In this document: in pieces, positions 1 to 55,201 of the stretch
Layout: the number at the start of each line of letters is the position of its first letter
Numbering within the stretch: position 1 is the stretch's first letter
DNA from: a virus
DNA length: 55,201 nt
Strand: one strand, 5' to 3'
Virus record (IMG/VR): IMGVR_UViG_3300022200_000056
Location: 1-55,201 of that record
Translations under genes and position numbers: made by a program
Notes under the pieces: model-generated
The model's database searches: none
What the model was told of the DNA's origin: nothing
What the model saw: the letters and a program-made list of their open reading frames with translations, nothing else

Positions 1-666
1 ACATTAGGTTATCAGGCGTTTTATTCAAACACCGCTAGTGGATACAATACAGGTTTAGGTGCGCTTGCTGGTTATTCAACCACTAGCGTACAGAATACCT
101 TTATTGGTCAGCAAGCGGGTTACTATGTAACTTCTGGTGAAAAGAACACCATTATCGGACGCTACAACGGCAACCAAAGCGGCCTAGACATCCGCACATC
201 CAACAACAACATCGTGCTGTCGGATGGCGATGGTACTCCTAGAATGTATTATAATGGAAGTAGTTCATATTGGTACGCACAAGCCATTTACGACAGAACA
301 TCTGCGGGGTCTGCCAATGTTCTTGTTGGTGCTGATGGAGGTTTGCAAAGAGCAACGTCTTCATTGCGTTATAAAAACACTATTGCTGACGCTACACACG
401 GCCTGACAGAACTACTTGCACTGCGTCCTGTTACCTACAAGGGCAATAACGATGGAGACAAAATTTTTGGTGGTCTTATTGCTGAAGAGGTGCATGATGC
501 TGGCCTTACAGAGTTTGTAGAATATGGTCAAGATGAAAACGGTAATGATAGGCCAGAAGCATTACATTATGGACATATGGTTTCGCTGTGCATCAAAGCC
601 ATTCAGGAACAGCAAGAAACAATCACAGCACTTGAGGCTCGTATAGCCGCACTTGAGTCCAACTAA
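1..666 (+). CDS. Tail fibre/spike protein, C-terminal part with peptidase S74 chaperone domain (5' end missing)
   Basis: The frame is open from base 1, so this is the C-terminal 221 residues of a longer protein. Residues 1-70 carry loose repeats of the type GYQAxYSNTxSGYNT and NTxIGxxAG, typical of trimeric fibre shafts. From about residue 115 the sequence follows the peptidase S74 (endosialidase chaperone) pattern: SSLRYKNTI with a Ser-Lys pair five residues apart (S120, K125), then the TELLALRPVTYK and FGGLIAEEV segments and a C-terminal helix rich in E and Q (about 195-219). In this family the C-terminal domain trimerises the fibre and is then cut off just before that Ser. It sits first in the fibre and tail block and is probably the host-recognition fibre. 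Its start lies outside the window. Confidence 0.87.
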   Translation, partial: TLGYQAFYSNTASGYNTGLGALAGYSTTSVQNTFIGQQAGYYVTSGEKNTIIGRYNGNQSGLDIRTSNNNIVLSDGDGTPRMYYNGSSSYWYAQAIYDRTSAGSANVLVGADGGLQRATSSLRYKNTIADATHGLTELLALRPVTYKGNNDGDKIFGGLIAEEVHDAGLTEFVEYGQDENGNDRPEALHYGHMVSLCIKAIQEQQETITALEARIAALESN

Positions 667-682
667 ACTACAGGAGTATAAA

Positions 683-928
683 ATGGACAATGAAATCACA
701 GCAGAAGAAATCGCACAGCACTACACAGCAATGGGTCACAGCGTTGACCTCATCAATGCTATCATTGCTGGCGACCACGATGAAACTATGGATGCGGATG
801 AACGTGTAGATTGCGTTAGCCGTAACGTAGAGCATCTGGAAATTATGGTGGCAAAAGACTTCTGGACATCAGAAGATATGACAGATGTTAATGCCGCTAT
901 TGCCGCAGGTAAGGCTTACAGCGCGTAA
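683..928 (+). CDS. Small acidic hypothetical protein downstream of S74 fibre
   Basis: This 81-residue acidic protein starts at ATG 683, nine bases after a good AGGAG box; an in-frame start 30 bases upstream would overlap the fibre gene and lacks that spacing. It is predicted helical, with the segments EITAEEIAQHYTAMGHSV and DMTDVNAAIAAGKAY. There is no signal peptide, membrane segment or Cys motif. Its stop overlaps the next start (TAATG), so it is translationally coupled to the 928 gene. I do not recognise a family. Its place between two fibre/tail genes suggests a role in fibre assembly, but that is inference only. Confidence 0.72.
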   Translation: MDNEITAEEIAQHYTAMGHSVDLINAIIAGDHDETMDADERVDCVSRNVEHLEIMVAKDFWTSEDMTDVNAAIAAGKAYSA

Positions 929-1704
929 TGTTTGGTGAATACGCATTAGCAGAACAAGCAATCGCTGACCAAGGAATACTGTTTCTTGGCTCACAGTCTG
1001 TTGATGCCAATTTCACGCAGACATCTACTGCTTTAGGCGTGTTTAGCGGCGAGTCGTATATGGTCGGCACATATTCAAAGCTGTCTGTAGGCGTAGGTAT
1101 ACTAGCTGGCATAAGCGACATGTCGGCACAGTTTGACCAGACATCCACTGCTTTGTATATAACCAATGCAATATCAGAGCAAAGCGCACAGTTTGATCAA
1201 GCCTCTGCTGGTAACATAGTAAAAGAAGATTCGGCTTCACTTGACGCACAGTTTGATCAAGACACTGTAGCCACTCTTATTGCTAGTGCTGTAGCTGAAA
1301 CAGATTTTGTATTCATACAGACATCTGACGGCAATGTCATAGCAGCGGGAACCGCAGACCTAGATATTTCATTCATACAGACCTCTGACGGGAACCTTAT
1401 TGCCTCTGCTTCTTCTGATCAAATAGCTTCCTTTACACAGACAACCAACGGAATAGCTATTAGAATCACCGAAGCAGAAATGGTGTCTGCATTTATACAG
1501 TCTACCGCTGCTAACTTTACTGCATCGGCTGATTCAGATATGATATTCGCGTTTGTGATGACCACAGACGGTAACTTACTGTGGGTTCCGATTGACGCAT
1601 CAACCAACCCAGAAATTTGGGCAGAAATTACGCACAGCGGAGACTCATGGACAGAGATCAACGCTAGTGTTACAATCAAAACATGGAATGAAATGGTGGT
1701 ATAG
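928..1704 (+). CDS. Repetitive tail-associated protein with about nine F-x-Q-T-S/T repeats
   Basis: This is a 258-residue protein made almost entirely of imperfect repeats about 23-25 residues long, each ending in a phrase such as FTQTSTAL, FDQTSTAL, FDQASAGN, FIQTSDGN (twice), FTQTTNGI or FVMTTDGN. Alternating hydrophobic/polar spacing suggests a beta-solenoid or stacked beta strands. The last 40 residues (from WVPIDAS) are Trp-rich and non-repetitive, and may be an attachment or capping piece. It is coupled to the upstream gene by TAATG and abuts the fibre gene at 1705. I do not know the family. Repeat architecture and position support an extended tail appendage. Confidence 0.75.
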   Translation: MFGEYALAEQAIADQGILFLGSQSVDANFTQTSTALGVFSGESYMVGTYSKLSVGVGILAGISDMSAQFDQTSTALYITNAISEQSAQFDQASAGNIVKEDSASLDAQFDQDTVATLIASAVAETDFVFIQTSDGNVIAAGTADLDISFIQTSDGNLIASASSDQIASFTQTTNGIAIRITEAEMVSAFIQSTAANFTASADSDMIFAFVMTTDGNLLWVPIDASTNPEIWAEITHSGDSWTEINASVTIKTWNEMVV

Positions 1705-2814
1705 ATGGCCTCAACTTACACTTCAAACAATGGTATAGAAAAGCCGTCTACTGGCGAACAGTCCGGTACTTGGGGCGATACCACTAACATTAACTTTGAT
1801 ATTATTGACCGCGCTCTTAATGGCGTTGGTGCTATATCTTTGTCAGGGACAACTCACACCCTGTCAACATCAGACGGCGCCGTGTCTGAAGGGGATTATA
1901 AGGTTCTTGTGTTGGGTGGGTCACCGTCTGGCACAAACACAATTACAATAACTCCAAGCGATCAACAAAAGTCTTACTTGGTTCACAACAACACTTCGCA
2001 GTCTGCTGTGTTTACCCAAGGCTCCGGCGGCAACGCTACAATTGAGGCTGGCGCTTTTAGTTGGATTTTCTCAAATGGCGCTGGCGCTAGTGCGGCTGTA
2101 ACTAAAATGACAATAGACACGGCGTCTATTGAAGACGGCGCCATTACCACTGCGAAACTTGCAAACACTGCTGTTGCCACCGCCAAACTTTCAGATAGCG
2201 CTGTTACATCTGTTAAACTTGCAGACGATGCTGTAACCTCAGTTAAAATTTTAGATGATGCTGTAGCCACTGCCAAAATTGCAGACGATGCAGTTACCAC
2301 TGCTAAAATTGTAGATGGCGCAGTTACTGTCGCTAAACTTGCAAGCAACGCTGTATTTGCTTCTGGCACCAAGATGTTGTTTCAGCAAACAACAGCGCCC
2401 ACAGGCTGGACTAAAGACACAACACATAACAACAAAGCGCTTCGTGTGGTGTCGGGGACAGCAAGCAGTGGTGGTACTGTAGCGTTTACTACTGCTTTTG
2501 ACAGTAAATCTGTCTCTGGTTCTATTAGCAACACAGTCTCAGGGAGCACTGCTGGCCACACTTTAACGCTATCTGAAATTCCAGCGCATACGCATACCAT
2601 TGGCTATAGAACGCATGATACATCCCCCGGCGCTGGCGGCGAGGAATCAGATTTGATTAGAAGCCCCAACACCACAGTCAATAGCGGTTCTGCTGGAGGC
2701 GGTGGGTCTCACTCACACGGCGCTGGCACTCTAGCAGTTTCATCTGCGTTTACTGGTACATCTATTAATATGGATGTCCAGTACGTTGATGTAATTATTG
2801 CAGAGAAAGATTAA
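1705..2814 (+). CDS. Tail fibre with decapeptide repeats and tail-collar-like C-terminal domain
   Basis: This 369-residue fibre has three parts. Residues 1-135 form an N-terminal domain beginning with the phrase NNGIEKPSTGEQSGTWGDT, common in phage fibre proteins. Residues 141-220 are eight in-register 10-residue repeats with consensus TAKLADDAVT, a pattern expected to form a trimeric rod. From about residue 222 there is a tail-collar/receptor-tip type domain: the APTGW phrase, EIPAHTHTIG and SHSHGAG His clusters, and the ending DVQYVDVIIAEKD. In related collar domains the HTH/HSH histidines bind a metal on the trimer axis. The start abuts the preceding stop. It is a separate fibre from the S74 protein and may determine adsorption together with it. 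Confidence 0.88.
   Translation: MASTYTSNNGIEKPSTGEQSGTWGDTTNINFDIIDRALNGVGAISLSGTTHTLSTSDGAVSEGDYKVLVLGGSPSGTNTITITPSDQQKSYLVHNNTSQSAVFTQGSGGNATIEAGAFSWIFSNGAGASAAVTKMTIDTASIEDGAITTAKLANTAVATAKLSDSAVTSVKLADDAVTSVKILDDAVATAKIADDAVTTAKIVDGAVTVAKLASNAVFASGTKMLFQQTTAPTGWTKDTTHNNKALRVVSGTASSGGTVAFTTAFDSKSVSGSISNTVSGSTAGHTLTLSEIPAHTHTIGYRTHDTSPGAGGEESDLIRSPNTTVNSGSAGGGGSHSHGAGTLAVSSAFTGTSINMDVQYVDVIIAEKD
2125..2364 (+). repeat. In-frame 30-bp tandem repeats encoding TAKLADDAVT decapeptides
   Basis: Eight consecutive 30-base units inside the fibre gene differ mainly at third positions and at the Leu/Ile position. They encode a rod-like shaft. Such repeats can expand or contract by recombination and so change fibre length. 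Confidence 0.8.
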
Positions 2815-2816
2815 AC

Positions 2817-3119
2817 ATGAAAATTGAGGTAAAGCAAAATTGCCCGCTTAATAATTTTGACCCCTGCCGTCAATTTGACTGTGCATGGTTTATGAAAATT
2901 AGCGGCACAAACCCTAACACTGGCGAGCAGACCGAAGAGTGGGGGTGTGCTATGGCGTGGCTTCCTATGCTACTTATAGAAAACGCACAGCAATCAAGAG
3001 CAACAGGCGCCGCTGTAGAAAGTTTTCGTAACGAGATGGTTGAGGCCAACAAGATTGGACATGAGATCATGGCTTTAAACGTAAAAGAAAATTTGAACAA
3101 AAACTTAATCGGGGGGTAG
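2817..3119 (+). CDS. Conserved hypothetical protein with four N-terminal cysteines
   Basis: This 100-residue protein has Cys at positions 9, 17, 22 and 44 (CPLNNFDPC, FDC, WGC), a set that could bind a metal or Fe-S cluster. A helical C-terminal half begins with WLPMLLIENAQQSRA. There is no signal or clear membrane segment. It starts two bases after the fibre stop and ends two bases before the 3121 gene, so it is part of the tail operon. I recall similar short Cys proteins in marine phage tail regions but cannot name a family. A small virion or assembly factor is the best guess. Confidence 0.72.
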   Translation: MKIEVKQNCPLNNFDPCRQFDCAWFMKISGTNPNTGEQTEEWGCAMAWLPMLLIENAQQSRATGAAVESFRNEMVEANKIGHEIMALNVKENLNKNLIGG

Positions 3120-3120
3120 C

Positions 3121-5040
3121 ATGCCACTGACTAAGTTACAATTCCGTCCGGGCATAAACCGCGAAATCACATCGTACAGTAACGAAGGCGGGTGGGTTGA
3201 CTGCGACAAAATTAGATTTCGTTTTGGCTATCCAGAGAAAATTGGTGGCTGGAAGAAGTATAGTTCTTCTTCCTACTTGGGGAGCGCTAGAGCGTTACAC
3301 AACTGGATTGCTCTTGACGGGTCAAATTATTTGGGTGTCGGCACCAACTTAAAATACTACATTGAAGAGGGCGAGGGCTTCAATGACATAACGCCAATCA
3401 GGGAAACAACAGCGGCTGGTGACGTGACGTTTTCTGCGACAAATGGCAGTGCAATAATCACAGTCACTGACACATCTCATGGCGCCATTGAAAATGATTT
3501 TGTTACATTCTCTGGTGCCGTGTCTTTAGGCGGTAATATCACAGCAGACATATTGAACCAAGAGCATCAGGTGGTAACAGTTCCCGATGCTGATACATAC
3601 ACTATTACTGTGTCTGCGACAGCAACTGCATCCGACACGGGTAACGGCGGGTCTAGTGTTGTGGGCGCGTATCAAATTAATGTTGGTCTAGACACAACCG
3701 TTGGCGGCACTGGCTGGGGCGCTGGCACATGGGGTCGTGGAACTTGGGGGTCTGCGTCCGCTACAAACACAACAAAAGAGATTAGACTGTGGGCACATGA
3801 TAACTTTGGCGAAGATCTTTTGTTAAACCCAAGAGACTCTAGCATATACTACTGGGACAAAACTCAAACATTATCAAACCGCGCTGTTGAGTTAAGCGCC
3901 GCCACCACTGGAGCAGCTAGCGGAACAAAAACTAGTGTACCAACAATCGCAAAGCAAGTGCTTGTGTCTGACCAAGATAGACACGTTATTGCTTTTGGTT
4001 GCGATGGTCTTGGCGCCAACAGCAGTGCAACTCAAGGTGATGGGGTGCAAGACCCGCTCCTCATTAGATTTTCTTCGCAAGAAAATCCAGTAGACTGGTG
4101 GCCTACATCGACCAACACCGCTGGTGATTTGCGCTTAGGCTCTGGATCAGAGTTTGTTACCGCTATTGAGACCAAGCGAGAAATACTTGTTTGGACTGAT
4201 ACATCGCTAAACTCAATACGTTATATTGGGCCACCGTATACATTTGGCGCGCAACCATTGTCTTCCGGCATTACTATTATGGGGCCTAACGCCGTTGCGG
4301 CAACAGAAGACTTTGTTGTCTGGATGGGCATAGATAACTTCTATATGTATGCTGGTCAAACAAAGCAACTAGATTGCACAGTAAGGGATAAAGTGTTTCT
4401 TGACTTTAACCTAGCGCAAACTGACAAGGTTGTTGCCGGAGTTAACTCGGAGTTTGGCGAGGTTGTGTGGTTCTATTGTTCTGACACAAACTCAGTAGCA
4501 AACGGTGGTGACGGACAAAACGATAGGTACGTCATATATAATTACAATGATAACCTTTGGTACTATGGCGCTTTGGGCAGAACAGCTTGGCTTGATAGAG
4601 GGACTCGGCCTTACCCAATAGCCGCTGGGATAACAGGATCAGGTAATCTTTTGTACAACCATGAGTTTGGTTATGATGATGACGGCTCTGCCATGTCTTC
4701 TTTTGTTGAATCAGCGCCAATGGATATTGATGACGGTCAGCAGTTTACTTTCCTGCGAAAAATTATTCCAGACATTACATTCAATGGGTCAACTAGTTTG
4801 GCTTCCCCTCAAGCAACCTTTACTGTGCAGGCAAGAAATTTCCCCGGCCAGAATTATTCTTCCACAGATACTGGTGTAGCGTCTAGAACCGCAACGTCTC
4901 CAGTTGAGCAATTTACCAATGAATTAAATGTAAGAATCAGGGGGCGCTCTTACTCTATGAAGGTGTCGTCAGATGCTTTAGGTAGCAAGTGGAAACTTGG
5001 TTCGCCACGAGTTGACATCAGGACTGATGGGAGGCGCTAG
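3121..5040 (+). CDS. Large tail/stabilisation protein (P22 gp10-like hub candidate)
   Basis: The 639-residue product opens with a phrase close to LxFRPGINREITSYSNEGGW followed by CDKIRFRFGYPEKIGGW, the start I associate with packaged-DNA stabilisation or tail-hub proteins of P22-like and marine podoviruses. Residues 105-190 look like an inserted Ig-like or beta domain (ATNGSAIITV, DADTYTITVSATA). The remainder is beta-rich and Trp/Tyr-rich, as in a beta-propeller (VWMGIDNFYMYAGQ, VVWFYCSDTNS, RYVIYNYNDNLWYYG). There are no transmembrane segments. A GGGGG Shine-Dalgarno lies just upstream. With the P22-type portal and gp4-like adaptor this fits a short tail. The gp10 link rests on the N-terminal motif and context. 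Confidence 0.72.
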   Translation: MPLTKLQFRPGINREITSYSNEGGWVDCDKIRFRFGYPEKIGGWKKYSSSSYLGSARALHNWIALDGSNYLGVGTNLKYYIEEGEGFNDITPIRETTAAGDVTFSATNGSAIITVTDTSHGAIENDFVTFSGAVSLGGNITADILNQEHQVVTVPDADTYTITVSATATASDTGNGGSSVVGAYQINVGLDTTVGGTGWGAGTWGRGTWGSASATNTTKEIRLWAHDNFGEDLLLNPRDSSIYYWDKTQTLSNRAVELSAATTGAASGTKTSVPTIAKQVLVSDQDRHVIAFGCDGLGANSSATQGDGVQDPLLIRFSSQENPVDWWPTSTNTAGDLRLGSGSEFVTAIETKREILVWTDTSLNSIRYIGPPYTFGAQPLSSGITIMGPNAVAATEDFVVWMGIDNFYMYAGQTKQLDCTVRDKVFLDFNLAQTDKVVAGVNSEFGEVVWFYCSDTNSVANGGDGQNDRYVIYNYNDNLWYYGALGRTAWLDRGTRPYPIAAGITGSGNLLYNHEFGYDDDGSAMSSFVESAPMDIDDGQQFTFLRKIIPDITFNGSTSLASPQATFTVQARNFPGQNYSSTDTGVASRTATSPVEQFTNELNVRIRGRSYSMKVSSDALGSKWKLGSPRVDIRTDGRR

Positions 5041-5270
5041 TGTCATCCAATCAAATACCACCACCAAGACTGCCAGAGCCTAGGCCAGAGTATGATTTAA
5101 CTTACATGCAAGATCTAATCAGGGCGCTAGAACTATTTATTGAGCAAGAAAGAAACCCGGGCGAAATGCGCGCGACAAAGATTACATTAACCGATTTGCC
5201 AACATCATCTACAGGTCTGGAAATAGGCGCTCTTTGGAATGATAGTGGCACAGTAAAAATAGTTATATAG
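5040..5270 (+). CDS. Small tail-associated protein
   Basis: The 76-residue protein starts with GTG that overlaps the previous stop (TAGTG). It has a Pro-rich N-terminus (NQIPPPRLPEPRPEYD), a helical centre (YMQDLIRALELFIEQE) and a C-terminal phrase LTDLPTSSTGLEIGALWND that recurs in phage fibre and virion proteins. It is tightly coupled with the large tail protein before it, so it is probably a virion accessory. No catalytic motif is seen. Confidence 0.72.
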   Translation: MSSNQIPPPRLPEPRPEYDLTYMQDLIRALELFIEQERNPGEMRATKITLTDLPTSSTGLEIGALWNDSGTVKIVI

Positions 5271-5275
5271 AACAA
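5260..5275. promoter_or_regulatory. Dispersed palindrome site, 4 mismatches
   Basis: TAGTTATATAGAACAA at the junction of two tail genes is the weakest member of the AAGTTCTATAGAACTT family. It is listed because its core GTTATATAGAAC is identical to the cores at 21605 and 35024. It overlaps the stop of one gene and the start of the next. Confidence 0.35.
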
Positions 5276-5478
5276 TGTCAGCAGAACAAGTATTAAAATG
5301 GAAACTGCTTCCTAGGTTTATGATGATTGCTATGACAGTTATGAGTTGGCGTGTGGTAGAATGGTTCATGACCTTGCCAGACCCGACACCTAGTCAAGCG
5401 GGCTTAGTATCTGTGGTTACTGGCGCAATGACGGGGGCTTTTGCGATATGGATGAACAACGAGAACAAGAAAACTTAA
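5275..5478 (+). CDS. Small two-helix membrane protein (holin candidate)
   Basis: The 67-residue protein has two hydrophobic stretches, about residues 13-32 (PRFMMIAMTVMSWRVVEWFM) and 40-60 (AGLVSVVTGAMTGAFAIWM), separated by a Pro-rich turn (LPDPTPSQ), and a short polar tail (NNENKKT). Size and topology fit a class II holin. It lies directly before a small charged ORF and the 3TM holin gene, so this is a lysis cluster with the amidase at 7073. No strong Shine-Dalgarno is seen, so translation may be coupled. Antiholin is the alternative. Confidence 0.7.
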   Translation: MSAEQVLKWKLLPRFMMIAMTVMSWRVVEWFMTLPDPTPSQAGLVSVVTGAMTGAFAIWMNNENKKT

Positions 5479-5594
5479 CTCTAGAGGAAAAGGTGGCGAG
5501 TATTAGGTTAAGAATAATCGCTATGAAAAAGCAAATTCAGGAGAGAGAAAATGCTACAAACATTAATAGGTCCAGTAACAAGTCTTCTAGATAA
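5448..5594 (+). CDS. Short charged coiled-coil peptide nested between holin genes
   Basis: This ATG-initiated frame of 48 codons overlaps the end of the preceding holin-like gene by 31 bases and the start of the next by 44. The product (MDEQREQENLTLEEKVASIR at the start) is highly charged with a heptad-like pattern and ends in a Ser/Asn/Arg tail. A G-rich stretch lies about 10 bases upstream. Without it the gap 5479-5550 would be empty, which is unusual here. It could be a spanin-like or regulatory lysis peptide, but it may be only a chance frame. Confidence 0.4.
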   Translation: MDEQREQENLTLEEKVASIRLRIIAMKKQIQERENATNINRSSNKSSR

Positions 5595-5946
5595 GTTTAT
5601 TGAAGACAAAGATCAGAGAGCAAAACTCGCACATGAGATTGCCACTATGTCAGAGCGACATATGCAAGAGCAAATCATGGGGCAGTTGGAAATTAATAAA
5701 GCCGAAGCACAGCACCGTTCTATATTTGTTGCGGGATGGAGGCCCTTTCTTGGTTGGTGTCTTTCTTTTGCAATGGCATGGCACTTTGTCATCTGCCCGT
5801 TTATTATTTTTGGGGCGGGCATGGCTGGGGTAGAAATCCCAGACCTGCCTGCGTTTGATATGGACAGCCTTATGACTGTTCTTCTCGGTATGCTGGGACT
5901 TGGTGGCCTTAGGACTGTAGAAAAAATTAAGAAAGTTGCAAAGTAA
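5551..5946 (+). CDS. 3TM holin, gene-transfer-agent holin type
   Basis: This 131-residue protein has an amphipathic N-terminal half (TSLLDKFIEDKDQRAKLAHE, then Glu/Gln/His-rich). It is followed by the GWRPFLGWCLSFAMAWHFVI segment that marks the three-TM holin of gene transfer agents and related phages. Membrane segments fall at about residues 63-82, 83-93 and 105-122, with a positive tail (KIKKVAK). Holins time lysis by opening the inner membrane so the amidase can reach the wall. A GGAGAG box precedes the ATG. Length and motif match the family well. Confidence 0.87.
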   Translation: MLQTLIGPVTSLLDKFIEDKDQRAKLAHEIATMSERHMQEQIMGQLEINKAEAQHRSIFVAGWRPFLGWCLSFAMAWHFVICPFIIFGAGMAGVEIPDLPAFDMDSLMTVLLGMLGLGGLRTVEKIKKVAK

Positions 5947-5996
5947 TAAATTATTCTGGCTTTTTAGATTACATATTAGGCAGGTTTACTAAATAG

Positions 5997-6025
5997 TTAC
6001 AATATCTATTAAAAAGTGTTATTAT
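5997..6025 (+). promoter_or_regulatory. Sigma70-type promoter candidate
   Basis: TTACAA and TATTAT are separated by exactly 17 bases in the only long AT-rich gap (5947-6054) between the holin and the metallophosphoesterase. The expected start is near 6032, just upstream of an AGGGGAG ribosome site. It would drive the phosphoesterase, amidase and ejection-protein genes with host RNA polymerase. Confidence 0.55.
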
Positions 6026-6054
6026 TAGCCATCTTTAATTAGGGGAGACGGCTA

Positions 6055-7089
6055 ATGCCAATGCCTAAAATTTCAGACGAAGTGCTCGCCTCCACAGTAA
6101 AGCACTTTGTTGAAGCTAATTACTCTGTAAAAGAAGCCGCTAAACTATCGGGAATAAACTACAACACATATACCTCTAGGTTAAGAGTTGCCAGAGAGCG
6201 CGGCCTTGTCACGGAGGGCGCCATTGTTTCAGCAACAGAGTCAACTCCAGCGCAGGAAGTTAAAGTCGTTGTAAAGCCTACATACAGAATACAACAACGC
6301 AAGTCTAAGCCCGATGAAACAAAGCGAGTGCTCGCAATCGGAGACTGCCATGATGGACCAAGACTGCCAGACAAGAGGCGGTTTTTTGCTATGGGCAGAT
6401 ACGCAAAAGAGCGAGAGATTAATGAGATAATACAGATAGGCGATTTCGCCACATGTGATTCTCTTAATAGGTTCGACAGAAACGACACAGTTAAGGGTCA
6501 AGAAAAGCCTACATTTAAACAGGACATGATTAGCTTCCAGTGTGCTGTTCGGGCTTTCCATAAAGGGCTTGGCGGCGCCGACATAAAGAGGCATGTAACA
6601 CTTGGCAACCACGAAGATAGGATTTGGTCGTTTACTAACAGAAACCCAGAGGTTGTGGAGATGTTGGACCAGTTGCTATTTGCAACTCTTGACGATTACG
6701 GGTGGACGTATTCGCCTTATGGTGAGTTTTACTACATTGGTGATGTCGGGTTTACTCATGCACCAATGAACATGATGGGCAAGCCATACGGCGGCATGCA
6801 TGCCGAGAACCAAATATCGAGAGACGCTCTACATGATATTGTGTTTGGGCATACTCACAAAAGGTTAGATAAAACTTTTCCTAAGATTGGCGGTAAAATA
6901 ACTGTCATGAACTTAGGTTGTAGTCTACCCGAAGGCCACGTTGAGGAGTATGCTAAACATAGTATTACTGGATGGAGTTACGGGGTATACGAAATCGGTA
7001 TTAAAGATGGTATAATAAATGAGCGAACATGGGTTCCTATGAACAAACTGATAGAAGAGTATGGTGGCGAATATGCGGGAGATCAATAA
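6055..7089 (+). CDS. Calcineurin-like metallophosphoesterase with N-terminal helix-turn-helix
   Basis: The 344-residue protein shows the metallophosphoesterase motifs in order: GDCHDG (about 96-101), GDFATC, GNHEDR and GHTHKR. These supply the two-metal centre of calcineurin-type enzymes. Residues 8-45 look like a homeodomain-like or Psq-type HTH (YSVKEAAKLSGINYNTYTSR), so the enzyme may be brought to DNA. Phage members of this family have been linked to nucleotide or DNA phosphodiester cleavage, but the substrate cannot be read here. A strong GGGGAG box precedes the first ATG; a second ATG two codons later is possible. It lies between lysis genes and overlaps the amidase start. Confidence 0.85.
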   Translation: MPMPKISDEVLASTVKHFVEANYSVKEAAKLSGINYNTYTSRLRVARERGLVTEGAIVSATESTPAQEVKVVVKPTYRIQQRKSKPDETKRVLAIGDCHDGPRLPDKRRFFAMGRYAKEREINEIIQIGDFATCDSLNRFDRNDTVKGQEKPTFKQDMISFQCAVRAFHKGLGGADIKRHVTLGNHEDRIWSFTNRNPEVVEMLDQLLFATLDDYGWTYSPYGEFYYIGDVGFTHAPMNMMGKPYGGMHAENQISRDALHDIVFGHTHKRLDKTFPKIGGKITVMNLGCSLPEGHVEEYAKHSITGWSYGVYEIGIKDGIINERTWVPMNKLIEEYGGEYAGDQ

Positions 7090-7483
7090 AGTAATCATTC
7101 ACTGCGCTGATACACCAGAAGGCAGGGATGTGAAAACAGCGGAGATCCGTAGGTGGCACACTGAGGAGCGCGGCTGGAGTGATATTGGTTATCATTGGGT
7201 TATTGAACTGGATGGCTCTGTCCATTCGGGTCGCCCTGAAGATATTAGTGGCGCTCACTGTCGGGGCCACAATGCTGACAGCATCGGCATCTGCTACGTT
7301 GGTGGTGCTGACGCTGACGGAAATCCTAAAGACACACGCACGGAAGCACAAAAGTCTTCCATGGATAAATTAGTAAACGAGTTGTTGGACAGGTACTCTG
7401 ACGCTGTTGTATACGGACACCGAGACTTCTCGGAAAAAGCCTGTCCTTCATTTGATGCCAAAACAGAATATGAAATGGCGTAA
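7073..7483 (+). CDS. N-acetylmuramoyl-L-alanine amidase, T7 lysozyme-like endolysin
   Basis: The 136-residue Amidase_2 protein keeps all T7 lysozyme landmarks in the same spacing: zinc ligands H10, H116 and C124 (IIHCADT, YGHRDF, KACPSF) and the catalytic pair Y40 and K122. It should cleave the amide between muramic acid and L-Ala in peptidoglycan. There is no signal peptide, so it needs the nearby holin. I chose the ATG at 7073 with a GGTGG box over 7061, which has poor spacing. It overlaps the phosphoesterase gene by 17 bases. T7 lysozyme also inhibits T7 RNA polymerase, but no such polymerase is visible here. Confidence 0.92.
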   Translation: MREINKVIIHCADTPEGRDVKTAEIRRWHTEERGWSDIGYHWVIELDGSVHSGRPEDISGAHCRGHNADSIGICYVGGADADGNPKDTRTEAQKSSMDKLVNELLDRYSDAVVYGHRDFSEKACPSFDAKTEYEMA

Positions 7484-7493
7484 GGAGTAAAGA

Positions 7494-8627
7494 ATGCCGT
7501 TACCACTATTACTTGGGCTTGGGGGTTCAGCGCTTGCTGGCGCAGGAATGCTGGGATCAATGACCCCTCTTATGGCGGGGGCTTTGGGCTCTGGCTTAGG
7601 GTCTCTTGCACAAGGTGATGATCTTGGCACTGCTATTGGTACAGGCTTTCTTTCCTACATGGGCGGTAAGGCTCTAGGCTCTGTGTTTGGTGGCGCTGAT
7701 GCGGCTGGTATTCAACCCGGCTTAGAATCGATGCAGGTCGCCAACCCAGCAGAAGCGGCAAAGCTAGCGAGCTTAAACCCAAATATTCCTGTTAGCGGTC
7801 CACTAGGGACTGGGGGCGCTATGGTTGATTCAACCGCAGGCTTGCAAGCGGGCATGGGCTTTCCAGATATTATGCCCTCAACGCCCAGCACAGGATTTAT
7901 GAGTAGCATAACCGCCCCAGATCCAACAAGGTCTTTGATCGGGCAGGGCGCTATGAAAGGCGCGATGAACCCATACGCTCTTAGCGCTGCTGGCACAGCC
8001 GCTCTCCCGTCTCTTCTGAAGCCAGTCGGTGTGGATATGCCAGAAGAGGGTGAGGGGCCACCAGAAGCAGAGACGGCAAAGTATCAAAAGTTTACGCCGG
8101 GAGAATCTTATCGCCCCGGGTACGACCCTGAGTTTAGATATTTCAAACCTTTTGCTGGCGGCGGTATAACTGAACTGCGCTATCAAGAAGGCGGCGAGGT
8201 GTCAGAGCCTAACGACAAAGAAATTATTAGTCAGGCTGTAGACGCTATTAAAGGCCGATCAGAGAACGCTGAGATGGTCCTTGGTAGATTCCTAGCAAGA
8301 TACGGTGAAGAGGCCCTGAAGGACCTCGTAGAGCGCGTAAACAGCGGTCAGTTTGACGAAGATCAAATGGTCGGAGAGGGCAAGGTAAATGGCGTAGGTG
8401 ACGGCATGGACGACATGATCCCTGCTACGTTAGAAGGTGAGCAAGATGTTGTTCTTTCTGACGGTGAGTTTATTGTGCCCGCTGATGTAGTAAGCGGTCT
8501 TGGCAATGGCTCAACTGACGCTGGCGCTGACGCCCTTTATGAAATGATGGATCGTGTTCGTCAATTACGCACGGGAAAGACAGAGCAACCTAAGCAAGTC
8601 CCACAAGGAGAGATGCTACCAGTATGA
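7494..8627 (+). CDS. Virion structural protein with Gly/Ala-rich N-terminus
   Basis: The 377-residue protein has a Gly/Ala/Leu-rich hydrophobic N-terminus (about 1-75) that could interact with membranes, a low-complexity Pro/Gly middle, and a conserved-looking C-terminal domain (about 235-360) with the phrases DGMDDMIPA, LSDGEFIVPADVVSGLGNGS and DAGADALYEMMDRVR. I recall this ending in many podovirus structural proteins of marine phages. It starts the run of internal and ejection genes (AAGGAG box) and its stop overlaps the next start (ATGA). Probably an internal or tail-core virion protein; the role is inferred from context. Confidence 0.78.
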   Translation: MPLPLLLGLGGSALAGAGMLGSMTPLMAGALGSGLGSLAQGDDLGTAIGTGFLSYMGGKALGSVFGGADAAGIQPGLESMQVANPAEAAKLASLNPNIPVSGPLGTGGAMVDSTAGLQAGMGFPDIMPSTPSTGFMSSITAPDPTRSLIGQGAMKGAMNPYALSAAGTAALPSLLKPVGVDMPEEGEGPPEAETAKYQKFTPGESYRPGYDPEFRYFKPFAGGGITELRYQEGGEVSEPNDKEIISQAVDAIKGRSENAEMVLGRFLARYGEEALKDLVERVNSGQFDEDQMVGEGKVNGVGDGMDDMIPATLEGEQDVVLSDGEFIVPADVVSGLGNGSTDAGADALYEMMDRVRQLRTGKTEQPKQVPQGEMLPV

Positions 8628-9046
8628 TTATTACAGCGGTTCCGAGCGAGGCTCTGGACATCGTTTGGGGAGATGTAAAGAGACTGCTAAAAAAATCTAC
8701 AGACATATCAAAGGGTAAATATGAAGTTGAAGATGTCTATGATTCTATAAAAATAGGAGCGTTTGGGCTTTGGCTTATACTAGACGGCGATAAACCAGTG
8801 AGCGCAATAACGACAAGAATTATCCAGTACCCCGGTGGCTCAAGAGCGCTAGCAATGGACTGGGTAGGGGGCACAAGAATGAAGGAGTGGTTACCTTTAC
8901 TACAGGAAACCATGGAAAAATATGGAAGAGATTGCCAATGCACTCACCTAGAAGGATATGGCAGGAGGGCTTGGGGCAAGTGGCTAGAAAAATATAACTG
9001 GGAAACAGATTATATAGCCTATAGGATGGAGTTAAATAATGAGTAA
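8624..9046 (+). CDS. GNAT-fold-like internal virion protein (T7 gp13-like candidate)
   Basis: The 140-residue protein has an acetyltransferase-like layout: LWLILDGDKPVSAITTRI (strands), ALAMDWVGG, a helix (WLPLLQETMEKYG), then THLEGYGRRAWGKWLEKY and YIAYRMEL. It lies immediately before two internal virion proteins, the position of the T7 gp13/DUF2833-type GNAT-like protein needed for virion assembly. The acetyl-CoA loop is not convincing, so enzyme activity is doubtful. It overlaps both neighbours (ATGA and an 8-base overlap), so expression is tightly coupled. Confidence 0.65.
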   Translation: MIITAVPSEALDIVWGDVKRLLKKSTDISKGKYEVEDVYDSIKIGAFGLWLILDGDKPVSAITTRIIQYPGGSRALAMDWVGGTRMKEWLPLLQETMEKYGRDCQCTHLEGYGRRAWGKWLEKYNWETDYIAYRMELNNE

Positions 9047-10100
9047 ACCAAAGTCGTCTGCGCCTAGCGAACAAACGGTAGTACAAAGTAATTTGCCAAA
9101 GTATGTACAGCCATACTTTGAGCGGTTGCTTGAGCGCACTGAGGCCGAGTCAAAACGAGAGTACGAGCCTTACACTGGTCAGCGTATGGCTGATACTGGG
9201 CAAGATGTAGAGAGTTCTCGACAAATGATCCGCAACATTGCTGGTCAAGGTATCGCTGGCATCCCTGAAGCCACAGCCGCGAATACACAAGCGATGCAAG
9301 CCGCCCTTGCTCAGGCAGGTTTCCAACCATATCAATACCAATCTACAGCAGATCAATTCCAATTTGGTCCAGCAGGAGAGTTCGGCGGCGCCACTGCCGA
9401 GCAGTATATGTCACCATATATGCAACAGGTTGTAGATGTACAAAAAGAGCAAGCAATCCTTGACGCCCAAAGACAAAACGCCGCAAGAGCCGCCCAAGCA
9501 GTCCAAGCCGGAGCGTTTGGCGGTTCGCGCCAAGCGGTACAGCAAGGCTTGGCGGGTGAAGCGCTTACCAGACAACTAGGAGAGATCCAAGCGGCTGGTC
9601 AGCAGAAAGCCTTTGAGCAAGCGCAACAGCAGTTTGAACGAGATCGCACTGCTCGCATGGGTCTTGAACAACAGCAAGCCGCAGAAGCCGCGCGTATCCA
9701 ACAACAGTTGTTGGGTGAACAGGAGATGACAGCGCAAGAGCGCATGCAAGCGGCTAAGTTTGGTCTGGGCGCGGCAGAGTTGGGTGCTGGCCTTGGCATG
9801 AACCTTGCTCAACTTGGCGAGCAGGCTCGCGCTGGCGATGTTGACGCCGCTAGAATGTTGGAGGGCATCGGTAAAGATATCGAGGCAAGAGAACAGGCTG
9901 GCTTGGACGTTGCATACGAAGATTATGTGCGTCAAAGAGACTATCCACGCGAACAACTTCAGTTCTATTCATCCATACTCAGGGGCGTCCCTGTGCAACC
10001 TTCTACAGAAACTTCAAAATTCCAAGCCTACAACCCGATCCAGCAATTGCTTGGCACTGGCATTGCTGGCCTTGGTCTGTACAAAGGCATAACAGGTTAA
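9039..10100 (+). CDS. Internal virion / DNA-ejection protein, Gln/Ala-rich coiled coil
   Basis: The 353-residue protein starts with a polar region and the phrase QPYFERLLERTEAES. A long Ala/Gln-rich helical region (about 130-270, e.g. QRQNAARAAQAVQAGAFGGS and QQQAAEAARIQQQLLGEQ) is followed by a C-terminal Gly-rich hydrophobic stretch (LLGTGIAGLGLYKGI). This composition and gene position match podovirus ejection proteins that form a channel across the envelope. The GAFGGSRQAVQQG phrase recurs in marine podovirus proteins. No enzymatic motif is seen. Confidence 0.75.
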   Translation: MSKPKSSAPSEQTVVQSNLPKYVQPYFERLLERTEAESKREYEPYTGQRMADTGQDVESSRQMIRNIAGQGIAGIPEATAANTQAMQAALAQAGFQPYQYQSTADQFQFGPAGEFGGATAEQYMSPYMQQVVDVQKEQAILDAQRQNAARAAQAVQAGAFGGSRQAVQQGLAGEALTRQLGEIQAAGQQKAFEQAQQQFERDRTARMGLEQQQAAEAARIQQQLLGEQEMTAQERMQAAKFGLGAAELGAGLGMNLAQLGEQARAGDVDAARMLEGIGKDIEAREQAGLDVAYEDYVRQRDYPREQLQFYSSILRGVPVQPSTETSKFQAYNPIQQLLGTGIAGLGLYKGITG

Positions 10101-10103
10101 GCC

Positions 10104-12353
10104 ATGAACATTATTGACATCCAAGATCGACTCAAAGATTTTTCGGAAGACCAGCTAGTGAGAGAAATGCAGATGCCATCTGGCACTGCTCCTCAGTTTC
10201 TTGTGCTCAGTGAGATCAACCGCCGTAAGCGTGTGCGTGATGATTACAGCAAGCAAAAAGCTGCTAACGAAATGTCTGTAGCAGAAGAGGCTATCGCCGC
10301 TGGCGGTGTGCCGCAATCTGGTATCGCTGGAATGTCAGAAGCTATGGCTCCACAAAGTTCTATAGCACAAGGTGGCGTTGGCACTGCAATGAACCAAGCA
10401 ATGCGTCCTTCCCCTATGCCGCAACGAGCAATGTCTGAAGAAGAGGCAATGGGCATGCGCTCAGGTGGTCTCATGGCATATGGTCGTGAACTCGCAGACA
10501 GAATGGGTCAGGAAAAAATTGACCCATTCCTTAATGAAGTTGAAAGCATGGCAAGCGAGCGGTTTGGTGTGGGCTCCCAGCCTCAGCCAATGGTCTCACA
10601 ACAGCCATATATAGCTCAACGCCCGGGGTTTATGGGACGCCCACCTTTTGCTGAACGATCAATGTATCAAGTGGCTCAACCAATCAGAGACCCTAGGTTC
10701 CAATATAATACACTCCGCGGCAACATTGGCGCACTGCCTCCACCACAAGGTAAAGGCGGCATTGCTCAAATCATGCCAGCACAATTCTTCCAAGGTGGCG
10801 GTGTCGTAAAAGCACAGAACGGTTTGCCACTTGGCTTGCGTATAAATAACCCGGGGAACATTCGCCCCGGCGCTGGGTTTATTGGAGAGACCGGAGAGCA
10901 AAGCGGATATGCTCAGTTTGAATCCCCACAAACTGGACTTCGTGCGCTGGCTCGCCTTCTAAATACCTATGGCACACAGTATGGCATCAACACACCAAGA
11001 GAACTACTAAGCCGTTACGCCCCCAAGTCTGACAACCCTGAAAGTTTTGAAAACTATCTCAAGTATTTTGAGCAGGAAACTGGCATTGCTCCAGATCAAG
11101 AGTTTGATCTTGTTGGTCAGAGGGAAACTGTTATGCCAGCGATTGTTGGGTTTGAGCAGGGGCAACAGCCTTATAGCGAACAAGATTACTCCATGGCTAT
11201 TGAAGCCGCGAGCATGGAAGACCCAACAGATATCCAAGATTTATTCGGTGTGAACAAACGTCAGGTCTCTACTGTATCTCCAACGACAACAGATGCAGAT
11301 GAAGCTGTAGAAATCCCACCGTTGTGGCAGGATAACTGGGCCACCAAGGAAAGCGACTACAACCAATACGTCAAAGACGCACAAATGGCTGGTCAAGAAA
11401 TTGTTAACCCTTGGGAATATGAAGAACTGCAACGGCGCCGCGCTGGGAGAGAAGATGACTTCTTGGATGTGATCGATGAAGACCTTGTTGGTACAGAGTT
11501 TGAGAAGTACATTGGTAACCAAGATATGATTGGCAACACGGCGGCTGGCTCTGCAAGAGCGGCGGCTGAGGGGACCTCTCCATTTGATATCGCTGACCCA
11601 CGGACAGGAGAGCGCGGTGTTGGCGCCGCCTCAGTTGCAGAGGAAATTGCTGGTAATCTTGGCATTACCAGCCAAGAAGACGCAGAGATTGTAGGTAAGT
11701 CCGTTGTTGAGGCGATGGATGATCTGCCACCAGACGCCTCTACAGAACAGATCCAAGAAAAAACTGAAGCAATCATTGCGGGAGAGGGTGGACTTAAGAG
11801 CGAAGGCGCCATACAAAAAGCACAAGAGCAAGAAAATTCCGCCACCAGTGCGCTTGCAGATGCTCTTGAGTATACAACATCAGAAGAGTATGGCGGTATA
11901 GCCGCTGAGATTAAAGACCTTCAAGATATGCTGAAGAAAGAAAAAGACAGTGACAAATGGCTGGCTCTCGCTCAAGCAGGGATGCAGTTGATGTCATCTA
12001 AAGAGCCAACCCTTATGGGCGCTCTTGGCGAGGCTGGTCTTACTGGTCTTGGTGCTATGCGTGAGGCTCAGTCAAGATACCAAGAAGGTGTCATTGATCT
12101 TATTAATGCCCGCGCAAAACTAAGCAAAGGTATTAGCGAGTCTGATGCCGCCGCTACTTTACAGAAAACACTTGAAGCGCTTGGAGAAGTCGATGACCTC
12201 GGTGAGTTTAAGATTCAAGGCGGTGCACGGACGCAACTTGAGGCTCTAGCTAGGAGACTGTCTGGTCAAATTGGATCTGGTTCATCCGTGGACGTTGCGT
12301 CATTGTTAGCCGCGATGAATCAAAGTAATGCGACATCTTCAAACGCGAGTTAA
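10104..12353 (+). CDS. Internal virion protein with lytic transglycosylase-like domain
   Basis: This 749-residue protein begins with a helical phrase (IIDIQDRLKDFSEDQLVREM). Residues about 243-365 carry LRINNPGNIRPG, YAQFESPQTGLRALARLL, INTPRELLSRYAPKSDN and NYLKYFEQETG. This is the layout of virion-associated muramidase/transglycosylase domains that open peptidoglycan during ejection, comparable in role to T7 gp16. The rest is acidic and low-complexity (about 390-590) with a helical end. It lies between the coiled-coil ejection protein and the giant protein. The precise catalytic Glu cannot be fixed by eye. Confidence 0.78.
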   Translation: MNIIDIQDRLKDFSEDQLVREMQMPSGTAPQFLVLSEINRRKRVRDDYSKQKAANEMSVAEEAIAAGGVPQSGIAGMSEAMAPQSSIAQGGVGTAMNQAMRPSPMPQRAMSEEEAMGMRSGGLMAYGRELADRMGQEKIDPFLNEVESMASERFGVGSQPQPMVSQQPYIAQRPGFMGRPPFAERSMYQVAQPIRDPRFQYNTLRGNIGALPPPQGKGGIAQIMPAQFFQGGGVVKAQNGLPLGLRINNPGNIRPGAGFIGETGEQSGYAQFESPQTGLRALARLLNTYGTQYGINTPRELLSRYAPKSDNPESFENYLKYFEQETGIAPDQEFDLVGQRETVMPAIVGFEQGQQPYSEQDYSMAIEAASMEDPTDIQDLFGVNKRQVSTVSPTTTDADEAVEIPPLWQDNWATKESDYNQYVKDAQMAGQEIVNPWEYEELQRRRAGREDDFLDVIDEDLVGTEFEKYIGNQDMIGNTAAGSARAAAEGTSPFDIADPRTGERGVGAASVAEEIAGNLGITSQEDAEIVGKSVVEAMDDLPPDASTEQIQEKTEAIIAGEGGLKSEGAIQKAQEQENSATSALADALEYTTSEEYGGIAAEIKDLQDMLKKEKDSDKWLALAQAGMQLMSSKEPTLMGALGEAGLTGLGAMREAQSRYQEGVIDLINARAKLSKGISESDAAATLQKTLEALGEVDDLGEFKIQGGARTQLEALARRLSGQIGSGSSVDVASLLAAMNQSNATSSNAS
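10355..10370. repeat. Dispersed palindrome site, 3 mismatches
   Basis: AAGTTCTATAGCACAA inside the transglycosylase-type gene: the left arm is perfect and the right arm degenerate. Confidence 0.35.
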
Positions 12354-12355
12354 GA

Positions 12356-15300
12356 ATGGCAGTTGTATCTACCAAGAGTCCATTCACGGGGTTCGAGTAT
12401 AAATTTAAGATTGCTGGTGATCAGCCCACGCAACAAGAGCGTGAGGTAATTGCACAGTATCTTATCGCCACAGAAAAGCCATTACAGCAAGCGCCAGAAG
12501 ATCAGGAACTCATTGAGACAGAATCTCAAGGTTTCTTTTCTGGTGTTGGCTCTGGCGTATTTGGCAGTCTCGCACAGATACCTGCTGGTATCGTTGGCCT
12601 AGGCGAATCTGTTTTAGGTTATAACCCCGGCGAAACAACGGTAGGTCAGATCGCTGGCGGTGCATCAGATTACCTTCAGTCAGGTGTTGACTATGTGTTT
12701 GGCGAGGCTACTGACGATCCATACTCTAAGGCTGGTCAAACTTTAGGTTCCGTTGCCTCTTTCTTCATCCCCGGCTTAGGCGTAGCAAAAGGCGCGTCTC
12801 TTGCTGGCGCAGGTGCAAAGACAGCGACCGCTTTGGCGACAGCAACTGCGGCAACACAAGGTGTCGCTCTTGGATCTAAGGAGCAGATGGATAGAATCCA
12901 ACTTGCCCTTGAGAACGGAGAGCAACTATCTGACGACCAGATGCAATGGGCCACAATACTTGGTGGCGGCGTTGGGTCTACAGAAGCGCTTCCTATAGGT
13001 CGCTTGTTCGGTCAAATAGGAAAGATGTTGAGAAAGGTTCCTAAGGAAGAAAAGCAAACAGCAACATCAATTATTGCAAGACGGTTAAAGAACGCTGGCA
13101 CACAGGGACTTATAGAAGGCGGGCAAGAAGTTGGCGCCGCTATAATGCAAGACCTTGTTGAGCAAAATATATACAACCCAGATCTTGAAATTACAGCAAG
13201 CGCATATCAAGATGATGCTATTTATGGTGGCGGTGCTGGCGCCACATTACAGTTCTTGATTGATACTGTAGGCGGTCGCCGTGTGCGCAAACAGTTTGAC
13301 AAGGATCGTCAACTAGAGAACGACCTCAGAGAAGAGTCAAACGAAAAGCAATTTGATTTTGGCAATGCTCAAGCATCTCTTGGCTTTGAGCAGTACGATG
13401 ACGAGGGCAACCCAGTACAGCAACTGTTGCCACAGCCAGAAAAGGTAGAAAATCTAGAGGTTAATGTTGTTGATGAAACAACAACTGGCCCTACTGAAAA
13501 GCAGTTAGAAGATTCGGCGCGCCTGAAAAGACTGGCGTTAGACCCTACAGCGGAGAGAGAACTTCAAGCGCAAAAGATGCGCGAGATAACCGTTGGTGGT
13601 TTTGCTGGTGTAGATCTAAAGAACTTACCAGATGATGAGCAGTTGGCTGTTCGTCAGTACCGCACGCGCACGGGTATCGCCGATGTTGATTCAGAGATTG
13701 GAATCCAAGAACTTCAAGACATTGTTACTGACGCTTATGGCGCGGAGCGTGGCATTGCCGCGTACAATCGTGAGGCTACCAAACAAAAGCCAGCGTTCTT
13801 TGAGCCTAAGTTAACAGAGGCAGAGCAGGCACAGCAAAAAGAAGCAAGCATTGTTAACCAAAAAGTTATAGAGAACTTTGAGGACATGAAGCAGTCGCTC
13901 AAAGACGGTAGCATATTGGCTAAAGATGGTGTGATTAGCATACCAAAAATTCAGCGCAAGTATAAAATGAAAGTCAACGAAGCGCGCGCGGCAGTTGATG
14001 CCCTTGCTAAGAAGGGTCACGCTACACCTATATCACCTACTCAGCACAAAGCTGTTCTGCCTGAAGGTAAAGAGGAGCCTGTACAGTCTGATAAGCACAT
14101 CAAGTTAAGAGAGTTTGAATCTCAGTTAAATGCTCTGAGAGTGCAGGCCGCAGATGAACGCCGCAAACTGCAAGAACTGAAAGAGCGTGGCGCCACCAAC
14201 ACACAAGAACAAATGGAGATCGAGAACCAACAGCGCGTTGCTGACGAGACCAGCGCTAGAGTTGAGGCCATCTCTGAAAGAGTAAACACATTCCAAGCAT
14301 TGGCTAATCAGTCACAGCCAGACAACGCAGACAGAGTGAACGCTGTTCAGATCACGTCCAATGAAGCGCGTCAGGCCATGATGGAATCACTGAGCGCAAA
14401 GCCTACAGACGAGTACAAGCGCACTATCAACACAGTGGCTAACAACCTCCGCAAGTATTTGTTCAAAGACCTTGGTTTGTCTGATGTTGATCTAGTAACC
14501 CAGAATGTATTAGAGCCAGAGCGCATCAAAAGTGGTCATGTCGTAGAGGCTTATGAAACTTCAGGCGATGCTGGTCGCCGCATGATTACGATTGCCATGG
14601 AGGTCTATAATCCAAACCTGACAGAGGCACAACTTACACAGCGCCTCAAGGGTGTAGTAAACCACGAGGTGATCCACTCGCTTCGGTCGCTGGGTGTTAT
14701 CACTGACGCTGAGTTTAGTATGCTGGTTAAAGCGGCAACCAATCGCAAGTATGTGCGGTCAAAGGCTGGCAAAAACCTAGAGCGAGACTACACGTTCATG
14801 GAACGCGCTTCAATTATGAACCGTGGTCAGAGTCAAGAGTACATAGCAGAAGAAGCGGTGGCTGAAATGTTCCGCGCTTACGCTGATGGTCGCATCAAGG
14901 TCGGCGGAAAGCCGAAGGGTATCTTCCAAAAGATTGTACGCTTCTTTAAGTCTGTGTTCAGAGCCCACAGCGATGCAGGGTTTAACAGCGCCGCAGAATT
15001 GTTTGACGGCATCCTCGCTGGCAAGGTCGGCAAGAGACAGCGCAACCTACAAAAGGCCGCTCAAGCACCTGCTGGCTCTCGCTATTCCACTGCTGGCGTT
15101 CGCGCTGGGTACATGGTGCCACTTAAAGGTGACATTGAGCGCATTGGTCAAAACTTTAAGGATGTAACCAAGCGTGTACCTGAACTTGAAAAAGCGGCTA
15201 ATAGATTGGCTGATGGTGAGATCACATACGAAGAGTATGACAACATCGTCAATGAATTTAAGCCTATCATGCCGTATCAAACTGTCCCCGCTCCAGAAAC

Positions 15301-18300
15301 AATGGAAGACATGAGGCGTGCTTTGTCGGCTACTGCCCCAAAGAAACTGGAAAAGTTAGGCAAGGCATCTAACATTGAGGTTGGCACGCCAATTAGTTTA
15401 AGACTTGATATCCCAGCCTACAGGTATCAGGGAGTTTGGGTGCCCACCATTCATGACTCCAACAACAGAGTAATAGCGCATGAAGCGACAGCAGTAATAC
15501 AAAATGTGTCTTTCTCAGCGAGTGAAAGAACTGGCTTGCGGATTGCACAAGGTGGAGAGAAAGGCCCATACGCCACCATTAAAGGATCGTTCGTTGGGTC
15601 TAATCCTGACGCAGACTTTGCTCTGGCACAGCAACTTTTGCTTGACCCATCTGTTGTTCAGGTTGGATTTGATCCCACACGCCACGCATACTTCTATGAC
15701 AGGGTGACAACTCAGCCAGTTATTGGCGCTGATTTAGTCGTTCAGGTTGGCCCACTTGTCTTGGCAAAGAACCCACAGTTTGGTCGCAAGCCTGACTTCA
15801 AGTATTCAGTTGCTCGACTGCCTAACACGCCATCTAATCTACTTGGCCCGATTGATGTGGTTCATGATGTCAAGGATCGCTACCTTAAATCGGTTGGCAT
15901 GCCGATGCGGAGACAGGCTGAGTATGTACAAGTCAATGAAGATCTTGCGCGGCGTATTGCTGGGGCCTTCCAAGAGGCAGAGGACTCTCCTCTAGATCCA
16001 GATGTGCGCGCCGCATACAAGGCTATGGCTGATGAGACCAAAGCGCAATGGCAGTTTATTAAAGACACTGGTATCAACATTGAGTTTATCAAGCAAGGTC
16101 AGGACAACCCATACCCGAACGGATCGCGTGATGTGTTGCTTGATATCCGTGACAACAATCATATGTGGGTATTCCCAACTGAAGATGGATTTGGTGTAGA
16201 GGAAATCACAGATGAGCAAAGGGTTCTGAATCCATTGCTCGACAAGGTTGGCGAAAGAATTGATGGTCTTGACGTGACGGTCAATGACTTATTCCGTATT
16301 GTCCACGACTACTTTGGGCATGGGCTTGAGGGCGCGACCTTCACTGCCCGTGGCGAAGAGAACGCATGGCAAGCGCACGTTCGCATGTACTCTCCGCTTG
16401 CCGCAAGGGCTATGACAACAGAGACCCGCGGTCAAAACTCTTGGGTTAACTACGGTCCATATGGTGATCAGAACCGTGCCAACCCGGGCGAAACAGTTTA
16501 TGCTGATCAGAAACTTACGCTACTTCCTGACTTCGTTGTGAACGAGGGCGTGGCGCCAGACTTGGAGATTGAAGATGGAAGAATCGTTGAAGAAACAAAT
16601 GGACCAAACGGTGGAAGCCGAGTTGGCAGGTCAGACCTTGGTCGAGTCGGAAGAACTGGAGCAGGACAAGCTGGCGATGCAGGCAAGATACGCGCGCGCT
16701 CAGTCGCTCCTGTCCCGAGCGTCAACGAAGACGGCAAAGTCAGACTAACTCATTACTCAAGCGTAGAAGATATTGATACGGTAGACCCAGAACGTCATGG
16801 GTCTAACGTAATGATGCGTGGTGACGAGCGTGAGCGCCGTGTTGGCTTCTCATCCATATACCCACCTCGCAGTTACTATGGCTTGAATGTCGGGGAAGAT
16901 GGAGGGTACTCCAAGTCCAAAGACTCTTGGAACATTGGGGACTCTATGTACATTACAGAGGTTCCTCTTGAATCTTTGTACAATTGGGACGCTGACCCTG
17001 AGAACTTCAAAGACAAAGCAATAGCAACGATACCAGATCATCTTACTGTGTCGAGAGATCGCTCCAATCATGCGACAACCATGACTGAGAAGTTGATTAA
17101 GGATAGTGGCTATCTTGGCTACTATGCGAACAGTCCTATGGGTCTTGCTGCCGCAGTATTTAATCCGTTAAAAGTTAGACCTAACTTATCTGAGGCGCCG
17201 AAGTATTCTATCGCAAGGCTCACCCCTGAGCAGTACAAACTTACCAGCCTTGGTAATGTTAACACTGAGGTAGGTGACCCAGAGAACAGATACTACATAC
17301 CACAAGCACCATACAACACGGTAATACTTGTTGACGCTGCACAGAATATGCAAAACGATAGGGGCAATGTTGTTCTTGACTGGTCTGATCCAAATAACTG
17401 GGAAGAGATTGCTACTCTGATTGCGGCAGAGGCTGAAGCCGCCTATTCAAGAGACGGAAATGCTATTGGCTGGTATGACAAAACACTTAGCCTTGCCAAA
17501 AGAATTACCAGTGTCCTATTCCCAGATGTTAAGCCGGGGACTGCTGATGAAGCCGCGTATCAATACGCTACCGCTGTAACATCTAACGGTATTGGCGTGA
17601 TACCAAACTGGCAGTACGCCGCAGAGCAATACAGGAACTGGAAAGAAACTGGCAAGTTTATTGAGAAGGGCTTTGGCAATCAGGGCGGCTCAATGGTTAA
17701 TGCCTTTGCCCTGTATAACACCATGAAAGACATGGGCTACACCGACTTAGAGATCAAGGAATTTCTAAGCCAGAAGATGACCGTGCGTGAACTGCGTCAG
17801 AACAATGTTGTACGAGCGCTTGGTATTACAGTGGACGCCAAAGAGTCTGTCGATACTGAAGTGTATGTCTCTTATATCATGGGCCCTAAAATTGGTCAGG
17901 GCTTTTATCAGAACTTAAATGGCAACTTTGAAACACTCACCATGGATCGTTGGTGGATGCGTATGTTTAACCGCATAACTGGCGAGCCATTCAAAAATGT
18001 CACAGAGAGAACCGTTGCGAACAACGAGGCTCGAGTATTAAAAGCCGTAAACAACATGCCACTCAGAGAGGCAGAGGCTGAACTTGTAAAGGCATCTCTT
18101 GATGTTATTAACGCCGACATAGTAACAGATGCAAACGTGCAAGAGTTTGCCATAGAGTTAAACAACCAGTTTCAGAACTACAGAGTACGCAGGATTAAGG
18201 CTGGCTATGGCGAGCCAAAGAAATCAGAGTTACTGTTGGCGGCTGATACTGCGGCTAAAAACTTCACGACTCAAATGCAAGAAGATCCTCGCACGGCAAA

Positions 18301-21300
18301 GCAACGTACAGCAATGCGCGCTATTACCAATCGTGCCAGAGAGATTCTAAAGGAAGATCTTGGTATTGATATCAACAACGCTGACTTCCAAGCGCTGATG
18401 TGGTATCCTGAAAAGAATCTTTTCTATTCATACGGTGTCAGGAAGGGCATTGGTGATGACAACGATTACATTGATGGCGCTATAGCGCTACTACAAAAGG
18501 AAGGCTATGATGTCGAAACAATCGCAGAAGCACTCCCCGAAGCAGACCGAGTCATCGTCCGTGATCGGGCAAATTCCACGTTCTCAACTGAGGAATCTGG
18601 TGATGTCACTCCAATCACAGATGGACAAGAAGAAGGAAGCCCAAGAACTTCTGACCAAGAGCGAAAGCGAAGCATAGCGCTAGTACCAGAGCGCTCATAC
18701 AGTATGAGCAACTCTCGACTTGCCGAGCGAGTAGACCAGCAGACAGCCAAAATATCTTACAACAACGTATCAGGTTTGCTGTCCAAGGTTCTTGGTATAG
18801 CCACCTACAAGATCCCTAAGGCTCTTGGTATAGTCACTGACAAGGACAGAGCAGAGGCTTTGTCTGAAAGGTTCTTTACTAAGTATCAAGATGCACTGTT
18901 GCCAGTGGGTAAACTTTATGACGAGTTGAGCCGTGAGGGCGCCGACATTGTTGACGCCCACGATGCTTACCTACAGGAAGAACTAGCGCAAGGACGTGCT
19001 GGTTATCAGATTGAAAAGAACCAGCAGGAATTGTTTGAGCCTCTTGCTGAAAGCGTGAAGGCTTTGGACGCTACGGATACCAGCCTTTCATCGCTTGCCT
19101 CTGGCTCTAAATTTGTTAGAGATTATTTAGCAGAGGATCAGTCTCCAAAGATTGCACTTGCTGAAGCGTTTTTGTATGCACGGCACGCAAGAGAACGTAA
19201 CGCGTACATCTTAAATAAATACAAGCGCGGCGTTGGCTCTGGTATGTCAGATCAAGAAGCCGATTTTATTATGGATTGGGTGGCAAAGCAAGATCCAACA
19301 CTGCGCTCTCAACTGGACACTGTTGCATCATTTGCAGATGGCATCGTTCAAAGCACTAACAAGATACGCGAAGATGGAGACTTGATCCCAGACCCAGCGA
19401 CTGTACAGGCTGACCCAGAGGGCAAGTGGCAACCAACTAACTTCAGCAACTATGTACCACTGCGTGGAACAATGGAGCCTGACGAAGAGGCGTCTCAAGA
19501 TTACCGCAACTCATCGCGCCGTTCGCCCAACCTGTATGGTTCAAGGGGTAGACTTGAAGCGCGGATGCAAGGACGTGGTGATAGTTATGCCGTAAACATC
19601 TTGGCTAACTTGATGGCTCAGAATCAACAGTCCGTTCAGAAGGCAGAGCGCAACAAGGTTGGTAAGGCTTTCTATGAACTGATCACAAACAGGGACATTG
19701 ACACATCCAACTATGGTGAGGTCATCGACAAATATGATGACTCCATTCGTGACAACATCTTGACTGTTAAAATAAACGGTGAAGAAAAGCATATCGAAAT
19801 CTTTGATGACCGTATCGCACGCGCCCTGAAGGGTGCAATGACGCCAACAAAATCTTCTAGCCTTGTTAGGTTTATGGGAAAAATTAATCGCGTCCTGTCA
19901 AACCTAAACACATCTTGGAACCCAGAGTTTGTTATATCTAACTTTGCCCGTGACCTTGAGACAGCAGCAATTAACATCAATCAGTATGAAGAAAAAGAGA
20001 TAACAAGAGAGATTGTTAAGAACGCATTGCCAGCGGTGAAGGGCATCGCTGGGTTGCTTCGTGGCAATAAGGATAGTGAGTGGGCTAGAATCTACGAAGA
20101 GTTTGTGAAGGCTGGCGGTAAGAACGCGACCAACCAAATGTCAGATCTACAAGATCAGGTTGAGCAACTCAAAGGTATTGTTGATGGCATAGGTAGAGAC
20201 TCTAAGTCTGGCAAACTTGGCTTGGTAAAGAATGGCTTCAGCAAACTTGGCAAATTCCTTGAAGACTACAACACTGCGGTTGAGAACGGCGTTCGCATAG
20301 CAACCTTTGATGCGTTACGCAAGCGAGGATACAGTGAACAAAGAGCAGCACAAGCGGCAAGGAATGTGACTGTTAACTTTGCCAAGGGTGGCGAAGACAA
20401 GGTTCTCATGAACAGCCTGTTCCTATTCTATAACGCATCACTTCAAGGTTCGATGGCACTAGCCAATGCGGCTGTTCGCTCGCCAAAGGTAAGAGCATTA
20501 TGGGGTAGCATGTTTATTTATGGCATGCTTCAAGACCAGTTGATGGGTGCGCTGTCTGACGATGAGGATGGAGACGGTAAGAACGACTATGACGAGTTAA
20601 GTGACTACACTCTTGAGCATAATCTTATTCTACCTAACCCATTTGCAGGAGTTATTGGCGGCAAGTTTATTAAGATCCCACTTGCCTACGGACTTAACAT
20701 GGCGACCAACACAGGGCGCTCAATCAGCCGTGTTATGCGTGGTGAGTACACCGTTGGTCAGGCGAGCGAAACAATTACAGGCACTATGCTTGAACTCCTA
20801 AACCCTCTTGGCTCTGGAATTGAAGACTGGGAAAACATTGCGGCTCCCACTGTAGTAGACCCATTCGTTTCGCTAATGGTAAACAAGGACTACAAGGGCG
20901 ACCCAATCTACAAGTTTAGCTCTCCGTTTGGCTTGCAAAAGCCAGACAGCCAGATGTACTGGAACAACACCAGCCCTGTGGCTCGCACTATCGCACAGCA
21001 AATAAATTCTTTGACCGGAGGAACAGAGGTAACTCCGGGGTATATAGATTTTTCTCCAGATGTTCTTGAGTTTTGGTTTGACTACGTTACTGGCGCCGCT
21101 GGTGCGTTTGTAAGAAGGTCAGTTGAAACTCCGGTCAATGTAACCAAGGCTCTGGCTGGCGACTTTGACGGTGATCTTTCTCGAACACTGCCGATTGTAC
21201 GCAAACTAACAATCTCCCCATCATCATATGAAGATGTGGGAGTTTACATTGAGAACAGGGATAAGATCCTGAGCGCGCGTAAAGAACTTGAGACAGCAAT

Positions 21301-21547
21301 GGCATACAGAGACCCAGCAAACATACGCCGTGTCCGTGCTGAGTATGAAACATTGCTTAGTATATATGGCAATGTCAAGCGTATCGACAACGCTCGGAAC
21401 AGATTGATCAGACAGAAGAACACAATAAGAAACAATCCCATTATGCCAGAGGCAAGGAAGACTGAACTGATTGCTAAGATCAATGAAAGGATTAGTCAGT
21501 TGGTTAAAGAGGCCAACAAGACTATGTATGACGCTGGAATAAGGTAA
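12356..21547 (+). CDS. Giant polyvalent virion protein (3063 aa) with metalloprotease, ADP-ribosyltransferase-like and LPD38-like modules
   Basis: This one gene fills a sixth of the window. Modules by residue: 50-175 Gly/Ala-rich hydrophobic, possibly membrane-active; 400-620 charged helices with a winged-helix-like patch; 690-890 zinc metalloprotease-like with HEVIH at 770-774; 1010-1148 a beta domain (VGFDPTRHAYFYDR); 1180-1440 a domain with VHDYFGHG at 1316 and GEENAWQAH; 1463-1610 ADP-ribosyltransferase-like (HYSSVED, DPERHG, SGYLGYYANS); 1640-2080 with DRWWMRMFNRITG and LMWYPEKNLFYSYG; 2120-3063 the long C-terminal region with WNPEFVISNFARD at 2521, resembling LPD38. Domain borders carry repeated R/K-Y-S motifs (909, 1149, 1616; related RSYS at 2113). 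It follows the ejection proteins and is probably packaged and delivered into the host. Module names are from memory. Confidence 0.85.
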   Translation: MAVVSTKSPFTGFEYKFKIAGDQPTQQEREVIAQYLIATEKPLQQAPEDQELIETESQGFFSGVGSGVFGSLAQIPAGIVGLGESVLGYNPGETTVGQIAGGASDYLQSGVDYVFGEATDDPYSKAGQTLGSVASFFIPGLGVAKGASLAGAGAKTATALATATAATQGVALGSKEQMDRIQLALENGEQLSDDQMQWATILGGGVGSTEALPIGRLFGQIGKMLRKVPKEEKQTATSIIARRLKNAGTQGLIEGGQEVGAAIMQDLVEQNIYNPDLEITASAYQDDAIYGGGAGATLQFLIDTVGGRRVRKQFDKDRQLENDLREESNEKQFDFGNAQASLGFEQYDDEGNPVQQLLPQPEKVENLEVNVVDETTTGPTEKQLEDSARLKRLALDPTAERELQAQKMREITVGGFAGVDLKNLPDDEQLAVRQYRTRTGIADVDSEIGIQELQDIVTDAYGAERGIAAYNREATKQKPAFFEPKLTEAEQAQQKEASIVNQKVIENFEDMKQSLKDGSILAKDGVISIPKIQRKYKMKVNEARAAVDALAKKGHATPISPTQHKAVLPEGKEEPVQSDKHIKLREFESQLNALRVQAADERRKLQELKERGATNTQEQMEIENQQRVADETSARVEAISERVNTFQALANQSQPDNADRVNAVQITSNEARQAMMESLSAKPTDEYKRTINTVANNLRKYLFKDLGLSDVDLVTQNVLEPERIKSGHVVEAYETSGDAGRRMITIAMEVYNPNLTEAQLTQRLKGVVNHEVIHSLRSLGVITDAEFSMLVKAATNRKYVRSKAGKNLERDYTFMERASIMNRGQSQEYIAEEAVAEMFRAYADGRIKVGGKPKGIFQKIVRFFKSVFRAHSDAGFNSAAELFDGILAGKVGKRQRNLQKAAQAPAGSRYSTAGVRAGYMVPLKGDIERIGQNFKDVTKRVPELEKAANRLADGEITYEEYDNIVNEFKPIMPYQTVPAPETMEDMRRALSATAPKKLEKLGKASNIEVGTPISLRLDIPAYRYQGVWVPTIHDSNNRVIAHEATAVIQNVSFSASERTGLRIAQGGEKGPYATIKGSFVGSNPDADFALAQQLLLDPSVVQVGFDPTRHAYFYDRVTTQPVIGADLVVQVGPLVLAKNPQFGRKPDFKYSVARLPNTPSNLLGPIDVVHDVKDRYLKSVGMPMRRQAEYVQVNEDLARRIAGAFQEAEDSPLDPDVRAAYKAMADETKAQWQFIKDTGINIEFIKQGQDNPYPNGSRDVLLDIRDNNHMWVFPTEDGFGVEEITDEQRVLNPLLDKVGERIDGLDVTVNDLFRIVHDYFGHGLEGATFTARGEENAWQAHVRMYSPLAARAMTTETRGQNSWVNYGPYGDQNRANPGETVYADQKLTLLPDFVVNEGVAPDLEIEDGRIVEETNGPNGGSRVGRSDLGRVGRTGAGQAGDAGKIRARSVAPVPSVNEDGKVRLTHYSSVEDIDTVDPERHGSNVMMRGDERERRVGFSSIYPPRSYYGLNVGEDGGYSKSKDSWNIGDSMYITEVPLESLYNWDADPENFKDKAIATIPDHLTVSRDRSNHATTMTEKLIKDSGYLGYYANSPMGLAAAVFNPLKVRPNLSEAPKYSIARLTPEQYKLTSLGNVNTEVGDPENRYYIPQAPYNTVILVDAAQNMQNDRGNVVLDWSDPNNWEEIATLIAAEAEAAYSRDGNAIGWYDKTLSLAKRITSVLFPDVKPGTADEAAYQYATAVTSNGIGVIPNWQYAAEQYRNWKETGKFIEKGFGNQGGSMVNAFALYNTMKDMGYTDLEIKEFLSQKMTVRELRQNNVVRALGITVDAKESVDTEVYVSYIMGPKIGQGFYQNLNGNFETLTMDRWWMRMFNRITGEPFKNVTERTVANNEARVLKAVNNMPLREAEAELVKASLDVINADIVTDANVQEFAIELNNQFQNYRVRRIKAGYGEPKKSELLLAADTAAKNFTTQMQEDPRTAKQRTAMRAITNRAREILKEDLGIDINNADFQALMWYPEKNLFYSYGVRKGIGDDNDYIDGAIALLQKEGYDVETIAEALPEADRVIVRDRANSTFSTEESGDVTPITDGQEEGSPRTSDQERKRSIALVPERSYSMSNSRLAERVDQQTAKISYNNVSGLLSKVLGIATYKIPKALGIVTDKDRAEALSERFFTKYQDALLPVGKLYDELSREGADIVDAHDAYLQEELAQGRAGYQIEKNQQELFEPLAESVKALDATDTSLSSLASGSKFVRDYLAEDQSPKIALAEAFLYARHARERNAYILNKYKRGVGSGMSDQEADFIMDWVAKQDPTLRSQLDTVASFADGIVQSTNKIREDGDLIPDPATVQADPEGKWQPTNFSNYVPLRGTMEPDEEASQDYRNSSRRSPNLYGSRGRLEARMQGRGDSYAVNILANLMAQNQQSVQKAERNKVGKAFYELITNRDIDTSNYGEVIDKYDDSIRDNILTVKINGEEKHIEIFDDRIARALKGAMTPTKSSSLVRFMGKINRVLSNLNTSWNPEFVISNFARDLETAAININQYEEKEITREIVKNALPAVKGIAGLLRGNKDSEWARIYEEFVKAGGKNATNQMSDLQDQVEQLKGIVDGIGRDSKSGKLGLVKNGFSKLGKFLEDYNTAVENGVRIATFDALRKRGYSEQRAAQAARNVTVNFAKGGEDKVLMNSLFLFYNASLQGSMALANAAVRSPKVRALWGSMFIYGMLQDQLMGALSDDEDGDGKNDYDELSDYTLEHNLILPNPFAGVIGGKFIKIPLAYGLNMATNTGRSISRVMRGEYTVGQASETITGTMLELLNPLGSGIEDWENIAAPTVVDPFVSLMVNKDYKGDPIYKFSSPFGLQKPDSQMYWNNTSPVARTIAQQINSLTGGTEVTPGYIDFSPDVLEFWFDYVTGAAGAFVRRSVETPVNVTKALAGDFDGDLSRTLPIVRKLTISPSSYEDVGVYIENRDKILSARKELETAMAYRDPANIRRVRAEYETLLSIYGNVKRIDNARNRLIRQKNTIRNNPIMPEARKTELIAKINERISQLVKEANKTMYDAGIR
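13863..13878. repeat. Dispersed palindrome site, 2 mismatches
   Basis: AAGTTATAGAGAACTT inside the giant gene (encoding the phrase KVIENF). It belongs to the AAGTTCTATAGAACTT family. Confidence 0.45.
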
Positions 21548-21578
21548 AAGCGGAGCCGTTTCCGACACCGCTTTTACC
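21543..21578. terminator. Bidirectional hairpin between convergent gene blocks
   Basis: A perfect 11-bp inverted repeat (GGTAAAAGCGG and CCGCTTTTACC) with a 14-base loop contains the stop codon of the giant gene. It sits between the plus-strand virion block and the minus-strand recombination block. The CTTTT/AAAAG parts give partial U-tracts in either direction. A second small hairpin (CACG-TTTC-CGTG, 21586-21597) follows. Confidence 0.72.
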
Positions 21579-21602
21579 AGCCGAACACGTTTCCGTGCTG
21601 TT

Positions 21603-21618
21603 AAGTTATATAGAACTA
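21603..21618. promoter_or_regulatory. Dispersed palindrome site, 2 mismatches
   Basis: AAGTTATATAGAACTA lies in the convergent intergenic gap, just past the terminator and against the stop of the 21606 gene. Confidence 0.5.
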
Positions 21619-21812
21619 TCCCTTTTCATGTCAAGCCATTTCTTAACCTCTTCAACCTTCCAACATCTGTTGCGAGGGCTGAGGTATATAGCCTTTGGGA
21701 AGTCATCGTTCTGCTTTATTATATACTTGGCCTTCCTTGTATTGTCCACCAACAGCATGTCGGCAAGACCCCTTATGTTTACTAAGCCGTTGCTGACTTG
21801 CCCATTTTCCAT
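21606..21812 (-). CDS. AlpA/excisionase-like DNA-binding protein
   Basis: The 68-residue protein has a helix-turn-helix start (NIRGLADMLLVDNTRKAKYI) and the C-terminal phrase FPKAIYLSPRNRCWKVEEVKKWLD. This is the usual shape of AlpA/MerR-like wHTH regulators and excisionases (an HTH, then a sheet with a conserved Trp/Arg and a VxxWL helix). No integrase is visible, so a transcription-regulator role is more likely than excision. It is the last gene of the minus block and overlaps the end of the upstream gene; AAGGA lies about nine bases before its ATG. Confidence 0.72.
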   Translation of the reverse strand: MENGQVSNGLVNIRGLADMLLVDNTRKAKYIIKQNDDFPKAIYLSPRNRCWKVEEVKKWLDMKRDSSI

Positions 21813-22252
21813 GACTCAAATCCTTCTTGTAGTTGTTTGAAGCGCTCACGCGCATTTGAATTATTGTGAAGCTCTGATCTACTCTCAATGCCAAGATATG
21901 ATCTGAGGCCATGCACCACTTGCTTCTCCCTCTTCTCATCATCGATACTGTCGTAGTCTTCAATCAGACCTTGACGGTAAATGTAATCAGCAAAGTCAAA
22001 GTTGCGACACAGCATTCCTGCTGATGCAACCATAGCGTCAGTCTCCCTTTTGTGCTGAGGGATCTCAGGTTGATCGTGGTCATCTAACTTTACCAGCGCC
22101 ACCATGTAGCGTGAACCAACCCAGTCAGTGTGTAGACTTGGGGGAACCTCGTTTGGATGGATGGCAAGACGCAGGATAGTCCCTGCTTTACTTTGAGACA
22201 TCGATGTCTTGACTGCCTCAAATGATACGGTAGCATCTCTAACGTCATTCAT
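21782..22252 (-). CDS. Conserved phage hypothetical protein
   Basis: The 156-residue protein has a clear N-terminal domain with the phrase AIHPNEVPPSLHTDWVGSRYMVALVKLD, a strand-helix pattern I recall from other alphaproteobacterial phages without known function. A helical C-terminal half contains many Asp/Glu. There is no metal, nucleotide-binding or membrane motif. It overlaps the previous gene by eight bases and the AlpA-like gene by 31. Co-transcription with nuclease and annealing genes suggests a link to DNA metabolism, inferred only from context. Confidence 0.72.
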   Translation of the reverse strand: MNDVRDATVSFEAVKTSMSQSKAGTILRLAIHPNEVPPSLHTDWVGSRYMVALVKLDDHDQPEIPQHKRETDAMVASAGMLCRNFDFADYIYRQGLIEDYDSIDDEKREKQVVHGLRSYLGIESRSELHNNSNARERFKQLQEGFESWKMGKSATA

Positions 22253-22433
22253 CTTTTACATTCCCCTCAAGTTCTTTTAGATCTTTTATGACACGCCTTT
22301 TCTTCAGGCCATAGAAATCTCCACGCTTCATGTTGGACCCATACCTTCTGTTGCTTCTTTTGCCAACAGATGTCTCTATCTTTGGCGGCGTCCTAATCAT
22401 TTCGAGTATGGCCTTGGTATCTTCAATGCTCAT
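22245..22433 (-). CDS. Small basic hypothetical protein
   Basis: This 62-residue basic protein has a central Arg/Lys-rich stretch (GKRSNRRYGSNMKRGD) and a helical end (RRVIKDLKELEGN). It overlaps both neighbours by a few bases, which supports real, coupled translation. It could bind DNA or RNA through the basic patch. No family is recognised. Confidence 0.62.
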   Translation of the reverse strand: MSIEDTKAILEMIRTPPKIETSVGKRSNRRYGSNMKRGDFYGLKKRRVIKDLKELEGNVKDE

Positions 22434-22672
22434 GGCGCGCTCCCTGCCATCATTATCTCTTGCGTTGTACTGTCATGATGTGTTTTGCCAACAAAGTTCC
22501 TCACGAATGTAGTCTTCTTAATGCCACCAGCAATGCGGTGGTATGTGATGATCTCTTGCTTGAACACATTGTCAATGTCGTCTGGGAAAAACTCATCCCC
22601 AAGTTTGTCACTCAAACTGCAAAGCCTGTTAGTAGGCAAGTAACAAAGGTCTTCTTCAATCGATTGTTTCAT
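22430..22672 (-). CDS. Small hypothetical protein
   Basis: The 80-residue product starts at MKQSIEED; four extra codons upstream (METT) are really the GGAGACTACT ribosome-site box read as protein, so I place the start at 22672. The C-terminal half (HRIAGGIKKTTFVRNFVGKTHHDSTT) has an HTH-like rhythm, and a short DNA-binding protein is possible. It overlaps the end of the 22656 gene and the start of the next. Confidence 0.62.
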   Translation of the reverse strand: MKQSIEEDLCYLPTNRLCSLSDKLGDEFFPDDIDNVFKQEIITYHRIAGGIKKTTFVRNFVGKTHHDSTTQEIMMAGSAP

Positions 22673-22934
22673 AGTAGTCTCCATCTCCCATTTCTTTCAA
22701 CACTATCCTGCCAAGCGCCACATCAATCATGGCACACCACATGTCCATTCTGTTGTGATACTTTGGCAGATGCTGTATTACTTCCATCATCTCTGTGCTT
22801 GGATATCTCATTGCACAGATTGCTTGTCTTGCCACCTCTGAATAATCAGAGACCGACATCTCAATACCTTGCTCCTCAAAACGCTTTATGGCTTCGTAAA
22901 TAGCAAGGCCAACTCGTTCATGTAATTTATCCAT
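22656..22934 (-). CDS. Small helical hypothetical protein
   Basis: This 92-residue helical protein starts at MDKLHERVG, whose ATG overlaps the HNH gene's stop and has GGGAG about seven bases upstream. A frame extension of 11 codons upstream lies wholly inside the HNH gene and is discarded. It contains two His/Tyr-rich phrases (IQHLPKYHNRMDMW) but no recognised motif. Confidence 0.65.
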   Translation of the reverse strand: MDKLHERVGLAIYEAIKRFEEQGIEMSVSDYSEVARQAICAMRYPSTEMMEVIQHLPKYHNRMDMWCAMIDVALGRIVLKEMGDGDYYETID

Positions 22935-23202
22935 TGAACTTCTCCCAGTTGTTCTTCGCCCAAGCAAGTGGGTCTACGCCTTTTAGATCCCACCAACTTC
23001 TCTCATCACCGAAAGCATGTAACTTCATGTGGCAAAAGTGGCACAGAGGAACACACCAATTGTCTCCCACCTTCATCCCCAGAGAATTAGGCTCTGCGAA
23101 CATGATGTGGTGTGCCTCTGCGCCATACCCACAGACCAAGCAAGGTTGCCCACGCAGGGTCTGTAGATATTTCTTAGAGCGAACTCTCTTAGAACGGAAC
23201 AT
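22927..23202 (-). CDS. HNH-type nuclease
   Basis: The 91-residue protein has two Cys pairs that build a zinc site (CLVCG at 21-25, CHFC at 54-57) and the HNH core: AEAHHI (His 31-32), DNWCVPLC (Asn 48) and CHMKLH (His 62). This resembles small phage recombination or junction HNH nucleases of the DUF968/Ref type. A longer upstream reading overlaps the whole SSB-like C-terminus and looks like out-of-frame translation, so the start at 23202 is preferred. It lies within the recombination cluster and probably acts on replication or recombination intermediates; a role at packaging is an alternative. Confidence 0.78.
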   Translation of the reverse strand: MFRSKRVRSKKYLQTLRGQPCLVCGYGAEAHHIMFAEPNSLGMKVGDNWCVPLCHFCHMKLHAFGDERSWWDLKGVDPLAWAKNNWEKFNG

Positions 23203-23482
23203 TGTCATCAAGATTGTTAGACTGCTGTTGCCGAGGTTCGGCGCCATTGCCACGCTCCTCATACACATTCCCGATGATTGATAGGAACTGCTTGCCAGCC
23301 TTACTGACTTTCTTCCAACCAACCAAAGAGATCTGTGGCTTCTCAACGCCACGCTCCATCTGAGACACAAGATCGTTCACGACCTCGTCAGATAATTCCA
23401 ACTTACCTGTGTAGTCTGGACTCTTCTCAGATTTCTTTTTGCTGTTCACAAACAGCGCGCCTGATGGATCATAGTTACTCAT
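23189..23482 (-). CDS. SSB-like single-stranded DNA-binding protein candidate
   Basis: The 97-residue protein ends in DDNVPF, nearly the acidic protein-docking tip of bacterial SSB (DDDIPF), preceded by a Gln/Asn-rich linker. The body contains a possible small OB-like core (GKLELSDEVVNDLV, PQISLVGWKKVSKAGKQFLS) but is shorter than standard SSB. It lies between a single-strand annealing protein and an HNH nuclease, where an ssDNA-binding protein would be expected. The tail match is seen; the fold is inferred. Confidence 0.65.
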   Translation of the reverse strand: MSNYDPSGALFVNSKKKSEKSPDYTGKLELSDEVVNDLVSQMERGVEKPQISLVGWKKVSKAGKQFLSIIGNVYEERGNGAEPRQQQSNNLDDNVPF

Positions 23483-24132
23483 GCCGCTTCTCCTTTTGGC
23501 TCAAGAGTTTCTTTGTGTGATAAAAAGTTCTGTAGAACTTCGTTGTAAAGAGCCTCATCATTCTTCTTCAGAAGATCGATAGCCTCTTTGTTTGAACCCC
23601 AGAATGTTCTAAGGTTATCTACTGTGTCGCACTCAGGAATGAATGTCTTAAATGCAACCGCTACAGTTGACCAATCAGATGCGGTCTCTTTGTTACCGTC
23701 CTTACTGACAACATCTACTTGTAATGGTTTCTCTTCAGCGCCGACAGGAAGATCCTCACCAGCGTAAATGTAATGACCAAGACCGTGCATGGCTATGCAC
23801 TTTGCCAAGGCTCTTTGAAGAGATGAGTTTACAGCGAAAGCATCTGGGTGCTTTACTGCTTTGTTTCTGAAATCAAGAACAGGGAAGACCTCAGTTAACG
23901 TCTTCTCTTCCACAGTCACGCTTACCATAACAAAGGCAAAGCCCTGATCGTCTTTCATGTACGGCACAAGCCGACCATCTGCCTCATGCAGATGCTTTTC
24001 AAATGTAGAGTTTGGATAATGTCCAAGCAGACATCCCCAAGCCCAAGCCCAACTCAGATAAGTCAAGCCATTCTTTTCTTCAGTGTGTTCACTGACATCA
24101 ATTTTAGATAAGGTCTCCCAAACACTGCTCAT
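23479..24132 (-). CDS. Single-strand annealing recombinase, DUF1071/Sak3 type
   Basis: The 217-residue protein has the hallmarks I know from DUF1071/Sak3 proteins: an early LTYLSWAWAWGCLLGHYP segment, a central beta region (FAFVMVSVTVEEKTLTEVFPVLD) and the phrase FAVNSSLQRALAKCIAMHGL followed by YIYAGEDLP. These proteins anneal complementary single strands during phage replication and repair, usually beside an exonuclease. Here the PD-(D/E)XK nuclease is directly upstream with an ATGA overlap and an SSB-like gene directly downstream. C-terminal residues 140-217 are helical and less conserved. Confidence 0.85.
   Translation of the reverse strand: MSSVWETLSKIDVSEHTEEKNGLTYLSWAWAWGCLLGHYPNSTFEKHLHEADGRLVPYMKDDQGFAFVMVSVTVEEKTLTEVFPVLDFRNKAVKHPDAFAVNSSLQRALAKCIAMHGLGHYIYAGEDLPVGAEEKPLQVDVVSKDGNKETASDWSTVAVAFKTFIPECDTVDNLRTFWGSNKEAIDLLKKNDEALYNEVLQNFLSHKETLEPKGEAA
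23525..23540. repeat. Dispersed palindrome site, 1 mismatch
   Basis: AAGTTCTGTAGAACTT lies inside the 3' part of the annealing-protein gene. Confidence 0.5.
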
Positions 24133-25010
24133 TCCAATTCTCCTTTATACTGTGAGCAAAATTCAGCAACACCGCAGTAGTTGCCCTTACACCGTGTGTG
24201 TTCACCAGCACGGTATTCTATTTCAGTCGGCACAGTTTGTGCCGCTGAGAAATCGTTAGCGTCATTGACATTATCAAAGACACGCATGGCTCTCTTCAAG
24301 CCCTTCTTCTTTACAGCCCACGCATCGGGCTTGCTCCATCGTTCTTCGCTTGTGCATAAAATAAACTTGTCTTCAAGTTCTTCTTCCATGTCGTATGTAA
24401 TCTGCGCCCCCTTGTGGTAGGCGAGGCGCTCATGAACATATCTGATGCGCTCTTGGTCAGACCATAGTGGCACATCCACTGTTACCACTGGGGCTTGTGG
24501 GTAGTCAGGCTTGTTGTCTGCGTCACGCCTGTTCCAATCTCTCAGGATAGCGCAGATCTGCAAGCGGCTAACCTTTATACCTTTAGATTTTTGTACAAGG
24601 AATGCGTATGTGTTGAGTTGGTTTTCCCACTCAGGCTTGCCGTAGATTACAGACCAGACACTAGTTACTTTGTAGTCCGTGATCTCAATTGAGTTCCCAT
24701 TCATACGCTGATGATCGATAGCACCTGAAAGTACCCACTCACCGTCTGAATAAAACAAACGCTCTTCCCTGACAACATCTTCGCCATCGTCCTGTTCGAG
24801 GATGTGATGAACGGCTGTGCCAAACAAAGGCCAGATCATATCAACAACATCCGTTGTCATGTTGCTGGCATAGTGTTCCTTCATAAGCCTCACGCGAGGG
24901 CTGTCAATCAAGGTGGTGACAGAGATATCTGCCGCGCCCTTCGAATAGTTGTCACGCTTTGCGAAATTGACAAAAGCGTCAGGTAGTTTATGGTTATTTG
25001 TATACTGCAT
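24129..25010 (-). CDS. PD-(D/E)XK exonuclease (Cas4/RecB-like) with C-terminal cysteines
   Basis: The 293-residue nuclease shows the motif series of Cas4/RecB-type enzymes: GTAVHHILE (about 64-72), LSGAIDH (about 93-99, catalytic Asp), IEITDYKVTS (about 107-116, the D/E-x-K element) and QLNTYAFLVQ (motif QxxxY). The C-terminus has CKGNYCGVAEFC, which may hold part of an Fe-S cluster; the fourth ligand is not obvious. It would resect DNA ends for the annealing protein encoded next. It is the first gene of the minus block, behind an AGGAGG box. Confidence 0.85.
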   Translation of the reverse strand: MQYTNNHKLPDAFVNFAKRDNYSKGAADISVTTLIDSPRVRLMKEHYASNMTTDVVDMIWPLFGTAVHHILEQDDGEDVVREERLFYSDGEWVLSGAIDHQRMNGNSIEITDYKVTSVWSVIYGKPEWENQLNTYAFLVQKSKGIKVSRLQICAILRDWNRRDADNKPDYPQAPVVTVDVPLWSDQERIRYVHERLAYHKGAQITYDMEEELEDKFILCTSEERWSKPDAWAVKKKGLKRAMRVFDNVNDANDFSAAQTVPTEIEYRAGEHTRCKGNYCGVAEFCSQYKGELE

Positions 25011-25029
25011 GGTTGCCTCCTTTGATCAT

Positions 25030-25058
25030 TAAATGCCATGTATGACCAACAATGTCAA
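25030..25058 (-). promoter_or_regulatory. Promoter candidate for the recombination block
   Basis: On the minus strand a perfect TTGACA is followed after 17 bases by CATTTA (or after 19 by TTTAAT), just upstream of the nuclease gene's AGGAGG ribosome site. The minus-35 is strong; the minus-10 is poor. Confidence 0.4.
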
Positions 25059-25079
25059 TTAAAAAATGAAGGTAAATAA

Positions 25080-25520
25080 ATGGCGAGAAAAATTCATGAA
25101 TTTGTGATAGAAGGAGAGCCAGCGTCAAAGGCTAACAGCCGAAAGATTGTTAAGATAAAAGGGCGCCCTGTGTCAATTAAATCTGACAAGGCTAGAAATT
25201 ATGTGAAGCAGTTTGGGGAGCAATGCCAGAAGATAAAAGATTTATTTACTGGCGATGTCTGTGTTGAGATGTTGATTTATTATTCAACAAGGAGACCTGA
25301 TCTTGATGAGAGTTTAATATTAGATTGCATGCAGGGATACATATACGAGAATGACAGACAGGTCAAAGAGAAGCATATATACTGGGGCTTGGACAAATGC
25401 CGACCAAGAACTGTCATCAGAGTGTCGGCTTTGGAGACAGGTAATGTCCCAAGCGATCTCAGACGCATATCTGGACGACATGAAACCGAAACTGGAAGTG
25501 ATCAGATGGCTGGAGAGTGA
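25080..25520 (+). CDS. RusA-like Holliday junction resolvase
   Basis: The 146-residue protein has the RusA layout: an N-terminal strand FVIEGEPASKANSRK, then RRPDLDESLILDCMQGYIYENDRQVKE, in which the repeated Asp residues supply the metal site. It ends at the expected place with KEKHIYWGLDKCRP. RusA-family enzymes cut four-way junctions, a step after annealing recombination. It is divergent from the nuclease block, separated by a 69-base shared control region. The last 25 residues are low-confidence and overlap the next gene. Confidence 0.85.
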   Translation: MARKIHEFVIEGEPASKANSRKIVKIKGRPVSIKSDKARNYVKQFGEQCQKIKDLFTGDVCVEMLIYYSTRRPDLDESLILDCMQGYIYENDRQVKEKHIYWGLDKCRPRTVIRVSALETGNVPSDLRRISGRHETETGSDQMAGE

Positions 25521-25659
25521 GGACTTCGAAACCGTTTGCGACTTTGCCGCGCTCAATGCGGAGCGAATGCGTCAACACTTTGTTGACATCTTGGAATCTA
25601 AACCAGCGATTGCCAGATACAAGGGAAGAAAACTAAAAGATGTAATAGTTAATTATTAA
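25444..25659 (+). CDS. Small hypothetical protein overlapping the RusA gene
   Basis: The 71-residue protein starts at MSQAISDAY, with a GGAGAC box a few bases upstream of ATG 25444; the longer reading from 25351 lies inside rusA and is dropped. It is helical and acidic with the phrases VIRWLESEDFETVCDFA and MRQHFVDIL. I recall short proteins of this kind beside phage replication genes, function unknown. It overlaps RusA by 77 bases in another frame. Confidence 0.68.
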   Translation: MSQAISDAYLDDMKPKLEVIRWLESEDFETVCDFAALNAERMRQHFVDILESKPAIARYKGRKLKDVIVNY

Positions 25660-25720
25660 TATAATATAACTAGTATATATTTATATATATTTATAACTAG
25701 TAATAACTAGTAACTAACAA
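25660..25720. repeat. AT-rich array of TAACTAGTA palindromic half/full sites (origin or operator candidate)
   Basis: TAACTAGTA occurs at 25667, 25694 and 25704 within about 60 bases made almost only of A and T, with ATATAT runs between. It lies directly upstream of the primase-helicase promoter. The same ACTAGT-centred sequence recurs as an array at 36.25-36.33 kb. An origin of replication or a repressor/activator site are both possible. Confidence 0.55.
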
Positions 25721-25736
25721 CCATCAAAATTCTGGC

Positions 25737-25765
25737 TTGACAGTTTCTCCGCTTGGCAATATCGT
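25737..25765 (+). promoter_or_regulatory. Sigma70-type promoter for the primase-helicase
   Basis: TTGACA is followed after 17 bases by TATCGT; the expected start is near 25772, about 18 bases before the ATG. The minus-35 matches consensus exactly. The TAACTAGTA array lies just upstream, placed where a regulator would act. Confidence 0.6.
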
Positions 25766-25789
25766 TGTATGTGTTCGTGGAGGAACGCT

Positions 25790-27559
25790 ATGAGTATTGA
25801 TGAAAGTTTACGCAGTAATGCGATCCGTCTGGGTGTGGGGCAACACAAAGTCTCATGCCCTTTTTGTTCTCAACAGAGAAAGAAGAAGGGGGAACGAACC
25901 CTCTCGCTCAGAGTTCAGTCAGAAGAAGTTCTGTATCAGTGTTGGCACTGTCAAAATTCTGGCGCCGTTAAATTAAGGGAAGACTATAAACCAGTTAAGA
26001 GGGAAACGATGACACCAGTTGCACCAGCAGTTAAAAAGAATTGGCTTGAGTTAGATCAAGACGCTATCGCATGGCTAATGTCGAGGGGGATTAGCGAGAT
26101 AACAGCAAAGACTGCTGGGGTAAAGAGCGCCAATCACTACATCAGATCTGTCGGAAGTGAGACATCATGTGTCGTGTTCCCTTATTCAAACGATGGGCAA
26201 CAGTATGCCGCAAAGATTAGGGCGATAAAAGATAAAGGGTTCTCTTGCCAGAGCAACCCGCAAACATTTTTTAACATCGAGAATGTGGACATTGGTGACG
26301 ACTTGATAGTTTGCGAGGGCGAGATGGATGTACTTGCCTTCATGGAAGCAGGTTTTAAGAGTGTTGTATCTGTGCCTAACGGAGCGGTCATGAAGGTTAA
26401 TGACAGCCCAGTTGAGCCAGCTAACGACAACAAGTTTCAGTTCCTTTGGAACGCCAAAAAGTTTTTGGATAAAGCGAATAAGATTATCATTGCTACAGAC
26501 TCAGATGAAGCTGGTCAGGCGATGGCAGAAGAGATTGCCAGAAGGGTGGGCAAGAATAGATGTTGGCGAGTGTCATACCCCGATGATTGCAAGGATGCCA
26601 ACGATGTTCTAGTTAAGCATGGGAAAAAAGTTCTAGAGAACTTACCTAACAAAGCAACCCCGTGGCCTGTTGCAGGACTGTATGATGCCGAACATTTTTA
26701 TGATGCAGTTGATGACATCTATAACAATGGCATGGGGAAGGGGGCAAGCACTGGCTACCACAATGTCGATGAGTTCTACACTGTGGTTGAAGGACAGTTG
26801 ACTGTGGTGACAGGACACCCATCGTCAGGTAAGTCCGAGTTCATCGATCAGATTATGATTAACATGGCTCAGAACGATGACTGGAAGTTTGCTATTTGTT
26901 CTTTCGAAAACGAACCCCGTCTTCATATAGCAAAGTTGATATCAAAATATTTACGCAAGCCGTTCTTTGCTGGGGCAACACAGCGTATGTCTCAGCATGA
27001 CTTGGACTACGGTAAGCAGTTCATTCAATCACACTTTACTTTCCTCTATCAGGCTGACGGTTCGCTTGCCACTATCGATGACATCATTGACCGACTAAAG
27101 GCGGCGGTCATGAGACACGGTGTGAAGGGCGCGATCATTGACCCATACAATTACATTCAGAAGAGTAGGGATATCAGCGAGACAGATTGGATCTCAGACA
27201 TGCTGACTAAGTTGCGCGTGTTTGCACAGGCTCACGATATCCACCTTTGGTTTGTGGCACACCCAACAAAGATGTTGCGCGGCGCTGACGGTAAAGTTCC
27301 TGTGCCGAAGGGTTATGATATCTCAGGTTCAGCCGCTTGGTTTGCGAAGGCAGACATTGGATTGACTGTCCACAGACCTGACCCTAAAAGATCTGAGTCA
27401 GAGGTTCACATTTGGAAATGCAGGTTCTCTTGGGTTGGTAAACAGGGCGACACAAAGATTTATTTTGACCCAGTGACATCAACATATTTCCTGCCAACAG
27501 ATGACTTTCCTACGCCAATGCAAGTTCCGCAATATCAGCCAGAGGATGTACCATTCTAA
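25790..27559 (+). CDS. Primase-helicase (zinc finger, TOPRIM, DnaB/Twinkle-type helicase)
   Basis: The 589-residue protein combines an N-terminal zinc finger (CPFC at 23-26, CWHC at 51-54), a TOPRIM primase core (CEGEMD at 175-180, ATDSDEAG at 235-242) and a RecA-fold helicase (Walker A GHPSSGKSE at 342-350, FENE after the next strand, GAIIDPYNYI as Walker B), like T7 gp4 and Twinkle. It should unwind the fork and prime the lagging strand. The start at 25790 has GAGGAA five bases upstream; an earlier in-frame GTG/ATG lies in the promoter and is not used. It is the only core replisome protein recognised in the window. Confidence 0.92.
   Translation: MSIDESLRSNAIRLGVGQHKVSCPFCSQQRKKKGERTLSLRVQSEEVLYQCWHCQNSGAVKLREDYKPVKRETMTPVAPAVKKNWLELDQDAIAWLMSRGISEITAKTAGVKSANHYIRSVGSETSCVVFPYSNDGQQYAAKIRAIKDKGFSCQSNPQTFFNIENVDIGDDLIVCEGEMDVLAFMEAGFKSVVSVPNGAVMKVNDSPVEPANDNKFQFLWNAKKFLDKANKIIIATDSDEAGQAMAEEIARRVGKNRCWRVSYPDDCKDANDVLVKHGKKVLENLPNKATPWPVAGLYDAEHFYDAVDDIYNNGMGKGASTGYHNVDEFYTVVEGQLTVVTGHPSSGKSEFIDQIMINMAQNDDWKFAICSFENEPRLHIAKLISKYLRKPFFAGATQRMSQHDLDYGKQFIQSHFTFLYQADGSLATIDDIIDRLKAAVMRHGVKGAIIDPYNYIQKSRDISETDWISDMLTKLRVFAQAHDIHLWFVAHPTKMLRGADGKVPVPKGYDISGSAAWFAKADIGLTVHRPDPKRSESEVHIWKCRFSWVGKQGDTKIYFDPVTSTYFLPTDDFPTPMQVPQYQPEDVPF
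26628..26643. repeat. Dispersed palindrome site, 1 mismatch
   Basis: AAGTTCTAGAGAACTT lies inside the helicase gene (encoding KVLENL). Confidence 0.5.
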
Positions 27560-28014
27560 TGAGTAATCAATCAGACTACGGCACTAAAGAATTACATCGT
27601 CGTCATCTTGTAAGGCCAGAGTTCATAGGTGGTGGACACTCCATACGAGTGAGGGTAATCGATCAAAAAGTTCTAGATAACTTATTGCTTTCGAAGAAGA
27701 TTAAACTTGATCATTATCAAACGCTGGACTCCATGATGATTGAGCATTATAACTCAACAATAGGATTGCGTGCTCAAACATTTGAGCCAAAAGTAAAGGG
27801 AACATCTTCTGATTACACCGACAAATATGCGATGGCGAGAAGCAAGGTGAGAAAAGTTTTGGAAGAGGTGAGAGAAAATTTGGGGCGGGAAGTTTATAAA
27901 ATACTGAGAAGTATTCTTGAGGATGTGCCTTTGACCAAGGTTCAAATGATGTGGGTTGAGGCTAATGGAAACATGAAAAGATTGATTAATATAGTGGGGA
28001 AGTATTATGGATAG
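27559..28014 (+). CDS. Hypothetical protein coupled to the primase-helicase
   Basis: The 151-residue basic protein starts within the TAATG overlap. Residues 25-80 include RVRVIDQKVLDNLLLSKKIK and a helix with LDSMMIEHYNSTIGL. The C-terminal half is helical (ARSKVRKVLEEVRENLGREV, then KRLINIVGKYYG). The pattern resembles short proteins with a C-terminal HTH that accompany phage helicases, but I cannot name a family. It ends eight bases into the next gene. Confidence 0.7.
   Translation: MSNQSDYGTKELHRRHLVRPEFIGGGHSIRVRVIDQKVLDNLLLSKKIKLDHYQTLDSMMIEHYNSTIGLRAQTFEPKVKGTSSDYTDKYAMARSKVRKVLEEVRENLGREVYKILRSILEDVPLTKVQMMWVEANGNMKRLINIVGKYYG
27668..27683. repeat. Dispersed palindrome site, 2 mismatches
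   Basis: AAGTTCTAGATAACTT lies inside the 27559 gene (encoding KVLDNL), about 1 kb from the site in the helicase gene. Confidence 0.45.
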
Positions 28015-28318
28015 ACTTGGTAAACAAATACTTGGTGAGGCTATGGATGTGATTGATGCTAGAGGGGATCACTATGGATCTCCGTATAAGAATTGGAAAA
28101 CGATAGCGGATTTCTGGACAATTTATCTTAGAGATAAGTTGAAAGATGGGGAAAGTATATCAGCGACAGATCATGGGTTGATGATGGATCTGGTGAAAAC
28201 GGCTCGCGTTATGACTACGAATGGTCACTGGGATAGTATGCTTGATAAGTGTGGGTATGTTGCCGCAGCCGTAGAATGTTTTGAAGAAGAGAGAAAAAGG
28301 TTTGACGAGGCTGAATAA
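28007..28318 (+). CDS. DUF6378/MazG-like protein
   Basis: The 103-residue protein has the all-helix layout I associate with DUF6378: ILGEAMDVIDARGDHYGSP, KNWKTIADFWTIYL, DHGLMMDLVKTARVMTTNGH, DSMLDKCGYVAAAVECFEEE. The order of acidic helices resembles MazG-type nucleotide pyrophosphohydrolases, so a nucleotide-pool role is possible, though the full metal-binding ExxE pattern is not clear. It is the last gene of the helicase operon and is followed by a strong terminator. Confidence 0.78.
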   Translation: MDRLGKQILGEAMDVIDARGDHYGSPYKNWKTIADFWTIYLRDKLKDGESISATDHGLMMDLVKTARVMTTNGHWDSMLDKCGYVAAAVECFEEERKRFDEAE

Positions 28319-28337
28319 TATCAATAATATAAAACCT

Positions 28338-28400
28338 GCATGAAGGTCATGCGTTTCCTCCCAAACTAAAGGGGGCGGCTAATCACCGCCCCCTTCTTTT
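28338..28400 (+). terminator. Rho-independent terminator (two hairpins)
   Basis: The main stem is AAGGGGGCGG / CCGCCCCCTT (28369-28378 and 28386-28395) with a 7-base loop and a CTTTT tail. A smaller GCATGA-AGG-TCATGC hairpin precedes it at 28338-28352. It closes the plus-strand helicase operon against the convergent minus block. Confidence 0.85.
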
Positions 28401-28431
28401 ATGTGTTAGAATTACACAGATGTGTGTAGTT

Positions 28432-29330
28432 CTAGATGTTAGGCATCATGCTGTTGCTATCAATCGACATGTCTGCACGAGTTGATGCGCGACCGTTGAG
28501 GTAGTTGATCCATGTTCGCGCTAGCAATATTGACATCACATCTGCTGTCACCTTGTTGCGGTTAGCAACGCGGATCTCAGTAATTTTTGTCAGGAAGTAA
28601 CGCACTGGTGAGCGCACACCCTTGCCATGGTTTGACGCGAGATCGTTTAGGAACTCGCATACCTTCTCATCATCGCCGCTCTCTGCAACGATGTGAACAA
28701 CGCCGCAAGAGGCGGCACTGGGATCAATGTGCTTTTCTTAGTGATCTTAGATAGCCTGATTGCTTTCTCAAGAACATTAGTGTCAACCTCATCAACGTAA
28801 AACTTGCGAAGTTCATCGTTCGTAAGGCGAACATTCTTTGTGTTTGCATGACCGCTCTTGTATGCCACGATGTGGCGAAGGACAGAGCCTGTCATCGATG
28901 GGTAAGGAACGCCCATGATGGTGAACACATCCATGTTTGAACGGTTCGCGCCGACATCCATGTGGATAAACGACTCTGGATCAATGCCAAAGATGGCGTG
29001 AGTGATGAACGGTTTGCCAGCGCGAACGCATGCGCTCAAGCGGTTCTGTCCATCCTTCAAGTAACCATCCTTGCCAAAGGCCAAAGTGGCATTAGTCAAA
29101 GACCAATTGCCGCCCAACATGTCCTTGGCGTATGTCTTAATCTTCTCCGTCTTCTTTGTACGGTTTCCGATGTTGAGGTTTTCAAGGATGTGTTCCGCCA
29201 AGAACGGTGTGACCTCAATCACACGAGAGTTCTGTGGTGGGTTCTTGATCAGTGAGTAAAGATTTTCAATCTGATCTGACGGATCGAGCGATGAGTTCAA
29301 GCCGCGCTGTTTTGAGATTACTGAAAGCAT
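28432..29330 (-). pseudogene. ParB-like DNA-binding protein gene split by a -1 frameshift
   Basis: Frame A (29330 down to 28647) gives 227 residues with ITEVTPF-type start, NRTKKTEKIKTYAKDML, LKDGQNRLSACVRAG and DVGANRSNMDVF, like phage ParB-fold proteins whose DGQNRL resembles the ParB/Srx nucleotide motif. It loses sense after LAALFTSL. Another frame then reads on coherently: AESGDDEKVCEFLNDLAS, then VRSPVRYFLTKITEIRVANR, ending at 28432. Joining them needs a -1 shift around 28680-28700. No good slippery heptamer is seen, so a mutation or sequence error is more likely than programmed shifting. Intact length would be about 298 residues. Confidence 0.72.
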
Positions 29331-29610
29331 GTTGCTTTCCTTTCTCCCCCATGTCCGTTTGTCGGGGGTCTGTTGCCTTGCCCAAGGGCTTACACATGTC
29401 TCCCAATGGTGGGCAGTCCAAAGGAAACTGAAAAGTTCTATAAAACTAATTAATAAAATTAAAACTATTGGCCGTCATAATATTGGTGTTGGGAAGAGCG
29501 CCACCAATAACGCTCTTCCCTGTGTGCTGGTCAGTGAGGGAAAGGAGAAACCCCGATAGGCAACACTAACCTAAACGCCTACACACATGCGTTAACCAAC
29601 CCTATCGGGG
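29331..29610 (-). promoter_or_regulatory. Structured 5' leader of the ParB-like gene
   Basis: This 270-base non-coding stretch has several perfect inverted repeats: CCCCGATAGG / CCTATCGGGG (29551-29560, 29601-29610), GGGAAGAGCG / CGCTCTTCCC (29491-29500, 29511-29520), a CCCCC/GGGGG stem near 29346-29368 and GCCC-TT-GGGC near 29379. An AT-rich zone at 29440-29470 and a palindrome site at 29433 mark a probable promoter. The outermost stem could also terminate the upstream gene. Confidence 0.5.
29433..29448. promoter_or_regulatory. Dispersed palindrome site, 2 mismatches
   Basis: AAGTTCTATAAAACTA is intergenic, in the AT-rich part of the ParB-like gene's leader. Confidence 0.5.
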
Positions 29611-29850
29611 TAACTGGTTGTCAAATCTAATGTGCGGCTCATCACAAATCAATGTGATCTTTGGATTATTCTTCCATGAACCGAAGAAATTTTCAACACG
29701 ATAATGCAAGTCAGAGTGGTTTGCATCAAGGTAACTTGAACACTCCGCATGAGTTTTGAATTTAGGATCAGACCACTGAGCCTCTAACTCAGATGTCACC
29801 TCTCCGTTAAACGAAAAGGTGGTGAGAATAATAATAGCGTACTCATTCAT
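29602..29850 (-). CDS. Small hypothetical protein with hydrophobic N-terminus
   Basis: The 82-residue protein starts at MNEYAIIIL with GGAAGG seven to eight bases upstream; ten earlier codons overlap the upstream membrane gene and are rejected. The first 15 residues are hydrophobic, like a weak signal or anchor. The rest is acidic with one Cys pair far apart (AECSSYLD, ITLICDEP), which might form a disulfide if exported. No family is recognised. It overlaps the preceding gene by eight bases. Confidence 0.62.
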   Translation of the reverse strand: MNEYAIIILTTFSFNGEVTSELEAQWSDPKFKTHAECSSYLDANHSDLHYRVENFFGSWKNNPKITLICDEPHIRFDNQLPR

Positions 29851-30022
29851 CTCTAAACCTTCCTGATCTTGACATGGCATATGCAGATGTAATCATCATA
29901 AGCATGCCAATAAGCATAACAAGACAACCCAGCACAAGGCTATAGGTGTCTGGCAATTCAGCGACAGACATCCCTGCTTGTATAACGAGCAGAGAGGATA
30001 CAAAAATTATAGGCCAGATCAT
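29843..30022 (-). CDS. Small two-helix membrane protein
   Basis: The 59-residue protein starts at MIWPIIFVS with AAGGAG six bases upstream; the longer frame begins in the leader. It has two membrane segments, about residues 2-20 and 28-47 (LVLGCLVMLIGMLMMITSAY), and a basic tail (MSRSGRFRDE). A membrane anchor or inhibitor role within the MoxR/VWA operon is possible; a holin is less likely given the location. Confidence 0.65.
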   Translation of the reverse strand: MIWPIIFVSSLLVIQAGMSVAELPDTYSLVLGCLVMLIGMLMMITSAYAMSRSGRFRDE

Positions 30023-30032
30023 TTCATTCTCC

Positions 30033-30314
30033 TTATGATTTAAGTGATGCGCGACCACAGTGTGGGCATTCATGTAACATCATGTCTACATGGTATTGGA
30101 ATGTGTCCTCATCCATAAACTCATACGGCGAGTGGCTTGCTGAGAACATGGGCGCGATCACACCGTAATCGCCGCTCAGTTTTGTTTCCTCATAGCAGTC
30201 ATGAAATACCTTGCGGTTTTCCAAAGCGCCCTCAGCGTCATAGTAATCATCAACATGTGGCAGATACCTTATGCCACGGTATGAATATTCAGGTGCGTTA
30301 TCCCAACTAATCAT
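30033..30314 (-). CDS. Small acidic protein with C-terminal CxxC
   Basis: The 93-residue acidic protein is rich in Tyr and Asp and ends with HECPHCGRASLKS, half of a zinc knuckle; other possible ligands are His residues in FQYHVDMMLHE. An AAGGAG box precedes the ATG. No family is recognised. It sits between the 261-residue gene and the small membrane gene in one transcription unit. Confidence 0.65.
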   Translation of the reverse strand: MISWDNAPEYSYRGIRYLPHVDDYYDAEGALENRKVFHDCYEETKLSGDYGVIAPMFSASHSPYEFMDEDTFQYHVDMMLHECPHCGRASLKS

Positions 30315-30324
30315 GATTATCTCC

Positions 30325-31110
30325 TTATAGATTGTCGAGCAGTGTGCCCAAGACGAACGCCTTGGTTCTGCGGTTTAGTAATTCAATGGCAGACTGAAGG
30401 TTTTTTGAGTATGCATGAACCTTCTGCGTCTCGCCTTTATCTGACAACAAGTCAGTGCTATCATGGTTATGCACCACAAGCCATCCGATTTGGACATCAG
30501 GCACACTCTTTTTCCAAGTGACCGTCTTTACCTTGAAGGCAGTGGCAGTCTCTGGCAGTGCATCGAAAATTATGTCTGCCTTTTTTGCATGCATAACAAA
30601 CCTCTTGCCTGATCCTGACATCAGCATAGCAAGACCTTCTAAGAACACGTTGCGATACCAAGTCAACTTTAGACCCACACGATTAGTACATGTGTAATCG
30701 CTAGTTTTCTCATGCTCAATATATGTGTCCTTTGCATTGGATTCCACCACCCCAAGACCCATGCACCGTATGTAATTATCCGACAGAACACGTTGTGCAA
30801 GTGCGAAGGTTAGGTCTGCATGTTTTTTCATTGGGTTGAAGGTATTCTTTGATGTCTTTGCATTGGCAAATTGGCGATAGTCTCTAACCTGATTGACCAT
30901 ACTCTGCATGTACTTAACCACAGCACTCTCAACACCGAAGCAATGTTCATCAAAGAATTTATCAACATCAACGCTGATGTCAAATTTGCTTCTCCCCCTG
31001 AGGATTAGGCAAACCAAATCGTTTGGCATCTCCCAAGTTTTTGCCATGTCATTGATTGCCTTCTTACACTGCATCGCAGATAGATAATTCTTTTTTAATT
31101 GTTCATTCAT
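30325..31110 (-). CDS. Hypothetical protein of the MoxR/VWA operon
   Basis: The 261-residue protein starts at MNEQLKKNY; the four preceding codons are the GGAGACTACA ribosome box. N-terminal half: helical with basic patches (LRGRSKFDISVDVDKFF). C-terminal half: alternating strands (KADIIFDALPETATAFKVK, VQIGWLVVHNHDSTDLL) ending in a helix. No catalytic or nucleotide-binding motif is seen. It lies directly downstream of the VWA gene with a 36-base gap, so it is a candidate substrate or partner for the MoxR/VWA pair. Confidence 0.68.
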   Translation of the reverse strand: MNEQLKKNYLSAMQCKKAINDMAKTWEMPNDLVCLILRGRSKFDISVDVDKFFDEHCFGVESAVVKYMQSMVNQVRDYRQFANAKTSKNTFNPMKKHADLTFALAQRVLSDNYIRCMGLGVVESNAKDTYIEHEKTSDYTCTNRVGLKLTWYRNVFLEGLAMLMSGSGKRFVMHAKKADIIFDALPETATAFKVKTVTWKKSVPDVQIGWLVVHNHDSTDLLSDKGETQKVHAYSKNLQSAIELLNRRTKAFVLGTLLDNL

Positions 31111-31146
31111 TGTAGTCTCCAATCATAAGAGGTTAAGATGGCGGCA

Positions 31147-32274
31147 CTATGCCGCCACCTGTATTCTTGTTGTTTCACCGATGGGTGCATCATTGCAATC
31201 CATATCGGTTGATACCCATAGCACTGGGTAATCTGGTGTTTCATTCGGATAGTCGAAGATGCCCATGTCAGTCAGGTAAACCATAGCATCGCATGGTATC
31301 TGATTGTCATAGACATAATCGAATACAGGCATGACGCGAGTGCCGCCTCTACCCTTGGCCTCGACACCGTTGATGTACTCGCCTTGAGCATACTCAGTCA
31401 CAGACTGAACCTCAGCATCGCAGACGATCAATGTGATAGAGCGCGGATTAAAATCCTCAATCAACTGGTTGAAGACACCAAGGAAATATTCCTGCTCACG
31501 CATCGATACACTGCCACTGCTATCCCAGCCCAGCACGATGTCACCGACACCGACACGATCAACTGCTGGCATGTATATGCCTTGGGTGTAGTACACTTTG
31601 CGATTGCACCGCCGCCATGTGTAATCTTCTGGCTGATCACCGCCAACAAATCTGCGGATCACATCCATCCAATCAACTTGAGAACGCCGCATGCGCGACA
31701 CCATCTCTTTAATCTTAGATGGTAGTTTGCCAGCGTTCTCAGCCGCCTGTGCCGCCATGAAGACACGCTGGTCTACATCTGCCGCCATCTGCTCCAGATC
31801 GCCCTGAGAGGGCTGTGAGCCGTCTTCATTGGATGCATCCATGACGATGCCCCATGATGGCTGATCCGCGCCGCCATCAGACTGAGGCAACAGGTCAAAT
31901 ATTTTCTCTGCCGCCATGCCTTTGTACTGCTCACTGAACAGGCCATCTTCTGGCAGGACAAAGCCGCCATCGGTGAGGATGTCATTGATGGCGTAGTCGG
32001 TGGCGATGTTCCATTTTTTATGATCACGATCACCGCGCCGCAGATGATGTTTCATCACGATGTGCATGACCTCATGAGCGATTACGCCCTTGATCTCATC
32101 CTCACTGTGACGGTCAACGAAGGGCTCTGCCCAGATGATCTTCTTGCCATCGGTTGCCATCGTCTCGATGCTATCATCTTGTACAAAATGACATCCAAGT
32201 GCGATGCTACCGAAGAAGGGGTGCTTGACCATTAGACTGGTCTTGCACCGTGCAATTTTTAGATTAGCATCCAT
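31147..32274 (-). CDS. Metallopeptidase-like/VWA protein (DUF2201 type), MoxR partner
   Basis: The 375-residue protein has two domains. Residues 1-150 are a zincin-like domain with HEVMHIVMKHH (His 67, Glu 68, His 71), and residues 240-375 are a von Willebrand A-like domain with the MIDAS motif DSSGS at 251-255, a later Thr (GRGGTRV) and Asp (LTDMGIFD). This matches DUF2201 proteins usually paired with MoxR ATPases. The linker is Gln/Asp-rich. VWA partners of MoxR bring substrates by metal-dependent binding. The start at 32274 follows a GGAGACTA box. Whether the HExxH domain cleaves anything is unknown. Confidence 0.85.
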   Translation of the reverse strand: MDANLKIARCKTSLMVKHPFFGSIALGCHFVQDDSIETMATDGKKIIWAEPFVDRHSEDEIKGVIAHEVMHIVMKHHLRRGDRDHKKWNIATDYAINDILTDGGFVLPEDGLFSEQYKGMAAEKIFDLLPQSDGGADQPSWGIVMDASNEDGSQPSQGDLEQMAADVDQRVFMAAQAAENAGKLPSKIKEMVSRMRRSQVDWMDVIRRFVGGDQPEDYTWRRCNRKVYYTQGIYMPAVDRVGVGDIVLGWDSSGSVSMREQEYFLGVFNQLIEDFNPRSITLIVCDAEVQSVTEYAQGEYINGVEAKGRGGTRVMPVFDYVYDNQIPCDAMVYLTDMGIFDYPNETPDYPVLWVSTDMDCNDAPIGETTRIQVAA

Positions 32275-32290
32275 GCTAGTCTCCATAAAA

Positions 32291-32306
32291 AAGTTCTATA
32301 TAACTT
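32291..32306. promoter_or_regulatory. Dispersed palindrome site, 1 mismatch
   Basis: AAGTTCTATATAACTT lies between the MoxR and VWA genes, just ahead of the VWA ribosome site and overlapping the last two bases of the MoxR gene. Confidence 0.55.
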
Positions 32307-33321
32307 ACACAAGGGTAAGCGCGGAACCGTTGGTCAACGCCCACTGGCGAAGAGCCTCAACCTTTTTCAATTCAGGATCACGGCTCACCGCATCCTTGAT
32401 GACGAAGGCAGAAAATTCTTGCTGAGGCAGACGATTGAGGTATGCGATGATCTTGCCAAGGTTGGTTTGATTTGCCTTAAATGCCAGACCAGCACAGATT
32501 GCGTATGTCACCGCAGGATCTTCACTGATCATTGCAATCTCAGGATTAGCAATCAACTCATCGAGATCTGGACAGGTGTCATAGATCTTGAGAAACCCAA
32601 GAAAATCTGCACAGGCAGGACGCCCTACCTGACCAGCGATTGCCTCAGTCTGGCAGACTGCATCCAGCCCCCATCCCATGACAGATGACACCCTATCCCA
32701 TGATCGTGGCGATGGCGATGCATTGGCATCACGATCAAATTTATGTAACCATTCTGGGCGAAAGCGCAGGAACGCACAAATGCGTTGATCGACACCAACC
32801 TTATTGAAGTAGCCGATGGCATCCTCAAGGTCAGCCTCGATCTCCAAGAACATCAGGCGATCTTTAAGATGCGATGGCATGGTGTTTGTACCAGCGCGGT
32901 CACTGGTGCGATTGCCAGCCGCCACGATAGCCCAGCCATCAGGCAGACGGTGCTGACCGACACGCCGCTCATTGACGATTTGTGCGGCGATGTTCTGGTT
33001 GGCGACTGGTGCTTGAGGCAATTCATCCAAGAAGAGGATGCCCTCACCTTCCGAAGGCATCCAGTCTGGGCGAAGGCGTTTCATACCATCACCATCATTG
33101 ACCAGCCATCCTGCAAGTTCGCCAGCATCATACTGAGCAAGCGAAACGACAAGACACTGAACATCACGGCTTTTGGCGATGTCCTGAACAACGGTTGTTT
33201 TACCAAGACCAGCACCGCCGATCAGGTATGGGATTGGACGCATTGCATCGCGGCCTTGGGCGTTGGTGATTTGGCTGTCGATTGAAGCCTCGACAATGGC
33301 TTTTGATTGAGTAAGACGCAT
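32305..33321 (-). CDS. MoxR-family AAA+ ATPase
   Basis: The 338-residue AAA+ protein has Walker A GGAGLGKTT (35-43), Walker B GILFLDELP (94-102), sensor 1 AAGNR (134-138) and an arginine-rich DRAGTNTMPSHLKDR segment typical of MoxR. MoxR ATPases act as chaperones that remodel proteins or insert metals together with a VWA protein, here the next gene. It is preceded by a UUCG-type hairpin and an AGGAGAAAAG ribosome site. Phage copies are uncommon enough to be notable. A host-takeover or virion-maturation role is inferred. Confidence 0.9.
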   Translation of the reverse strand: MRLTQSKAIVEASIDSQITNAQGRDAMRPIPYLIGGAGLGKTTVVQDIAKSRDVQCLVVSLAQYDAGELAGWLVNDGDGMKRLRPDWMPSEGEGILFLDELPQAPVANQNIAAQIVNERRVGQHRLPDGWAIVAAGNRTSDRAGTNTMPSHLKDRLMFLEIEADLEDAIGYFNKVGVDQRICAFLRFRPEWLHKFDRDANASPSPRSWDRVSSVMGWGLDAVCQTEAIAGQVGRPACADFLGFLKIYDTCPDLDELIANPEIAMISEDPAVTYAICAGLAFKANQTNLGKIIAYLNRLPQQEFSAFVIKDAVSRDPELKKVEALRQWALTNGSALTLV

Positions 33322-33365
33322 AACTTTTCTCCTTGTTTGCGTTGGTTATATGGCGAGATGCCACG

Positions 33366-33383
33366 ACACCCCCGAAGGGGTGT
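33366..33383 (-). promoter_or_regulatory. UUCG-tetraloop hairpin between operon genes
   Basis: On the minus strand ACACCCC-TTCG-GGGGTGT is a 7-bp stem with an exceptionally stable C(UUCG)G loop, followed by no U-run. It lies between the 221-residue gene and MoxR. It may block 3' degradation, partly terminate, or set the expression ratio of the two genes. A second short stem (GACAG/CTGTC) lies at 33387-33405. Confidence 0.6.
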
Positions 33384-33419
33384 TTCGACAGTTTCTCATG
33401 CTGTCATCGTCAGGTAGCG

Positions 33420-34085
33420 TTATGCGGCATCAAGTGCGCCCAGCACCTTGTCCACAACTTCATTTTCAGATGCGGCATCAGCCATAGCCTTTGCCGCCGC
33501 ATCATCTGATGCAAGCCGTGCGGCCTTCAACTCGCGGCACGCATCATCGAACTCAGCCCAATCCATCGCATCGTATTTGGATGGCTTGAATGAACCAGTT
33601 ACGGTTTCTTTGCCGAACAACTTTTCTGCCAGTTTAAACATCTCAGATTTGCCAGCGTCACCATCGACAGCATCCATGAGTTTTTTCTCGCTATCAATTT
33701 CATGATCATCAAACACTGCCCTGACCATTTCGGGCGTTACGTTGTCGCCGCCAATGCCCAACTTGTGGCGAGCCTTGACGCTGTTCTCTTTCAGTTTCTT
33801 GGCGGTGGCTGGCTTGATGTATGCACCCAACTCTTCGCTCAGTTGTTTAGACACTGTGGCAGGAAGGCGTTTGTTCTTGCCATTGCCAACCAACCCGACT
33901 GGCGAGATCGCCACGATCAGGCTGACGTACTGGTTAATCTTATGGGCATTCATCTGCTGGGTGTTCGCGTTGTTCTCCATGGTGCGTGCCTTGTTCTCGC
34001 CGCGCAAATTAGCAATGGATGCCTCAGCATTGGCAATGTCTGCCATGGTGTTGTCGAAATTTTGAGTGTTAAAAATGTCCTGCAT
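33420..34085 (-). CDS. Hypothetical 221-aa protein upstream of MoxR
   Basis: This protein has an N-terminal coiled region rich in Asn/Ala (IANAEASIANLRGENKARTM), a middle domain with YVSLIVAISPVGLVGNGKNK, and a long charged C-terminal helix rich in Ala/Asp (ELKAARLASDDAAAKAMADA). No known motif is seen. The start has a GGAGACTATT box. Its position as the nearest upstream neighbour of MoxR suggests it is a component or client of that system. The Ala/Gly-rich codon use has somewhat higher GC than neighbours. Confidence 0.7.
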   Translation of the reverse strand: MQDIFNTQNFDNTMADIANAEASIANLRGENKARTMENNANTQQMNAHKINQYVSLIVAISPVGLVGNGKNKRLPATVSKQLSEELGAYIKPATAKKLKENSVKARHKLGIGGDNVTPEMVRAVFDDHEIDSEKKLMDAVDGDAGKSEMFKLAEKLFGKETVTGSFKPSKYDAMDWAEFDDACRELKAARLASDDAAAKAMADAASENEVVDKVLGALDAA

Positions 34086-34117
34086 AATAGTCTCCTGTGA
34101 ATTGCAGTTGGTTGGTG

Positions 34118-34285
34118 TTATTTCCAGATCACTTCAATTTGTGAAGTTTTCTCATCGGTCTTCCATTCGCCGATAGGCTTGCGTGACATGGTGCAGAACA
34201 CCTTGCCAGCGCGGTCACCTACGACCTTTTCGAAACGATCAATTTCATTAAGAAAATCGTTAAATGTTTTGAAGATCTCTTTCAT
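34118..34285 (-). CDS. Small hypothetical protein (55 aa)
   Basis: This 55-residue frame starts at MKEIFKTFNDFLNEIDRFEK with GGGAGAA seven bases upstream and ends EVIWK. It fills the otherwise empty gap between two operon genes with normal spacing and codon use. The middle has FCTMSRKPIGEWKTD. No family is recognised. Confidence 0.68.
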   Translation of the reverse strand: MKEIFKTFNDFLNEIDRFEKVVGDRAGKVFCTMSRKPIGEWKTDEKTSQIEVIWK

Positions 34286-34287
34286 GG

Positions 34288-34491
34288 TTATTCTCCCTTG
34301 AACTCAAAACGCTGGTCAAAATATGCAGGGTTGTCAGAGCATGCGATAGCATCCTTAACCTGTTGGACATTCATCCATCCGCACATTGCCATCTCGAAGG
34401 CATCATCGAAGTTGATGAAACCAAGATTAGCCAAGGTCTTCAGTGCCTCGCGGCGGATAGGTGTGAGTTTAGCATCTGCAATTTTAGACAT
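34288..34491 (-). CDS. Small helical hypothetical protein, first gene of the MoxR operon
   Basis: The 67-residue protein is helical with the phrases RREALKTLANLGFINFDDAFEM and NVQQVKDAIACSDNPAYFD. The early part has an HTH-like spacing, so autoregulation is possible. The ATG follows a clear AGGAGACAACG box. The structured GC-rich region begins immediately upstream and would form the operon's leader. Confidence 0.68.
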   Translation of the reverse strand: MSKIADAKLTPIRREALKTLANLGFINFDDAFEMAMCGWMNVQQVKDAIACSDNPAYFDQRFEFKGE

Positions 34492-34800
34492 CGTTGTCTC
34501 CTGTTTCGTGGTTACTCTTCAGCATGGCGTACCAATCGCCATGGACAGGGGGGCAAGTTACCCTGCCCCGAACCCAGCCGCAGGAACTCACGCCCCTGCC
34601 AGATTTACCGCCCCACAAGCGCGAGCGCATCACTGCGGTCACACCCGATCTGTATCTCGAACTGCCCCATCGCAAGCGCGACAGGTGGGCTGGGTGACAT
34701 CGCCTCACCACTCCGTGAGGTAGAAGATCTGGGGCTGGTTACCAGAATGCCGAAGGTTGCCAAATCAGGGGCTGTGAACCCCTTTGTCATATAGCCGCAG
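34492..34800 (-). ncRNA. GC-rich, hairpin-rich leader or structured RNA candidate
   Basis: About 300 bases with no convincing coding frame, clearly richer in G and C than the flanks. Perfect short stems: CATGGCG/CGCCATG (34523-34543), GGGGCA/TGCCCC (34550-34569), CCTCAC/GTGAGG (34703-34720) and AGGGG/CCCCT (34767-34783). Frames are open on both strands without a ribosome site or family signal. It precedes the first gene of the minus operon, so it may be a long structured leader, a separate RNA or an acquired element. Strand is a guess based on the downstream operon. Confidence 0.42.
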
Positions 34801-34836
34801 ATGGTTGTCAACCCCCCCTAATGGCTTTTTTTGGTC

Positions 34837-34865
34837 ATTAATGGATATGTGTGACATATATGCAA
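34837..34865 (-). promoter_or_regulatory. Promoter candidate for the MoxR operon leader
   Basis: On the minus strand TTGCAT, 17 bases, then ATTAAT. A separate perfect TTGACA is at 34806-34811 (minus strand) but lacks a well-spaced minus-10. Either would make the GC-rich region a transcribed leader. Confidence 0.33.
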
Positions 34866-34958
34866 CAGTTAAAGGTCGAAATCGTCACTGGCGGCTTCTG
34901 GAAGATAGCCGTGTGTGATTATAAGCCAGAATACCTAAAGGCGCTCAGTGAGGCTTAA
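34860..34958 (+). CDS. Possible 32-aa peptide
   Basis: An ATG-started frame encoding MQQLKVEIVTGGFWKIAVCD and a short helical end. Composition looks protein-like, but there is no clear ribosome site and no neighbour coupling. It is the only plus-strand frame in 34.8-35.0 kb worth noting. The remainder of 34801-35103 holds promoter-like sequences and one palindrome site. Confidence 0.25.
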   Translation: MQQLKVEIVTGGFWKIAVCDYKPEYLKALSEA

Positions 34959-34989
34959 AACGCCAGTAATCGGCATTATTGGTTATTCT

Positions 34990-35018
34990 TTGCCAGTGTT
35001 GTTTCGGGGACGTAAATG
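34990..35018 (+). promoter_or_regulatory. Promoter candidate for the small terminase gene
   Basis: TTGCCA and TAAATG are separated by 17 bases. The palindrome site at 35022 lies just downstream over the expected transcription start, as an operator would. Confidence 0.4.
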
Positions 35019-35021
35019 GTA

Positions 35022-35037
35022 AAGTTATATAGAACAA
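35022..35037. promoter_or_regulatory. Dispersed palindrome site, 3 mismatches
   Basis: AAGTTATATAGAACAA is intergenic, downstream of the promoter candidate and 66 bases before the small terminase start. Confidence 0.5.
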
Positions 35038-35103
35038 TTGAACGGCGAGACCAAAACCACGCCCAAGCGCAAGCGCATACTGGCGGCACACAGGGAATAC
35101 ATA

Positions 35104-35574
35104 ATGGGTAGAGATAAAGACAAAGATAAGATCATTAAACTAGTACCAGCATCGGATGGCCTCACTAGCAAACAGGAAACCTTCGCCAAGTTGGTAAGTG
35201 AGGGGCAGACACTCACTGATGCCTATCGATCAGCGTACAGCGCAGAAAAGATGAAGGATAGTTCAGTATGGGTTGAAGCATGCAAGTTGAGGCAACACCC
35301 CAAGGTGTCCCAAAGGATAGAGGCGTTATCAGGTGAGATCACCGCACGTCAGGCATCTGAAGACGAACGGCTCAGGATATTTGTGACTGAACAGTTGAAG
35401 CATGAGGCTTTGGGTGCAGGATCAGACAGCGCAAGGGTTCAGGCACTGGTGGCATTGGGCAGATCGGTGGCAATGTTCAGTGACAAGGTTATCGAAGAGG
35501 ACAGCACACACCGCACAGCGTCTGAGATTGAGGCTGAGATCCAAGATCGCCTGTCGCGACTGCTTGGTTCCTGA
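35104..35574 (+). CDS. terS: Terminase small subunit
   Basis: The 156-residue protein has a helical DNA-binding start typical of small terminases: LTSKQETFAKLVSEGQTLTD, AYRSAYSAEKM, VWVEACKLRQHPKVSQRIEAL, then an oligomerisation region (EDERLRIFVTEQLKHEAL) and a C-terminal helix (EAEIQDRLSRLLG). It would recognise the pac or cos site and hand DNA to the large subunit. I start at ATG 35104 (AGGGA box); a TTG start 66 bases upstream is possible but has the operator-like palindrome in front. Four small genes separate it from the large subunit. Confidence 0.82.
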   Translation: MGRDKDKDKIIKLVPASDGLTSKQETFAKLVSEGQTLTDAYRSAYSAEKMKDSSVWVEACKLRQHPKVSQRIEALSGEITARQASEDERLRIFVTEQLKHEALGAGSDSARVQALVALGRSVAMFSDKVIEEDSTHRTASEIEAEIQDRLSRLLGS

Positions 35575-35688
35575 TCTGTCTGGGGGTGGACACAGCGCAT
35601 TCCGCACTGGCTTGACCCCCACCCCACCCCATCCCCCCTGTATGGCGCGGCGCATACAACACACTATACACTGTGAAATGCACAACCA

Positions 35689-35898
35689 ATGAGTATCCTA
35701 GAAAATCTAGACATCTGCCAAGGTAATTGCATCTTAGATGATGAGAAATGTATAATTTGCTGTAGGTCCTTTCATGAAATAGCCGTGTGGGACGATTTAA
35801 CGCCCTCTGAGAGGGATTGGATGACTACTATGGTGCAGGGTAGGCAGGATAGACTCTGGACGCTCTGGTGGGGCTCTGAGAGCGTTTTAAAGAATTAG
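35689..35898 (+). CDS. DUF1289-like cysteine-rich small protein
   Basis: The 69-residue protein matches the DUF1289 pattern: Cys at 10, 14, 21 and 24 (CQGNCILDDEKCIIC), then HEIAVWDDLTPSERDWM and a basic/aromatic end. The family is common in proteobacteria, of unknown function, with a likely metal or Fe-S site. This copy may be acquired from a host. It stands alone between the terminase small subunit and an AT-rich gap with a palindrome site. Confidence 0.8.
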   Translation: MSILENLDICQGNCILDDEKCIICCRSFHEIAVWDDLTPSERDWMTTMVQGRQDRLWTLWWGSESVLKN

Positions 35899-35908
35899 CA
35901 TAATTTAA

Positions 35909-35924
35909 TAGTTCTCTAGAACTT
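35909..35924. promoter_or_regulatory. Dispersed palindrome site, 2 mismatches
   Basis: TAGTTCTCTAGAACTT is intergenic, just after the DUF1289-like gene, in an AT-rich gap (35899-35998) that also holds GCTAGTTATAAT. Confidence 0.5.
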
Positions 35925-35998
35925 TTACCCCCCCCTATTCTTAAAAATTATTTTGCTAGTTATAATTTTAGGGAAGGGGTTCTTTCTAGGAAAGTACC

Positions 35999-36232
35999 CT
36001 AGGAATCCTGTGCCCCCACGTTGGCACCGTACATCTGTAAGGTTTCCCAGCCATCTTCTAGCTCTTCTTCAGGGGGCGGCTTTAGGTTTTCCTTGGCATA
36101 TTCCACGCCAGCCTTTATTGCGTGGTAAATTCCGGAAGATATCATGGCGGATTTTACCTTATCGCACATATCTATCGTGACCGTGGCGCTACCGTCTTCG
36201 TGCTCAACAACATCAACAACTTCTATTTTCAT
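35999..36232 (-). CDS. Small acidic hypothetical protein
   Basis: The 77-residue protein has an N-terminal strand pair (KIEVVDVVEHEDGSATVTID), a helix (KSAMISSGIYHAIKAGVEYA) and an acidic tail. It is a lone minus-strand gene within the plus-strand terminase region, with GGGAGA before the ATG, and reads away from the ACTAGT array, which may contain its promoter. I recall similar small proteins in marine phages but no function. Confidence 0.68.
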   Translation of the reverse strand: MKIEVVDVVEHEDGSATVTIDMCDKVKSAMISSGIYHAIKAGVEYAKENLKPPPEEELEDGWETLQMYGANVGAQDS

Positions 36233-36249
36233 TAAAATCTCCCTCGTCC

Positions 36250-36333
36250 CTTACTAGTTATAATAACATATAACTAGTTATAATTATATATATACATAAC
36301 TAGTTATAAGTAGTAAATAGTTATATACTAGTT
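36250..36333. repeat. Array of four ACTAGT-centred palindromes
   Basis: ACTAGT cores at 36253, 36273, 36299 and 36327 lie 20-28 bases apart; two are perfect 12-bp palindromes (ATAACTAGTTAT). The surrounding sequence is almost pure A/T. It lies between a minus gene and the plus-strand terminase operon, so a divergent control region or second origin-like element is likely. The related array is at 25.67-25.71 kb. Confidence 0.6.
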
Positions 36334-36335
36334 GG

Positions 36336-36399
36336 GCGGGCTGATGTCTCCCCTGCCCGCAGGGGGAGTTGAGCGTGGTCCTCCCGACGCTCCTCCCCC
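36336..36399 (+). promoter_or_regulatory. Leader with mutually exclusive hairpins before the terminase operon
   Basis: GGGGGAG (36362-36368) can pair upstream with CTCCCC (36348-36353) or downstream with CTCCCCC (36393-36399). In the downstream form an inner stem GAGCGT/ACGCTC (36371-36376, 36387-36392) stacks on it. A third stem, GCGGGC/GCCCGC (36336-36341, 36355-36360), competes with the first. The AAGGAG ribosome site of the 36416 gene follows directly. This has the form of an attenuator or riboregulator. Confidence 0.45.
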
Positions 36400-36415
36400 A
36401 CCTTAAGGAGAACGA

Positions 36416-36661
36416 ATGAGCAACAAAGTTATAAACTTCCCCGGCGTTAATTTTAAAAACGATGGAATGGGGGATATAGACCCAGACGATATGCTGAAGG
36501 CTATTGCTGAGGAGTCTGTGCTAGACAGCGTTGTTGTGCTAGGCTGGACAAAGGAAAACAATTTATTTGTTGCCACCAGTGGGGAAAGCGGCCCCGAGAT
36601 TATTTTTCTAATGGAGATTGCGAAGTCGGTTATTGTTAACAGATGTTTGCAGATTGAATAA
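36416..36661 (+). CDS. Small hypothetical protein
   Basis: The 81-residue protein has the phrases NKVINFPGVNF, DIDPDDMLKAIAEES, VVVLGWTKENNLFVATSGES and a closing helix (FLMEIAKSVIVNRCL). The strand pattern suggests a small alpha/beta domain that I have seen in other marine phages without function. A strong AAGGAG box lies after the hairpin leader. It is coupled to the next gene by TAATG. Confidence 0.72.
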   Translation: MSNKVINFPGVNFKNDGMGDIDPDDMLKAIAEESVLDSVVVLGWTKENNLFVATSGESGPEIIFLMEIAKSVIVNRCLQIE

Positions 36662-36909
36662 TGTTTACTGCCATGGTTTATGCTTGTTTGACTTTAAGTT
36701 CAGAGTCATGTCTTATCTTTAAAGATAAATGGGGACCAAGCAAAACCATCGAAGAATGCCTAAAGCGAACAAATGAAATGGCGGCGGTAGTAGCAAGTTT
36801 GGGTTATAAGCCACTGGCGTATAAGTGTGAGAGATCGGGAGTTAATACACACATCGATGAATCAGTTACAATCCGTACAAGACAAAATAAAAAACCTTCC
36901 GCTATCTGA
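36661..36909 (+). CDS. Small Cys-containing protein with signal-like N-terminus
   Basis: This 82-residue protein starts with a hydrophobic segment (MFTAMVYACLTLS) followed by a pattern of Cys residues (ESCLIF, IEECLKRT, AYKCERS) that looks like a small disulfide-bonded exported protein. The gene at 47484 has a similar general plan. It overlaps the terminase large-subunit gene by about 50 bases. Function unknown. Confidence 0.65.
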   Translation: MFTAMVYACLTLSSESCLIFKDKWGPSKTIEECLKRTNEMAAVVASLGYKPLAYKCERSGVNTHIDESVTIRTRQNKKPSAI

Positions 36910-38365
36910 GCAGGAAAAGTTTCTTGATCTCCTTGAGCAATACGAGGAAGCAAAGAACAAAGAAAAGGCTCGTGTAAATTTTTTAGATTTTGTAGAGATG
37001 ATGTGGCCTGCGTTTATTGCTGGTCGGCACCATGAGATTATGGCTGATGCCTTTGAGCGTGTGGCGCGGGGTGAGTTAAAGCGCCTAATCATTAACATGC
37101 CGCCACGACATACCAAGTCAGAGTTTGCATCGTTCCTTTTCCCAGCTTGGTTTCTTGGGCAATACCCAGAGAAAAAGATTATTCAAACCGCACACACTGC
37201 TGAACTGGCAGTGGGCTTTGGCCGTAAGGTGCGTAACCTAATTAATCAGGATGATTTCCAATCAGTGTTTCCCGGCATTGAACTGTCTTCAGATTCAAAA
37301 GCGGCTGGGCGCTGGAATACAAACAAGAAGGGTGATTACTTTGCTATTGGTGTTGGCGGTGCTGTCACAGGTAAAGGCGCTGACGTTCTTATTATTGATG
37401 ACCCGCACTCAGAGCAAGAGGCGGCAATAGGGGCTTACAACCCAGAAGTATACGACAAAGTTTACGAGTGGTACACATCAGGACCGCGACAGCGTTTACA
37501 GCCGGGTGGAGCGATCATTGTAGTTATGACGCGGTGGTCTGTTAGAGATTTGACAGGGCAAATCATTAAGTCAGCCACGCAAAGACATGGCGCTGATGAT
37601 TGGGAAGTAATTGAGTTGCCCGCTATCATGCCGTCAGGAGATCCACTATGGCCCGAGTTCTGGCCTATAGATCAGTTGGAGGCACTCAAAGCAGAACTGC
37701 CTATATCCAAATGGTCTGCACAGTACCAGCAGGATCCAACATCTGAAGAAGGCGCGCTCATTAAGCGAGAATGGTGGCGTGAATGGGAATCTGAAAGCCC
37801 GCCACCGTGTGAAGCGATAATTCAAAGTTGGGATACAGCGTTTCTTAAAACGCAACGAGCGGACTATTCTGCTTGCACAACATGGGGTATCTTTAATTAT
37901 CCAAATGAACAAGGTGTAAGTGTTCCAAACTTAATACTCTTGGACGCCTACAAGGAGAAACTAGAGTTCCCAGAACTTAAACGAGCCGCATACGATAAGT
38001 ATTGGGAGTTTGAACCTGATCAAATGATCGTTGAAGCGAAAGCCGCAGGTACACCACTGATCTTTGAACTGAGGGCGATGGGCATACCTGTGACTGAATT
38101 TACCCCTTCGCGTGGACAGGATAAGATTGCTAGGGTAAATGCTGTTACTGATTTGTTTGCATCCGGTGTAGTGTGGGCCCCGCCAACGCGTTGGGCGGAA
38201 GAAGTTATTGAGGAGTGTGCGGCATTCCCGGCTGGAGAACATGATGACTTGGTTGACTCAACTACTCAAGCGATGCTGAGGTTTCGTCAAGGTGGATGGA
38301 TTAGAAGCGCGATGGATGAATGGGATGATGAGCCAGTCTATCGAAGACCTGTGGAATACTACTAA
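36857..38365 (+). CDS. terL: Terminase large subunit
   Basis: The 502-residue packaging motor has Walker A PPRHTKSE (82-89), Walker B VLIIDDPH (177-184), a coupling region MTRWSVRDL and an RNase H-like nuclease domain with SWDTAF (Asp 326), VEAKAAG and EHDDLVDS (Asp 463-464). It drives DNA into the prohead using ATP and cuts the concatemer. I chose ATG 36857; a GTG 30 bases earlier is possible, and neither has an ideal ribosome site, so translation may be coupled to the overlapping gene. Confidence 0.95.
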   Translation: MNQLQSVQDKIKNLPLSEQEKFLDLLEQYEEAKNKEKARVNFLDFVEMMWPAFIAGRHHEIMADAFERVARGELKRLIINMPPRHTKSEFASFLFPAWFLGQYPEKKIIQTAHTAELAVGFGRKVRNLINQDDFQSVFPGIELSSDSKAAGRWNTNKKGDYFAIGVGGAVTGKGADVLIIDDPHSEQEAAIGAYNPEVYDKVYEWYTSGPRQRLQPGGAIIVVMTRWSVRDLTGQIIKSATQRHGADDWEVIELPAIMPSGDPLWPEFWPIDQLEALKAELPISKWSAQYQQDPTSEEGALIKREWWREWESESPPPCEAIIQSWDTAFLKTQRADYSACTTWGIFNYPNEQGVSVPNLILLDAYKEKLEFPELKRAAYDKYWEFEPDQMIVEAKAAGTPLIFELRAMGIPVTEFTPSRGQDKIARVNAVTDLFASGVVWAPPTRWAEEVIEECAAFPAGEHDDLVDSTTQAMLRFRQGGWIRSAMDEWDDEPVYRRPVEYY

Positions 38366-38423
38366 TTAAAACCAATATATGTTATATTGCAGATATAAAA
38401 CTTTCTTTTAGGAATTATGAGAC

Positions 38424-40853
38424 ATGCCTGTAGAAAAACCAATGATCCCATCTGACTTAGACATTGAGGACACTGATGAGGTTCAAGTTGAAGTTGTTAA
38501 CCCTGAAGCAGTCGCGATTGCTACAGATGACGAGGCCATGATCTTTGACTTTAGCGGTGAGGTAACTGATGATCTTATTGGACCTGAGCATGATGCTAAC
38601 CTTGCCGAGTATATGGAAGAGGCTGACTTACAGGCGCTTGCCTCAGAACTGGTAGAAGACTTTGTCGCTGACCGCATGTCTCGCAAAGATTGGGCGCGAG
38701 CGTATGTTAAAGGCTTAGATCTACTTGGAATGAAAATTGAAGAGCGTACACAGCCTTGGCAGGGAGCGTCAGGTGTGTTTCACCCAGTTCTAACAGAAGC
38801 GATTGTAAGGTTCCAAGCACAGGCTATGGGTGAGATGTTCCCAGCATCTGGCCCTGTACGCACCAAGATTATTGGTCGCGTTAACCAAGAAAAGGTTGAG
38901 CAGGGACAGCGCGTAGAGCAGGAGATGAATTACCTGCTAACTGAAGAGATGTCTGAGTACCGTGACGAAACGGAAACGATGTTATTTAGATTGCCTTTGG
39001 CTGGGTCTGCTTTCAAGAAGGTTTACTATGACCCAATCATGGAGCGCCCATGTTCTATGTTTGTTCCTGCTGAAGATTTTGTTGTTTCTTATGGCGCCAG
39101 TGATCTTCCTACAGCGCCACGCTACACCCATGTTATGAAAAAGACAGCAAATGAGATTGTCGAACTTCAAGTTAATGGGTTTTATTTGGATGTCGATCTT
39201 CCTGATCCTGAGCCAGACTACTCAGACATCCAAGAGAAGTATGATGAAATTGATGGTGAGATGGCGGTGCTTGAAGAAGACGACCGCTTTACACTTTTAG
39301 AGATGCATGTTGACTTGAACATGCCTGAGCCTTTCGATGATCCCGACGGCATTGCTCGCCCGTATATTGTGACCATCGACAAGTCTTCACAAACTGTATT
39401 GTCTGTCAGGAGGAACTGGTATGAGGACGACCCGAAGAAAAGAAAGAGACTTCACTTTGTTCATTACAAATATTTGCCGGGCCTTGGCTTTTATGGCACG
39501 GGCCTTATTCATCTCATTGGCGGCCTTGCCAAAAGCGCTACCTCGATTCTTCGCCAACTTATTGATGCGGGTACGCTATCTAATCTCCCGGCTGGTCTCA
39601 AGGCTCGCGGTCTTCGTATTAAAGGCGATGATTCGCCTCTCATGCCGGGTGAGTTCCGTGACGTGGACGTACCGGGTGGTGCGATCCGCGATAGCATTGC
39701 ATTTATTCCTTACAAGGAGCCGTCATCGGTACTATACCAACTTCTCGGAAATATCGTGGAAGAGGGGAGAAGGATTGGCTCCGTTGCGGATGTTCAAGTT
39801 GGAAACCTTAATCCACAAGCGCCAGTAGGTACAACCCTAGCCTTGATGGAACGTAGCATGAAAGTTATGTCTGGTGTTCAGGCGCGCCTTCATGCCTCAC
39901 TAAAACGTGAGCTAAAAATCTTAGCAACCATCATCCGTGATTACATGCCATCAGAATATTCGTATGAACTTGATGGACAGTTTGATCGCCGCGCTGACTT
40001 TGATGCTCGGGTTGATGTTATACCTGTATCTGATCCAAATGCGTCAACAATGTCACAGCGTGTTGTTCAGTATCAGGCCGCTATTCAGTTAGCACAGCAG
40101 GCCCCACAACTTTACGATATGGGTAAGTTGCACCGTCAAATGCTAGAGGTACTGGGCATTAAGGACGCTGACAAAATTATTAAACTTCCTGATGATATTA
40201 AACCAGCAGACCCTGTGTCTGAAAATATGTCTATCTTGAAACAAGAGCCAGTCAAAGCCTTCAAGTATCAAGATCATGAGGCGCATATTCAAGTTCATAT
40301 TGCCGCCGCTCAAGATCCTAAACTTCAAGAGATTGTCGGTCAAAGCCCATTTGCCGGAGCCATTCAAGCATCAATGGCGGCTCATATTACTGAGCATGTA
40401 GCGTACCAGTATCGCAAAGAAATTGAAAAGAATCTTGGCGTTGGACTGCCAGATGAAGATGCTAAGTTGCCAGAAGATATTGAACTTGAACTAAGCAGAC
40501 TTTCAGCAGAAGCGGCTGGTAAACTTCTTCGCAAAGATCAGGCAGAGGCCGCGCAAGAAGAAGCAATGCGACAGCAACAAGACCCGCTTACTCAAATCCA
40601 ACAACGCGAGCTTGCAATCAAAGAACAAGAACTTCAGCACAAAATTCAAATGGACATGGCTAAGTTGCAAGCCGATATGCAGAAGTCAGCGGCTAACATT
40701 GCTATTCAGAAGGAGCGCATTGACTCCGAAGAACAGCGAGATGGCGCTCGTATTGGTGCCAAGGTTGCCATGGAGCAAGATAAAGCAAGACGGGAAGAAA
40801 TTAAAGACGGAATGCAGATTGGTATTGAAATCGCTAAAAACATTGGAGACTAA
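38424..40853 (+). CDS. Portal protein, P22 type
   Basis: The 809-residue protein is of the length of P22-like portals. Landmarks: an acidic N-terminus, RTQPWQGASGVFHPVLTEA, GSAFKKVYYDP, HFVHYKYLPGLGFYGTG, VGNLNPQAPVGTTLALMERS, and a long C-terminal coiled coil rich in Gln/Lys/Glu (about 680-800), as in the P22 barrel. Twelve copies would form the DNA gate at one capsid vertex and bind terminase and then the gp4-like adaptor (48410). The last part may be intrinsically extended. It follows terL after a 58-base AT-rich gap. Confidence 0.92.
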   Translation: MPVEKPMIPSDLDIEDTDEVQVEVVNPEAVAIATDDEAMIFDFSGEVTDDLIGPEHDANLAEYMEEADLQALASELVEDFVADRMSRKDWARAYVKGLDLLGMKIEERTQPWQGASGVFHPVLTEAIVRFQAQAMGEMFPASGPVRTKIIGRVNQEKVEQGQRVEQEMNYLLTEEMSEYRDETETMLFRLPLAGSAFKKVYYDPIMERPCSMFVPAEDFVVSYGASDLPTAPRYTHVMKKTANEIVELQVNGFYLDVDLPDPEPDYSDIQEKYDEIDGEMAVLEEDDRFTLLEMHVDLNMPEPFDDPDGIARPYIVTIDKSSQTVLSVRRNWYEDDPKKRKRLHFVHYKYLPGLGFYGTGLIHLIGGLAKSATSILRQLIDAGTLSNLPAGLKARGLRIKGDDSPLMPGEFRDVDVPGGAIRDSIAFIPYKEPSSVLYQLLGNIVEEGRRIGSVADVQVGNLNPQAPVGTTLALMERSMKVMSGVQARLHASLKRELKILATIIRDYMPSEYSYELDGQFDRRADFDARVDVIPVSDPNASTMSQRVVQYQAAIQLAQQAPQLYDMGKLHRQMLEVLGIKDADKIIKLPDDIKPADPVSENMSILKQEPVKAFKYQDHEAHIQVHIAAAQDPKLQEIVGQSPFAGAIQASMAAHITEHVAYQYRKEIEKNLGVGLPDEDAKLPEDIELELSRLSAEAAGKLLRKDQAEAAQEEAMRQQQDPLTQIQQRELAIKEQELQHKIQMDMAKLQADMQKSAANIAIQKERIDSEEQRDGARIGAKVAMEQDKARREEIKDGMQIGIEIAKNIGD

Positions 40854-40855
40854 AT

Positions 40856-41050
40856 ATGGCGGAACCACTTACTGGGTATACACCGTTAAAGATTAAATTA
40901 CGGGAGTACATGAACGCGGCGGCTGACCACATGGCTTCTGGCGGTTGCACGAACTTTGATGAGTACCAAAGAATGGTTGGCAAGGTTGAGGCTTTAGCTT
41001 TAGTTGAGCGCGACATTTTGGACTTAGAGGAAAAGTATATCGAAAGTTGA
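40856..41050 (+). CDS. Small hypothetical protein after portal
   Basis: The 64-residue protein reads TPLKIKLREYMNAAADHM, GCTNFDEYQRMVGKVEAL and a helical end. It is mostly helical with one Cys. I recall short genes of this type directly after the portal in marine podoviruses, function unknown. It starts two bases after the portal stop, so it is surely co-translated. Confidence 0.74.
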   Translation: MAEPLTGYTPLKIKLREYMNAAADHMASGGCTNFDEYQRMVGKVEALALVERDILDLEEKYIES

Positions 41051-41066
41051 CTGGGGTCTTCTAACA

Positions 41067-41100
41067 GTGTCAACTGTGGTGTATATTATAAAATGTGGAG
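41067..41100 (+). promoter_or_regulatory. Promoter candidate before the co-chaperonin/capsid genes
   Basis: An AT-rich TATATTATAAAA minus-10 region lies in the 107-base gap before the GroES-like gene, with a poor TTCTAA-like minus-35 at 17 bases. A small AGGC-GATA-GCCT hairpin follows. It could boost transcription of the head genes. Confidence 0.35.
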
Positions 41101-41157
41101 ACTTACAGGCGATAGCCTGCTAGGTACTGTGAACCTCAATCACTGCAAGGATGACGG

Positions 41158-41526
41158 ATGTATTCTGCTACTAAAGAAGTCGATCAAAAGATCGCAATTA
41201 AAATACCAGATCCTTCTGGATACAAACTCTTAATTAAACCTTTAGAAGTCCAAGAAAAAACTGAAAGCGGTATTTATATGCCTGACGCCCTTAAGAGCGC
41301 AGAGCAAACCGCATCGGTAATTGGATTCGTGGTCAAGATGGGCCCTGATGCTTACAAAGACGCAAGTAAGTTTCCGAACGGACCGTATTGTAAAGAAGGC
41401 GACTTTGTAATTTTTCGTTCTTATTCCGGCACACGGTTTAAGATTGAAAAGCAAGAGTTTCGCCTTATTAACGATGACACTGTCGAAGCAGTTGTCGATG
41501 ACCCAAGGGGATATACAAGAGCATGA
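41158..41526 (+). CDS. GroES-like co-chaperonin (Cpn10 family)
   Basis: The 122-residue protein follows the Cpn10 order: GYKLLIKPLEVQEKTESGIYM (N-terminal strand and start of the mobile loop), ALKSAEQTASVIGFVVKMGPDAY, then CKEGDFVIFRSYSGTRFKI and FRLINDDTVEAVVDDP. The mobile loop around EKTESGIYMPD should bind host GroEL. Co-chaperonins such as T4 gp31 let GroEL fold phage capsid protein. Its place between portal and scaffold supports that. The Cys is not conserved in the family. Confidence 0.83.
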   Translation: MYSATKEVDQKIAIKIPDPSGYKLLIKPLEVQEKTESGIYMPDALKSAEQTASVIGFVVKMGPDAYKDASKFPNGPYCKEGDFVIFRSYSGTRFKIEKQEFRLINDDTVEAVVDDPRGYTRA

Positions 41527-42458
41527 ATGATCCAGTAGAAAAATACGAAGACGACACCGAGATTAAATCTGGTGCTGATGAAAGTTCTATAGAACTTGAA
41601 ATTGTAGACGATACTCCTGAAGAGGATCGTAACAAGCCGCGCCGTTCAGACGATGCGGAGCCTGATATTCCAGAGGACGATGAGATTGCCAACTATGGCG
41701 AGAACGTCCAAAAGCGTATCAAGCAACTTAAGTATGAGTTCCACGAGGAGCGACGCCGCAAAGAGGAAGCGTCTCGGCTACAGGATGAAGCCGTATCATA
41801 CGCGCAAAAAATTTATGAAGAGAACCAGCGTCTCAAGAAAGCCCTTGAGGACGGCGAAGGCGTTCTGATTAATCAGGCAAAAGGCCGGGTTGAAGCAGAA
41901 CTAGATAAAGCAAAGTCAGCCTACAAAGCCGCCTACGAAAGCGGTGACCCAGATGCTTTGGTTGAAGCGCAAGAAAAACTTTCTGAACTTCAAGCAGAAA
42001 AACTTCGGGTTAATTCTTTCAGACCTCAAAAGCAAGCAGAGACTCCAGCGCCAGAATTAAAAAAAGCGCCACAGCCTCAAAAGCCAGACGAACACGCAAT
42101 GCGTTGGGCAGAAAAGAATGACTGGTTCAATAAAGATAAAATGATGACGGCGTTTGCCTATGGTGTGCATGAGGATTTAGTCAGCACTCATGGCATTGAT
42201 CCGCGTCGATCACCAGAAATTTATTATGAACGCATCGATAAAGAGATGCGGAAAAGATTTCCAGACAAGTTCGGTGAGCAAAGTTTTGAGGACGCACCTG
42301 CTCGCCAAACTGGTTCCGTGGTTGCCCCCGCTAATCGGAGTGCAAAAAAACCACGCAGGGTGCAACTTACCTCAACGCAAGTCTCTCTCGCCAAGAGGCT
42401 TGGCCTGACTAACGAACAGTATGCGGCGCAACTCTTGAAGGAGTCATCTAATGTCTGA
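41523..42458 (+). CDS. Scaffolding protein
   Basis: The 311-residue, highly charged protein has a very acidic start (DDTEIKSGADESSIELEIV), a long coiled coil (about 60-165, e.g. RIKQLKYEFHEERRRKEEAS), a Pro/Gln-rich linker and a basic C-terminus (SAKKPRRVQLTSTQVSLAKR). This matches phage scaffolds, in which a basic C-terminal helix binds the capsid protein. It overlaps the co-chaperonin (ATGA) and lies before the decoration and capsid genes. Confidence 0.82.
   Translation: MNDPVEKYEDDTEIKSGADESSIELEIVDDTPEEDRNKPRRSDDAEPDIPEDDEIANYGENVQKRIKQLKYEFHEERRRKEEASRLQDEAVSYAQKIYEENQRLKKALEDGEGVLINQAKGRVEAELDKAKSAYKAAYESGDPDALVEAQEKLSELQAEKLRVNSFRPQKQAETPAPELKKAPQPQKPDEHAMRWAEKNDWFNKDKMMTAFAYGVHEDLVSTHGIDPRRSPEIYYERIDKEMRKRFPDKFGEQSFEDAPARQTGSVVAPANRSAKKPRRVQLTSTQVSLAKRLGLTNEQYAAQLLKESSNV
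41582..41597. repeat. Perfect 16-bp palindrome AAGTTCTATAGAACTT
   Basis: The only exact copy of the dispersed palindrome, inside the scaffold gene near its 5' end (encoding SSIELE). It defines the family consensus. Confidence 0.6.
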
Positions 42459-42894
42459 TAGAACCCCACGCTCCAATACTTCCCGTGAAACAGAGGGAAG
42501 AAAAAAAACTTGGCAAAGACCGACTATGTTGCCCACCCCCGAACCCCGCGAAGGCGTAGAGTATCGCTGGATTCGCACCACAATGATGGGTGATAGCGAC
42601 AATAAGAATGTGTCTTCAAAATTTCGTGAGGGTTGGACGCCAGTAAAGGCAGAAGATCACCCAGAGCTCCAAGTGTTGCCGGATATCGATTCTCGATTTG
42701 AAGGTAATGTTGAGGTTGGAGGATTGCTACTTTGCGAGAACTCAACCGATTATGTGGAAAGCCGTAGGGAAGCGCACGATGAAATGGCGCATTCGCAGAT
42801 TCAATCTGTCGATAACAATTACCTACGTCAATCCGATCCTCGTATGCCTGTTCTGAACCCAGAGCGGTCTACGAAAACTTCGTTTGGTAAGTGA
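42451..42894 (+). CDS. Virion-associated hypothetical protein
   Basis: This 147-residue protein has a basic, Pro-rich start and a central phrase WIRTTMMGDSDNKNVSSKFREGWTPVK, followed by GNVEVGGLLLCENSTDYVESR. I associate this phrase with small head-associated proteins of marine podoviruses, of unknown role. It overlaps the scaffold gene by eight bases and is followed by the decoration protein gene. Confidence 0.72.
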   Translation: MSDRTPRSNTSRETEGRKKTWQRPTMLPTPEPREGVEYRWIRTTMMGDSDNKNVSSKFREGWTPVKAEDHPELQVLPDIDSRFEGNVEVGGLLLCENSTDYVESRREAHDEMAHSQIQSVDNNYLRQSDPRMPVLNPERSTKTSFGK

Positions 42895-42951
42895 CCTTAG
42901 TTAGGACGCTTACTGTAATTTAATGGCTAGATAGAGAAGAGGGACTTTGAA

Positions 42952-43554
42952 ATGTCTTCAACTGCCGCTCCTTTCGGTCTGCGTCCGATTAATCGTTTAG
43001 GTTCTGGTTCTCAGGAAGTTTTCCGCCAGTATCCTATTGCGTCTGCTTATGGCACTAACATTGCTATGGGCGACATCGTTCAACTTGTGGACGGTGGCAC
43101 TGCAACGACAATCGAAAAGCAGTCCGCTACTGGCGATGATACGACAGAAATCGACATCGTTGGTATTTTCATGGGTTGTTCTTATACAGACCCAAATACC
43201 GGTCAACTGACCTTCAGCCAAATGTGGCCAGCAAGCACTGTTGCTTCTGACGCAATGGCATTTGTTGTTGATAACCCAAATGTAGAGTTTGTTATCCAAG
43301 CGGATGGCGCACCTACAAACACTGGTGACATCTACGGCAAAAACACCCTGCTCGTTCAAACTGCACCGAACACAACCTTTAAGGTTAGCCGTGTGGCTTT
43401 GGATATCTCCGAAATCAGCACTGATGCACAGAACCCAATCCGGATTCTGGACTACCTCGGTGGTGATAAAGGCGATGAAAAGGGTACGTCTTATCCGTTG
43501 TTGGTATGTAAATTTAACTACCACCAGCACACTTCAACAACTGGTTCTGCATAA
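42952..43554 (+). CDS. Capsid decoration / head stabilisation protein candidate
   Basis: The 200-residue protein begins APFGLRPINRLGSGSQEVFRQ and continues as beta-rich sequence (GDIVQLVDGG, VVGIFMGCSYTD-like, TTFKVSRVALDIS). I associate this opening with proteins encoded directly before the major capsid protein in marine podoviruses. A small beta-barrel on the capsid surface is likely. An 11-base gap with AAGGAG leads to the major capsid gene. The role is inferred from position and shape. Confidence 0.74.
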   Translation: MSSTAAPFGLRPINRLGSGSQEVFRQYPIASAYGTNIAMGDIVQLVDGGTATTIEKQSATGDDTTEIDIVGIFMGCSYTDPNTGQLTFSQMWPASTVASDAMAFVVDNPNVEFVIQADGAPTNTGDIYGKNTLLVQTAPNTTFKVSRVALDISEISTDAQNPIRILDYLGGDKGDEKGTSYPLLVCKFNYHQHTSTTGSA

Positions 43555-43564
43555 GGAGTGAATA

Positions 43565-44470
43565 ATGACGATTTCACGCGCACAACTCCTGAAGGAACTG
43601 TTGCCCGGTCTTAATGCACTGTTCGGCATGGAATACGATAAGTACGAAAACGAACATGCTGAAATCTACGAAACCGAAACATCCGAACGCTCCTTCGAAG
43701 AAGAAGTGAAATTATCGGGCTTCGGCGCCGCTCCGGTTAAGCCGGAAGGTTCAGCGATTTCCTATGACAATGCACAGGAATCCTTCACTGCTCGTTACAA
43801 CCACGAAACGGTTGCAATGGGCTTCTCAGTGACCGAAGAAGCTATGGAGGATAACCTCTATGACGCGCTCTCCGCTCGCTACACAAAAGCCTTGGCTCGC
43901 GCCATGGCTTATACCAAGCAGGTCAAGGCGGCTTCACTGCTGAACACTGGCTTCACCACTTTCCAATCTGGCGATGGTGTGACCCTGTTCAACGCCTCTC
44001 ACCCAACTGTTGCTGGCGGTAACAACGCTAACCGTCCTTCTGTTGCGGCTGACCTGAACGAAACTTCTTTGGAAGATGCTGTTATCAACATCGCCGCATT
44101 CACTGATGAACGCGGTCTGTTGATTGCCGCTCGCCCACGGAAGTTGATCGTTCCACCTGCACTGATGTTTGTAGCAACTCGCTTGCTTCAGACAGACCTG
44201 CGGACTGGTACTGCTGATAACGACATCAACGCTCTGCGTAGCAATGGCTCGATCCCTGAAGGGTTCCGTGTCAACCACTACCTGACAGACACCGATGCGT
44301 TCTTCATCACTACCGATGTTCCAAATGGCATGAAGCACTTTGTCCGTACCGCAATGTCAACCTCAATGGATGGTGACTTCGATACTGGCAACGTTCGCTA
44401 CAAAGCCCGTGAGCGCTATAGTTTCGGCGTATCCGATCCTCTTGGGATCTACGGTTCACCCGGCGCCTAA
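43565..44470 (+). CDS. Major capsid protein (Mu gpT-like / HK97 fold)
   Basis: The 301-residue protein has the layout of Mu-like head subunit proteins: an N-terminal helix (LLPGLNALFGMEYDKYENEH), an E-loop-like segment (YNHETVAMGFSVTEEAMEDN), a spine helix (YTKALARAMAYTKQVKAASLL), LFNASHPTVAGGNNANRPS, PRKLIVPPALMFVATRLL and the C-terminal FGVSDPLGIYGSPGA. Position after scaffold and decoration genes and the terminator directly behind it support this. No N-terminal protease domain or prohead protease is visible. Confidence 0.9.
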   Translation: MTISRAQLLKELLPGLNALFGMEYDKYENEHAEIYETETSERSFEEEVKLSGFGAAPVKPEGSAISYDNAQESFTARYNHETVAMGFSVTEEAMEDNLYDALSARYTKALARAMAYTKQVKAASLLNTGFTTFQSGDGVTLFNASHPTVAGGNNANRPSVAADLNETSLEDAVINIAAFTDERGLLIAARPRKLIVPPALMFVATRLLQTDLRTGTADNDINALRSNGSIPEGFRVNHYLTDTDAFFITTDVPNGMKHFVRTAMSTSMDGDFDTGNVRYKARERYSFGVSDPLGIYGSPGA

Positions 44471-44495
44471 GTTAATTAGGCTAGAAACTTTTTGG

Positions 44496-44525
44496 AAGGG
44501 CGTCTTTCGGGGCGCCCTTTCTTTG
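44496..44525 (+). terminator. Terminator after the major capsid gene
   Basis: AAGGGCG / CGCCCTT stem (44496-44502 and 44513-44519) with a 10-base loop and TTCTTTG tail. It lies 25 bases after the capsid stop and immediately before a new promoter. Confidence 0.75.
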
Positions 44526-44527
44526 TG

Positions 44528-44550
44528 TATAATGTATAAGAACCTTGACA
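44528..44550 (+). promoter_or_regulatory. Promoter region with consensus TATAAT
   Basis: A perfect TATAAT at 44528-44533 follows the terminator, with a weak minus-35 17 bases upstream. A TTGACA at 44545-44550 offers a second start with a poor minus-10 (ACATTA). It would restart transcription for the connector and fibre genes. Confidence 0.5.
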
Positions 44551-44593
44551 GCCGCATGGTGTGGCTGACATTAGCCAAGACAAGGAGTTCCTC

Positions 44594-45022
44594 ATGGCTA
44601 CCACAACTTTTTCCGGTCCTATTAAAGCAGGATCGATCCGCGAAGGCGCATCTGCGAATGTCGGCTTCGTAAAAATGGCTCAAACTGCATCTTGGACTCA
44701 GTCTACAACCGCAGCTGATACAGGTATTACAATCCCTGCTAATAGCCAAATCACTGAAATTTCAATCTACATCACAACGGCTCCCGCTACTTCCAACATT
44801 AGTATGGGTACAAGCTCAACTTCTACTGAGCTGTTTACTGCTCTTGCCTCTGGCACAGCTGCAAATGTAATCCTGCATGGCTCTGACGGCACTATTACAG
44901 ATGCAGATACTTGGGCTGATATTGGTTCCTCGGATGTTAGTATCTTTATTGACTTTTCCGCTGGTTCAACGGGTGCTGGCTATGTGACTGTAGAATACAT
45001 TCAAAACATTAATAACGCCTAA
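44594..45022 (+). CDS. Beta-rich virion protein
   Basis: The 142-residue protein starts at MATTTFSGPIKAG behind AAGGAG; an 11-codon upstream extension includes the ribosome site and is excluded. It is Thr/Ser/Ala-rich beta sequence with ITEISIYITTAPATSNISMG and DVSIFIDFSAGSTGAGYVTV, fitting a decoration or head-fibre protein. No enzyme motif is seen. The next two genes share this style and are probably parts of the same virion layer. Confidence 0.72.
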   Translation: MATTTFSGPIKAGSIREGASANVGFVKMAQTASWTQSTTAADTGITIPANSQITEISIYITTAPATSNISMGTSSTSTELFTALASGTAANVILHGSDGTITDADTWADIGSSDVSIFIDFSAGSTGAGYVTVEYIQNINNA

Positions 45023-45034
45023 TAGGAGGCTGTT

Positions 45035-45313
45035 ATGGCCATATCTGACATTTTCGCAGTGACGAAAACAGCGGATGCTACGGTATATGCTGGTCGCGCT
45101 CGTGTGCGTCAGATTCAGGTAAAGACAGCAACCTCAGGATCCCCGAAGATTATCTTGAAGGATGGAGGCGCAAGCGGCACAGCGCTGCTTGATCTTTCAT
45201 TTGGCACAACTGATACATTTTCGGTTAACATTCCAGATAATGGGATCCTCTTTGGCACAGATGTTTATCTAGATCTGACAGATTGTTTAAGTGTGACAGT
45301 ATTCCTGTCATAA
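45035..45313 (+). CDS. Small beta-rich virion protein
   Basis: The 92-residue protein alternates strand and turn: ATVYAGRARVRQIQVKTATS, KIILKDGGASGTALLDLSFG, DVYLDLTDCLSVTVFLS. The shape fits a small beta-sandwich in the virion. An AGGAGG box precedes it and it is followed by another structural gene after 12 bases. Confidence 0.72.
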   Translation: MAISDIFAVTKTADATVYAGRARVRQIQVKTATSGSPKIILKDGGASGTALLDLSFGTTDTFSVNIPDNGILFGTDVYLDLTDCLSVTVFLS

Positions 45314-45325
45314 AGGAGTTATCGA

Positions 45326-46111
45326 ATGGCTGAGAAAAGTTCCATATCCCGCGTAGGGACTAGTGAGCCATTCGAGCTTCAAGTTGCTCGTGGGCAAATC
45401 ACCTTCCATAAAACTGTTTTTAAGTTTGGCTACAACGCTGCTGTTGGATCCACCAAGGAAACTATTTGGGAACAAGGCGGTTTATACGCTTATCCCGCAT
45501 CAGCAACAGTAATGACTATATCAAGCAGCTCAACTGACGACACTGCCGCAGGAACTGGTGCAAGAACAGTAGAAGTTTTTGGCCTAGACGCCGATTACAA
45601 CGAAATAAACGAAATTGTCACATTGAATGGGCAAACAGCAGTTAATACCACAAAGTCTTACCTCCGTATAAATCGTGGCATTGTCCGCAGTGCAGGTAGT
45701 GGAGGTGCAAACGCTGGAACACTTTACGCAGGAACAGGCACAGTGACCGCTGGAGTTCCAGCTAATATTTACCTGACCATAAATGGTGATGGCGACAACC
45801 AAACATTGATGGCTCTTTGGACGGTTCCCGCAGGATACACAGCATTCCTTACAAAGATGGCTTTATCCACAGGGACATCTACCAACACCAAAGCCGTTTT
45901 GAATGCTAGTCTTGTAGCTAGACCATACGAAGAAGTCTTCCAGATAAAAGAAAGATTTACTCTTACAGATGGCGCACACGAACAGTTTTATACTTTTCCA
46001 TTAAGGTTCACAGAAAAAACAGACTTAGAGATGAGAGCGTTTTCTTCTTCAGGCTCAGTTGACTTCAATGTGTCCGCCTCAATGGAGTTTGTTTACATTC
46101 AAAATGGTTGA
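45326..46111 (+). CDS. Virion structural protein
   Basis: The 261-residue beta-rich protein includes the phrases SEPFELQVARGQITFHKTVF, IWEQGGLYAYPASATVM, RTVEVFGLDADYNEINEIVTL, LWTVPAGYTAFLTKMALSTG and a closing DLEMRAFSSSGSVDFNVSAS. I recall similar sequences among virion proteins of marine and cyanobacterial phages. No catalytic motif. It is probably surface-exposed on the head or part of an appendage. Confidence 0.75.
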   Translation: MAEKSSISRVGTSEPFELQVARGQITFHKTVFKFGYNAAVGSTKETIWEQGGLYAYPASATVMTISSSSTDDTAAGTGARTVEVFGLDADYNEINEIVTLNGQTAVNTTKSYLRINRGIVRSAGSGGANAGTLYAGTGTVTAGVPANIYLTINGDGDNQTLMALWTVPAGYTAFLTKMALSTGTSTNTKAVLNASLVARPYEEVFQIKERFTLTDGAHEQFYTFPLRFTEKTDLEMRAFSSSGSVDFNVSASMEFVYIQNG

Positions 46112-46119
46112 GAGAAATC

Positions 46120-46473
46120 ATGACTAGTAAATACCCCGGCATAAAGAGACTACCTTCTGGAGGCATTGAGTACAGAGGAAAAAAGTTTTCTGGTTTCAAT
46201 AAGCCGCGCAAGTCTGACCGCGCTGGTAAAAAAGGAATGGTTCTTGCTAAAGAAGGTGATAAGGTTAAACTAATTCATTTTGGCGATTCGTCAATGGGTC
46301 ATAACTATTCACCCGCCGCAAGGAAGTCTTTTAAAGCGCGCCACGCCAAAAACATTGCTAAGGGCAAAATGAGCGCCGCTTATTGGGCTGACAAGAAATT
46401 ATGGGCTGGCCCAAGCGGATCTAAAAAATCTCCACCTAAATCACAAAAACACAAGAAGTATGGGAAGTCGTGA
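46120..46473 (+). CDS. Basic protein, DUF6321-like
   Basis: The 117-residue, very basic protein matches from memory the DUF6321 pattern: SKYPGIKRLPSGGIEYRGKK, FSGFNKPRKS, KVKLIHFGDSSMGHNY and KSFKARHAKNIAKGKMSAAYW. ATG 46120 is preferred to a TTG 12 bases earlier. The family is widespread in phages of aquatic bacteria; the function is unknown. It begins a run of small Lys-rich proteins. Confidence 0.77.
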   Translation: MTSKYPGIKRLPSGGIEYRGKKFSGFNKPRKSDRAGKKGMVLAKEGDKVKLIHFGDSSMGHNYSPAARKSFKARHAKNIAKGKMSAAYWADKKLWAGPSGSKKSPPKSQKHKKYGKS

Positions 46474-46670
46474 TGGAAAAGGTAGAGGTAACCCTAGCAA
46501 GATTAGAAGAGCGCATAGCGCAACTTCAGGACGAGGTTCGGCATGTGCACAAAGAAGTCTCTGACTTAAAGGCACAAGCAAATAGGTGGAAGGGCGCATT
46601 CTGGGTAATGATTGCCATTGGTGGCGCTATAGGAACTTTAAGCCATATATTCTTTAGTTGGATAAAATGA
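46473..46670 (+). CDS. Coiled-coil plus membrane-anchor protein (XhlA-like)
   Basis: The 65-residue protein has a heptad-patterned helix (residues 3-38, VTLARLEERIAQLQDEVRHV) and a C-terminal membrane segment (FWVMIAIGGAIGTLSHIFFSW). This plan matches XhlA-like membrane proteins and some antiholins. It overlaps the previous stop (TGATG) and the next start. As it lies away from the lysis cluster it may instead anchor assembly or act at infection. Confidence 0.7.
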   Translation: MEKVEVTLARLEERIAQLQDEVRHVHKEVSDLKAQANRWKGAFWVMIAIGGAIGTLSHIFFSWIK

Positions 46671-47101
46671 CCATATCTAGATCAAATATGTCAAAGCAAT
46701 TAACAGGAAATAAAAAAGCCCCGAAAGGCTATCATTATATGCCAGACGGAAAACTTATGAAAAATAGTGCTCACAAGAAAGGTGCAAACATGAAAAAGAA
46801 ACCAGTTGTTAAAGCCAATGTTGGCAAGATGCTAGAAACATTTAGCCCTGCTTATAGCATTATGAAAGGCAAGGGGCCTGTTGCTGACTTTGCATCAACG
46901 CTGACAGACGCAGGTGTAGGCGGAATTGCTGGCGCTATCGTAAATGAAAAGCGTAAGAAAATGGGCGCTACACCAGAAACTGGAATGGAAGCCAACAAGA
47001 TGCAAGGTGCTACGCCATTGGCTGGTGGTGGGTATGTAAAGCGCTCAAAGCCTATTGATGGCGCCGCTGTCAAAGGCAAAACAAAAGGCCGCATGTGCTA
47101 G
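46667..47101 (+). CDS. Lys-rich small virion-type protein
   Basis: The 144-residue basic protein begins MTISRSNMSKQLTGNKKAPK and ends GGYVKRSKPIDGAAVKGKTK plus GRMC, a closing motif that recurs in marine phage proteins. A Gly/Ala-rich hydrophobic part lies at about 85-105. The ATG overlaps the preceding stop (ATGA). A DNA-associated or internal virion role fits the charge, but no motif proves it. Confidence 0.68.
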   Translation: MTISRSNMSKQLTGNKKAPKGYHYMPDGKLMKNSAHKKGANMKKKPVVKANVGKMLETFSPAYSIMKGKGPVADFASTLTDAGVGGIAGAIVNEKRKKMGATPETGMEANKMQGATPLAGGGYVKRSKPIDGAAVKGKTKGRMC

Positions 47102-47111
47102 GAGATGTATT

Positions 47112-47477
47112 ATGAGAGCCGCAAAGATGAGGTGTGCCGCTAAGAAGCCAGTAGCATTAAAAGGTGGCGGCTCCACAAAACGCAACCCAATGGCAAAGAC
47201 ACTGCAACAAAAGCAGTTCGGGCCAAAATTAGTAACGCCCAAGAAGGGCAAAGGATCTTACACAAGAAAGGGCAAGCCCCTTTCTTTCTCGTCTGGGGGT
47301 AAAACAAAATCTCGTGTCAATGAGTCTGGTAATTATACGAAGCCTTCTCTTCGAAAGCAATTATTTGAGAAGATCAAGTCCGGCGGCAAAGGAGGAAAGC
47401 CCGGACAGTGGTCTGCTCGCAAGGCGCAGATGCTTGCTAAAGAATACAAATCAGCAGGCGGAGGTTATAAAAACTAA
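47112..47477 (+). CDS. Basic protein with YTKPSLRK / GQWSARKAQ motif
   Basis: The 121-residue, strongly basic protein has a Cys/Lys N-terminus (RAAKMRCAAKKPVALKGGGS) and a conserved-looking C-terminal domain: KSRVNESGNYTKPSLRKQLF, then GGKGGKPGQWSARKAQMLAK and AGGGYKN. I have seen this domain in other viruses and bacteria without a known function. ATG 47112 follows a GGAG box; an earlier start overlaps the previous gene. Confidence 0.74.
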   Translation: MRAAKMRCAAKKPVALKGGGSTKRNPMAKTLQQKQFGPKLVTPKKGKGSYTRKGKPLSFSSGGKTKSRVNESGNYTKPSLRKQLFEKIKSGGKGGKPGQWSARKAQMLAKEYKSAGGGYKN

Positions 47478-47483
47478 GCGCTA

Positions 47484-47711
47484 ATGATACATGTATTTTT
47501 ATTAATGGTTTACATCGGAGTGGGAGATGAAAGAAGACTAATAAGTAATGACATGTATTTTGCTGATATAGTTAGATGTAACTTTTTTGCGAAAGAAGTT
47601 TCTAGGAGGTACGGGAACTATCAAGACATTCAAAGTATGGACGCTAGGGATAAAGTGACGGCGTATTGCGTTCCAAAGTTAATTAAAAAGGGGAGCGTAA
47701 TGGTGTATTAA
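47484..47711 (+). CDS. Small protein with signal-like N-terminus
   Basis: The 75-residue protein starts MIHVFLLMVYIGVGDERRLI and has the phrase NDMYFADIVRCNFFAKEVSR; two Cys residues (RCNFF, AYCVPK) could pair. It shares the plan of the 36661 gene: hydrophobic start, Cys residues and short length. It is coupled to the next gene by TAATG. Confidence 0.68.
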   Translation: MIHVFLLMVYIGVGDERRLISNDMYFADIVRCNFFAKEVSRRYGNYQDIQSMDARDKVTAYCVPKLIKKGSVMVY

Positions 47712-48160
47712 TGGACCCAATCAGCGCAATTAGTATAGCAAGCACAGCTTACTCTGCCATAGTCAAAGGCTTTCAAGTGGGCCGCGATGTGGAATCTATG
47801 GCGGGAGATTTGGGAAGGTGGATGGGCGCCATACAAGATGTAAAAAATAGCCATGAAAAAGCAAGGGGCAGGAAGTTTGGGAGTATAGAAGAGGAAGCGC
47901 TTGAGACATTTGCCGCTAAGAAAAAAGCGGAAAGAATGGAAGAAGAGTTAAGAAATTTTATAAAAATGAATTATGGTCATAATGCTTGGGACCAAGTAAT
48001 AAGGATACAAGGTGAGATAAGAAAAGCAAGGCAGGAAGAGCAAGAGCGGCGCAAAAAGGAGTTTGAAGAACTTATAACAATTACAGCCATCATCTTGGGA
48101 TTACTCATATTTGCTGTTATAATAACTGTGTTAATTTGGAAATTTAAATATGCCGCTTAA
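47711..48160 (+). CDS. Helical protein with C-terminal membrane anchor
   Basis: The 149-residue protein has an N-terminal region SAISIASTAYSAIVKGFQVG, a long charged helix (about 40-118, Lys/Glu/Arg-rich) and one strong C-terminal membrane helix (ITITAIILGLLIFAVIITVL). This is a tail-anchored coiled-coil layout. It may span the envelope during DNA entry or act at the membrane in assembly. It overlaps the next gene by 11 bases. Confidence 0.7.
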   Translation: MDPISAISIASTAYSAIVKGFQVGRDVESMAGDLGRWMGAIQDVKNSHEKARGRKFGSIEEEALETFAAKKKAERMEEELRNFIKMNYGHNAWDQVIRIQGEIRKARQEEQERRKKEFEELITITAIILGLLIFAVIITVLIWKFKYAA

Positions 48161-48407
48161 GAAACCTCAAAAGAGTCTGAAGGCTTGGACAAAACAAAAG
48201 TGGAGAACTAAGAGCGGTAAGCCATCGACTCAAGGTTCAAAGGCTACTGGTGAGCGCTACCTGCCTGAGAAGGCAATCAAGGCTTTATCTTCTAAAGAGT
48301 ACGCGGCCACAACAAAAGCAAAGCGCAAGGGGACAAAGGCTGGCAAGCAGTTTGTTGCACAACCTAAGAAGGTAAAGGCAAAAGTTAAAAAGTATAGGAA
48401 GGTTTGA
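48150..48407 (+). CDS. Small very basic protein
   Basis: The 85-residue protein has about one third Lys/Arg and the recognisable phrase SLKAWTKQKWRTKSGKPSTQ followed by GERYLPEKAIKALSSKEYAA. I recall this phrase in many phages and some bacteria; function unknown. High charge suggests nucleic-acid binding, possibly DNA packing. It is coupled to both neighbours. Confidence 0.76.
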   Translation: MPLKKPQKSLKAWTKQKWRTKSGKPSTQGSKATGERYLPEKAIKALSSKEYAATTKAKRKGTKAGKQFVAQPKKVKAKVKKYRKV

Positions 48408-48409
48408 TA

Positions 48410-49087
48410 ATGGCTGTTGTTACACCAGATCTACCAGAAATTTTTGAAGAAGCATTTGAGCGGGCTGGCTTGGACATGAAAACTGGGTACGACCTAAGGA
48501 CAGCGCGGCGTAGTTTGAACCTGCTAACATTGGAGTGGCAAAACCGTGGACTTAATCTCTGGACTATTGATGCTGGCACACAGGCTCTTACAGCGGGCAC
48601 AGCAACTTATACAATGCCTACAGACACTATTGACCTCATTGAACACCAGATTCGTACAGGCAGTGGAACAAGCCAACTTGATACTAACGCACAGCGTATC
48701 AGCGTTTCTACATACGCTCAAAACGGCTCTAAGAATGTACAAGGAAAGCCTTCACAAATTTATGTTGACCGTCAAGCAACAAATGTTTCGGTTACTCTCT
48801 GGCCTGTACCGGACAGCAATGACTACACTCTCGCGTATTATAGACTTCGTGGGATCTCTGGGGTCTCGTCTGGGATAGGCACAACAGCAGATGTTCCGCC
48901 AAGATTTGTCCCCTGTCTGGTTTCGGGGTTGGCGTATTACATAGCCATGAAGAAGCCAGAAGTTGCGGGCCGTGTAGGGCCGCTTAAGCAAGAGTATGAG
49001 TTTCAGTTTGAGTTAGCCGCTAATGAAGACCAAGACTCGTCATCTATTAAGTTCGTGCCTTACGATACATTCTACTTAGGAGCATAA
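48410..49087 (+). CDS. Head-tail adaptor, P22 gp4-like tail accessory factor
   Basis: The 225-residue protein shows the gp4 pattern: [60 protein letters not shown], then [29 protein letters not shown] and a helical end with [16 protein letters not shown]. It should extend the portal ring and bind tail proteins. ATG 48410 is preferred over an upstream TTG. Together with the P22-type portal it supports a short-tailed virion. Confidence 0.85.
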
Positions 49088-49088
49088 C

Positions 49089-50063
49089 ATGGCATCATCA
49101 GTAAAAGTTAAATCCGGGGATACACTGTCTCAGATTGCAAAATCAAAAGGTGTCACCCTTCAAGCATTGCTTGCGGCGAACCCTGACATTAAGAACGCAA
49201 ATATGATTCGAGTTGGCCAAACTATTAAAATGCCAAAGGCTAATAGCGTACCGGGCAACACTAAGGGCAGTCCATACGGTCGCATGTCTCAAACCCAGAT
49301 GAACATGCTCAAGGGGACCAAAGATCAACAAAGGGCGGTAACATCTGCTCTTCGTAGCGAAGTATCTCGTTCAGGCGCGCAGACTACGCCTACACCTAAA
49401 AAGGAAAAAGAAATTCTTAATGCACCTTTTAATAAGTTACGTGAACGTGTACTAAAAAATAAACCTACAAAGAAACCATCTTCAAACTCTGGTAGCATGA
49501 GTGGGTTGCGGGATGATGATGTGGCGGCGAAGAAGGGCGGCATTATGAGGGGCGATCACAGCGGTAAAGAGCTTAAAGCAAAACAAAATAGAACTAAAAC
49601 TTTGCTTGGGTCAATAGATGAAGTAATGAACCCGGGCGGTAGAGAAAATCAAAAAAAGCGATTTGGCGGTGCTAGAAATGTACCTGCTTTAAGTGAGATT
49701 GCGCAAGGCACATACAATTACGCAAAGAAAAAACTTGCGAATCCCTCTAAGAAAGTTTCAGGTAGCATGAGTGGGCTTAAGGAAGGTGATGTGGCGGCAA
49801 AAAAAGGCGGTTACATGAAAAAGTATAAGTCAGGCGGAAAGACTTCATCAGAAGAAAACCGTTTGACTAAGTTGGGCCGCGCTAAGAAACCTCGGAGCCA
49901 ACAGGGTAACAGCATGGCTAATGATGTTACCACCAGCCTCGGTCGCACACGCGCTGACATGGAGGCTGTAGCTCGCGGTGGCGTAAAAGCAAAAAACAAG
50001 GGCGGCATTATGCGTGGCGCTGGCGCCGCTACACGCGGTAAGAAGTTTGGACGGTGTAGTTAA
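49089..50063 (+). CDS. LysM-domain protein with repeated KKGG motifs
   Basis: The 324-residue basic protein has an N-terminal LysM domain (residues 5-52: [39 protein letters not shown]), which binds peptidoglycan. It is followed by a long Lys/Ser-rich disordered region with two copies of [17 protein letters not shown] and a related final [18 protein letters not shown]. The LysM suggests contact with the cell wall during entry or anchoring of a virion part. It lies between two head-tail connector genes. The ending recurs in other marine phage proteins. Confidence 0.8.
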
Positions 50064-50066
50064 TAA

Positions 50067-50585
50067 ATGGCTAATGCTAGGGGAAAATATGCCTACGGCA
50101 TCTGCGATAGGACAGGGTTTAGATACAAACTAAACGAACTTGTTTACGAGGTTGTCAATGGCGTTAAGACTGGTCTAAGGGTTGGGCGCGATGTGTTTGA
50201 CCCAGACCAACCCCAGAACTTTGTAGGGCGAGTTAGGACTAACGATCCTCAGTCATTGAGCAATCCTAGGCCAGACAGAACTGAGCCAGCCACAGCAAAC
50301 CAATTAGGCAACAACCCATTTAAGACCGGGACCCCCGGTGCAACAACAGACATTACGGTAACGGAAACAAATCATGGCAGGGATAGCGGGGACACTGTTA
50401 GGTTTAGAAACGTGGATGCGTTTGCTGGTATCTCGAAAAGTGCGATAGAACTTTCTTCTGGGTATGAGATTACAAAGGTAGATGCAAACACATATACTGT
50501 AACTGTATCTGCCACAGCAAGTGGCGCTGATATATATGGCGGTGGGACACTGGCAAGCGCTGGGCCTGTAACATTTAGCGCATAG
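50067..50585 (+). CDS. Connector-region structural protein, degenerate zinc-ribbon-like start
   Basis: The 172-residue protein starts GKYAYGICDRTGFRYKLNEL and continues with GLRVGRDVFDPDQPQNFVGR. In relatives I remember, these places hold two Cys pairs (CDRCG and CxxCxD); here only one Cys remains, so the metal site looks lost. Residues 92-172 are a beta domain (DITVTETNHGRDSGDTVRFR, ANTYTVTVSATASG). It lies between the adaptor and the next tail gene. Confidence 0.7.
   Translation: MANARGKYAYGICDRTGFRYKLNELVYEVVNGVKTGLRVGRDVFDPDQPQNFVGRVRTNDPQSLSNPRPDRTEPATANQLGNNPFKTGTPGATTDITVTETNHGRDSGDTVRFRNVDAFAGISKSAIELSSGYEITKVDANTYTVTVSATASGADIYGGGTLASAGPVTFSA
50438..50453. repeat. Dispersed palindrome site, 2 mismatches
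   Basis: AAGTGCGATAGAACTT lies inside the 50067 gene (encoding SAIELS). Confidence 0.4.
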
Positions 50586-50593
50586 AGGTAAAG

Positions 50594-51271
50594 ATGTCTT
50601 TTACATATGGCGAACTTAAAACGGCTATACAAGATTTCACAGAAAATGATGAGACATCCTTTGTTTCAAACATACCAGTGTTTATCCGTGCGGCTGAAGA
50701 GCGTATTTTAAAAAGTGTAGACCTAGAAAACTTTAGAAAAAATGCTACGTCTAATCTTACTTCAGGTGACGAGTATCTTTCTTTGCCTTCAGATTTTATG
50801 GCTCCGTTTTCTTTGTTTATTTCTCAAAGCGGTTCTGAGGCTTTCCTTTTGGAAAAAGATGTAAACTTTATGAGAGAGGCATACCCAGACAGAACATCAA
50901 CTGGGACGCCAAAGTATTACGCAATATTTGATACATCAGCAACAGCGGTAGGCGGCAATGTGGCGGGTAACTTTATCCTTGGTCCAACGCCCGATTCTAA
51001 CTACGCAGTAGAACTGCATTACTTTTATAGACCAGCCAGCCTTACTGCTGGCGCTGATACAGAATATACATGGCTCAGTACCAACGCGCCTAACGCCCTG
51101 CTTTATGCTTCACTAGTAGAAGGTTATATCTACATGAAGGGTGAGCAAGACATTATTGCCATGTATGAGGGACGCCTCAGCGAAAGCATGAGTCGCCTTA
51201 AAGACTTGGCAGAGGCGCGCGAAAATGATGACGCTTACAGAGAAGGTCTACCTCGTAGACCTCGCACATAA
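50594..51271 (+). CDS. Connector/tail protein
   Basis: The 225-residue protein reads FTYGELKTAIQDFTENDETS, IPVFIRAAEERILKSVDLEN, YLSLPSDFMAPFSLFI, GTPKYYAIFD, FILGPTPDSNYAVELHYFYR and a helical end with MYEGRLSESMSRLKDLAEAR. The order (helices, a beta core with LPxDF, then the ELHYFYRP strand) resembles phage neck or adaptor proteins and is shared in style with the 48410 gene. A second ring of the head-tail connector is the best guess. Confidence 0.76.
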   Translation: MSFTYGELKTAIQDFTENDETSFVSNIPVFIRAAEERILKSVDLENFRKNATSNLTSGDEYLSLPSDFMAPFSLFISQSGSEAFLLEKDVNFMREAYPDRTSTGTPKYYAIFDTSATAVGGNVAGNFILGPTPDSNYAVELHYFYRPASLTAGADTEYTWLSTNAPNALLYASLVEGYIYMKGEQDIIAMYEGRLSESMSRLKDLAEARENDDAYREGLPRRPRT

Positions 51272-51281
51272 GGAGTAAACT

Positions 51282-51725
51282 ATGGCAACAAGTAACGCCG
51301 CAACCACATATCTTGAACACGCTGTTCTAGATTTTATTTTCAAGAACAACTCGGAAAGTTTTACCACTCCGGGCAACAGCATTTACATTGGATTGGCTAC
51401 GGCTGTTTCTAATCCAGAAGCTGGCACAGTTACCGAGGTAAACACAACTACAGAAGATGCTAACTATGCTCGTCAGCAGGTGACGGCAGCTAACTGGACA
51501 CTGGCTTCTGTCGCAACAGATGCTCAGACAGTAACCAATGCGGCAAACATTGAGTACAGTGCATCGAGCGGTATTTCTTCATATACTGTGACGCATGTGT
51601 TTATTGCAGATGCTTCCACAAGCGGCAACATCTTGTTTATCGGTGCACTTGACGCCAACAAGACCATTGCTTCTGGTGACATCTTCCGCATCAATGCTGG
51701 TAACCTAACCGTTGAGTTGAAGTAA
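51282..51725 (+). CDS. Beta-rich tail/fibre-associated protein
   Basis: The 147-residue protein opens NAATTYLEHAVLDFIFKNNS and continues as Thr/Ala-rich strands (YIGLATAVSNPEAGTVTEV, SSYTVTHVFIADASTSGNIL), ending NLTVELK. I recall such openings in small fibre-associated proteins of marine phages. An AAGGAG box precedes it. No catalytic motif. Confidence 0.74.
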   Translation: MATSNAATTYLEHAVLDFIFKNNSESFTTPGNSIYIGLATAVSNPEAGTVTEVNTTTEDANYARQQVTAANWTLASVATDAQTVTNAANIEYSASSGISSYTVTHVFIADASTSGNILFIGALDANKTIASGDIFRINAGNLTVELK

Positions 51726-51726
51726 C

Positions 51727-52110
51727 ATGGCGCTAGTTCTCGCTGACCGAGTTAAGGAGACGACAACCACCACTGGCACTGGCACTTATACGCTTGCTGG
51801 TGCGGTAAATGGTTTTGAGTCTTTTAACAGCGTTGGCGATGGCAACACAACATTTTACTGTTGTTCAGATGGCACCGACTTTGAGGTTGGTATAGGTACA
51901 TACACTGCATCTGGTACGACCTTGGCCCGTACTACGATTTTGCAGTCAAGCAACTCTGACGCGGCGGTGAACTGGGGGGCTGGCACCCGTACGGTATTCT
52001 GTACGCTTCCAGCCGAAAAGATAGTGCATGACGATAACTTACAGTCTGAGGGTCTTGTTTACTTTGACCCAGCAGGTGAAGCCGTAGCACTGGCGATAGC
52101 ATTAGGATAG
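51727..52110 (+). CDS. Fibre-associated protein
   Basis: The 127-residue protein has the phrases LADRVKETTTTTGTGTYTLA, GFESFNSVGDGNTTFYC, FEVGIGTYTASGTTLARTTI and FCTLPAEKIV, a set common in phage fibre or baseplate proteins, where it probably forms a trimeric attachment domain. It starts one base after the preceding stop. Confidence 0.8.
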   Translation: MALVLADRVKETTTTTGTGTYTLAGAVNGFESFNSVGDGNTTFYCCSDGTDFEVGIGTYTASGTTLARTTILQSSNSDAAVNWGAGTRTVFCTLPAEKIVHDDNLQSEGLVYFDPAGEAVALAIALG

Positions 52111-52114
52111 AGAA

Positions 52115-52459
52115 ATGGCAAATGCATTCAAATCAGAAACGGATACAGCAATCGGCACATCTCCTGCCACTGTCTATACTTGTCCATCTTCTACTCAGGT
52201 AACAATTATTGGCTTGACTGTTGCTAACATTGTCACGAGTCAAATAGAGGTTGATGTACAGTTGGATGCAAGCACTCGCACTAGTGGCGCGGAAGACAGC
52301 GTGTATGTCATTAAGGATGCCCCTGTTCCAGTAGGGTCTTCTTTAGTTGTCATTGGTGGAGAACAGAAGGTTGTAATGGAGCCGGGGGATACCTTAAAGG
52401 TTACCTCTAACACAGCTTCATCAGCAGACGTGGTGGTGTCTTTACTGGAGATCAGCTAA
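52115..52459 (+). CDS. Small beta-rich structural protein
   Basis: The 114-residue protein reads TAIGTSPATVYTCPSSTQVT, IIGLTVANIV, IEVDVQLDASTRTSGAEDSV and PGDTLKVTSNTASSADVVVS, which looks like a small beta-sandwich. It precedes the large fibre gene with a TAATG overlap and is probably part of the fibre base or surface. Confidence 0.73.
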   Translation: MANAFKSETDTAIGTSPATVYTCPSSTQVTIIGLTVANIVTSQIEVDVQLDASTRTSGAEDSVYVIKDAPVPVGSSLVVIGGEQKVVMEPGDTLKVTSNTASSADVVVSLLEIS

Positions 52460-54726
52460 TGGGTTACCTTGGTGCAGGTGTTACACGCTTTAACACGGCA
52501 GATGGACTGACCGTAACAGGTGATGCTGATATCACAGGCGCTATCACGACTGATGGCCTGACCACTACTGCCAATGTTAACTTCGGCGACAACGACAAGG
52601 CTATCTTCGGTGCTGGCTCTGACCTTCAGATTTATCATGATGTAAGTCATAGTTACATCGTTGATAACGGCACTGGAAACTTGCGAATAAAGGCGCAAAA
52701 CTTTCAGGTTTTGGGCAATGCAGACAGCGAAGCGCAGATTGAAGCGTATCAAAACGATGGCGTTTATTTGTATTTTGACGGCAATCAGAAACTCGCCACC
52801 ACCTCTGGCGGCATTGATGTCACTGGCACTGTGACGGCTGATGGGCTGACGGTTGGTGACGGTCATCAGATTGGCGATGAAACTACTTACGACAATCTTG
52901 TTATTAAAAGTAGCACTGATGAGAATATGGTTTTGTCTGCTGGTGGTACAGGGCAGTTTATTTACAAAACTGGTTCAACCACACTGGACAACGGCAGTGA
53001 GAAGATGCGCCTCACTAATGATGGAAAATTAGGGCTGGGGACGAGTAGTATTAGCGGAAACGATGGAACACTTATTGTTGAGGGAAGTGATGGCAAGCAT
53101 CCAATAATAAAAGGAAATGATGGCAGCGGAAATGGATTTACGCTTCTTGCTGACAATTACCTATCAACCGAAAGTCAGCTTAATTTGGGGTTGAGTCACT
53201 CTGGCTCCAACGTAGTCCTTTCAAGAAATTGCAAAGTTAGTGATGTGGCTGATGACACTTATTTATCGTCACAAGACGTTTATACAACAAAACCAGCCGC
53301 TTTTACTTTAGACGAAGATGGTTCATTCCGATTTTACAATACAAATACTAGTGCAACTCGCTCTGTAGATAGCACTGTTACTTTAGATGAACGTATGCGT
53401 ATCGACAGTTCTGGCAACGTGGGCATTGGTACGAGTTCGCCGCAAGCAAGGGCTGAAATATCTGGTGGGCTGGATAACCGTTTAAGAATTAATTCAACAG
53501 ACGGCACAACATCAAATAACTACGGTATTGACTTTTCAACTGCTGGGACTGTTCGTGCAGGTATAAGATATAATGCAGGAAACAACTATCTAGCTTTTTA
53601 TGGTTATGACAACACAGAACGTATGCGCATCGATAGCAGTGGCAACGTGGGCATTGGGACGAACAGCGCGACCGCTAAATTGGATATGTCAGATGTCTCA
53701 CGCTATACTTTTAATGTTGGTAATGCCTATACGCTTCAGACATCTGTAAATGCCGCAGTGTCAGCCTTTGTTGACGATTATAAAAACGCTGCACAACATA
53801 TTTGGCAAACCAGCGGCACAGAACGTATGCGTATCGACAGTTCTGGCAACGTGGGCATTGGGACGAGTTTGCCAGATACGTCACCATCGACCAAACTACA
53901 TATCCGTGAAGATGATGCTGTTGATTACAAGGCAAGGGCTGTTGTTCAAGCTACAGACCAGCGTCTAGTTGCTGGCTCACATTGGCAGTCTGGGGTTACG
54001 GCTTATTCATATCTTCAAGCAACCAACGATGCTGAAACTATACCAAACAATCTTTTGTTAAACCCAGATGGCGGCAACGTGGGCATTGGAACGGATTCGC
54101 CAGCGGCTAAACTTGAGGTTTTGGGTTCAGACGATGCTAATAATTTAATCGTTGGTCATAACGATACTGATTTTGCCGTTTATACAGATAGCACAGTCGG
54201 TGAAGTTAGGTTAAAAGCTGAAGATGGAAGCGGCAGTAACTTTTCTAAGTTTATGTCATTTTACACACAGCCCTCTGGTTCTTCCGCCGCAGAACGTATG
54301 CGTATCACACCAGACGGCAAAGTGGGCATTGGAACGAGTTCGCCTAGCACTGCCCTAGATGTTAACGGTACAGTAACAGCCACAGCATTTGTTGGTGATG
54401 GCTCTGGGCTGACTGGGGTATCTTCTGGTGCAACATTACACGCTTGGGCAAACTTTAACCAAATTGGCACACAAACAATAAATGACAGCGTAGGCATATC
54501 CAGCCTTACAGATAATGGTGGTGGAACAACCACGCTAAATTTCTCAAGTGCTATGGCTAACACAACTTTTACAGCAACATCAGGACATATGAATGGTGGC
54601 ACAAAATTCCAATACCACGACTCAGATTCCGCATCCAATGTTAAAGTAGTTAATAGAGATGTTGATGGTGGTGGCGGTGAAGACGGAGATGAAATAGCCA
54701 CTCAAGTGGCAGGGGATGCGGCATAA
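52459..54726 (+). CDS. Large tail fibre with ERMRIDSSGNVGIGT repeats
   Basis: The 755-residue fibre is built from segments separated by the shaft motif ERMRIDSSGNVGIGTSSP, found complete or nearly so five times (from about residues 311, 388, 455, 535 and 611), a motif common in marine phage and giant-virus fibres. The N-terminal 130 residues include ADITGAITTDGLTTTANVNF and LQIYHDVSHSYIVDNGTGN. It ends without an S74 domain (DGGGGEDGDEIATQ); an S74 domain is present in the gene at the window's other edge. Probably an extended trimeric fibre. Confidence 0.87.
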   Translation: MGYLGAGVTRFNTADGLTVTGDADITGAITTDGLTTTANVNFGDNDKAIFGAGSDLQIYHDVSHSYIVDNGTGNLRIKAQNFQVLGNADSEAQIEAYQNDGVYLYFDGNQKLATTSGGIDVTGTVTADGLTVGDGHQIGDETTYDNLVIKSSTDENMVLSAGGTGQFIYKTGSTTLDNGSEKMRLTNDGKLGLGTSSISGNDGTLIVEGSDGKHPIIKGNDGSGNGFTLLADNYLSTESQLNLGLSHSGSNVVLSRNCKVSDVADDTYLSSQDVYTTKPAAFTLDEDGSFRFYNTNTSATRSVDSTVTLDERMRIDSSGNVGIGTSSPQARAEISGGLDNRLRINSTDGTTSNNYGIDFSTAGTVRAGIRYNAGNNYLAFYGYDNTERMRIDSSGNVGIGTNSATAKLDMSDVSRYTFNVGNAYTLQTSVNAAVSAFVDDYKNAAQHIWQTSGTERMRIDSSGNVGIGTSLPDTSPSTKLHIREDDAVDYKARAVVQATDQRLVAGSHWQSGVTAYSYLQATNDAETIPNNLLLNPDGGNVGIGTDSPAAKLEVLGSDDANNLIVGHNDTDFAVYTDSTVGEVRLKAEDGSGSNFSKFMSFYTQPSGSSAAERMRITPDGKVGIGTSSPSTALDVNGTVTATAFVGDGSGLTGVSSGATLHAWANFNQIGTQTINDSVGISSLTDNGGGTTTLNFSSAMANTTFTATSGHMNGGTKFQYHDSDSASNVKVVNRDVDGGGGEDGDEIATQVAGDAA
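53390..54342 (+). repeat. Dispersed in-gene fibre repeats (core GTGGGCATTGG)
   Basis: A sequence of about 50 bases encoding ERMRIDSSGNVGIGTSSP recurs near 53391, 53618, 53822 and, more divergent, 54070 and 54293, with 11 or more identical bases at its core each time. Near-identical DNA suggests recent duplication and allows segment shuffling. Confidence 0.75.
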
Positions 54727-55148
54727 TGCGTTTGATTGAAAGATTAACAAAAGCAAAGCAAACTCTGACGCCATTTCAAACAGAATACGCTGTCGTTTAT
54801 GAGGATGTTGATATGGAAACCTGCTTTATTATGCACCCTGACCCAAATGCTATGGCGGCTTTAATGGCTGGCGGTATATTCCCACCAGTGTGGGTGCATT
54901 GGGAACTAGCAAAGGATGAGGCAAAACCAGACTTCAAAAAACATACTCGTGGTTACTTGCTTCACGACACACCAAGAGAGCCAGCTAAAACCGAACAGGA
55001 AGCAATATTGTATTTAATAATGAAGGATTTGCCACAACATATCTGGCGTAATTGGAATAGCGGCAATAAACCAAAGATGGCTATTTGCAAGCGTGAGCAG
55101 TTACCAGTAGATAGAACATTTAGAAACACTTGGAGACTAGCGGCATGA
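54726..55148 (+). CDS. Fibre-locus hypothetical protein
   Basis: The 140-residue protein reads FQTEYAVVYEDVDMETCFIM, GGIFPPVWVHWELAKDEAK, TEQEAILYLIMKDLPQHIW and CKREQLPVDRTFRNTWRL. The closing phrase PVDRTFRxxW occurs in small proteins of phage fibre loci that I have seen, possibly fibre assembly chaperones. It overlaps the fibre stop by one base and the next start (ATGA). Confidence 0.72.
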   Translation: MRLIERLTKAKQTLTPFQTEYAVVYEDVDMETCFIMHPDPNAMAALMAGGIFPPVWVHWELAKDEAKPDFKKHTRGYLLHDTPREPAKTEQEAILYLIMKDLPQHIWRNWNSGNKPKMAICKREQLPVDRTFRNTWRLAA

Positions 55149-55201
55149 CCGATGTATTCATTATTGATAAAGATGGCAACGAAGCTAATGCGGCTGATGT
55201 C
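55145..55201 (+). CDS. Start of a fibre-locus gene, cut by the window edge
   Basis: Nineteen codons are visible (MTDVFIIDKDGNEANAADV). The ATG overlaps the previous stop. Too little is present to identify a family; the position suggests another fibre-associated protein. Confidence 0.6.
   Translation, partial: MTDVFIIDKDGNEANAADV

Follow-up and report, generated by a model that had tools for sequence, protein, structure and literature searches.

The large polyvalent protein (LPP) of 3063 amino acids encoded in this 55,201-base virus record, called the window below, carries at five borders between its modules a short ordered signal of the form [KR]-x-S-hydrophobic. Signals at non-homologous borders of one and the same protein resemble each other, and across relatives their similarity follows that of a zincin-like metallopeptidase domain in the same chain. 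Our favoured explanation, held with a little more than even confidence, is that of a polyprotein delivered by the virion, in which the resident zincin cuts the linkers and so makes the cargo modules swappable.

Gene, neighbourhood and modules

The open reading frame is intact in the record and has colinear full-length relatives, among them L013 (3106 amino acids) and L011 (2938 amino acids). The virus is a marine, podovirus-like phage infecting bacteria, and the window also encodes terminase, portal, scaffold-like, coat, tail and replication genes. The giant gene comes directly after the genes for an ejection protein and a virion-type protein and is the last of this ejection-gene block (Table 1). 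In podovirus-like phages the slot after the ejection genes is that of an ejected inner protein, and the 3063-residue protein is a candidate for packaging in the virion and injection into the host. As in LPPs generally, disparate predicted domains are mixed combinatorially among its relatives, a curated LPD domain is present (PF18857, LPD38; 114.5 bits against a cut-off of 27), and the gene lies beside virion and ejection genes. A search for near-identical DNA in phage records gave no match, and NCBIfam and PADLOC scans of the whole protein returned nothing.

In the head-gene block, a GroES-like Cpn10 (Pfam E 7.9e-14; window 41158-41526) is encoded between the portal and scaffold-like genes, and the scaffold-like protein, an acidic coiled coil (window 41523-42458), lies between portal and coat. 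No prohead protease was recognised in this block, and a scan of larger window proteins, which took in only part of the small ORFs, turned up no peptidase besides the zincin. A few relatives have two ORFs in place of the giant gene, through either a real split or an assembly or sequencing error; the break lies around the zincin in L003 (5038-5997 and 5948-12820) and L062 (7230-9110 and 8996-15766), and after module E in L035 (5129-9301 and 9305-13717).

Table 1. Features of the giant gene and its upstream neighbours, in window coordinates
Feature	Residues	Position	Strand	Basis
Gene for the 3063-aa LPP	1-3063	12356..21547	+	Exact ORF, ATG; LPD38 and PHROG matches
DNA ejection protein, upstream neighbour		9039..10100	+	phrog_4287, E 1.3e-16
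749-aa virion-type protein with endolysin/tape-measure-like stretch, upstream neighbour		10104..12353	+	phrog_873, E 4.4e-28
Module A, head	1-640	12356..14275	+	Hydropathy; conserved among relatives
Module B, zincin-like metallopeptidase	641-908	14276..15079	+	Alignment
Module C	910-1148	15083..15799	+	PF25735/phrog_586-like in second half
Module D, phrog_3170 family	1149-1446	15800..16693	+	HDYFGH, GEENAW, ETRGQNSW
Module E, ADP-ribosyltransferase-like	about 1458-1615	16727..17200	+	Foldseek 6kyf; viral-library match
Module F, all-helical	1616-2103	17201..18664	+	Model pLDDT 90
Modules G+H, conserved C-terminal tail of ~950 aa	2113-3063	18692..21544	+	PF18857, E 8e-33; alignment
Border signal 1 (B/C), RYSTAGVR	909	15080..15103	+	PSSM 14.3
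Border signal 2 (C/D), KYSVARLP	1149	15800..15823	+	PSSM 17.0
Border signal 3 (D/E), ARSVAPVP	1447	16694..16717	+	PSSM 12.2; adjoins predicted disorder
Border signal 4 (E/F), KYSIARLT	1616	17201..17224	+	PSSM 16.5
Border signal 5 (F/G), KRSIALVP	2104	18665..18688	+	PSSM 13.2; within predicted disorder 2079-2112

An earlier note, made from the sequence of this stretch alone, had described a modular protein with a membrane-active-looking head, an HEVIH metalloprotease-like domain, an ADP-ribosyltransferase-like domain, at least two unassigned globular modules and an LPD38-like tail, and the analysis bears out this division. The head contains hydrophobic, membrane-prone Gly/Ala-rich stretches (residues 64-82, 133-151 and 288-306 by hydropathy). 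In module B, HEVIH occupies residues 770-774, with H770, E771 and H774 invariant in the alignment and followed by glutamates E832, E833 and E837, so that the domain has both the HExxH and the later conserved glutamate of a zincin; HExxH is kept in all 209 near-full-length copies of the module, counted with redundancy. The B segment of the window matched no Pfam family, and 8 of 24 relatives weakly matched Peptidase_M13 (best E 0.0017). LPD38 covers residues 2742-2928 of the tail.

The two unassigned modules are D and F, both confidently modelled. D has the near-invariant motifs HDxFGH, GEEN and RGQNSW and no convincing PDB fold match; the model of F gave no PDB match in a fold search, and its relatives show weak DUF7178 matches. 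Profile searches of the PDB with the sequences of modules B to F yielded no significant match. For E, the top PDB fold match of a joint D+E model was 6kyf (Foldseek, prob 0.93, E 0.024), followed by MbcT, with low TM-scores because D sits in the same model, and a search of a viral library returned 'PolyVal ADP-Ribosyltransferase' (E 1.6e-4). The Pfam family ART-PolyVal (PF18760) was absent at E <= 1 for the whole protein and at E <= 0.1 for relatives of the module. The fold and library matches suggest an ADP-ribosyltransferase-like module, assigned at fold level only.

Among the viral contigs, the head with the zincin and the tail are constant, while the middle varies in which of modules C to F it contains and in their order, F preceding D in L054, L056 and L068. 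Module D also occurs in prophage-like giant proteins. It was further seen alone, as a short protein, in bacterial genome contigs (L229 4287-5198; L243 7827-8744; L244 7944-9236), and module C was seen within proteins of 945-1395 amino acids encoded between portal and coat genes in the Roseobacter phages CRP-207 and CRP-9 and in a Manatee Spring phage (L388 10600-13437; L391 10282-14469; L389 11563-14547).

A short signal at the module borders

The signal was apparent from alignment ends alone, which define borders without any training on them: [RK][YF]S lay within 12 amino acids of the start of homology in 101 of 184 cases (55%), against 21.5% expected. Across 80 relatives, [RK][YF][ST] ranked first of 736 tripeptide classes both at the starts and at the ends of homology blocks, by p values that ignore relatedness. 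Motif discovery by expectation-maximisation (EM) on 113 de-duplicated border windows, from which the window protein was excluded and in which its close relatives were included, returned [KR]-[YRFQK]-S-[RVIT]-[AIVRL]-[RPGS]-[LVIS]-[TPS] with a log-likelihood ratio of 412, compared to 206 in shuffled windows. A definition limited to [YF] in the second position proved too narrow, as relatives also use KRSRI, RQSRL, RKSIGR and DQSSVP, and a control of the discovery step with internal windows was discarded because it picked up module homology. A position-specific scoring matrix (PSSM) trained on the D, F and C borders and tested on the non-homologous tail border gave an AUC of 0.78 (p 4e-13); EM and PSSM on the tail border alone yielded a different pattern with weak transfer.

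Five of the six best PSSM scores in the 3063-residue protein fall at module borders (Table 1), the next best is 6.3, and no other window protein that was checked reached a score of 10. A match inside module G, away from any known border (RNSSRRSP, residues 2384-2391, window 19505-19528, score 11.2), is probably due to chance. The earlier note had listed four motifs as marking module borders. Those at residues 909, 1149 and 1616 are where it placed them; its fourth, RSYS at 2113, was misplaced, as RSYS at about 2112 scores only 2.5 and the border site nearby is the one at 2104, and the list lacked the site between D and E. At the two borders covered by models, predicted disorder at the end of module D (1413-1446) stops just short of the signal at 1447, and disorder at the F/G border includes the signal at 2104.

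In order to see where the signal occurs across proteins, sites were counted in 57 relatives that have both the zincin and the tail. At a score of at least 10, there were 126 sites between zincin and tail (65 kaa; 1.93 per kaa), a count for which the tail-border windows had belonged to the PSSM training set, compared to 5 before the zincin (50 kaa; 0.10 per kaa) and 4 after the start of the tail (55 kaa; 0.07 per kaa). Of 38 held-out windows just after the zincin, 14 scored at least 8, where random head or tail windows drawn from these proteins gave 0.40 +/- 0.63 and column-permuted PSSMs gave 2.9 +/- 1.9. An ordered signal thus recurs at borders and is rare within modules, as expected of a self-processing polyprotein. 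Sixty large proteins with D or F and without zincin B and the tail stayed at chance level (2 matches; 3.0 +/- 2.6 expected), and module C of phages CRP-9 and CRP-207 lacks the signal, which is therefore not a property of that module. At chance or absent outside proteins with zincin and tail, the signal belongs to the protein framework and not to the modules.

The association has exceptions. Four proteins with B and the tail (L104, L187, L306 and L329) have no site above threshold, and the D/E border site is present in only 3 of 12 D-E relatives. The notion that any zincin predicts the motif was ruled out by large D/F proteins that have other HExxH domains and lack it. RFSL peptides were found in two prophage-like LPPs of bacterial genome contigs, L234 (Halomonas; protein positions 2064, 2348 and 2619) and L238 (1435), which have an LPD38-type tail and a different HExxH domain and no member of the B family, so the signal may extend beyond that family.

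What reads the signal

Mean similarity between signals at non-homologous borders within one protein was 5.58, compared to -0.08 +/- 0.99 under permutation (0 of 5000), and interior [KR]xS control sites showed no such effect. Matched pairs include RKSIGRLV and RKSIGRVV in L294, RRAIGLLS and RRSIGLLS in L202, and DQSSVPVS and DQSSLPVD in L016; plain concordance of aromatic and non-aromatic signals within proteins was not significant. Between proteins, signal similarity, measured between non-homologous borders only, follows the identity of zincin B after correction for the tail, with a modest partial r of 0.18-0.20 and a Mantel permutation p < 0.001 that overstates significance for related sequences. 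This correlation persists without close pairs and after correction for composition, given B, tail identity makes no further contribution (p about 0.7), and at interior control sites the correlation with B is absent. All borders of a given protein seem to share one reader, for which zincin B is the best candidate, although B may do no more than trace shared history better than the tail does.

From this we infer cleavage of the linkers of a packaged protein with B as its agent, in the particle or after entry. Under the explanation that we favour, a constant head and zincin (A+B) and a constant LPD38 tail (G+H) would bracket swappable cargo, here C, D, the ART-like E and F; each border would hold the short signal in or adjoining a flexible linker, the zincin would cut at or beside its conserved serine, and separately folding effectors would be freed. 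In the present protein, such cuts would yield pieces of about residues 1-910, 911-1150, 1151-1448, 1449-1617, 1618-2105 and 2106-3063. Since the linker, and not the module, holds the cutting signal, a new module could be plugged in if its signal matches the resident protease. The earlier note's suggestion that its motifs might be processing sites, still a prediction, is strongly if indirectly supported by the place of the signals in or beside predicted disorder at two modelled borders, their co-variation within a protein and their tracking of the zincin. The virion RNA polymerase (RNAP) of phage N4, an LPP-type protein with a zincin metallopeptidase (MPTase), is packaged uncut (PMC5512222); the linkers of the present protein might accordingly be cut after entry only, or might act as recognition peptides and stay uncut.

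The latter alternative, in which the peptides are never cut and serve as recognition or docking signals for the portal, the inner core or a chaperone, or as stop-and-refold marks during threading through the tail, we consider rather unlikely. Binding of all copies to one partner would then explain the co-variation within a protein, which indeed suits any common reader and not a protease alone. The intact packaging of the N4 enzyme, the unfolding of ejected cargo proteins for passage through the tail of PhicrAss001 (PMC10172136) and the possession of a Cpn10 by this phage are also in keeping with docking. However, it is the zincin that the signals follow, although the conserved tail would be the likelier part to dock; the head and tail are almost free of them; and their location right at the module junctions, within or next to predicted disorder, fits cutting. 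It is improbable in our view that the linkers are cut by a protease other than B, be it a host enzyme acting after entry or a phage maturation protease that escaped recognition, and that B has some other role such as attacking host proteins. A basic-x-Ser peptide could fit several bacterial proteases, phage head proteases with a preference for Ser at P1' do act on packaged proteins (PMC9024508, PMC10052503), and small window ORFs were tested only in part. Against this stand the head block and larger proteins of the window, in which neither a prohead protease nor a second peptidase was recognised, as well as the known phage maturation sites, which are of the A-x-E type and not [KR]-x-S; a separate protease would also leave the correlation between signal and B unexplained.

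Two further explanations dispense with a dedicated reader or with any role for the peptide. That the pattern is a general trait of disordered linkers appears very unlikely. Basic, Ser- and Pro-rich residues are common in linkers and the modelled borders are predicted to be disordered, but at a score of 12 column-permuted PSSMs of identical composition find 8.5 +/- 3.1 sites compared to 81 with the real PSSM, large proteins that share the modules and lack B and the tail are at chance, and an order-specific similarity within proteins would not be expected. That the peptides are by-products of module exchange, with short homologous DNA at the borders acting as a recombination seed and no role for the protein sequence, can be given hardly any weight and is largely refuted by codon usage. 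The modules are clearly shuffled among relatives and the peptides do sit at the points of exchange; yet identical signal residues share their codon in 76 of 237 cases, where 81.5 would be expected from usage, and the signal serine is coded by both TCN and AGY, which are not interconvertible by a single base change. This indicates selection on the peptide and not on the DNA for recombination, and the signal is missing from these modules where they occur in other frameworks.

Relation to known systems and meaning

In LPPs of phages and plasmids, the zincin MPTase is a hub domain, and processing of LPPs by the MPTase has been predicted independently (Iyer et al. 2017, PMC5512222); speaking against cutting, the plasmid proteins ArdC and TraC1 are transferred uncut (PMC5512222). 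The present protein resembles the LPPs of that study in combining many disparate domains in one injected-type protein, among them an MPTase-like domain, a putative ART domain and LPD38, and in its ejection-gene neighbourhood. Unlike LPPs as described there, in an article whose text returns no mention of linkers when searched, its borders have a definable signal that co-varies within the protein and with the MPTase. The virion RNA polymerases of N4-like phages are likewise giant podovirus virion-type proteins with an HExxH domain, whereas Pfam and PHROGs revealed no RNA polymerase domain in the present protein.

The head maturation proteases T4 gp21, SPN3US gp245 and P1 Pro provide a precedent for phage-encoded cleavage of packaged head proteins. 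They mostly trim terminal propeptides at A-x-E type sites, whereas the signals described here lie between modules within the chain, and the candidate protease, a zincin, is itself part of the substrate. P1 gp23 is cut at E120|S121, with serine right after the cut (PMC9024508), and SPN3US gp245 prefers serine at P1' (PMC10052503); by analogy, the predicted cleavage beside serine would echo both, though the motif differs from A-x-E. The fold match of module E, 6KYF, is AcrIF11, a phage-encoded anti-CRISPR ADP-ribosyltransferase (PMC11383003). It heads the PDB matches of the D+E model but is a weak one, and unlike AcrIF11, module E is embedded in a virion-type polyprotein, with no common target known.

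LPPs with MPTases, and the prediction that they process themselves, have been described before (PMC5512222). The co-evolving linker signal appears to be new, as no report of a border signal was found in the open-access literature. Since 2017 it has been a question why metalloproteases are so frequent in phage polyvalent proteins; self-processing was proposed, and no named sites were found for it. The signals give explicit candidate cut sites and would account for easy module exchange. With D and F, two conserved candidate effector modules come into view that have no convincing match among solved folds, and effector modules would be delimitable from sequence alone, the stretch between two signals being one cargo. 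For the wider proposition we see evenly balanced chances: that a lineage of marine phages delivers its effectors as a plug-in polyprotein, in which a linker signal particular to the lineage evolves together with the zincin, and unrelated modules may thereby be exchanged freely if bracketed by the matching cut signal.

Follow-up and report, generated by a model that had tools for sequence, protein, structure and literature searches.

A phage MoxR ATPase and metallopeptidase-VWA pair lies within a conserved four-gene cassette that includes two undescribed protein families

Introduction

MoxR and VWA genes are core genes in hundreds of phages, N4 among them, with no known function, and the leading idea is that they serve virion assembly. 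The N4 representatives, gp24 and gp25, are core genes of the N4-like phages (Schitoviridae), lack an assigned function and are produced as middle transcripts (PMC4193335). In jumbo phages, a MoxR ATPase paired with a protein in which an N-terminal metallopeptidase is fused to vWA has been proposed to act in virion assembly (Iyer et al. 2021, PMC7824862), and in the archaeal virus ATV a VWA partner binds the viral MoxR ATPase and stimulates its ATPase activity (p618/p892; PMC4124505). Cellular NorQ/NorD and CbbQ/CbbO combine a MoxR ring with a VWA co-factor under a model of docking and ATP-driven remodelling, the docking of VWA on the MoxR ring being established for NorQ-NorD (PMC13036017), while ternary conflict systems join MoxR and vWA to a third conserved component (MoxR-vWA-VMAP; PMC7159879). 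Here we examine such a pair in the whole 55,201-nucleotide stretch of IMG/VR virus record IMGVR_UViG_3300022200_000056 (the window), for which a first-pass annotation had proposed a MoxR/VWA operon with dedicated partners that might remodel host machinery, mature the virion or counteract defence.

Results

The MoxR and metallopeptidase-VWA pair was confirmed in a minus-strand run of the window (34491-28432), where the adjacent ATPase and DUF2201-type protein lie as first annotated and all seven listed neighbours (221, 55, 67, 261, 93, 59 and 82 residues) were located on the same strand. The run opens with ORFs of 67 aa (34288-34491) and 55 aa (34118-34285) and continues with F221 (221 aa, 33420-34085), the MoxR-type AAA+ ATPase (338 aa, 32305-33321), the metallopeptidase-VWA protein (379 aa, 31147-32286) and F265 (30325-31122; 265 aa from a TTG start, 261 aa from the ATG at 31110). 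It then passes into ORFs of 93 aa (30033-30314), 59 aa (29843-30022) and 82 aa (29602-29850); the metal and membrane features ascribed to two of the neighbours correspond to one CPHC motif in the 93-aa product and to the very hydrophobic, membrane-type character of the 59-aa product. Intergenic gaps are short throughout from 34491 to 29602, and a gene for a 227-aa protein (28647-29330, minus strand; phrog_5931, function not assigned there) starts ~270 bp beyond the 82-aa ORF. A strong terminator-like hairpin at 28369-28395 (10 pairs, 8 of them G-C; a consensus match only) separates two convergent units, the replication genes on the plus strand and the cassette strand, and matches in a sigma-70 promoter scan were no commoner than in shuffled sequences.

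The MoxR protein matched the Pfam AAA family just over its cut-off and phrog_1297 in PHROGs with E 5.7e-73; its nearest PDB profile matches were midasin AAA domains, and CbbQ/NorQ-type proteins were matched too. When scored for Walker A (GxxxxGK[TS]), Walker B (DE), sensor 1, arginine finger and sensor 2, it showed the motifs of an AAA+ ATPase, with the Walker lysine, Walker B DE, sensor-1 N and sensor-2 R (K41, D99, E100, N137 and R206) invariant in 89/89 sequences and R155 kept in 82 (Cys in the other 7). The VWA protein carries both DUF2201_N (E 1.7e-41, 143 bits against a gathering cut-off of 23.2) and DUF2201 (E 4.2e-18, 66 bits; gathering cut-off 26.4) and matched phrog_1314 (E 4.1e-97). 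Its HExxH (HEVMH in the window), N93, D97, N101 and MIDAS DxSxS are invariant in 80/80 sequences; the last MIDAS positions show one or two aligned gaps or substitutions, T316 and D340 being present in 79/80 with one gap. The tested catalytic residues are thus kept across homologues, in full for the VWA protein and almost in full for MoxR, and the loss that would have counted against the first-pass reading was not seen. PHROGs and many phage records mislabel the VWA family as 'HNH endonuclease'.

Across two surveys, one of MoxR-seeded and one of F221-seeded loci, the order F221, MoxR, VWA, F265 on one strand was found at ~140 IMG/VR loci from uncultured relatives, and neither survey contained a strand-discordant cassette. 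Among the MoxR-seeded loci, VWA lies downstream of MoxR in all 65 that are untruncated, F221 lies upstream in 60 of the 61 with enough flank, and F265 follows VWA in 43 of the 44 scored with enough flank, the one exception (L085) yielding F265 to a deeper profile. F221 occurred without MoxR at 11 loci, all with <1.8 kb of downstream sequence. Scans of 84,980 bacterial and archaeal genomes found no relatives of MoxR or of F221.

The conserved order also shows which neighbours deserve to be called dedicated. The proposal held for F221 and F265, whose order and strand are kept in relatives with MoxR mostly 48-73% identical, and failed for the 67-, 55-, 93-, 59- and 82-aa genes, which are almost confined to same-species contigs: the 67-aa ORF was found elsewhere only in L072/L073 (45%) and the 93-aa ORF only in L088 (38%), while the 55-, 59- and 82-aa ORFs are confined to same-species loci. 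These five, and the 227-aa gene, which in relatives usually lies beyond exo/sak and away from the cassette, are not part of the cassette core. Variable accessory genes can separate the cassette members, by as much as 4.2 kb between F221 and MoxR and 3.5 kb between VWA and F265. Purifying selection acts on the four larger genes (median dN/dS 0.09-0.21); because they are also conserved across dozens of loci, they are not chance ORFs. Each of the 13 named phages in the comparison carries VWA; MoxR/VWA without these neighbours was seen in distant N4-like and rV5-like phages and S-TIM5, but not in the close clade.

Neither F221 nor F265 gave a convincing match in Pfam, PHROGs, NCBIfam, PADLOC or PDB sequences. 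The AF2 model of F221 (pLDDT 83) is all helical, and that of F265 (pLDDT 81.6) combines a helical (coiled-coil) N-terminal half with an alpha/beta C-terminal domain. Comparison of these models with the PDB returned no match with E <0.001 (VIA Z <8), and no fold was therefore assigned to either; the lack of a match does not make the folds new. A homologue of F221 was detected in cyanophage Pag-Yong1 (hhalign probability 92, E 5.9e-7; shuffles at most 0.5), directly upstream of a MoxR about one third identical to that of the window; F221 was undetected in L085 and in CRP-7 (49 of its 58 kb searched). F265 evolves fast, with a dN ~5 times that of MoxR and a dN/dS of 0.21. CRP-7 gp16 and a 300-aa Pag-Yong1 protein, both directly downstream of VWA, ranked as the top two of 150 candidate F265 counterparts, but with 2-3% probability; they were not accepted, the sequence resemblance being suggestive at best.

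The cassette is independent of the virion module. The closest TerL and MCP to those of the window phage are from Pelagibacter HTVC023P/027P, DSL-LC04, 023Pt_psg01 and Pag-Yong1. Five complete genomes that share the window-type capsid, portal, terminase and GroES module, TerL, MCP and tail proteins included, carry neither MoxR nor VWA (MCP identity 55-66%); these five are the sample examined and may reflect one or a few loss events. CRP-7, whose virion is unrelated, carries both genes but has neither head nor packaging genes resembling those of the window. In the relatives' loci, the cassette lies on the strand opposite TerS (54/54), TerL (26/26) and the primase-helicase (37/37) and on the same strand as exo (29/29) and sak (28/28), and in PEV2 many genes neighbouring the pair are annotated 'transcribed in early infection'. 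A link between the cassette and the primase-helicase type was also considered and dropped, that helicase family being widespread.

These patterns bear directly on the virion-assembly proposal, in which MoxR-VWA would act as a chaperone that remodels or cleaves a structural protein in head or tail assembly. The window VWA protein has the very architecture for which this role was published in jumbo phages (Iyer et al. 2021, PMC7824862), p618/p892 interact with proteins of the virion and have been assigned to tail development (PMC4124505), RPP1 encodes virion proteins near its gp24/25 homologues (PMC4193335), and early transcription does not exclude an assembly role. However, the pair does not accompany the virion in the five genomes or in CRP-7, and none of the examined loci has the cassette on the strand of the late genes. 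On these grounds we favour early or middle intracellular remodelling or proteolysis and regard virion assembly or maturation, one of the options first proposed for this locus, as unlikely.

Discussion

We put at roughly 0.5 the probability that the four-gene cassette encodes an early- or middle-phase intracellular remodelling machine acting on a non-virion target, with F221 and F265 as its dedicated partners. MoxR would most likely form an ATP-driven ring, on which the VWA protein would dock through its MIDAS-bearing VWA domain and supply a zinc-peptidase active site, and ATP hydrolysis would lead to remodelling, and perhaps cutting, of a target protein within the infected cell during the early or middle phase. 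We infer complex formation, partner roles, timing in the window phage and the nature of the target; for F221 and F265, the simplest roles would be those of regulator or scaffold and of target adaptor. More tentatively, the cassette might be a phage-specific four-component AAA+ protease-remodeller acting early against a host complex, with F265 as a fast-evolving target adaptor and F221 as a conserved core subunit; if true, phages would have, on a MoxR-VWA platform, an equivalent of the adaptor-dependent AAA+ proteases of cells.

If F265 were an adaptor aiming the machine at a host defence or regulatory complex, the cassette would serve counter-defence or host takeover. The fivefold faster protein-level evolution of F265 in a kept position, the non-late expression suggested by strand and genomic position, and an AcrVA2-like gene (depositor's label) next but one after VWA in Pag-Yong1 all point this way, but the dN/dS of F265 indicates purifying rather than diversifying selection and no target is indicated by PADLOC or other matches, and we consider this specific role doubtful. 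It is likewise improbable that F221 and F265 are passengers kept by operon structure or inheritance rather than functional partners of MoxR: the variable accessory genes would fit such a history, but the order survives this gene turnover, and the deeply diverged Pag-Yong1 has F221 next to MoxR as well. Least probable is that the pair activates a phage enzyme as a chaperone (by inserting a metal or repairing the enzyme's conformation in the NorQD/CbbQO style, proteolysis being secondary), which is the role of the best-understood MoxR/VWA pairs (PMC13036017, PMC4660213) and would suit the proximity of the pair to nucleotide-metabolism genes such as thymidylate synthase in several phages, but no one enzyme gene recurs beside the pair in the 13 phages compared and the invariant zinc-peptidase site would be superfluous for a pure chaperone.

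The cassette resembles each of the described systems in part. The MoxR-VWA pair itself was already known: it belongs to the N4 gp24/gp25 family (phrog_1297/phrog_1314), which occurs in >700 phage records, in the same relative order as in N4, and relatives of the window pair are annotated gp24-like and gp25-like. Unlike the window phage, the N4-like relatives examined lack F221 and F265, and N4-type virion and packaging genes were not found in the window phage, whose terminase and capsid are not of the N4-like kind. Novelty is limited to the conserved order F221, MoxR, VWA, F265 and the two undescribed partner families. NorQ/NorD and CbbQ/CbbO share the MoxR ring and VWA co-factor but are cellular metal-insertion or enzyme-repair systems, and to our knowledge they have no zinc-peptidase domain of the kind in the window VWA protein. 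The MoxR-vWA-VMAP systems also add a third conserved component, but in Pfam and PADLOC searches the window cassette yielded no recognisable VMAP or conflict component, F221 and F265 giving nothing beyond noise, and an effector-fused vWA was not seen. ATV p618/p892, likened here by description, belongs to a spindle-shaped archaeal virus, and its peptidase domain is reported absent (PMC7824862). The jumbo-phage pair has the same architecture, whereas the window pair does not track the virion module and has two conserved partners. The comparison uncouples MoxR/VWA from the virion and adds F221 and F265, two conserved partner families, as concrete handles on what the pair does.

Gene content of the MoxR cassette

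The 55,201-base virus record carries a minus-strand gene run (34491-28432) comprising, in order, 67-, 55- and 221-aa genes (the last, F221, at 33420-34085), MoxR (32305-33321; 338 aa, matching AAA and phrog_1297), a metallopeptidase-VWA protein (31147-32286; 379 aa), a 265-aa gene (F265, 30325-31122; 261 aa from ATG), three genes of 93, 59 and 82 aa and, beyond a gap, one of 227 aa. In the VWA protein, DUF2201_N and DUF2201 scored far over Pfam cut-offs. Gene calls, Pfam and PHROGs thus bore out the first-pass annotation, which had described a MoxR ATPase beside a DUF2201-type protein and small neighbours.

Conservation of gene order and partners

We compared 71 loci from an IMG/VR scan with MoxR (identity mostly 60–73%) and 68 further loci from a second, independent scan with the F221 family, two overlapping searches that include near-copies and hold 89 loci distinct by MoxR sequence. 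The order F221, MoxR, VWA, F265 was kept throughout both sets without a single strand exception. Among MoxR-seeded loci, VWA was found in 65 and lacking only at contig ends; F221 was seen in 60 loci, lost to truncation in 10 and missing from one (L085); and F265 was found in 43, being otherwise lacking where the flank was short, except in L085, in which a deeper profile placed it directly after VWA (E 2.6e-5). MoxR was present in 57/68 F221-seeded loci, and the remaining 11 end within 1.8 kb. The 67-, 55-, 93-, 59- and 82-aa genes were almost confined to same-species contigs, the 227-aa gene usually lies away from the cassette in relatives, and in a diverse set of 13 named phages BLAST found no homologues of the window's neighbours close to MoxR/VWA. 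The proposal of dedicated partners therefore holds for F221 and F265 and fails for the five smaller genes.

The commonest optional member, which 32/89 distinct loci carry between F221 and MoxR, is a 181-aa family (e.g. L023:8868-9413). Between the window and locus L005, F221, MoxR and VWA are 97–99% identical and genes 3′ of VWA mostly 64–89%; this looks like a recombination breakpoint just past VWA.

Among 354 proteins of the Planktothrix phage Pag-Yong1, the F221 profile best matched a 279-aa gene directly upstream of MoxR (probability 83, rising to 92, E 5.9e-7, with the L161 relative added; shuffled-sequence maximum, 0.5). F265 showed only sub-threshold resemblance to genes directly 3′ of VWA in phages CRP-7 and Pag-Yong1. 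The MoxR tree groups the window clade first with L085 and CRP-7 and then, more weakly, with Pag-Yong1. Next but one after the Pag-Yong1 VWA gene lies a gene labelled anti-CRISPR AcrVA2 by its depositor (L012:11316-12356).

Catalytic residues and proposed mechanism

Loss of catalytic residues across homologues, which would have counted against the first-pass proposal, was not found. HExxH, N93, D97, N101 and the MIDAS residues were invariant in 80 VWA proteins, save for one or two gaps or unusual residues at the final positions, and MoxR K41, D99, E100, N137 and R206 were invariant in 89/89, with Cys replacing the presumed arginine finger in 7/89. Median dN/dS was 0.13 (F221), 0.09 (MoxR), 0.10 (VWA) and 0.21 (F265), F265 also having the highest dN. 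Predicted models were all-helical for F221 (pLDDT 83) and helical plus alpha/beta for F265 (pLDDT 82), neither with a clear PDB fold match.

We consider an active MoxR–metallopeptidase machine with two co-inherited partners probable (roughly 0.8). Going by the established behaviour of MoxR/VWA pairs, as seen in NorQD cryo-EM (PMC13036017), the VWA protein would dock on a MoxR ring and be driven by ATP hydrolysis; its invariant zinc site implies that some target is also cut. For F221 and F265 the best reading is a role as dedicated partners, with F265 perhaps serving as a target adaptor. Complex formation, timing in the window phage and the machine's target are what we infer in this scheme.

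Relation to virion genes

In all loci examined, TerS, TerL and primase-helicase are encoded on the other strand from the cassette, and the exonuclease and annealing-protein genes share the cassette's strand. Iyer et al. (2021, PMC7824862) proposed, by analogy with ATV p618/p892, that the jumbo-phage MoxR–VWA pair is a virion-assembly machine, which would be compatible with early transcription of the pair. However, five complete genomes with a virion module homologous to the window's (HTVC027P, HTVC023P, 023Pt_psg01, CRP-901 and DSL-LC04; MCP 55–66% identical, with TerL, portal, GroES and tail proteins in common) contain neither MoxR nor VWA in any of six frames (0/5), whereas CRP-7 has both and, over 49/58 kb read, shares no head or packaging genes with the window. 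Mainly on this genome comparison virion assembly is disfavoured for the window's group, although genomes without the pair are no proof against it, since helper genes can be lost. We give a non-virion, early or middle role of the cassette about even odds.

A GroES-type co-chaperonin (41158-41526, +; Pfam Cpn10, E 7.9e-14) lies between portal and capsid genes, as in those five genomes and Pag-Yong1, and is therefore part of the window's virion module. A metallophosphoesterase-like gene (6055-7089, +; phrog_221) lies inside the tail/structural region. The C-terminal quarter of a 3063-aa protein (12356-21547, +) matches phrog_14770 and phrog_616, large PHROG families with no assigned function; this C-terminal part was not found in seven related or compared phages.

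Comparison with known phages

The MoxR–VWA pair is already known. By tblastn, the VWA protein matched 724 and MoxR 795 named phage records, with carriers among N4-like, rV5-like and jumbo phages and cyanophage S-TIM5. In PHROGs the VWA family (phrog_1314) goes under the name "HNH endonuclease", a label repeated in many deposited phage records; no HNH domain is seen in the window protein, and for this DUF2201 metallopeptidase-VWA family the name seems to be an error that has spread by copying. The window's MoxR and VWA are N4 gp24 and gp25, which belong to the core gene set of N4-like phages and have no function assigned (PMC4193335), and the jumbo-phage pair (PMC7824862) has an architecture identical to that of the window pair.
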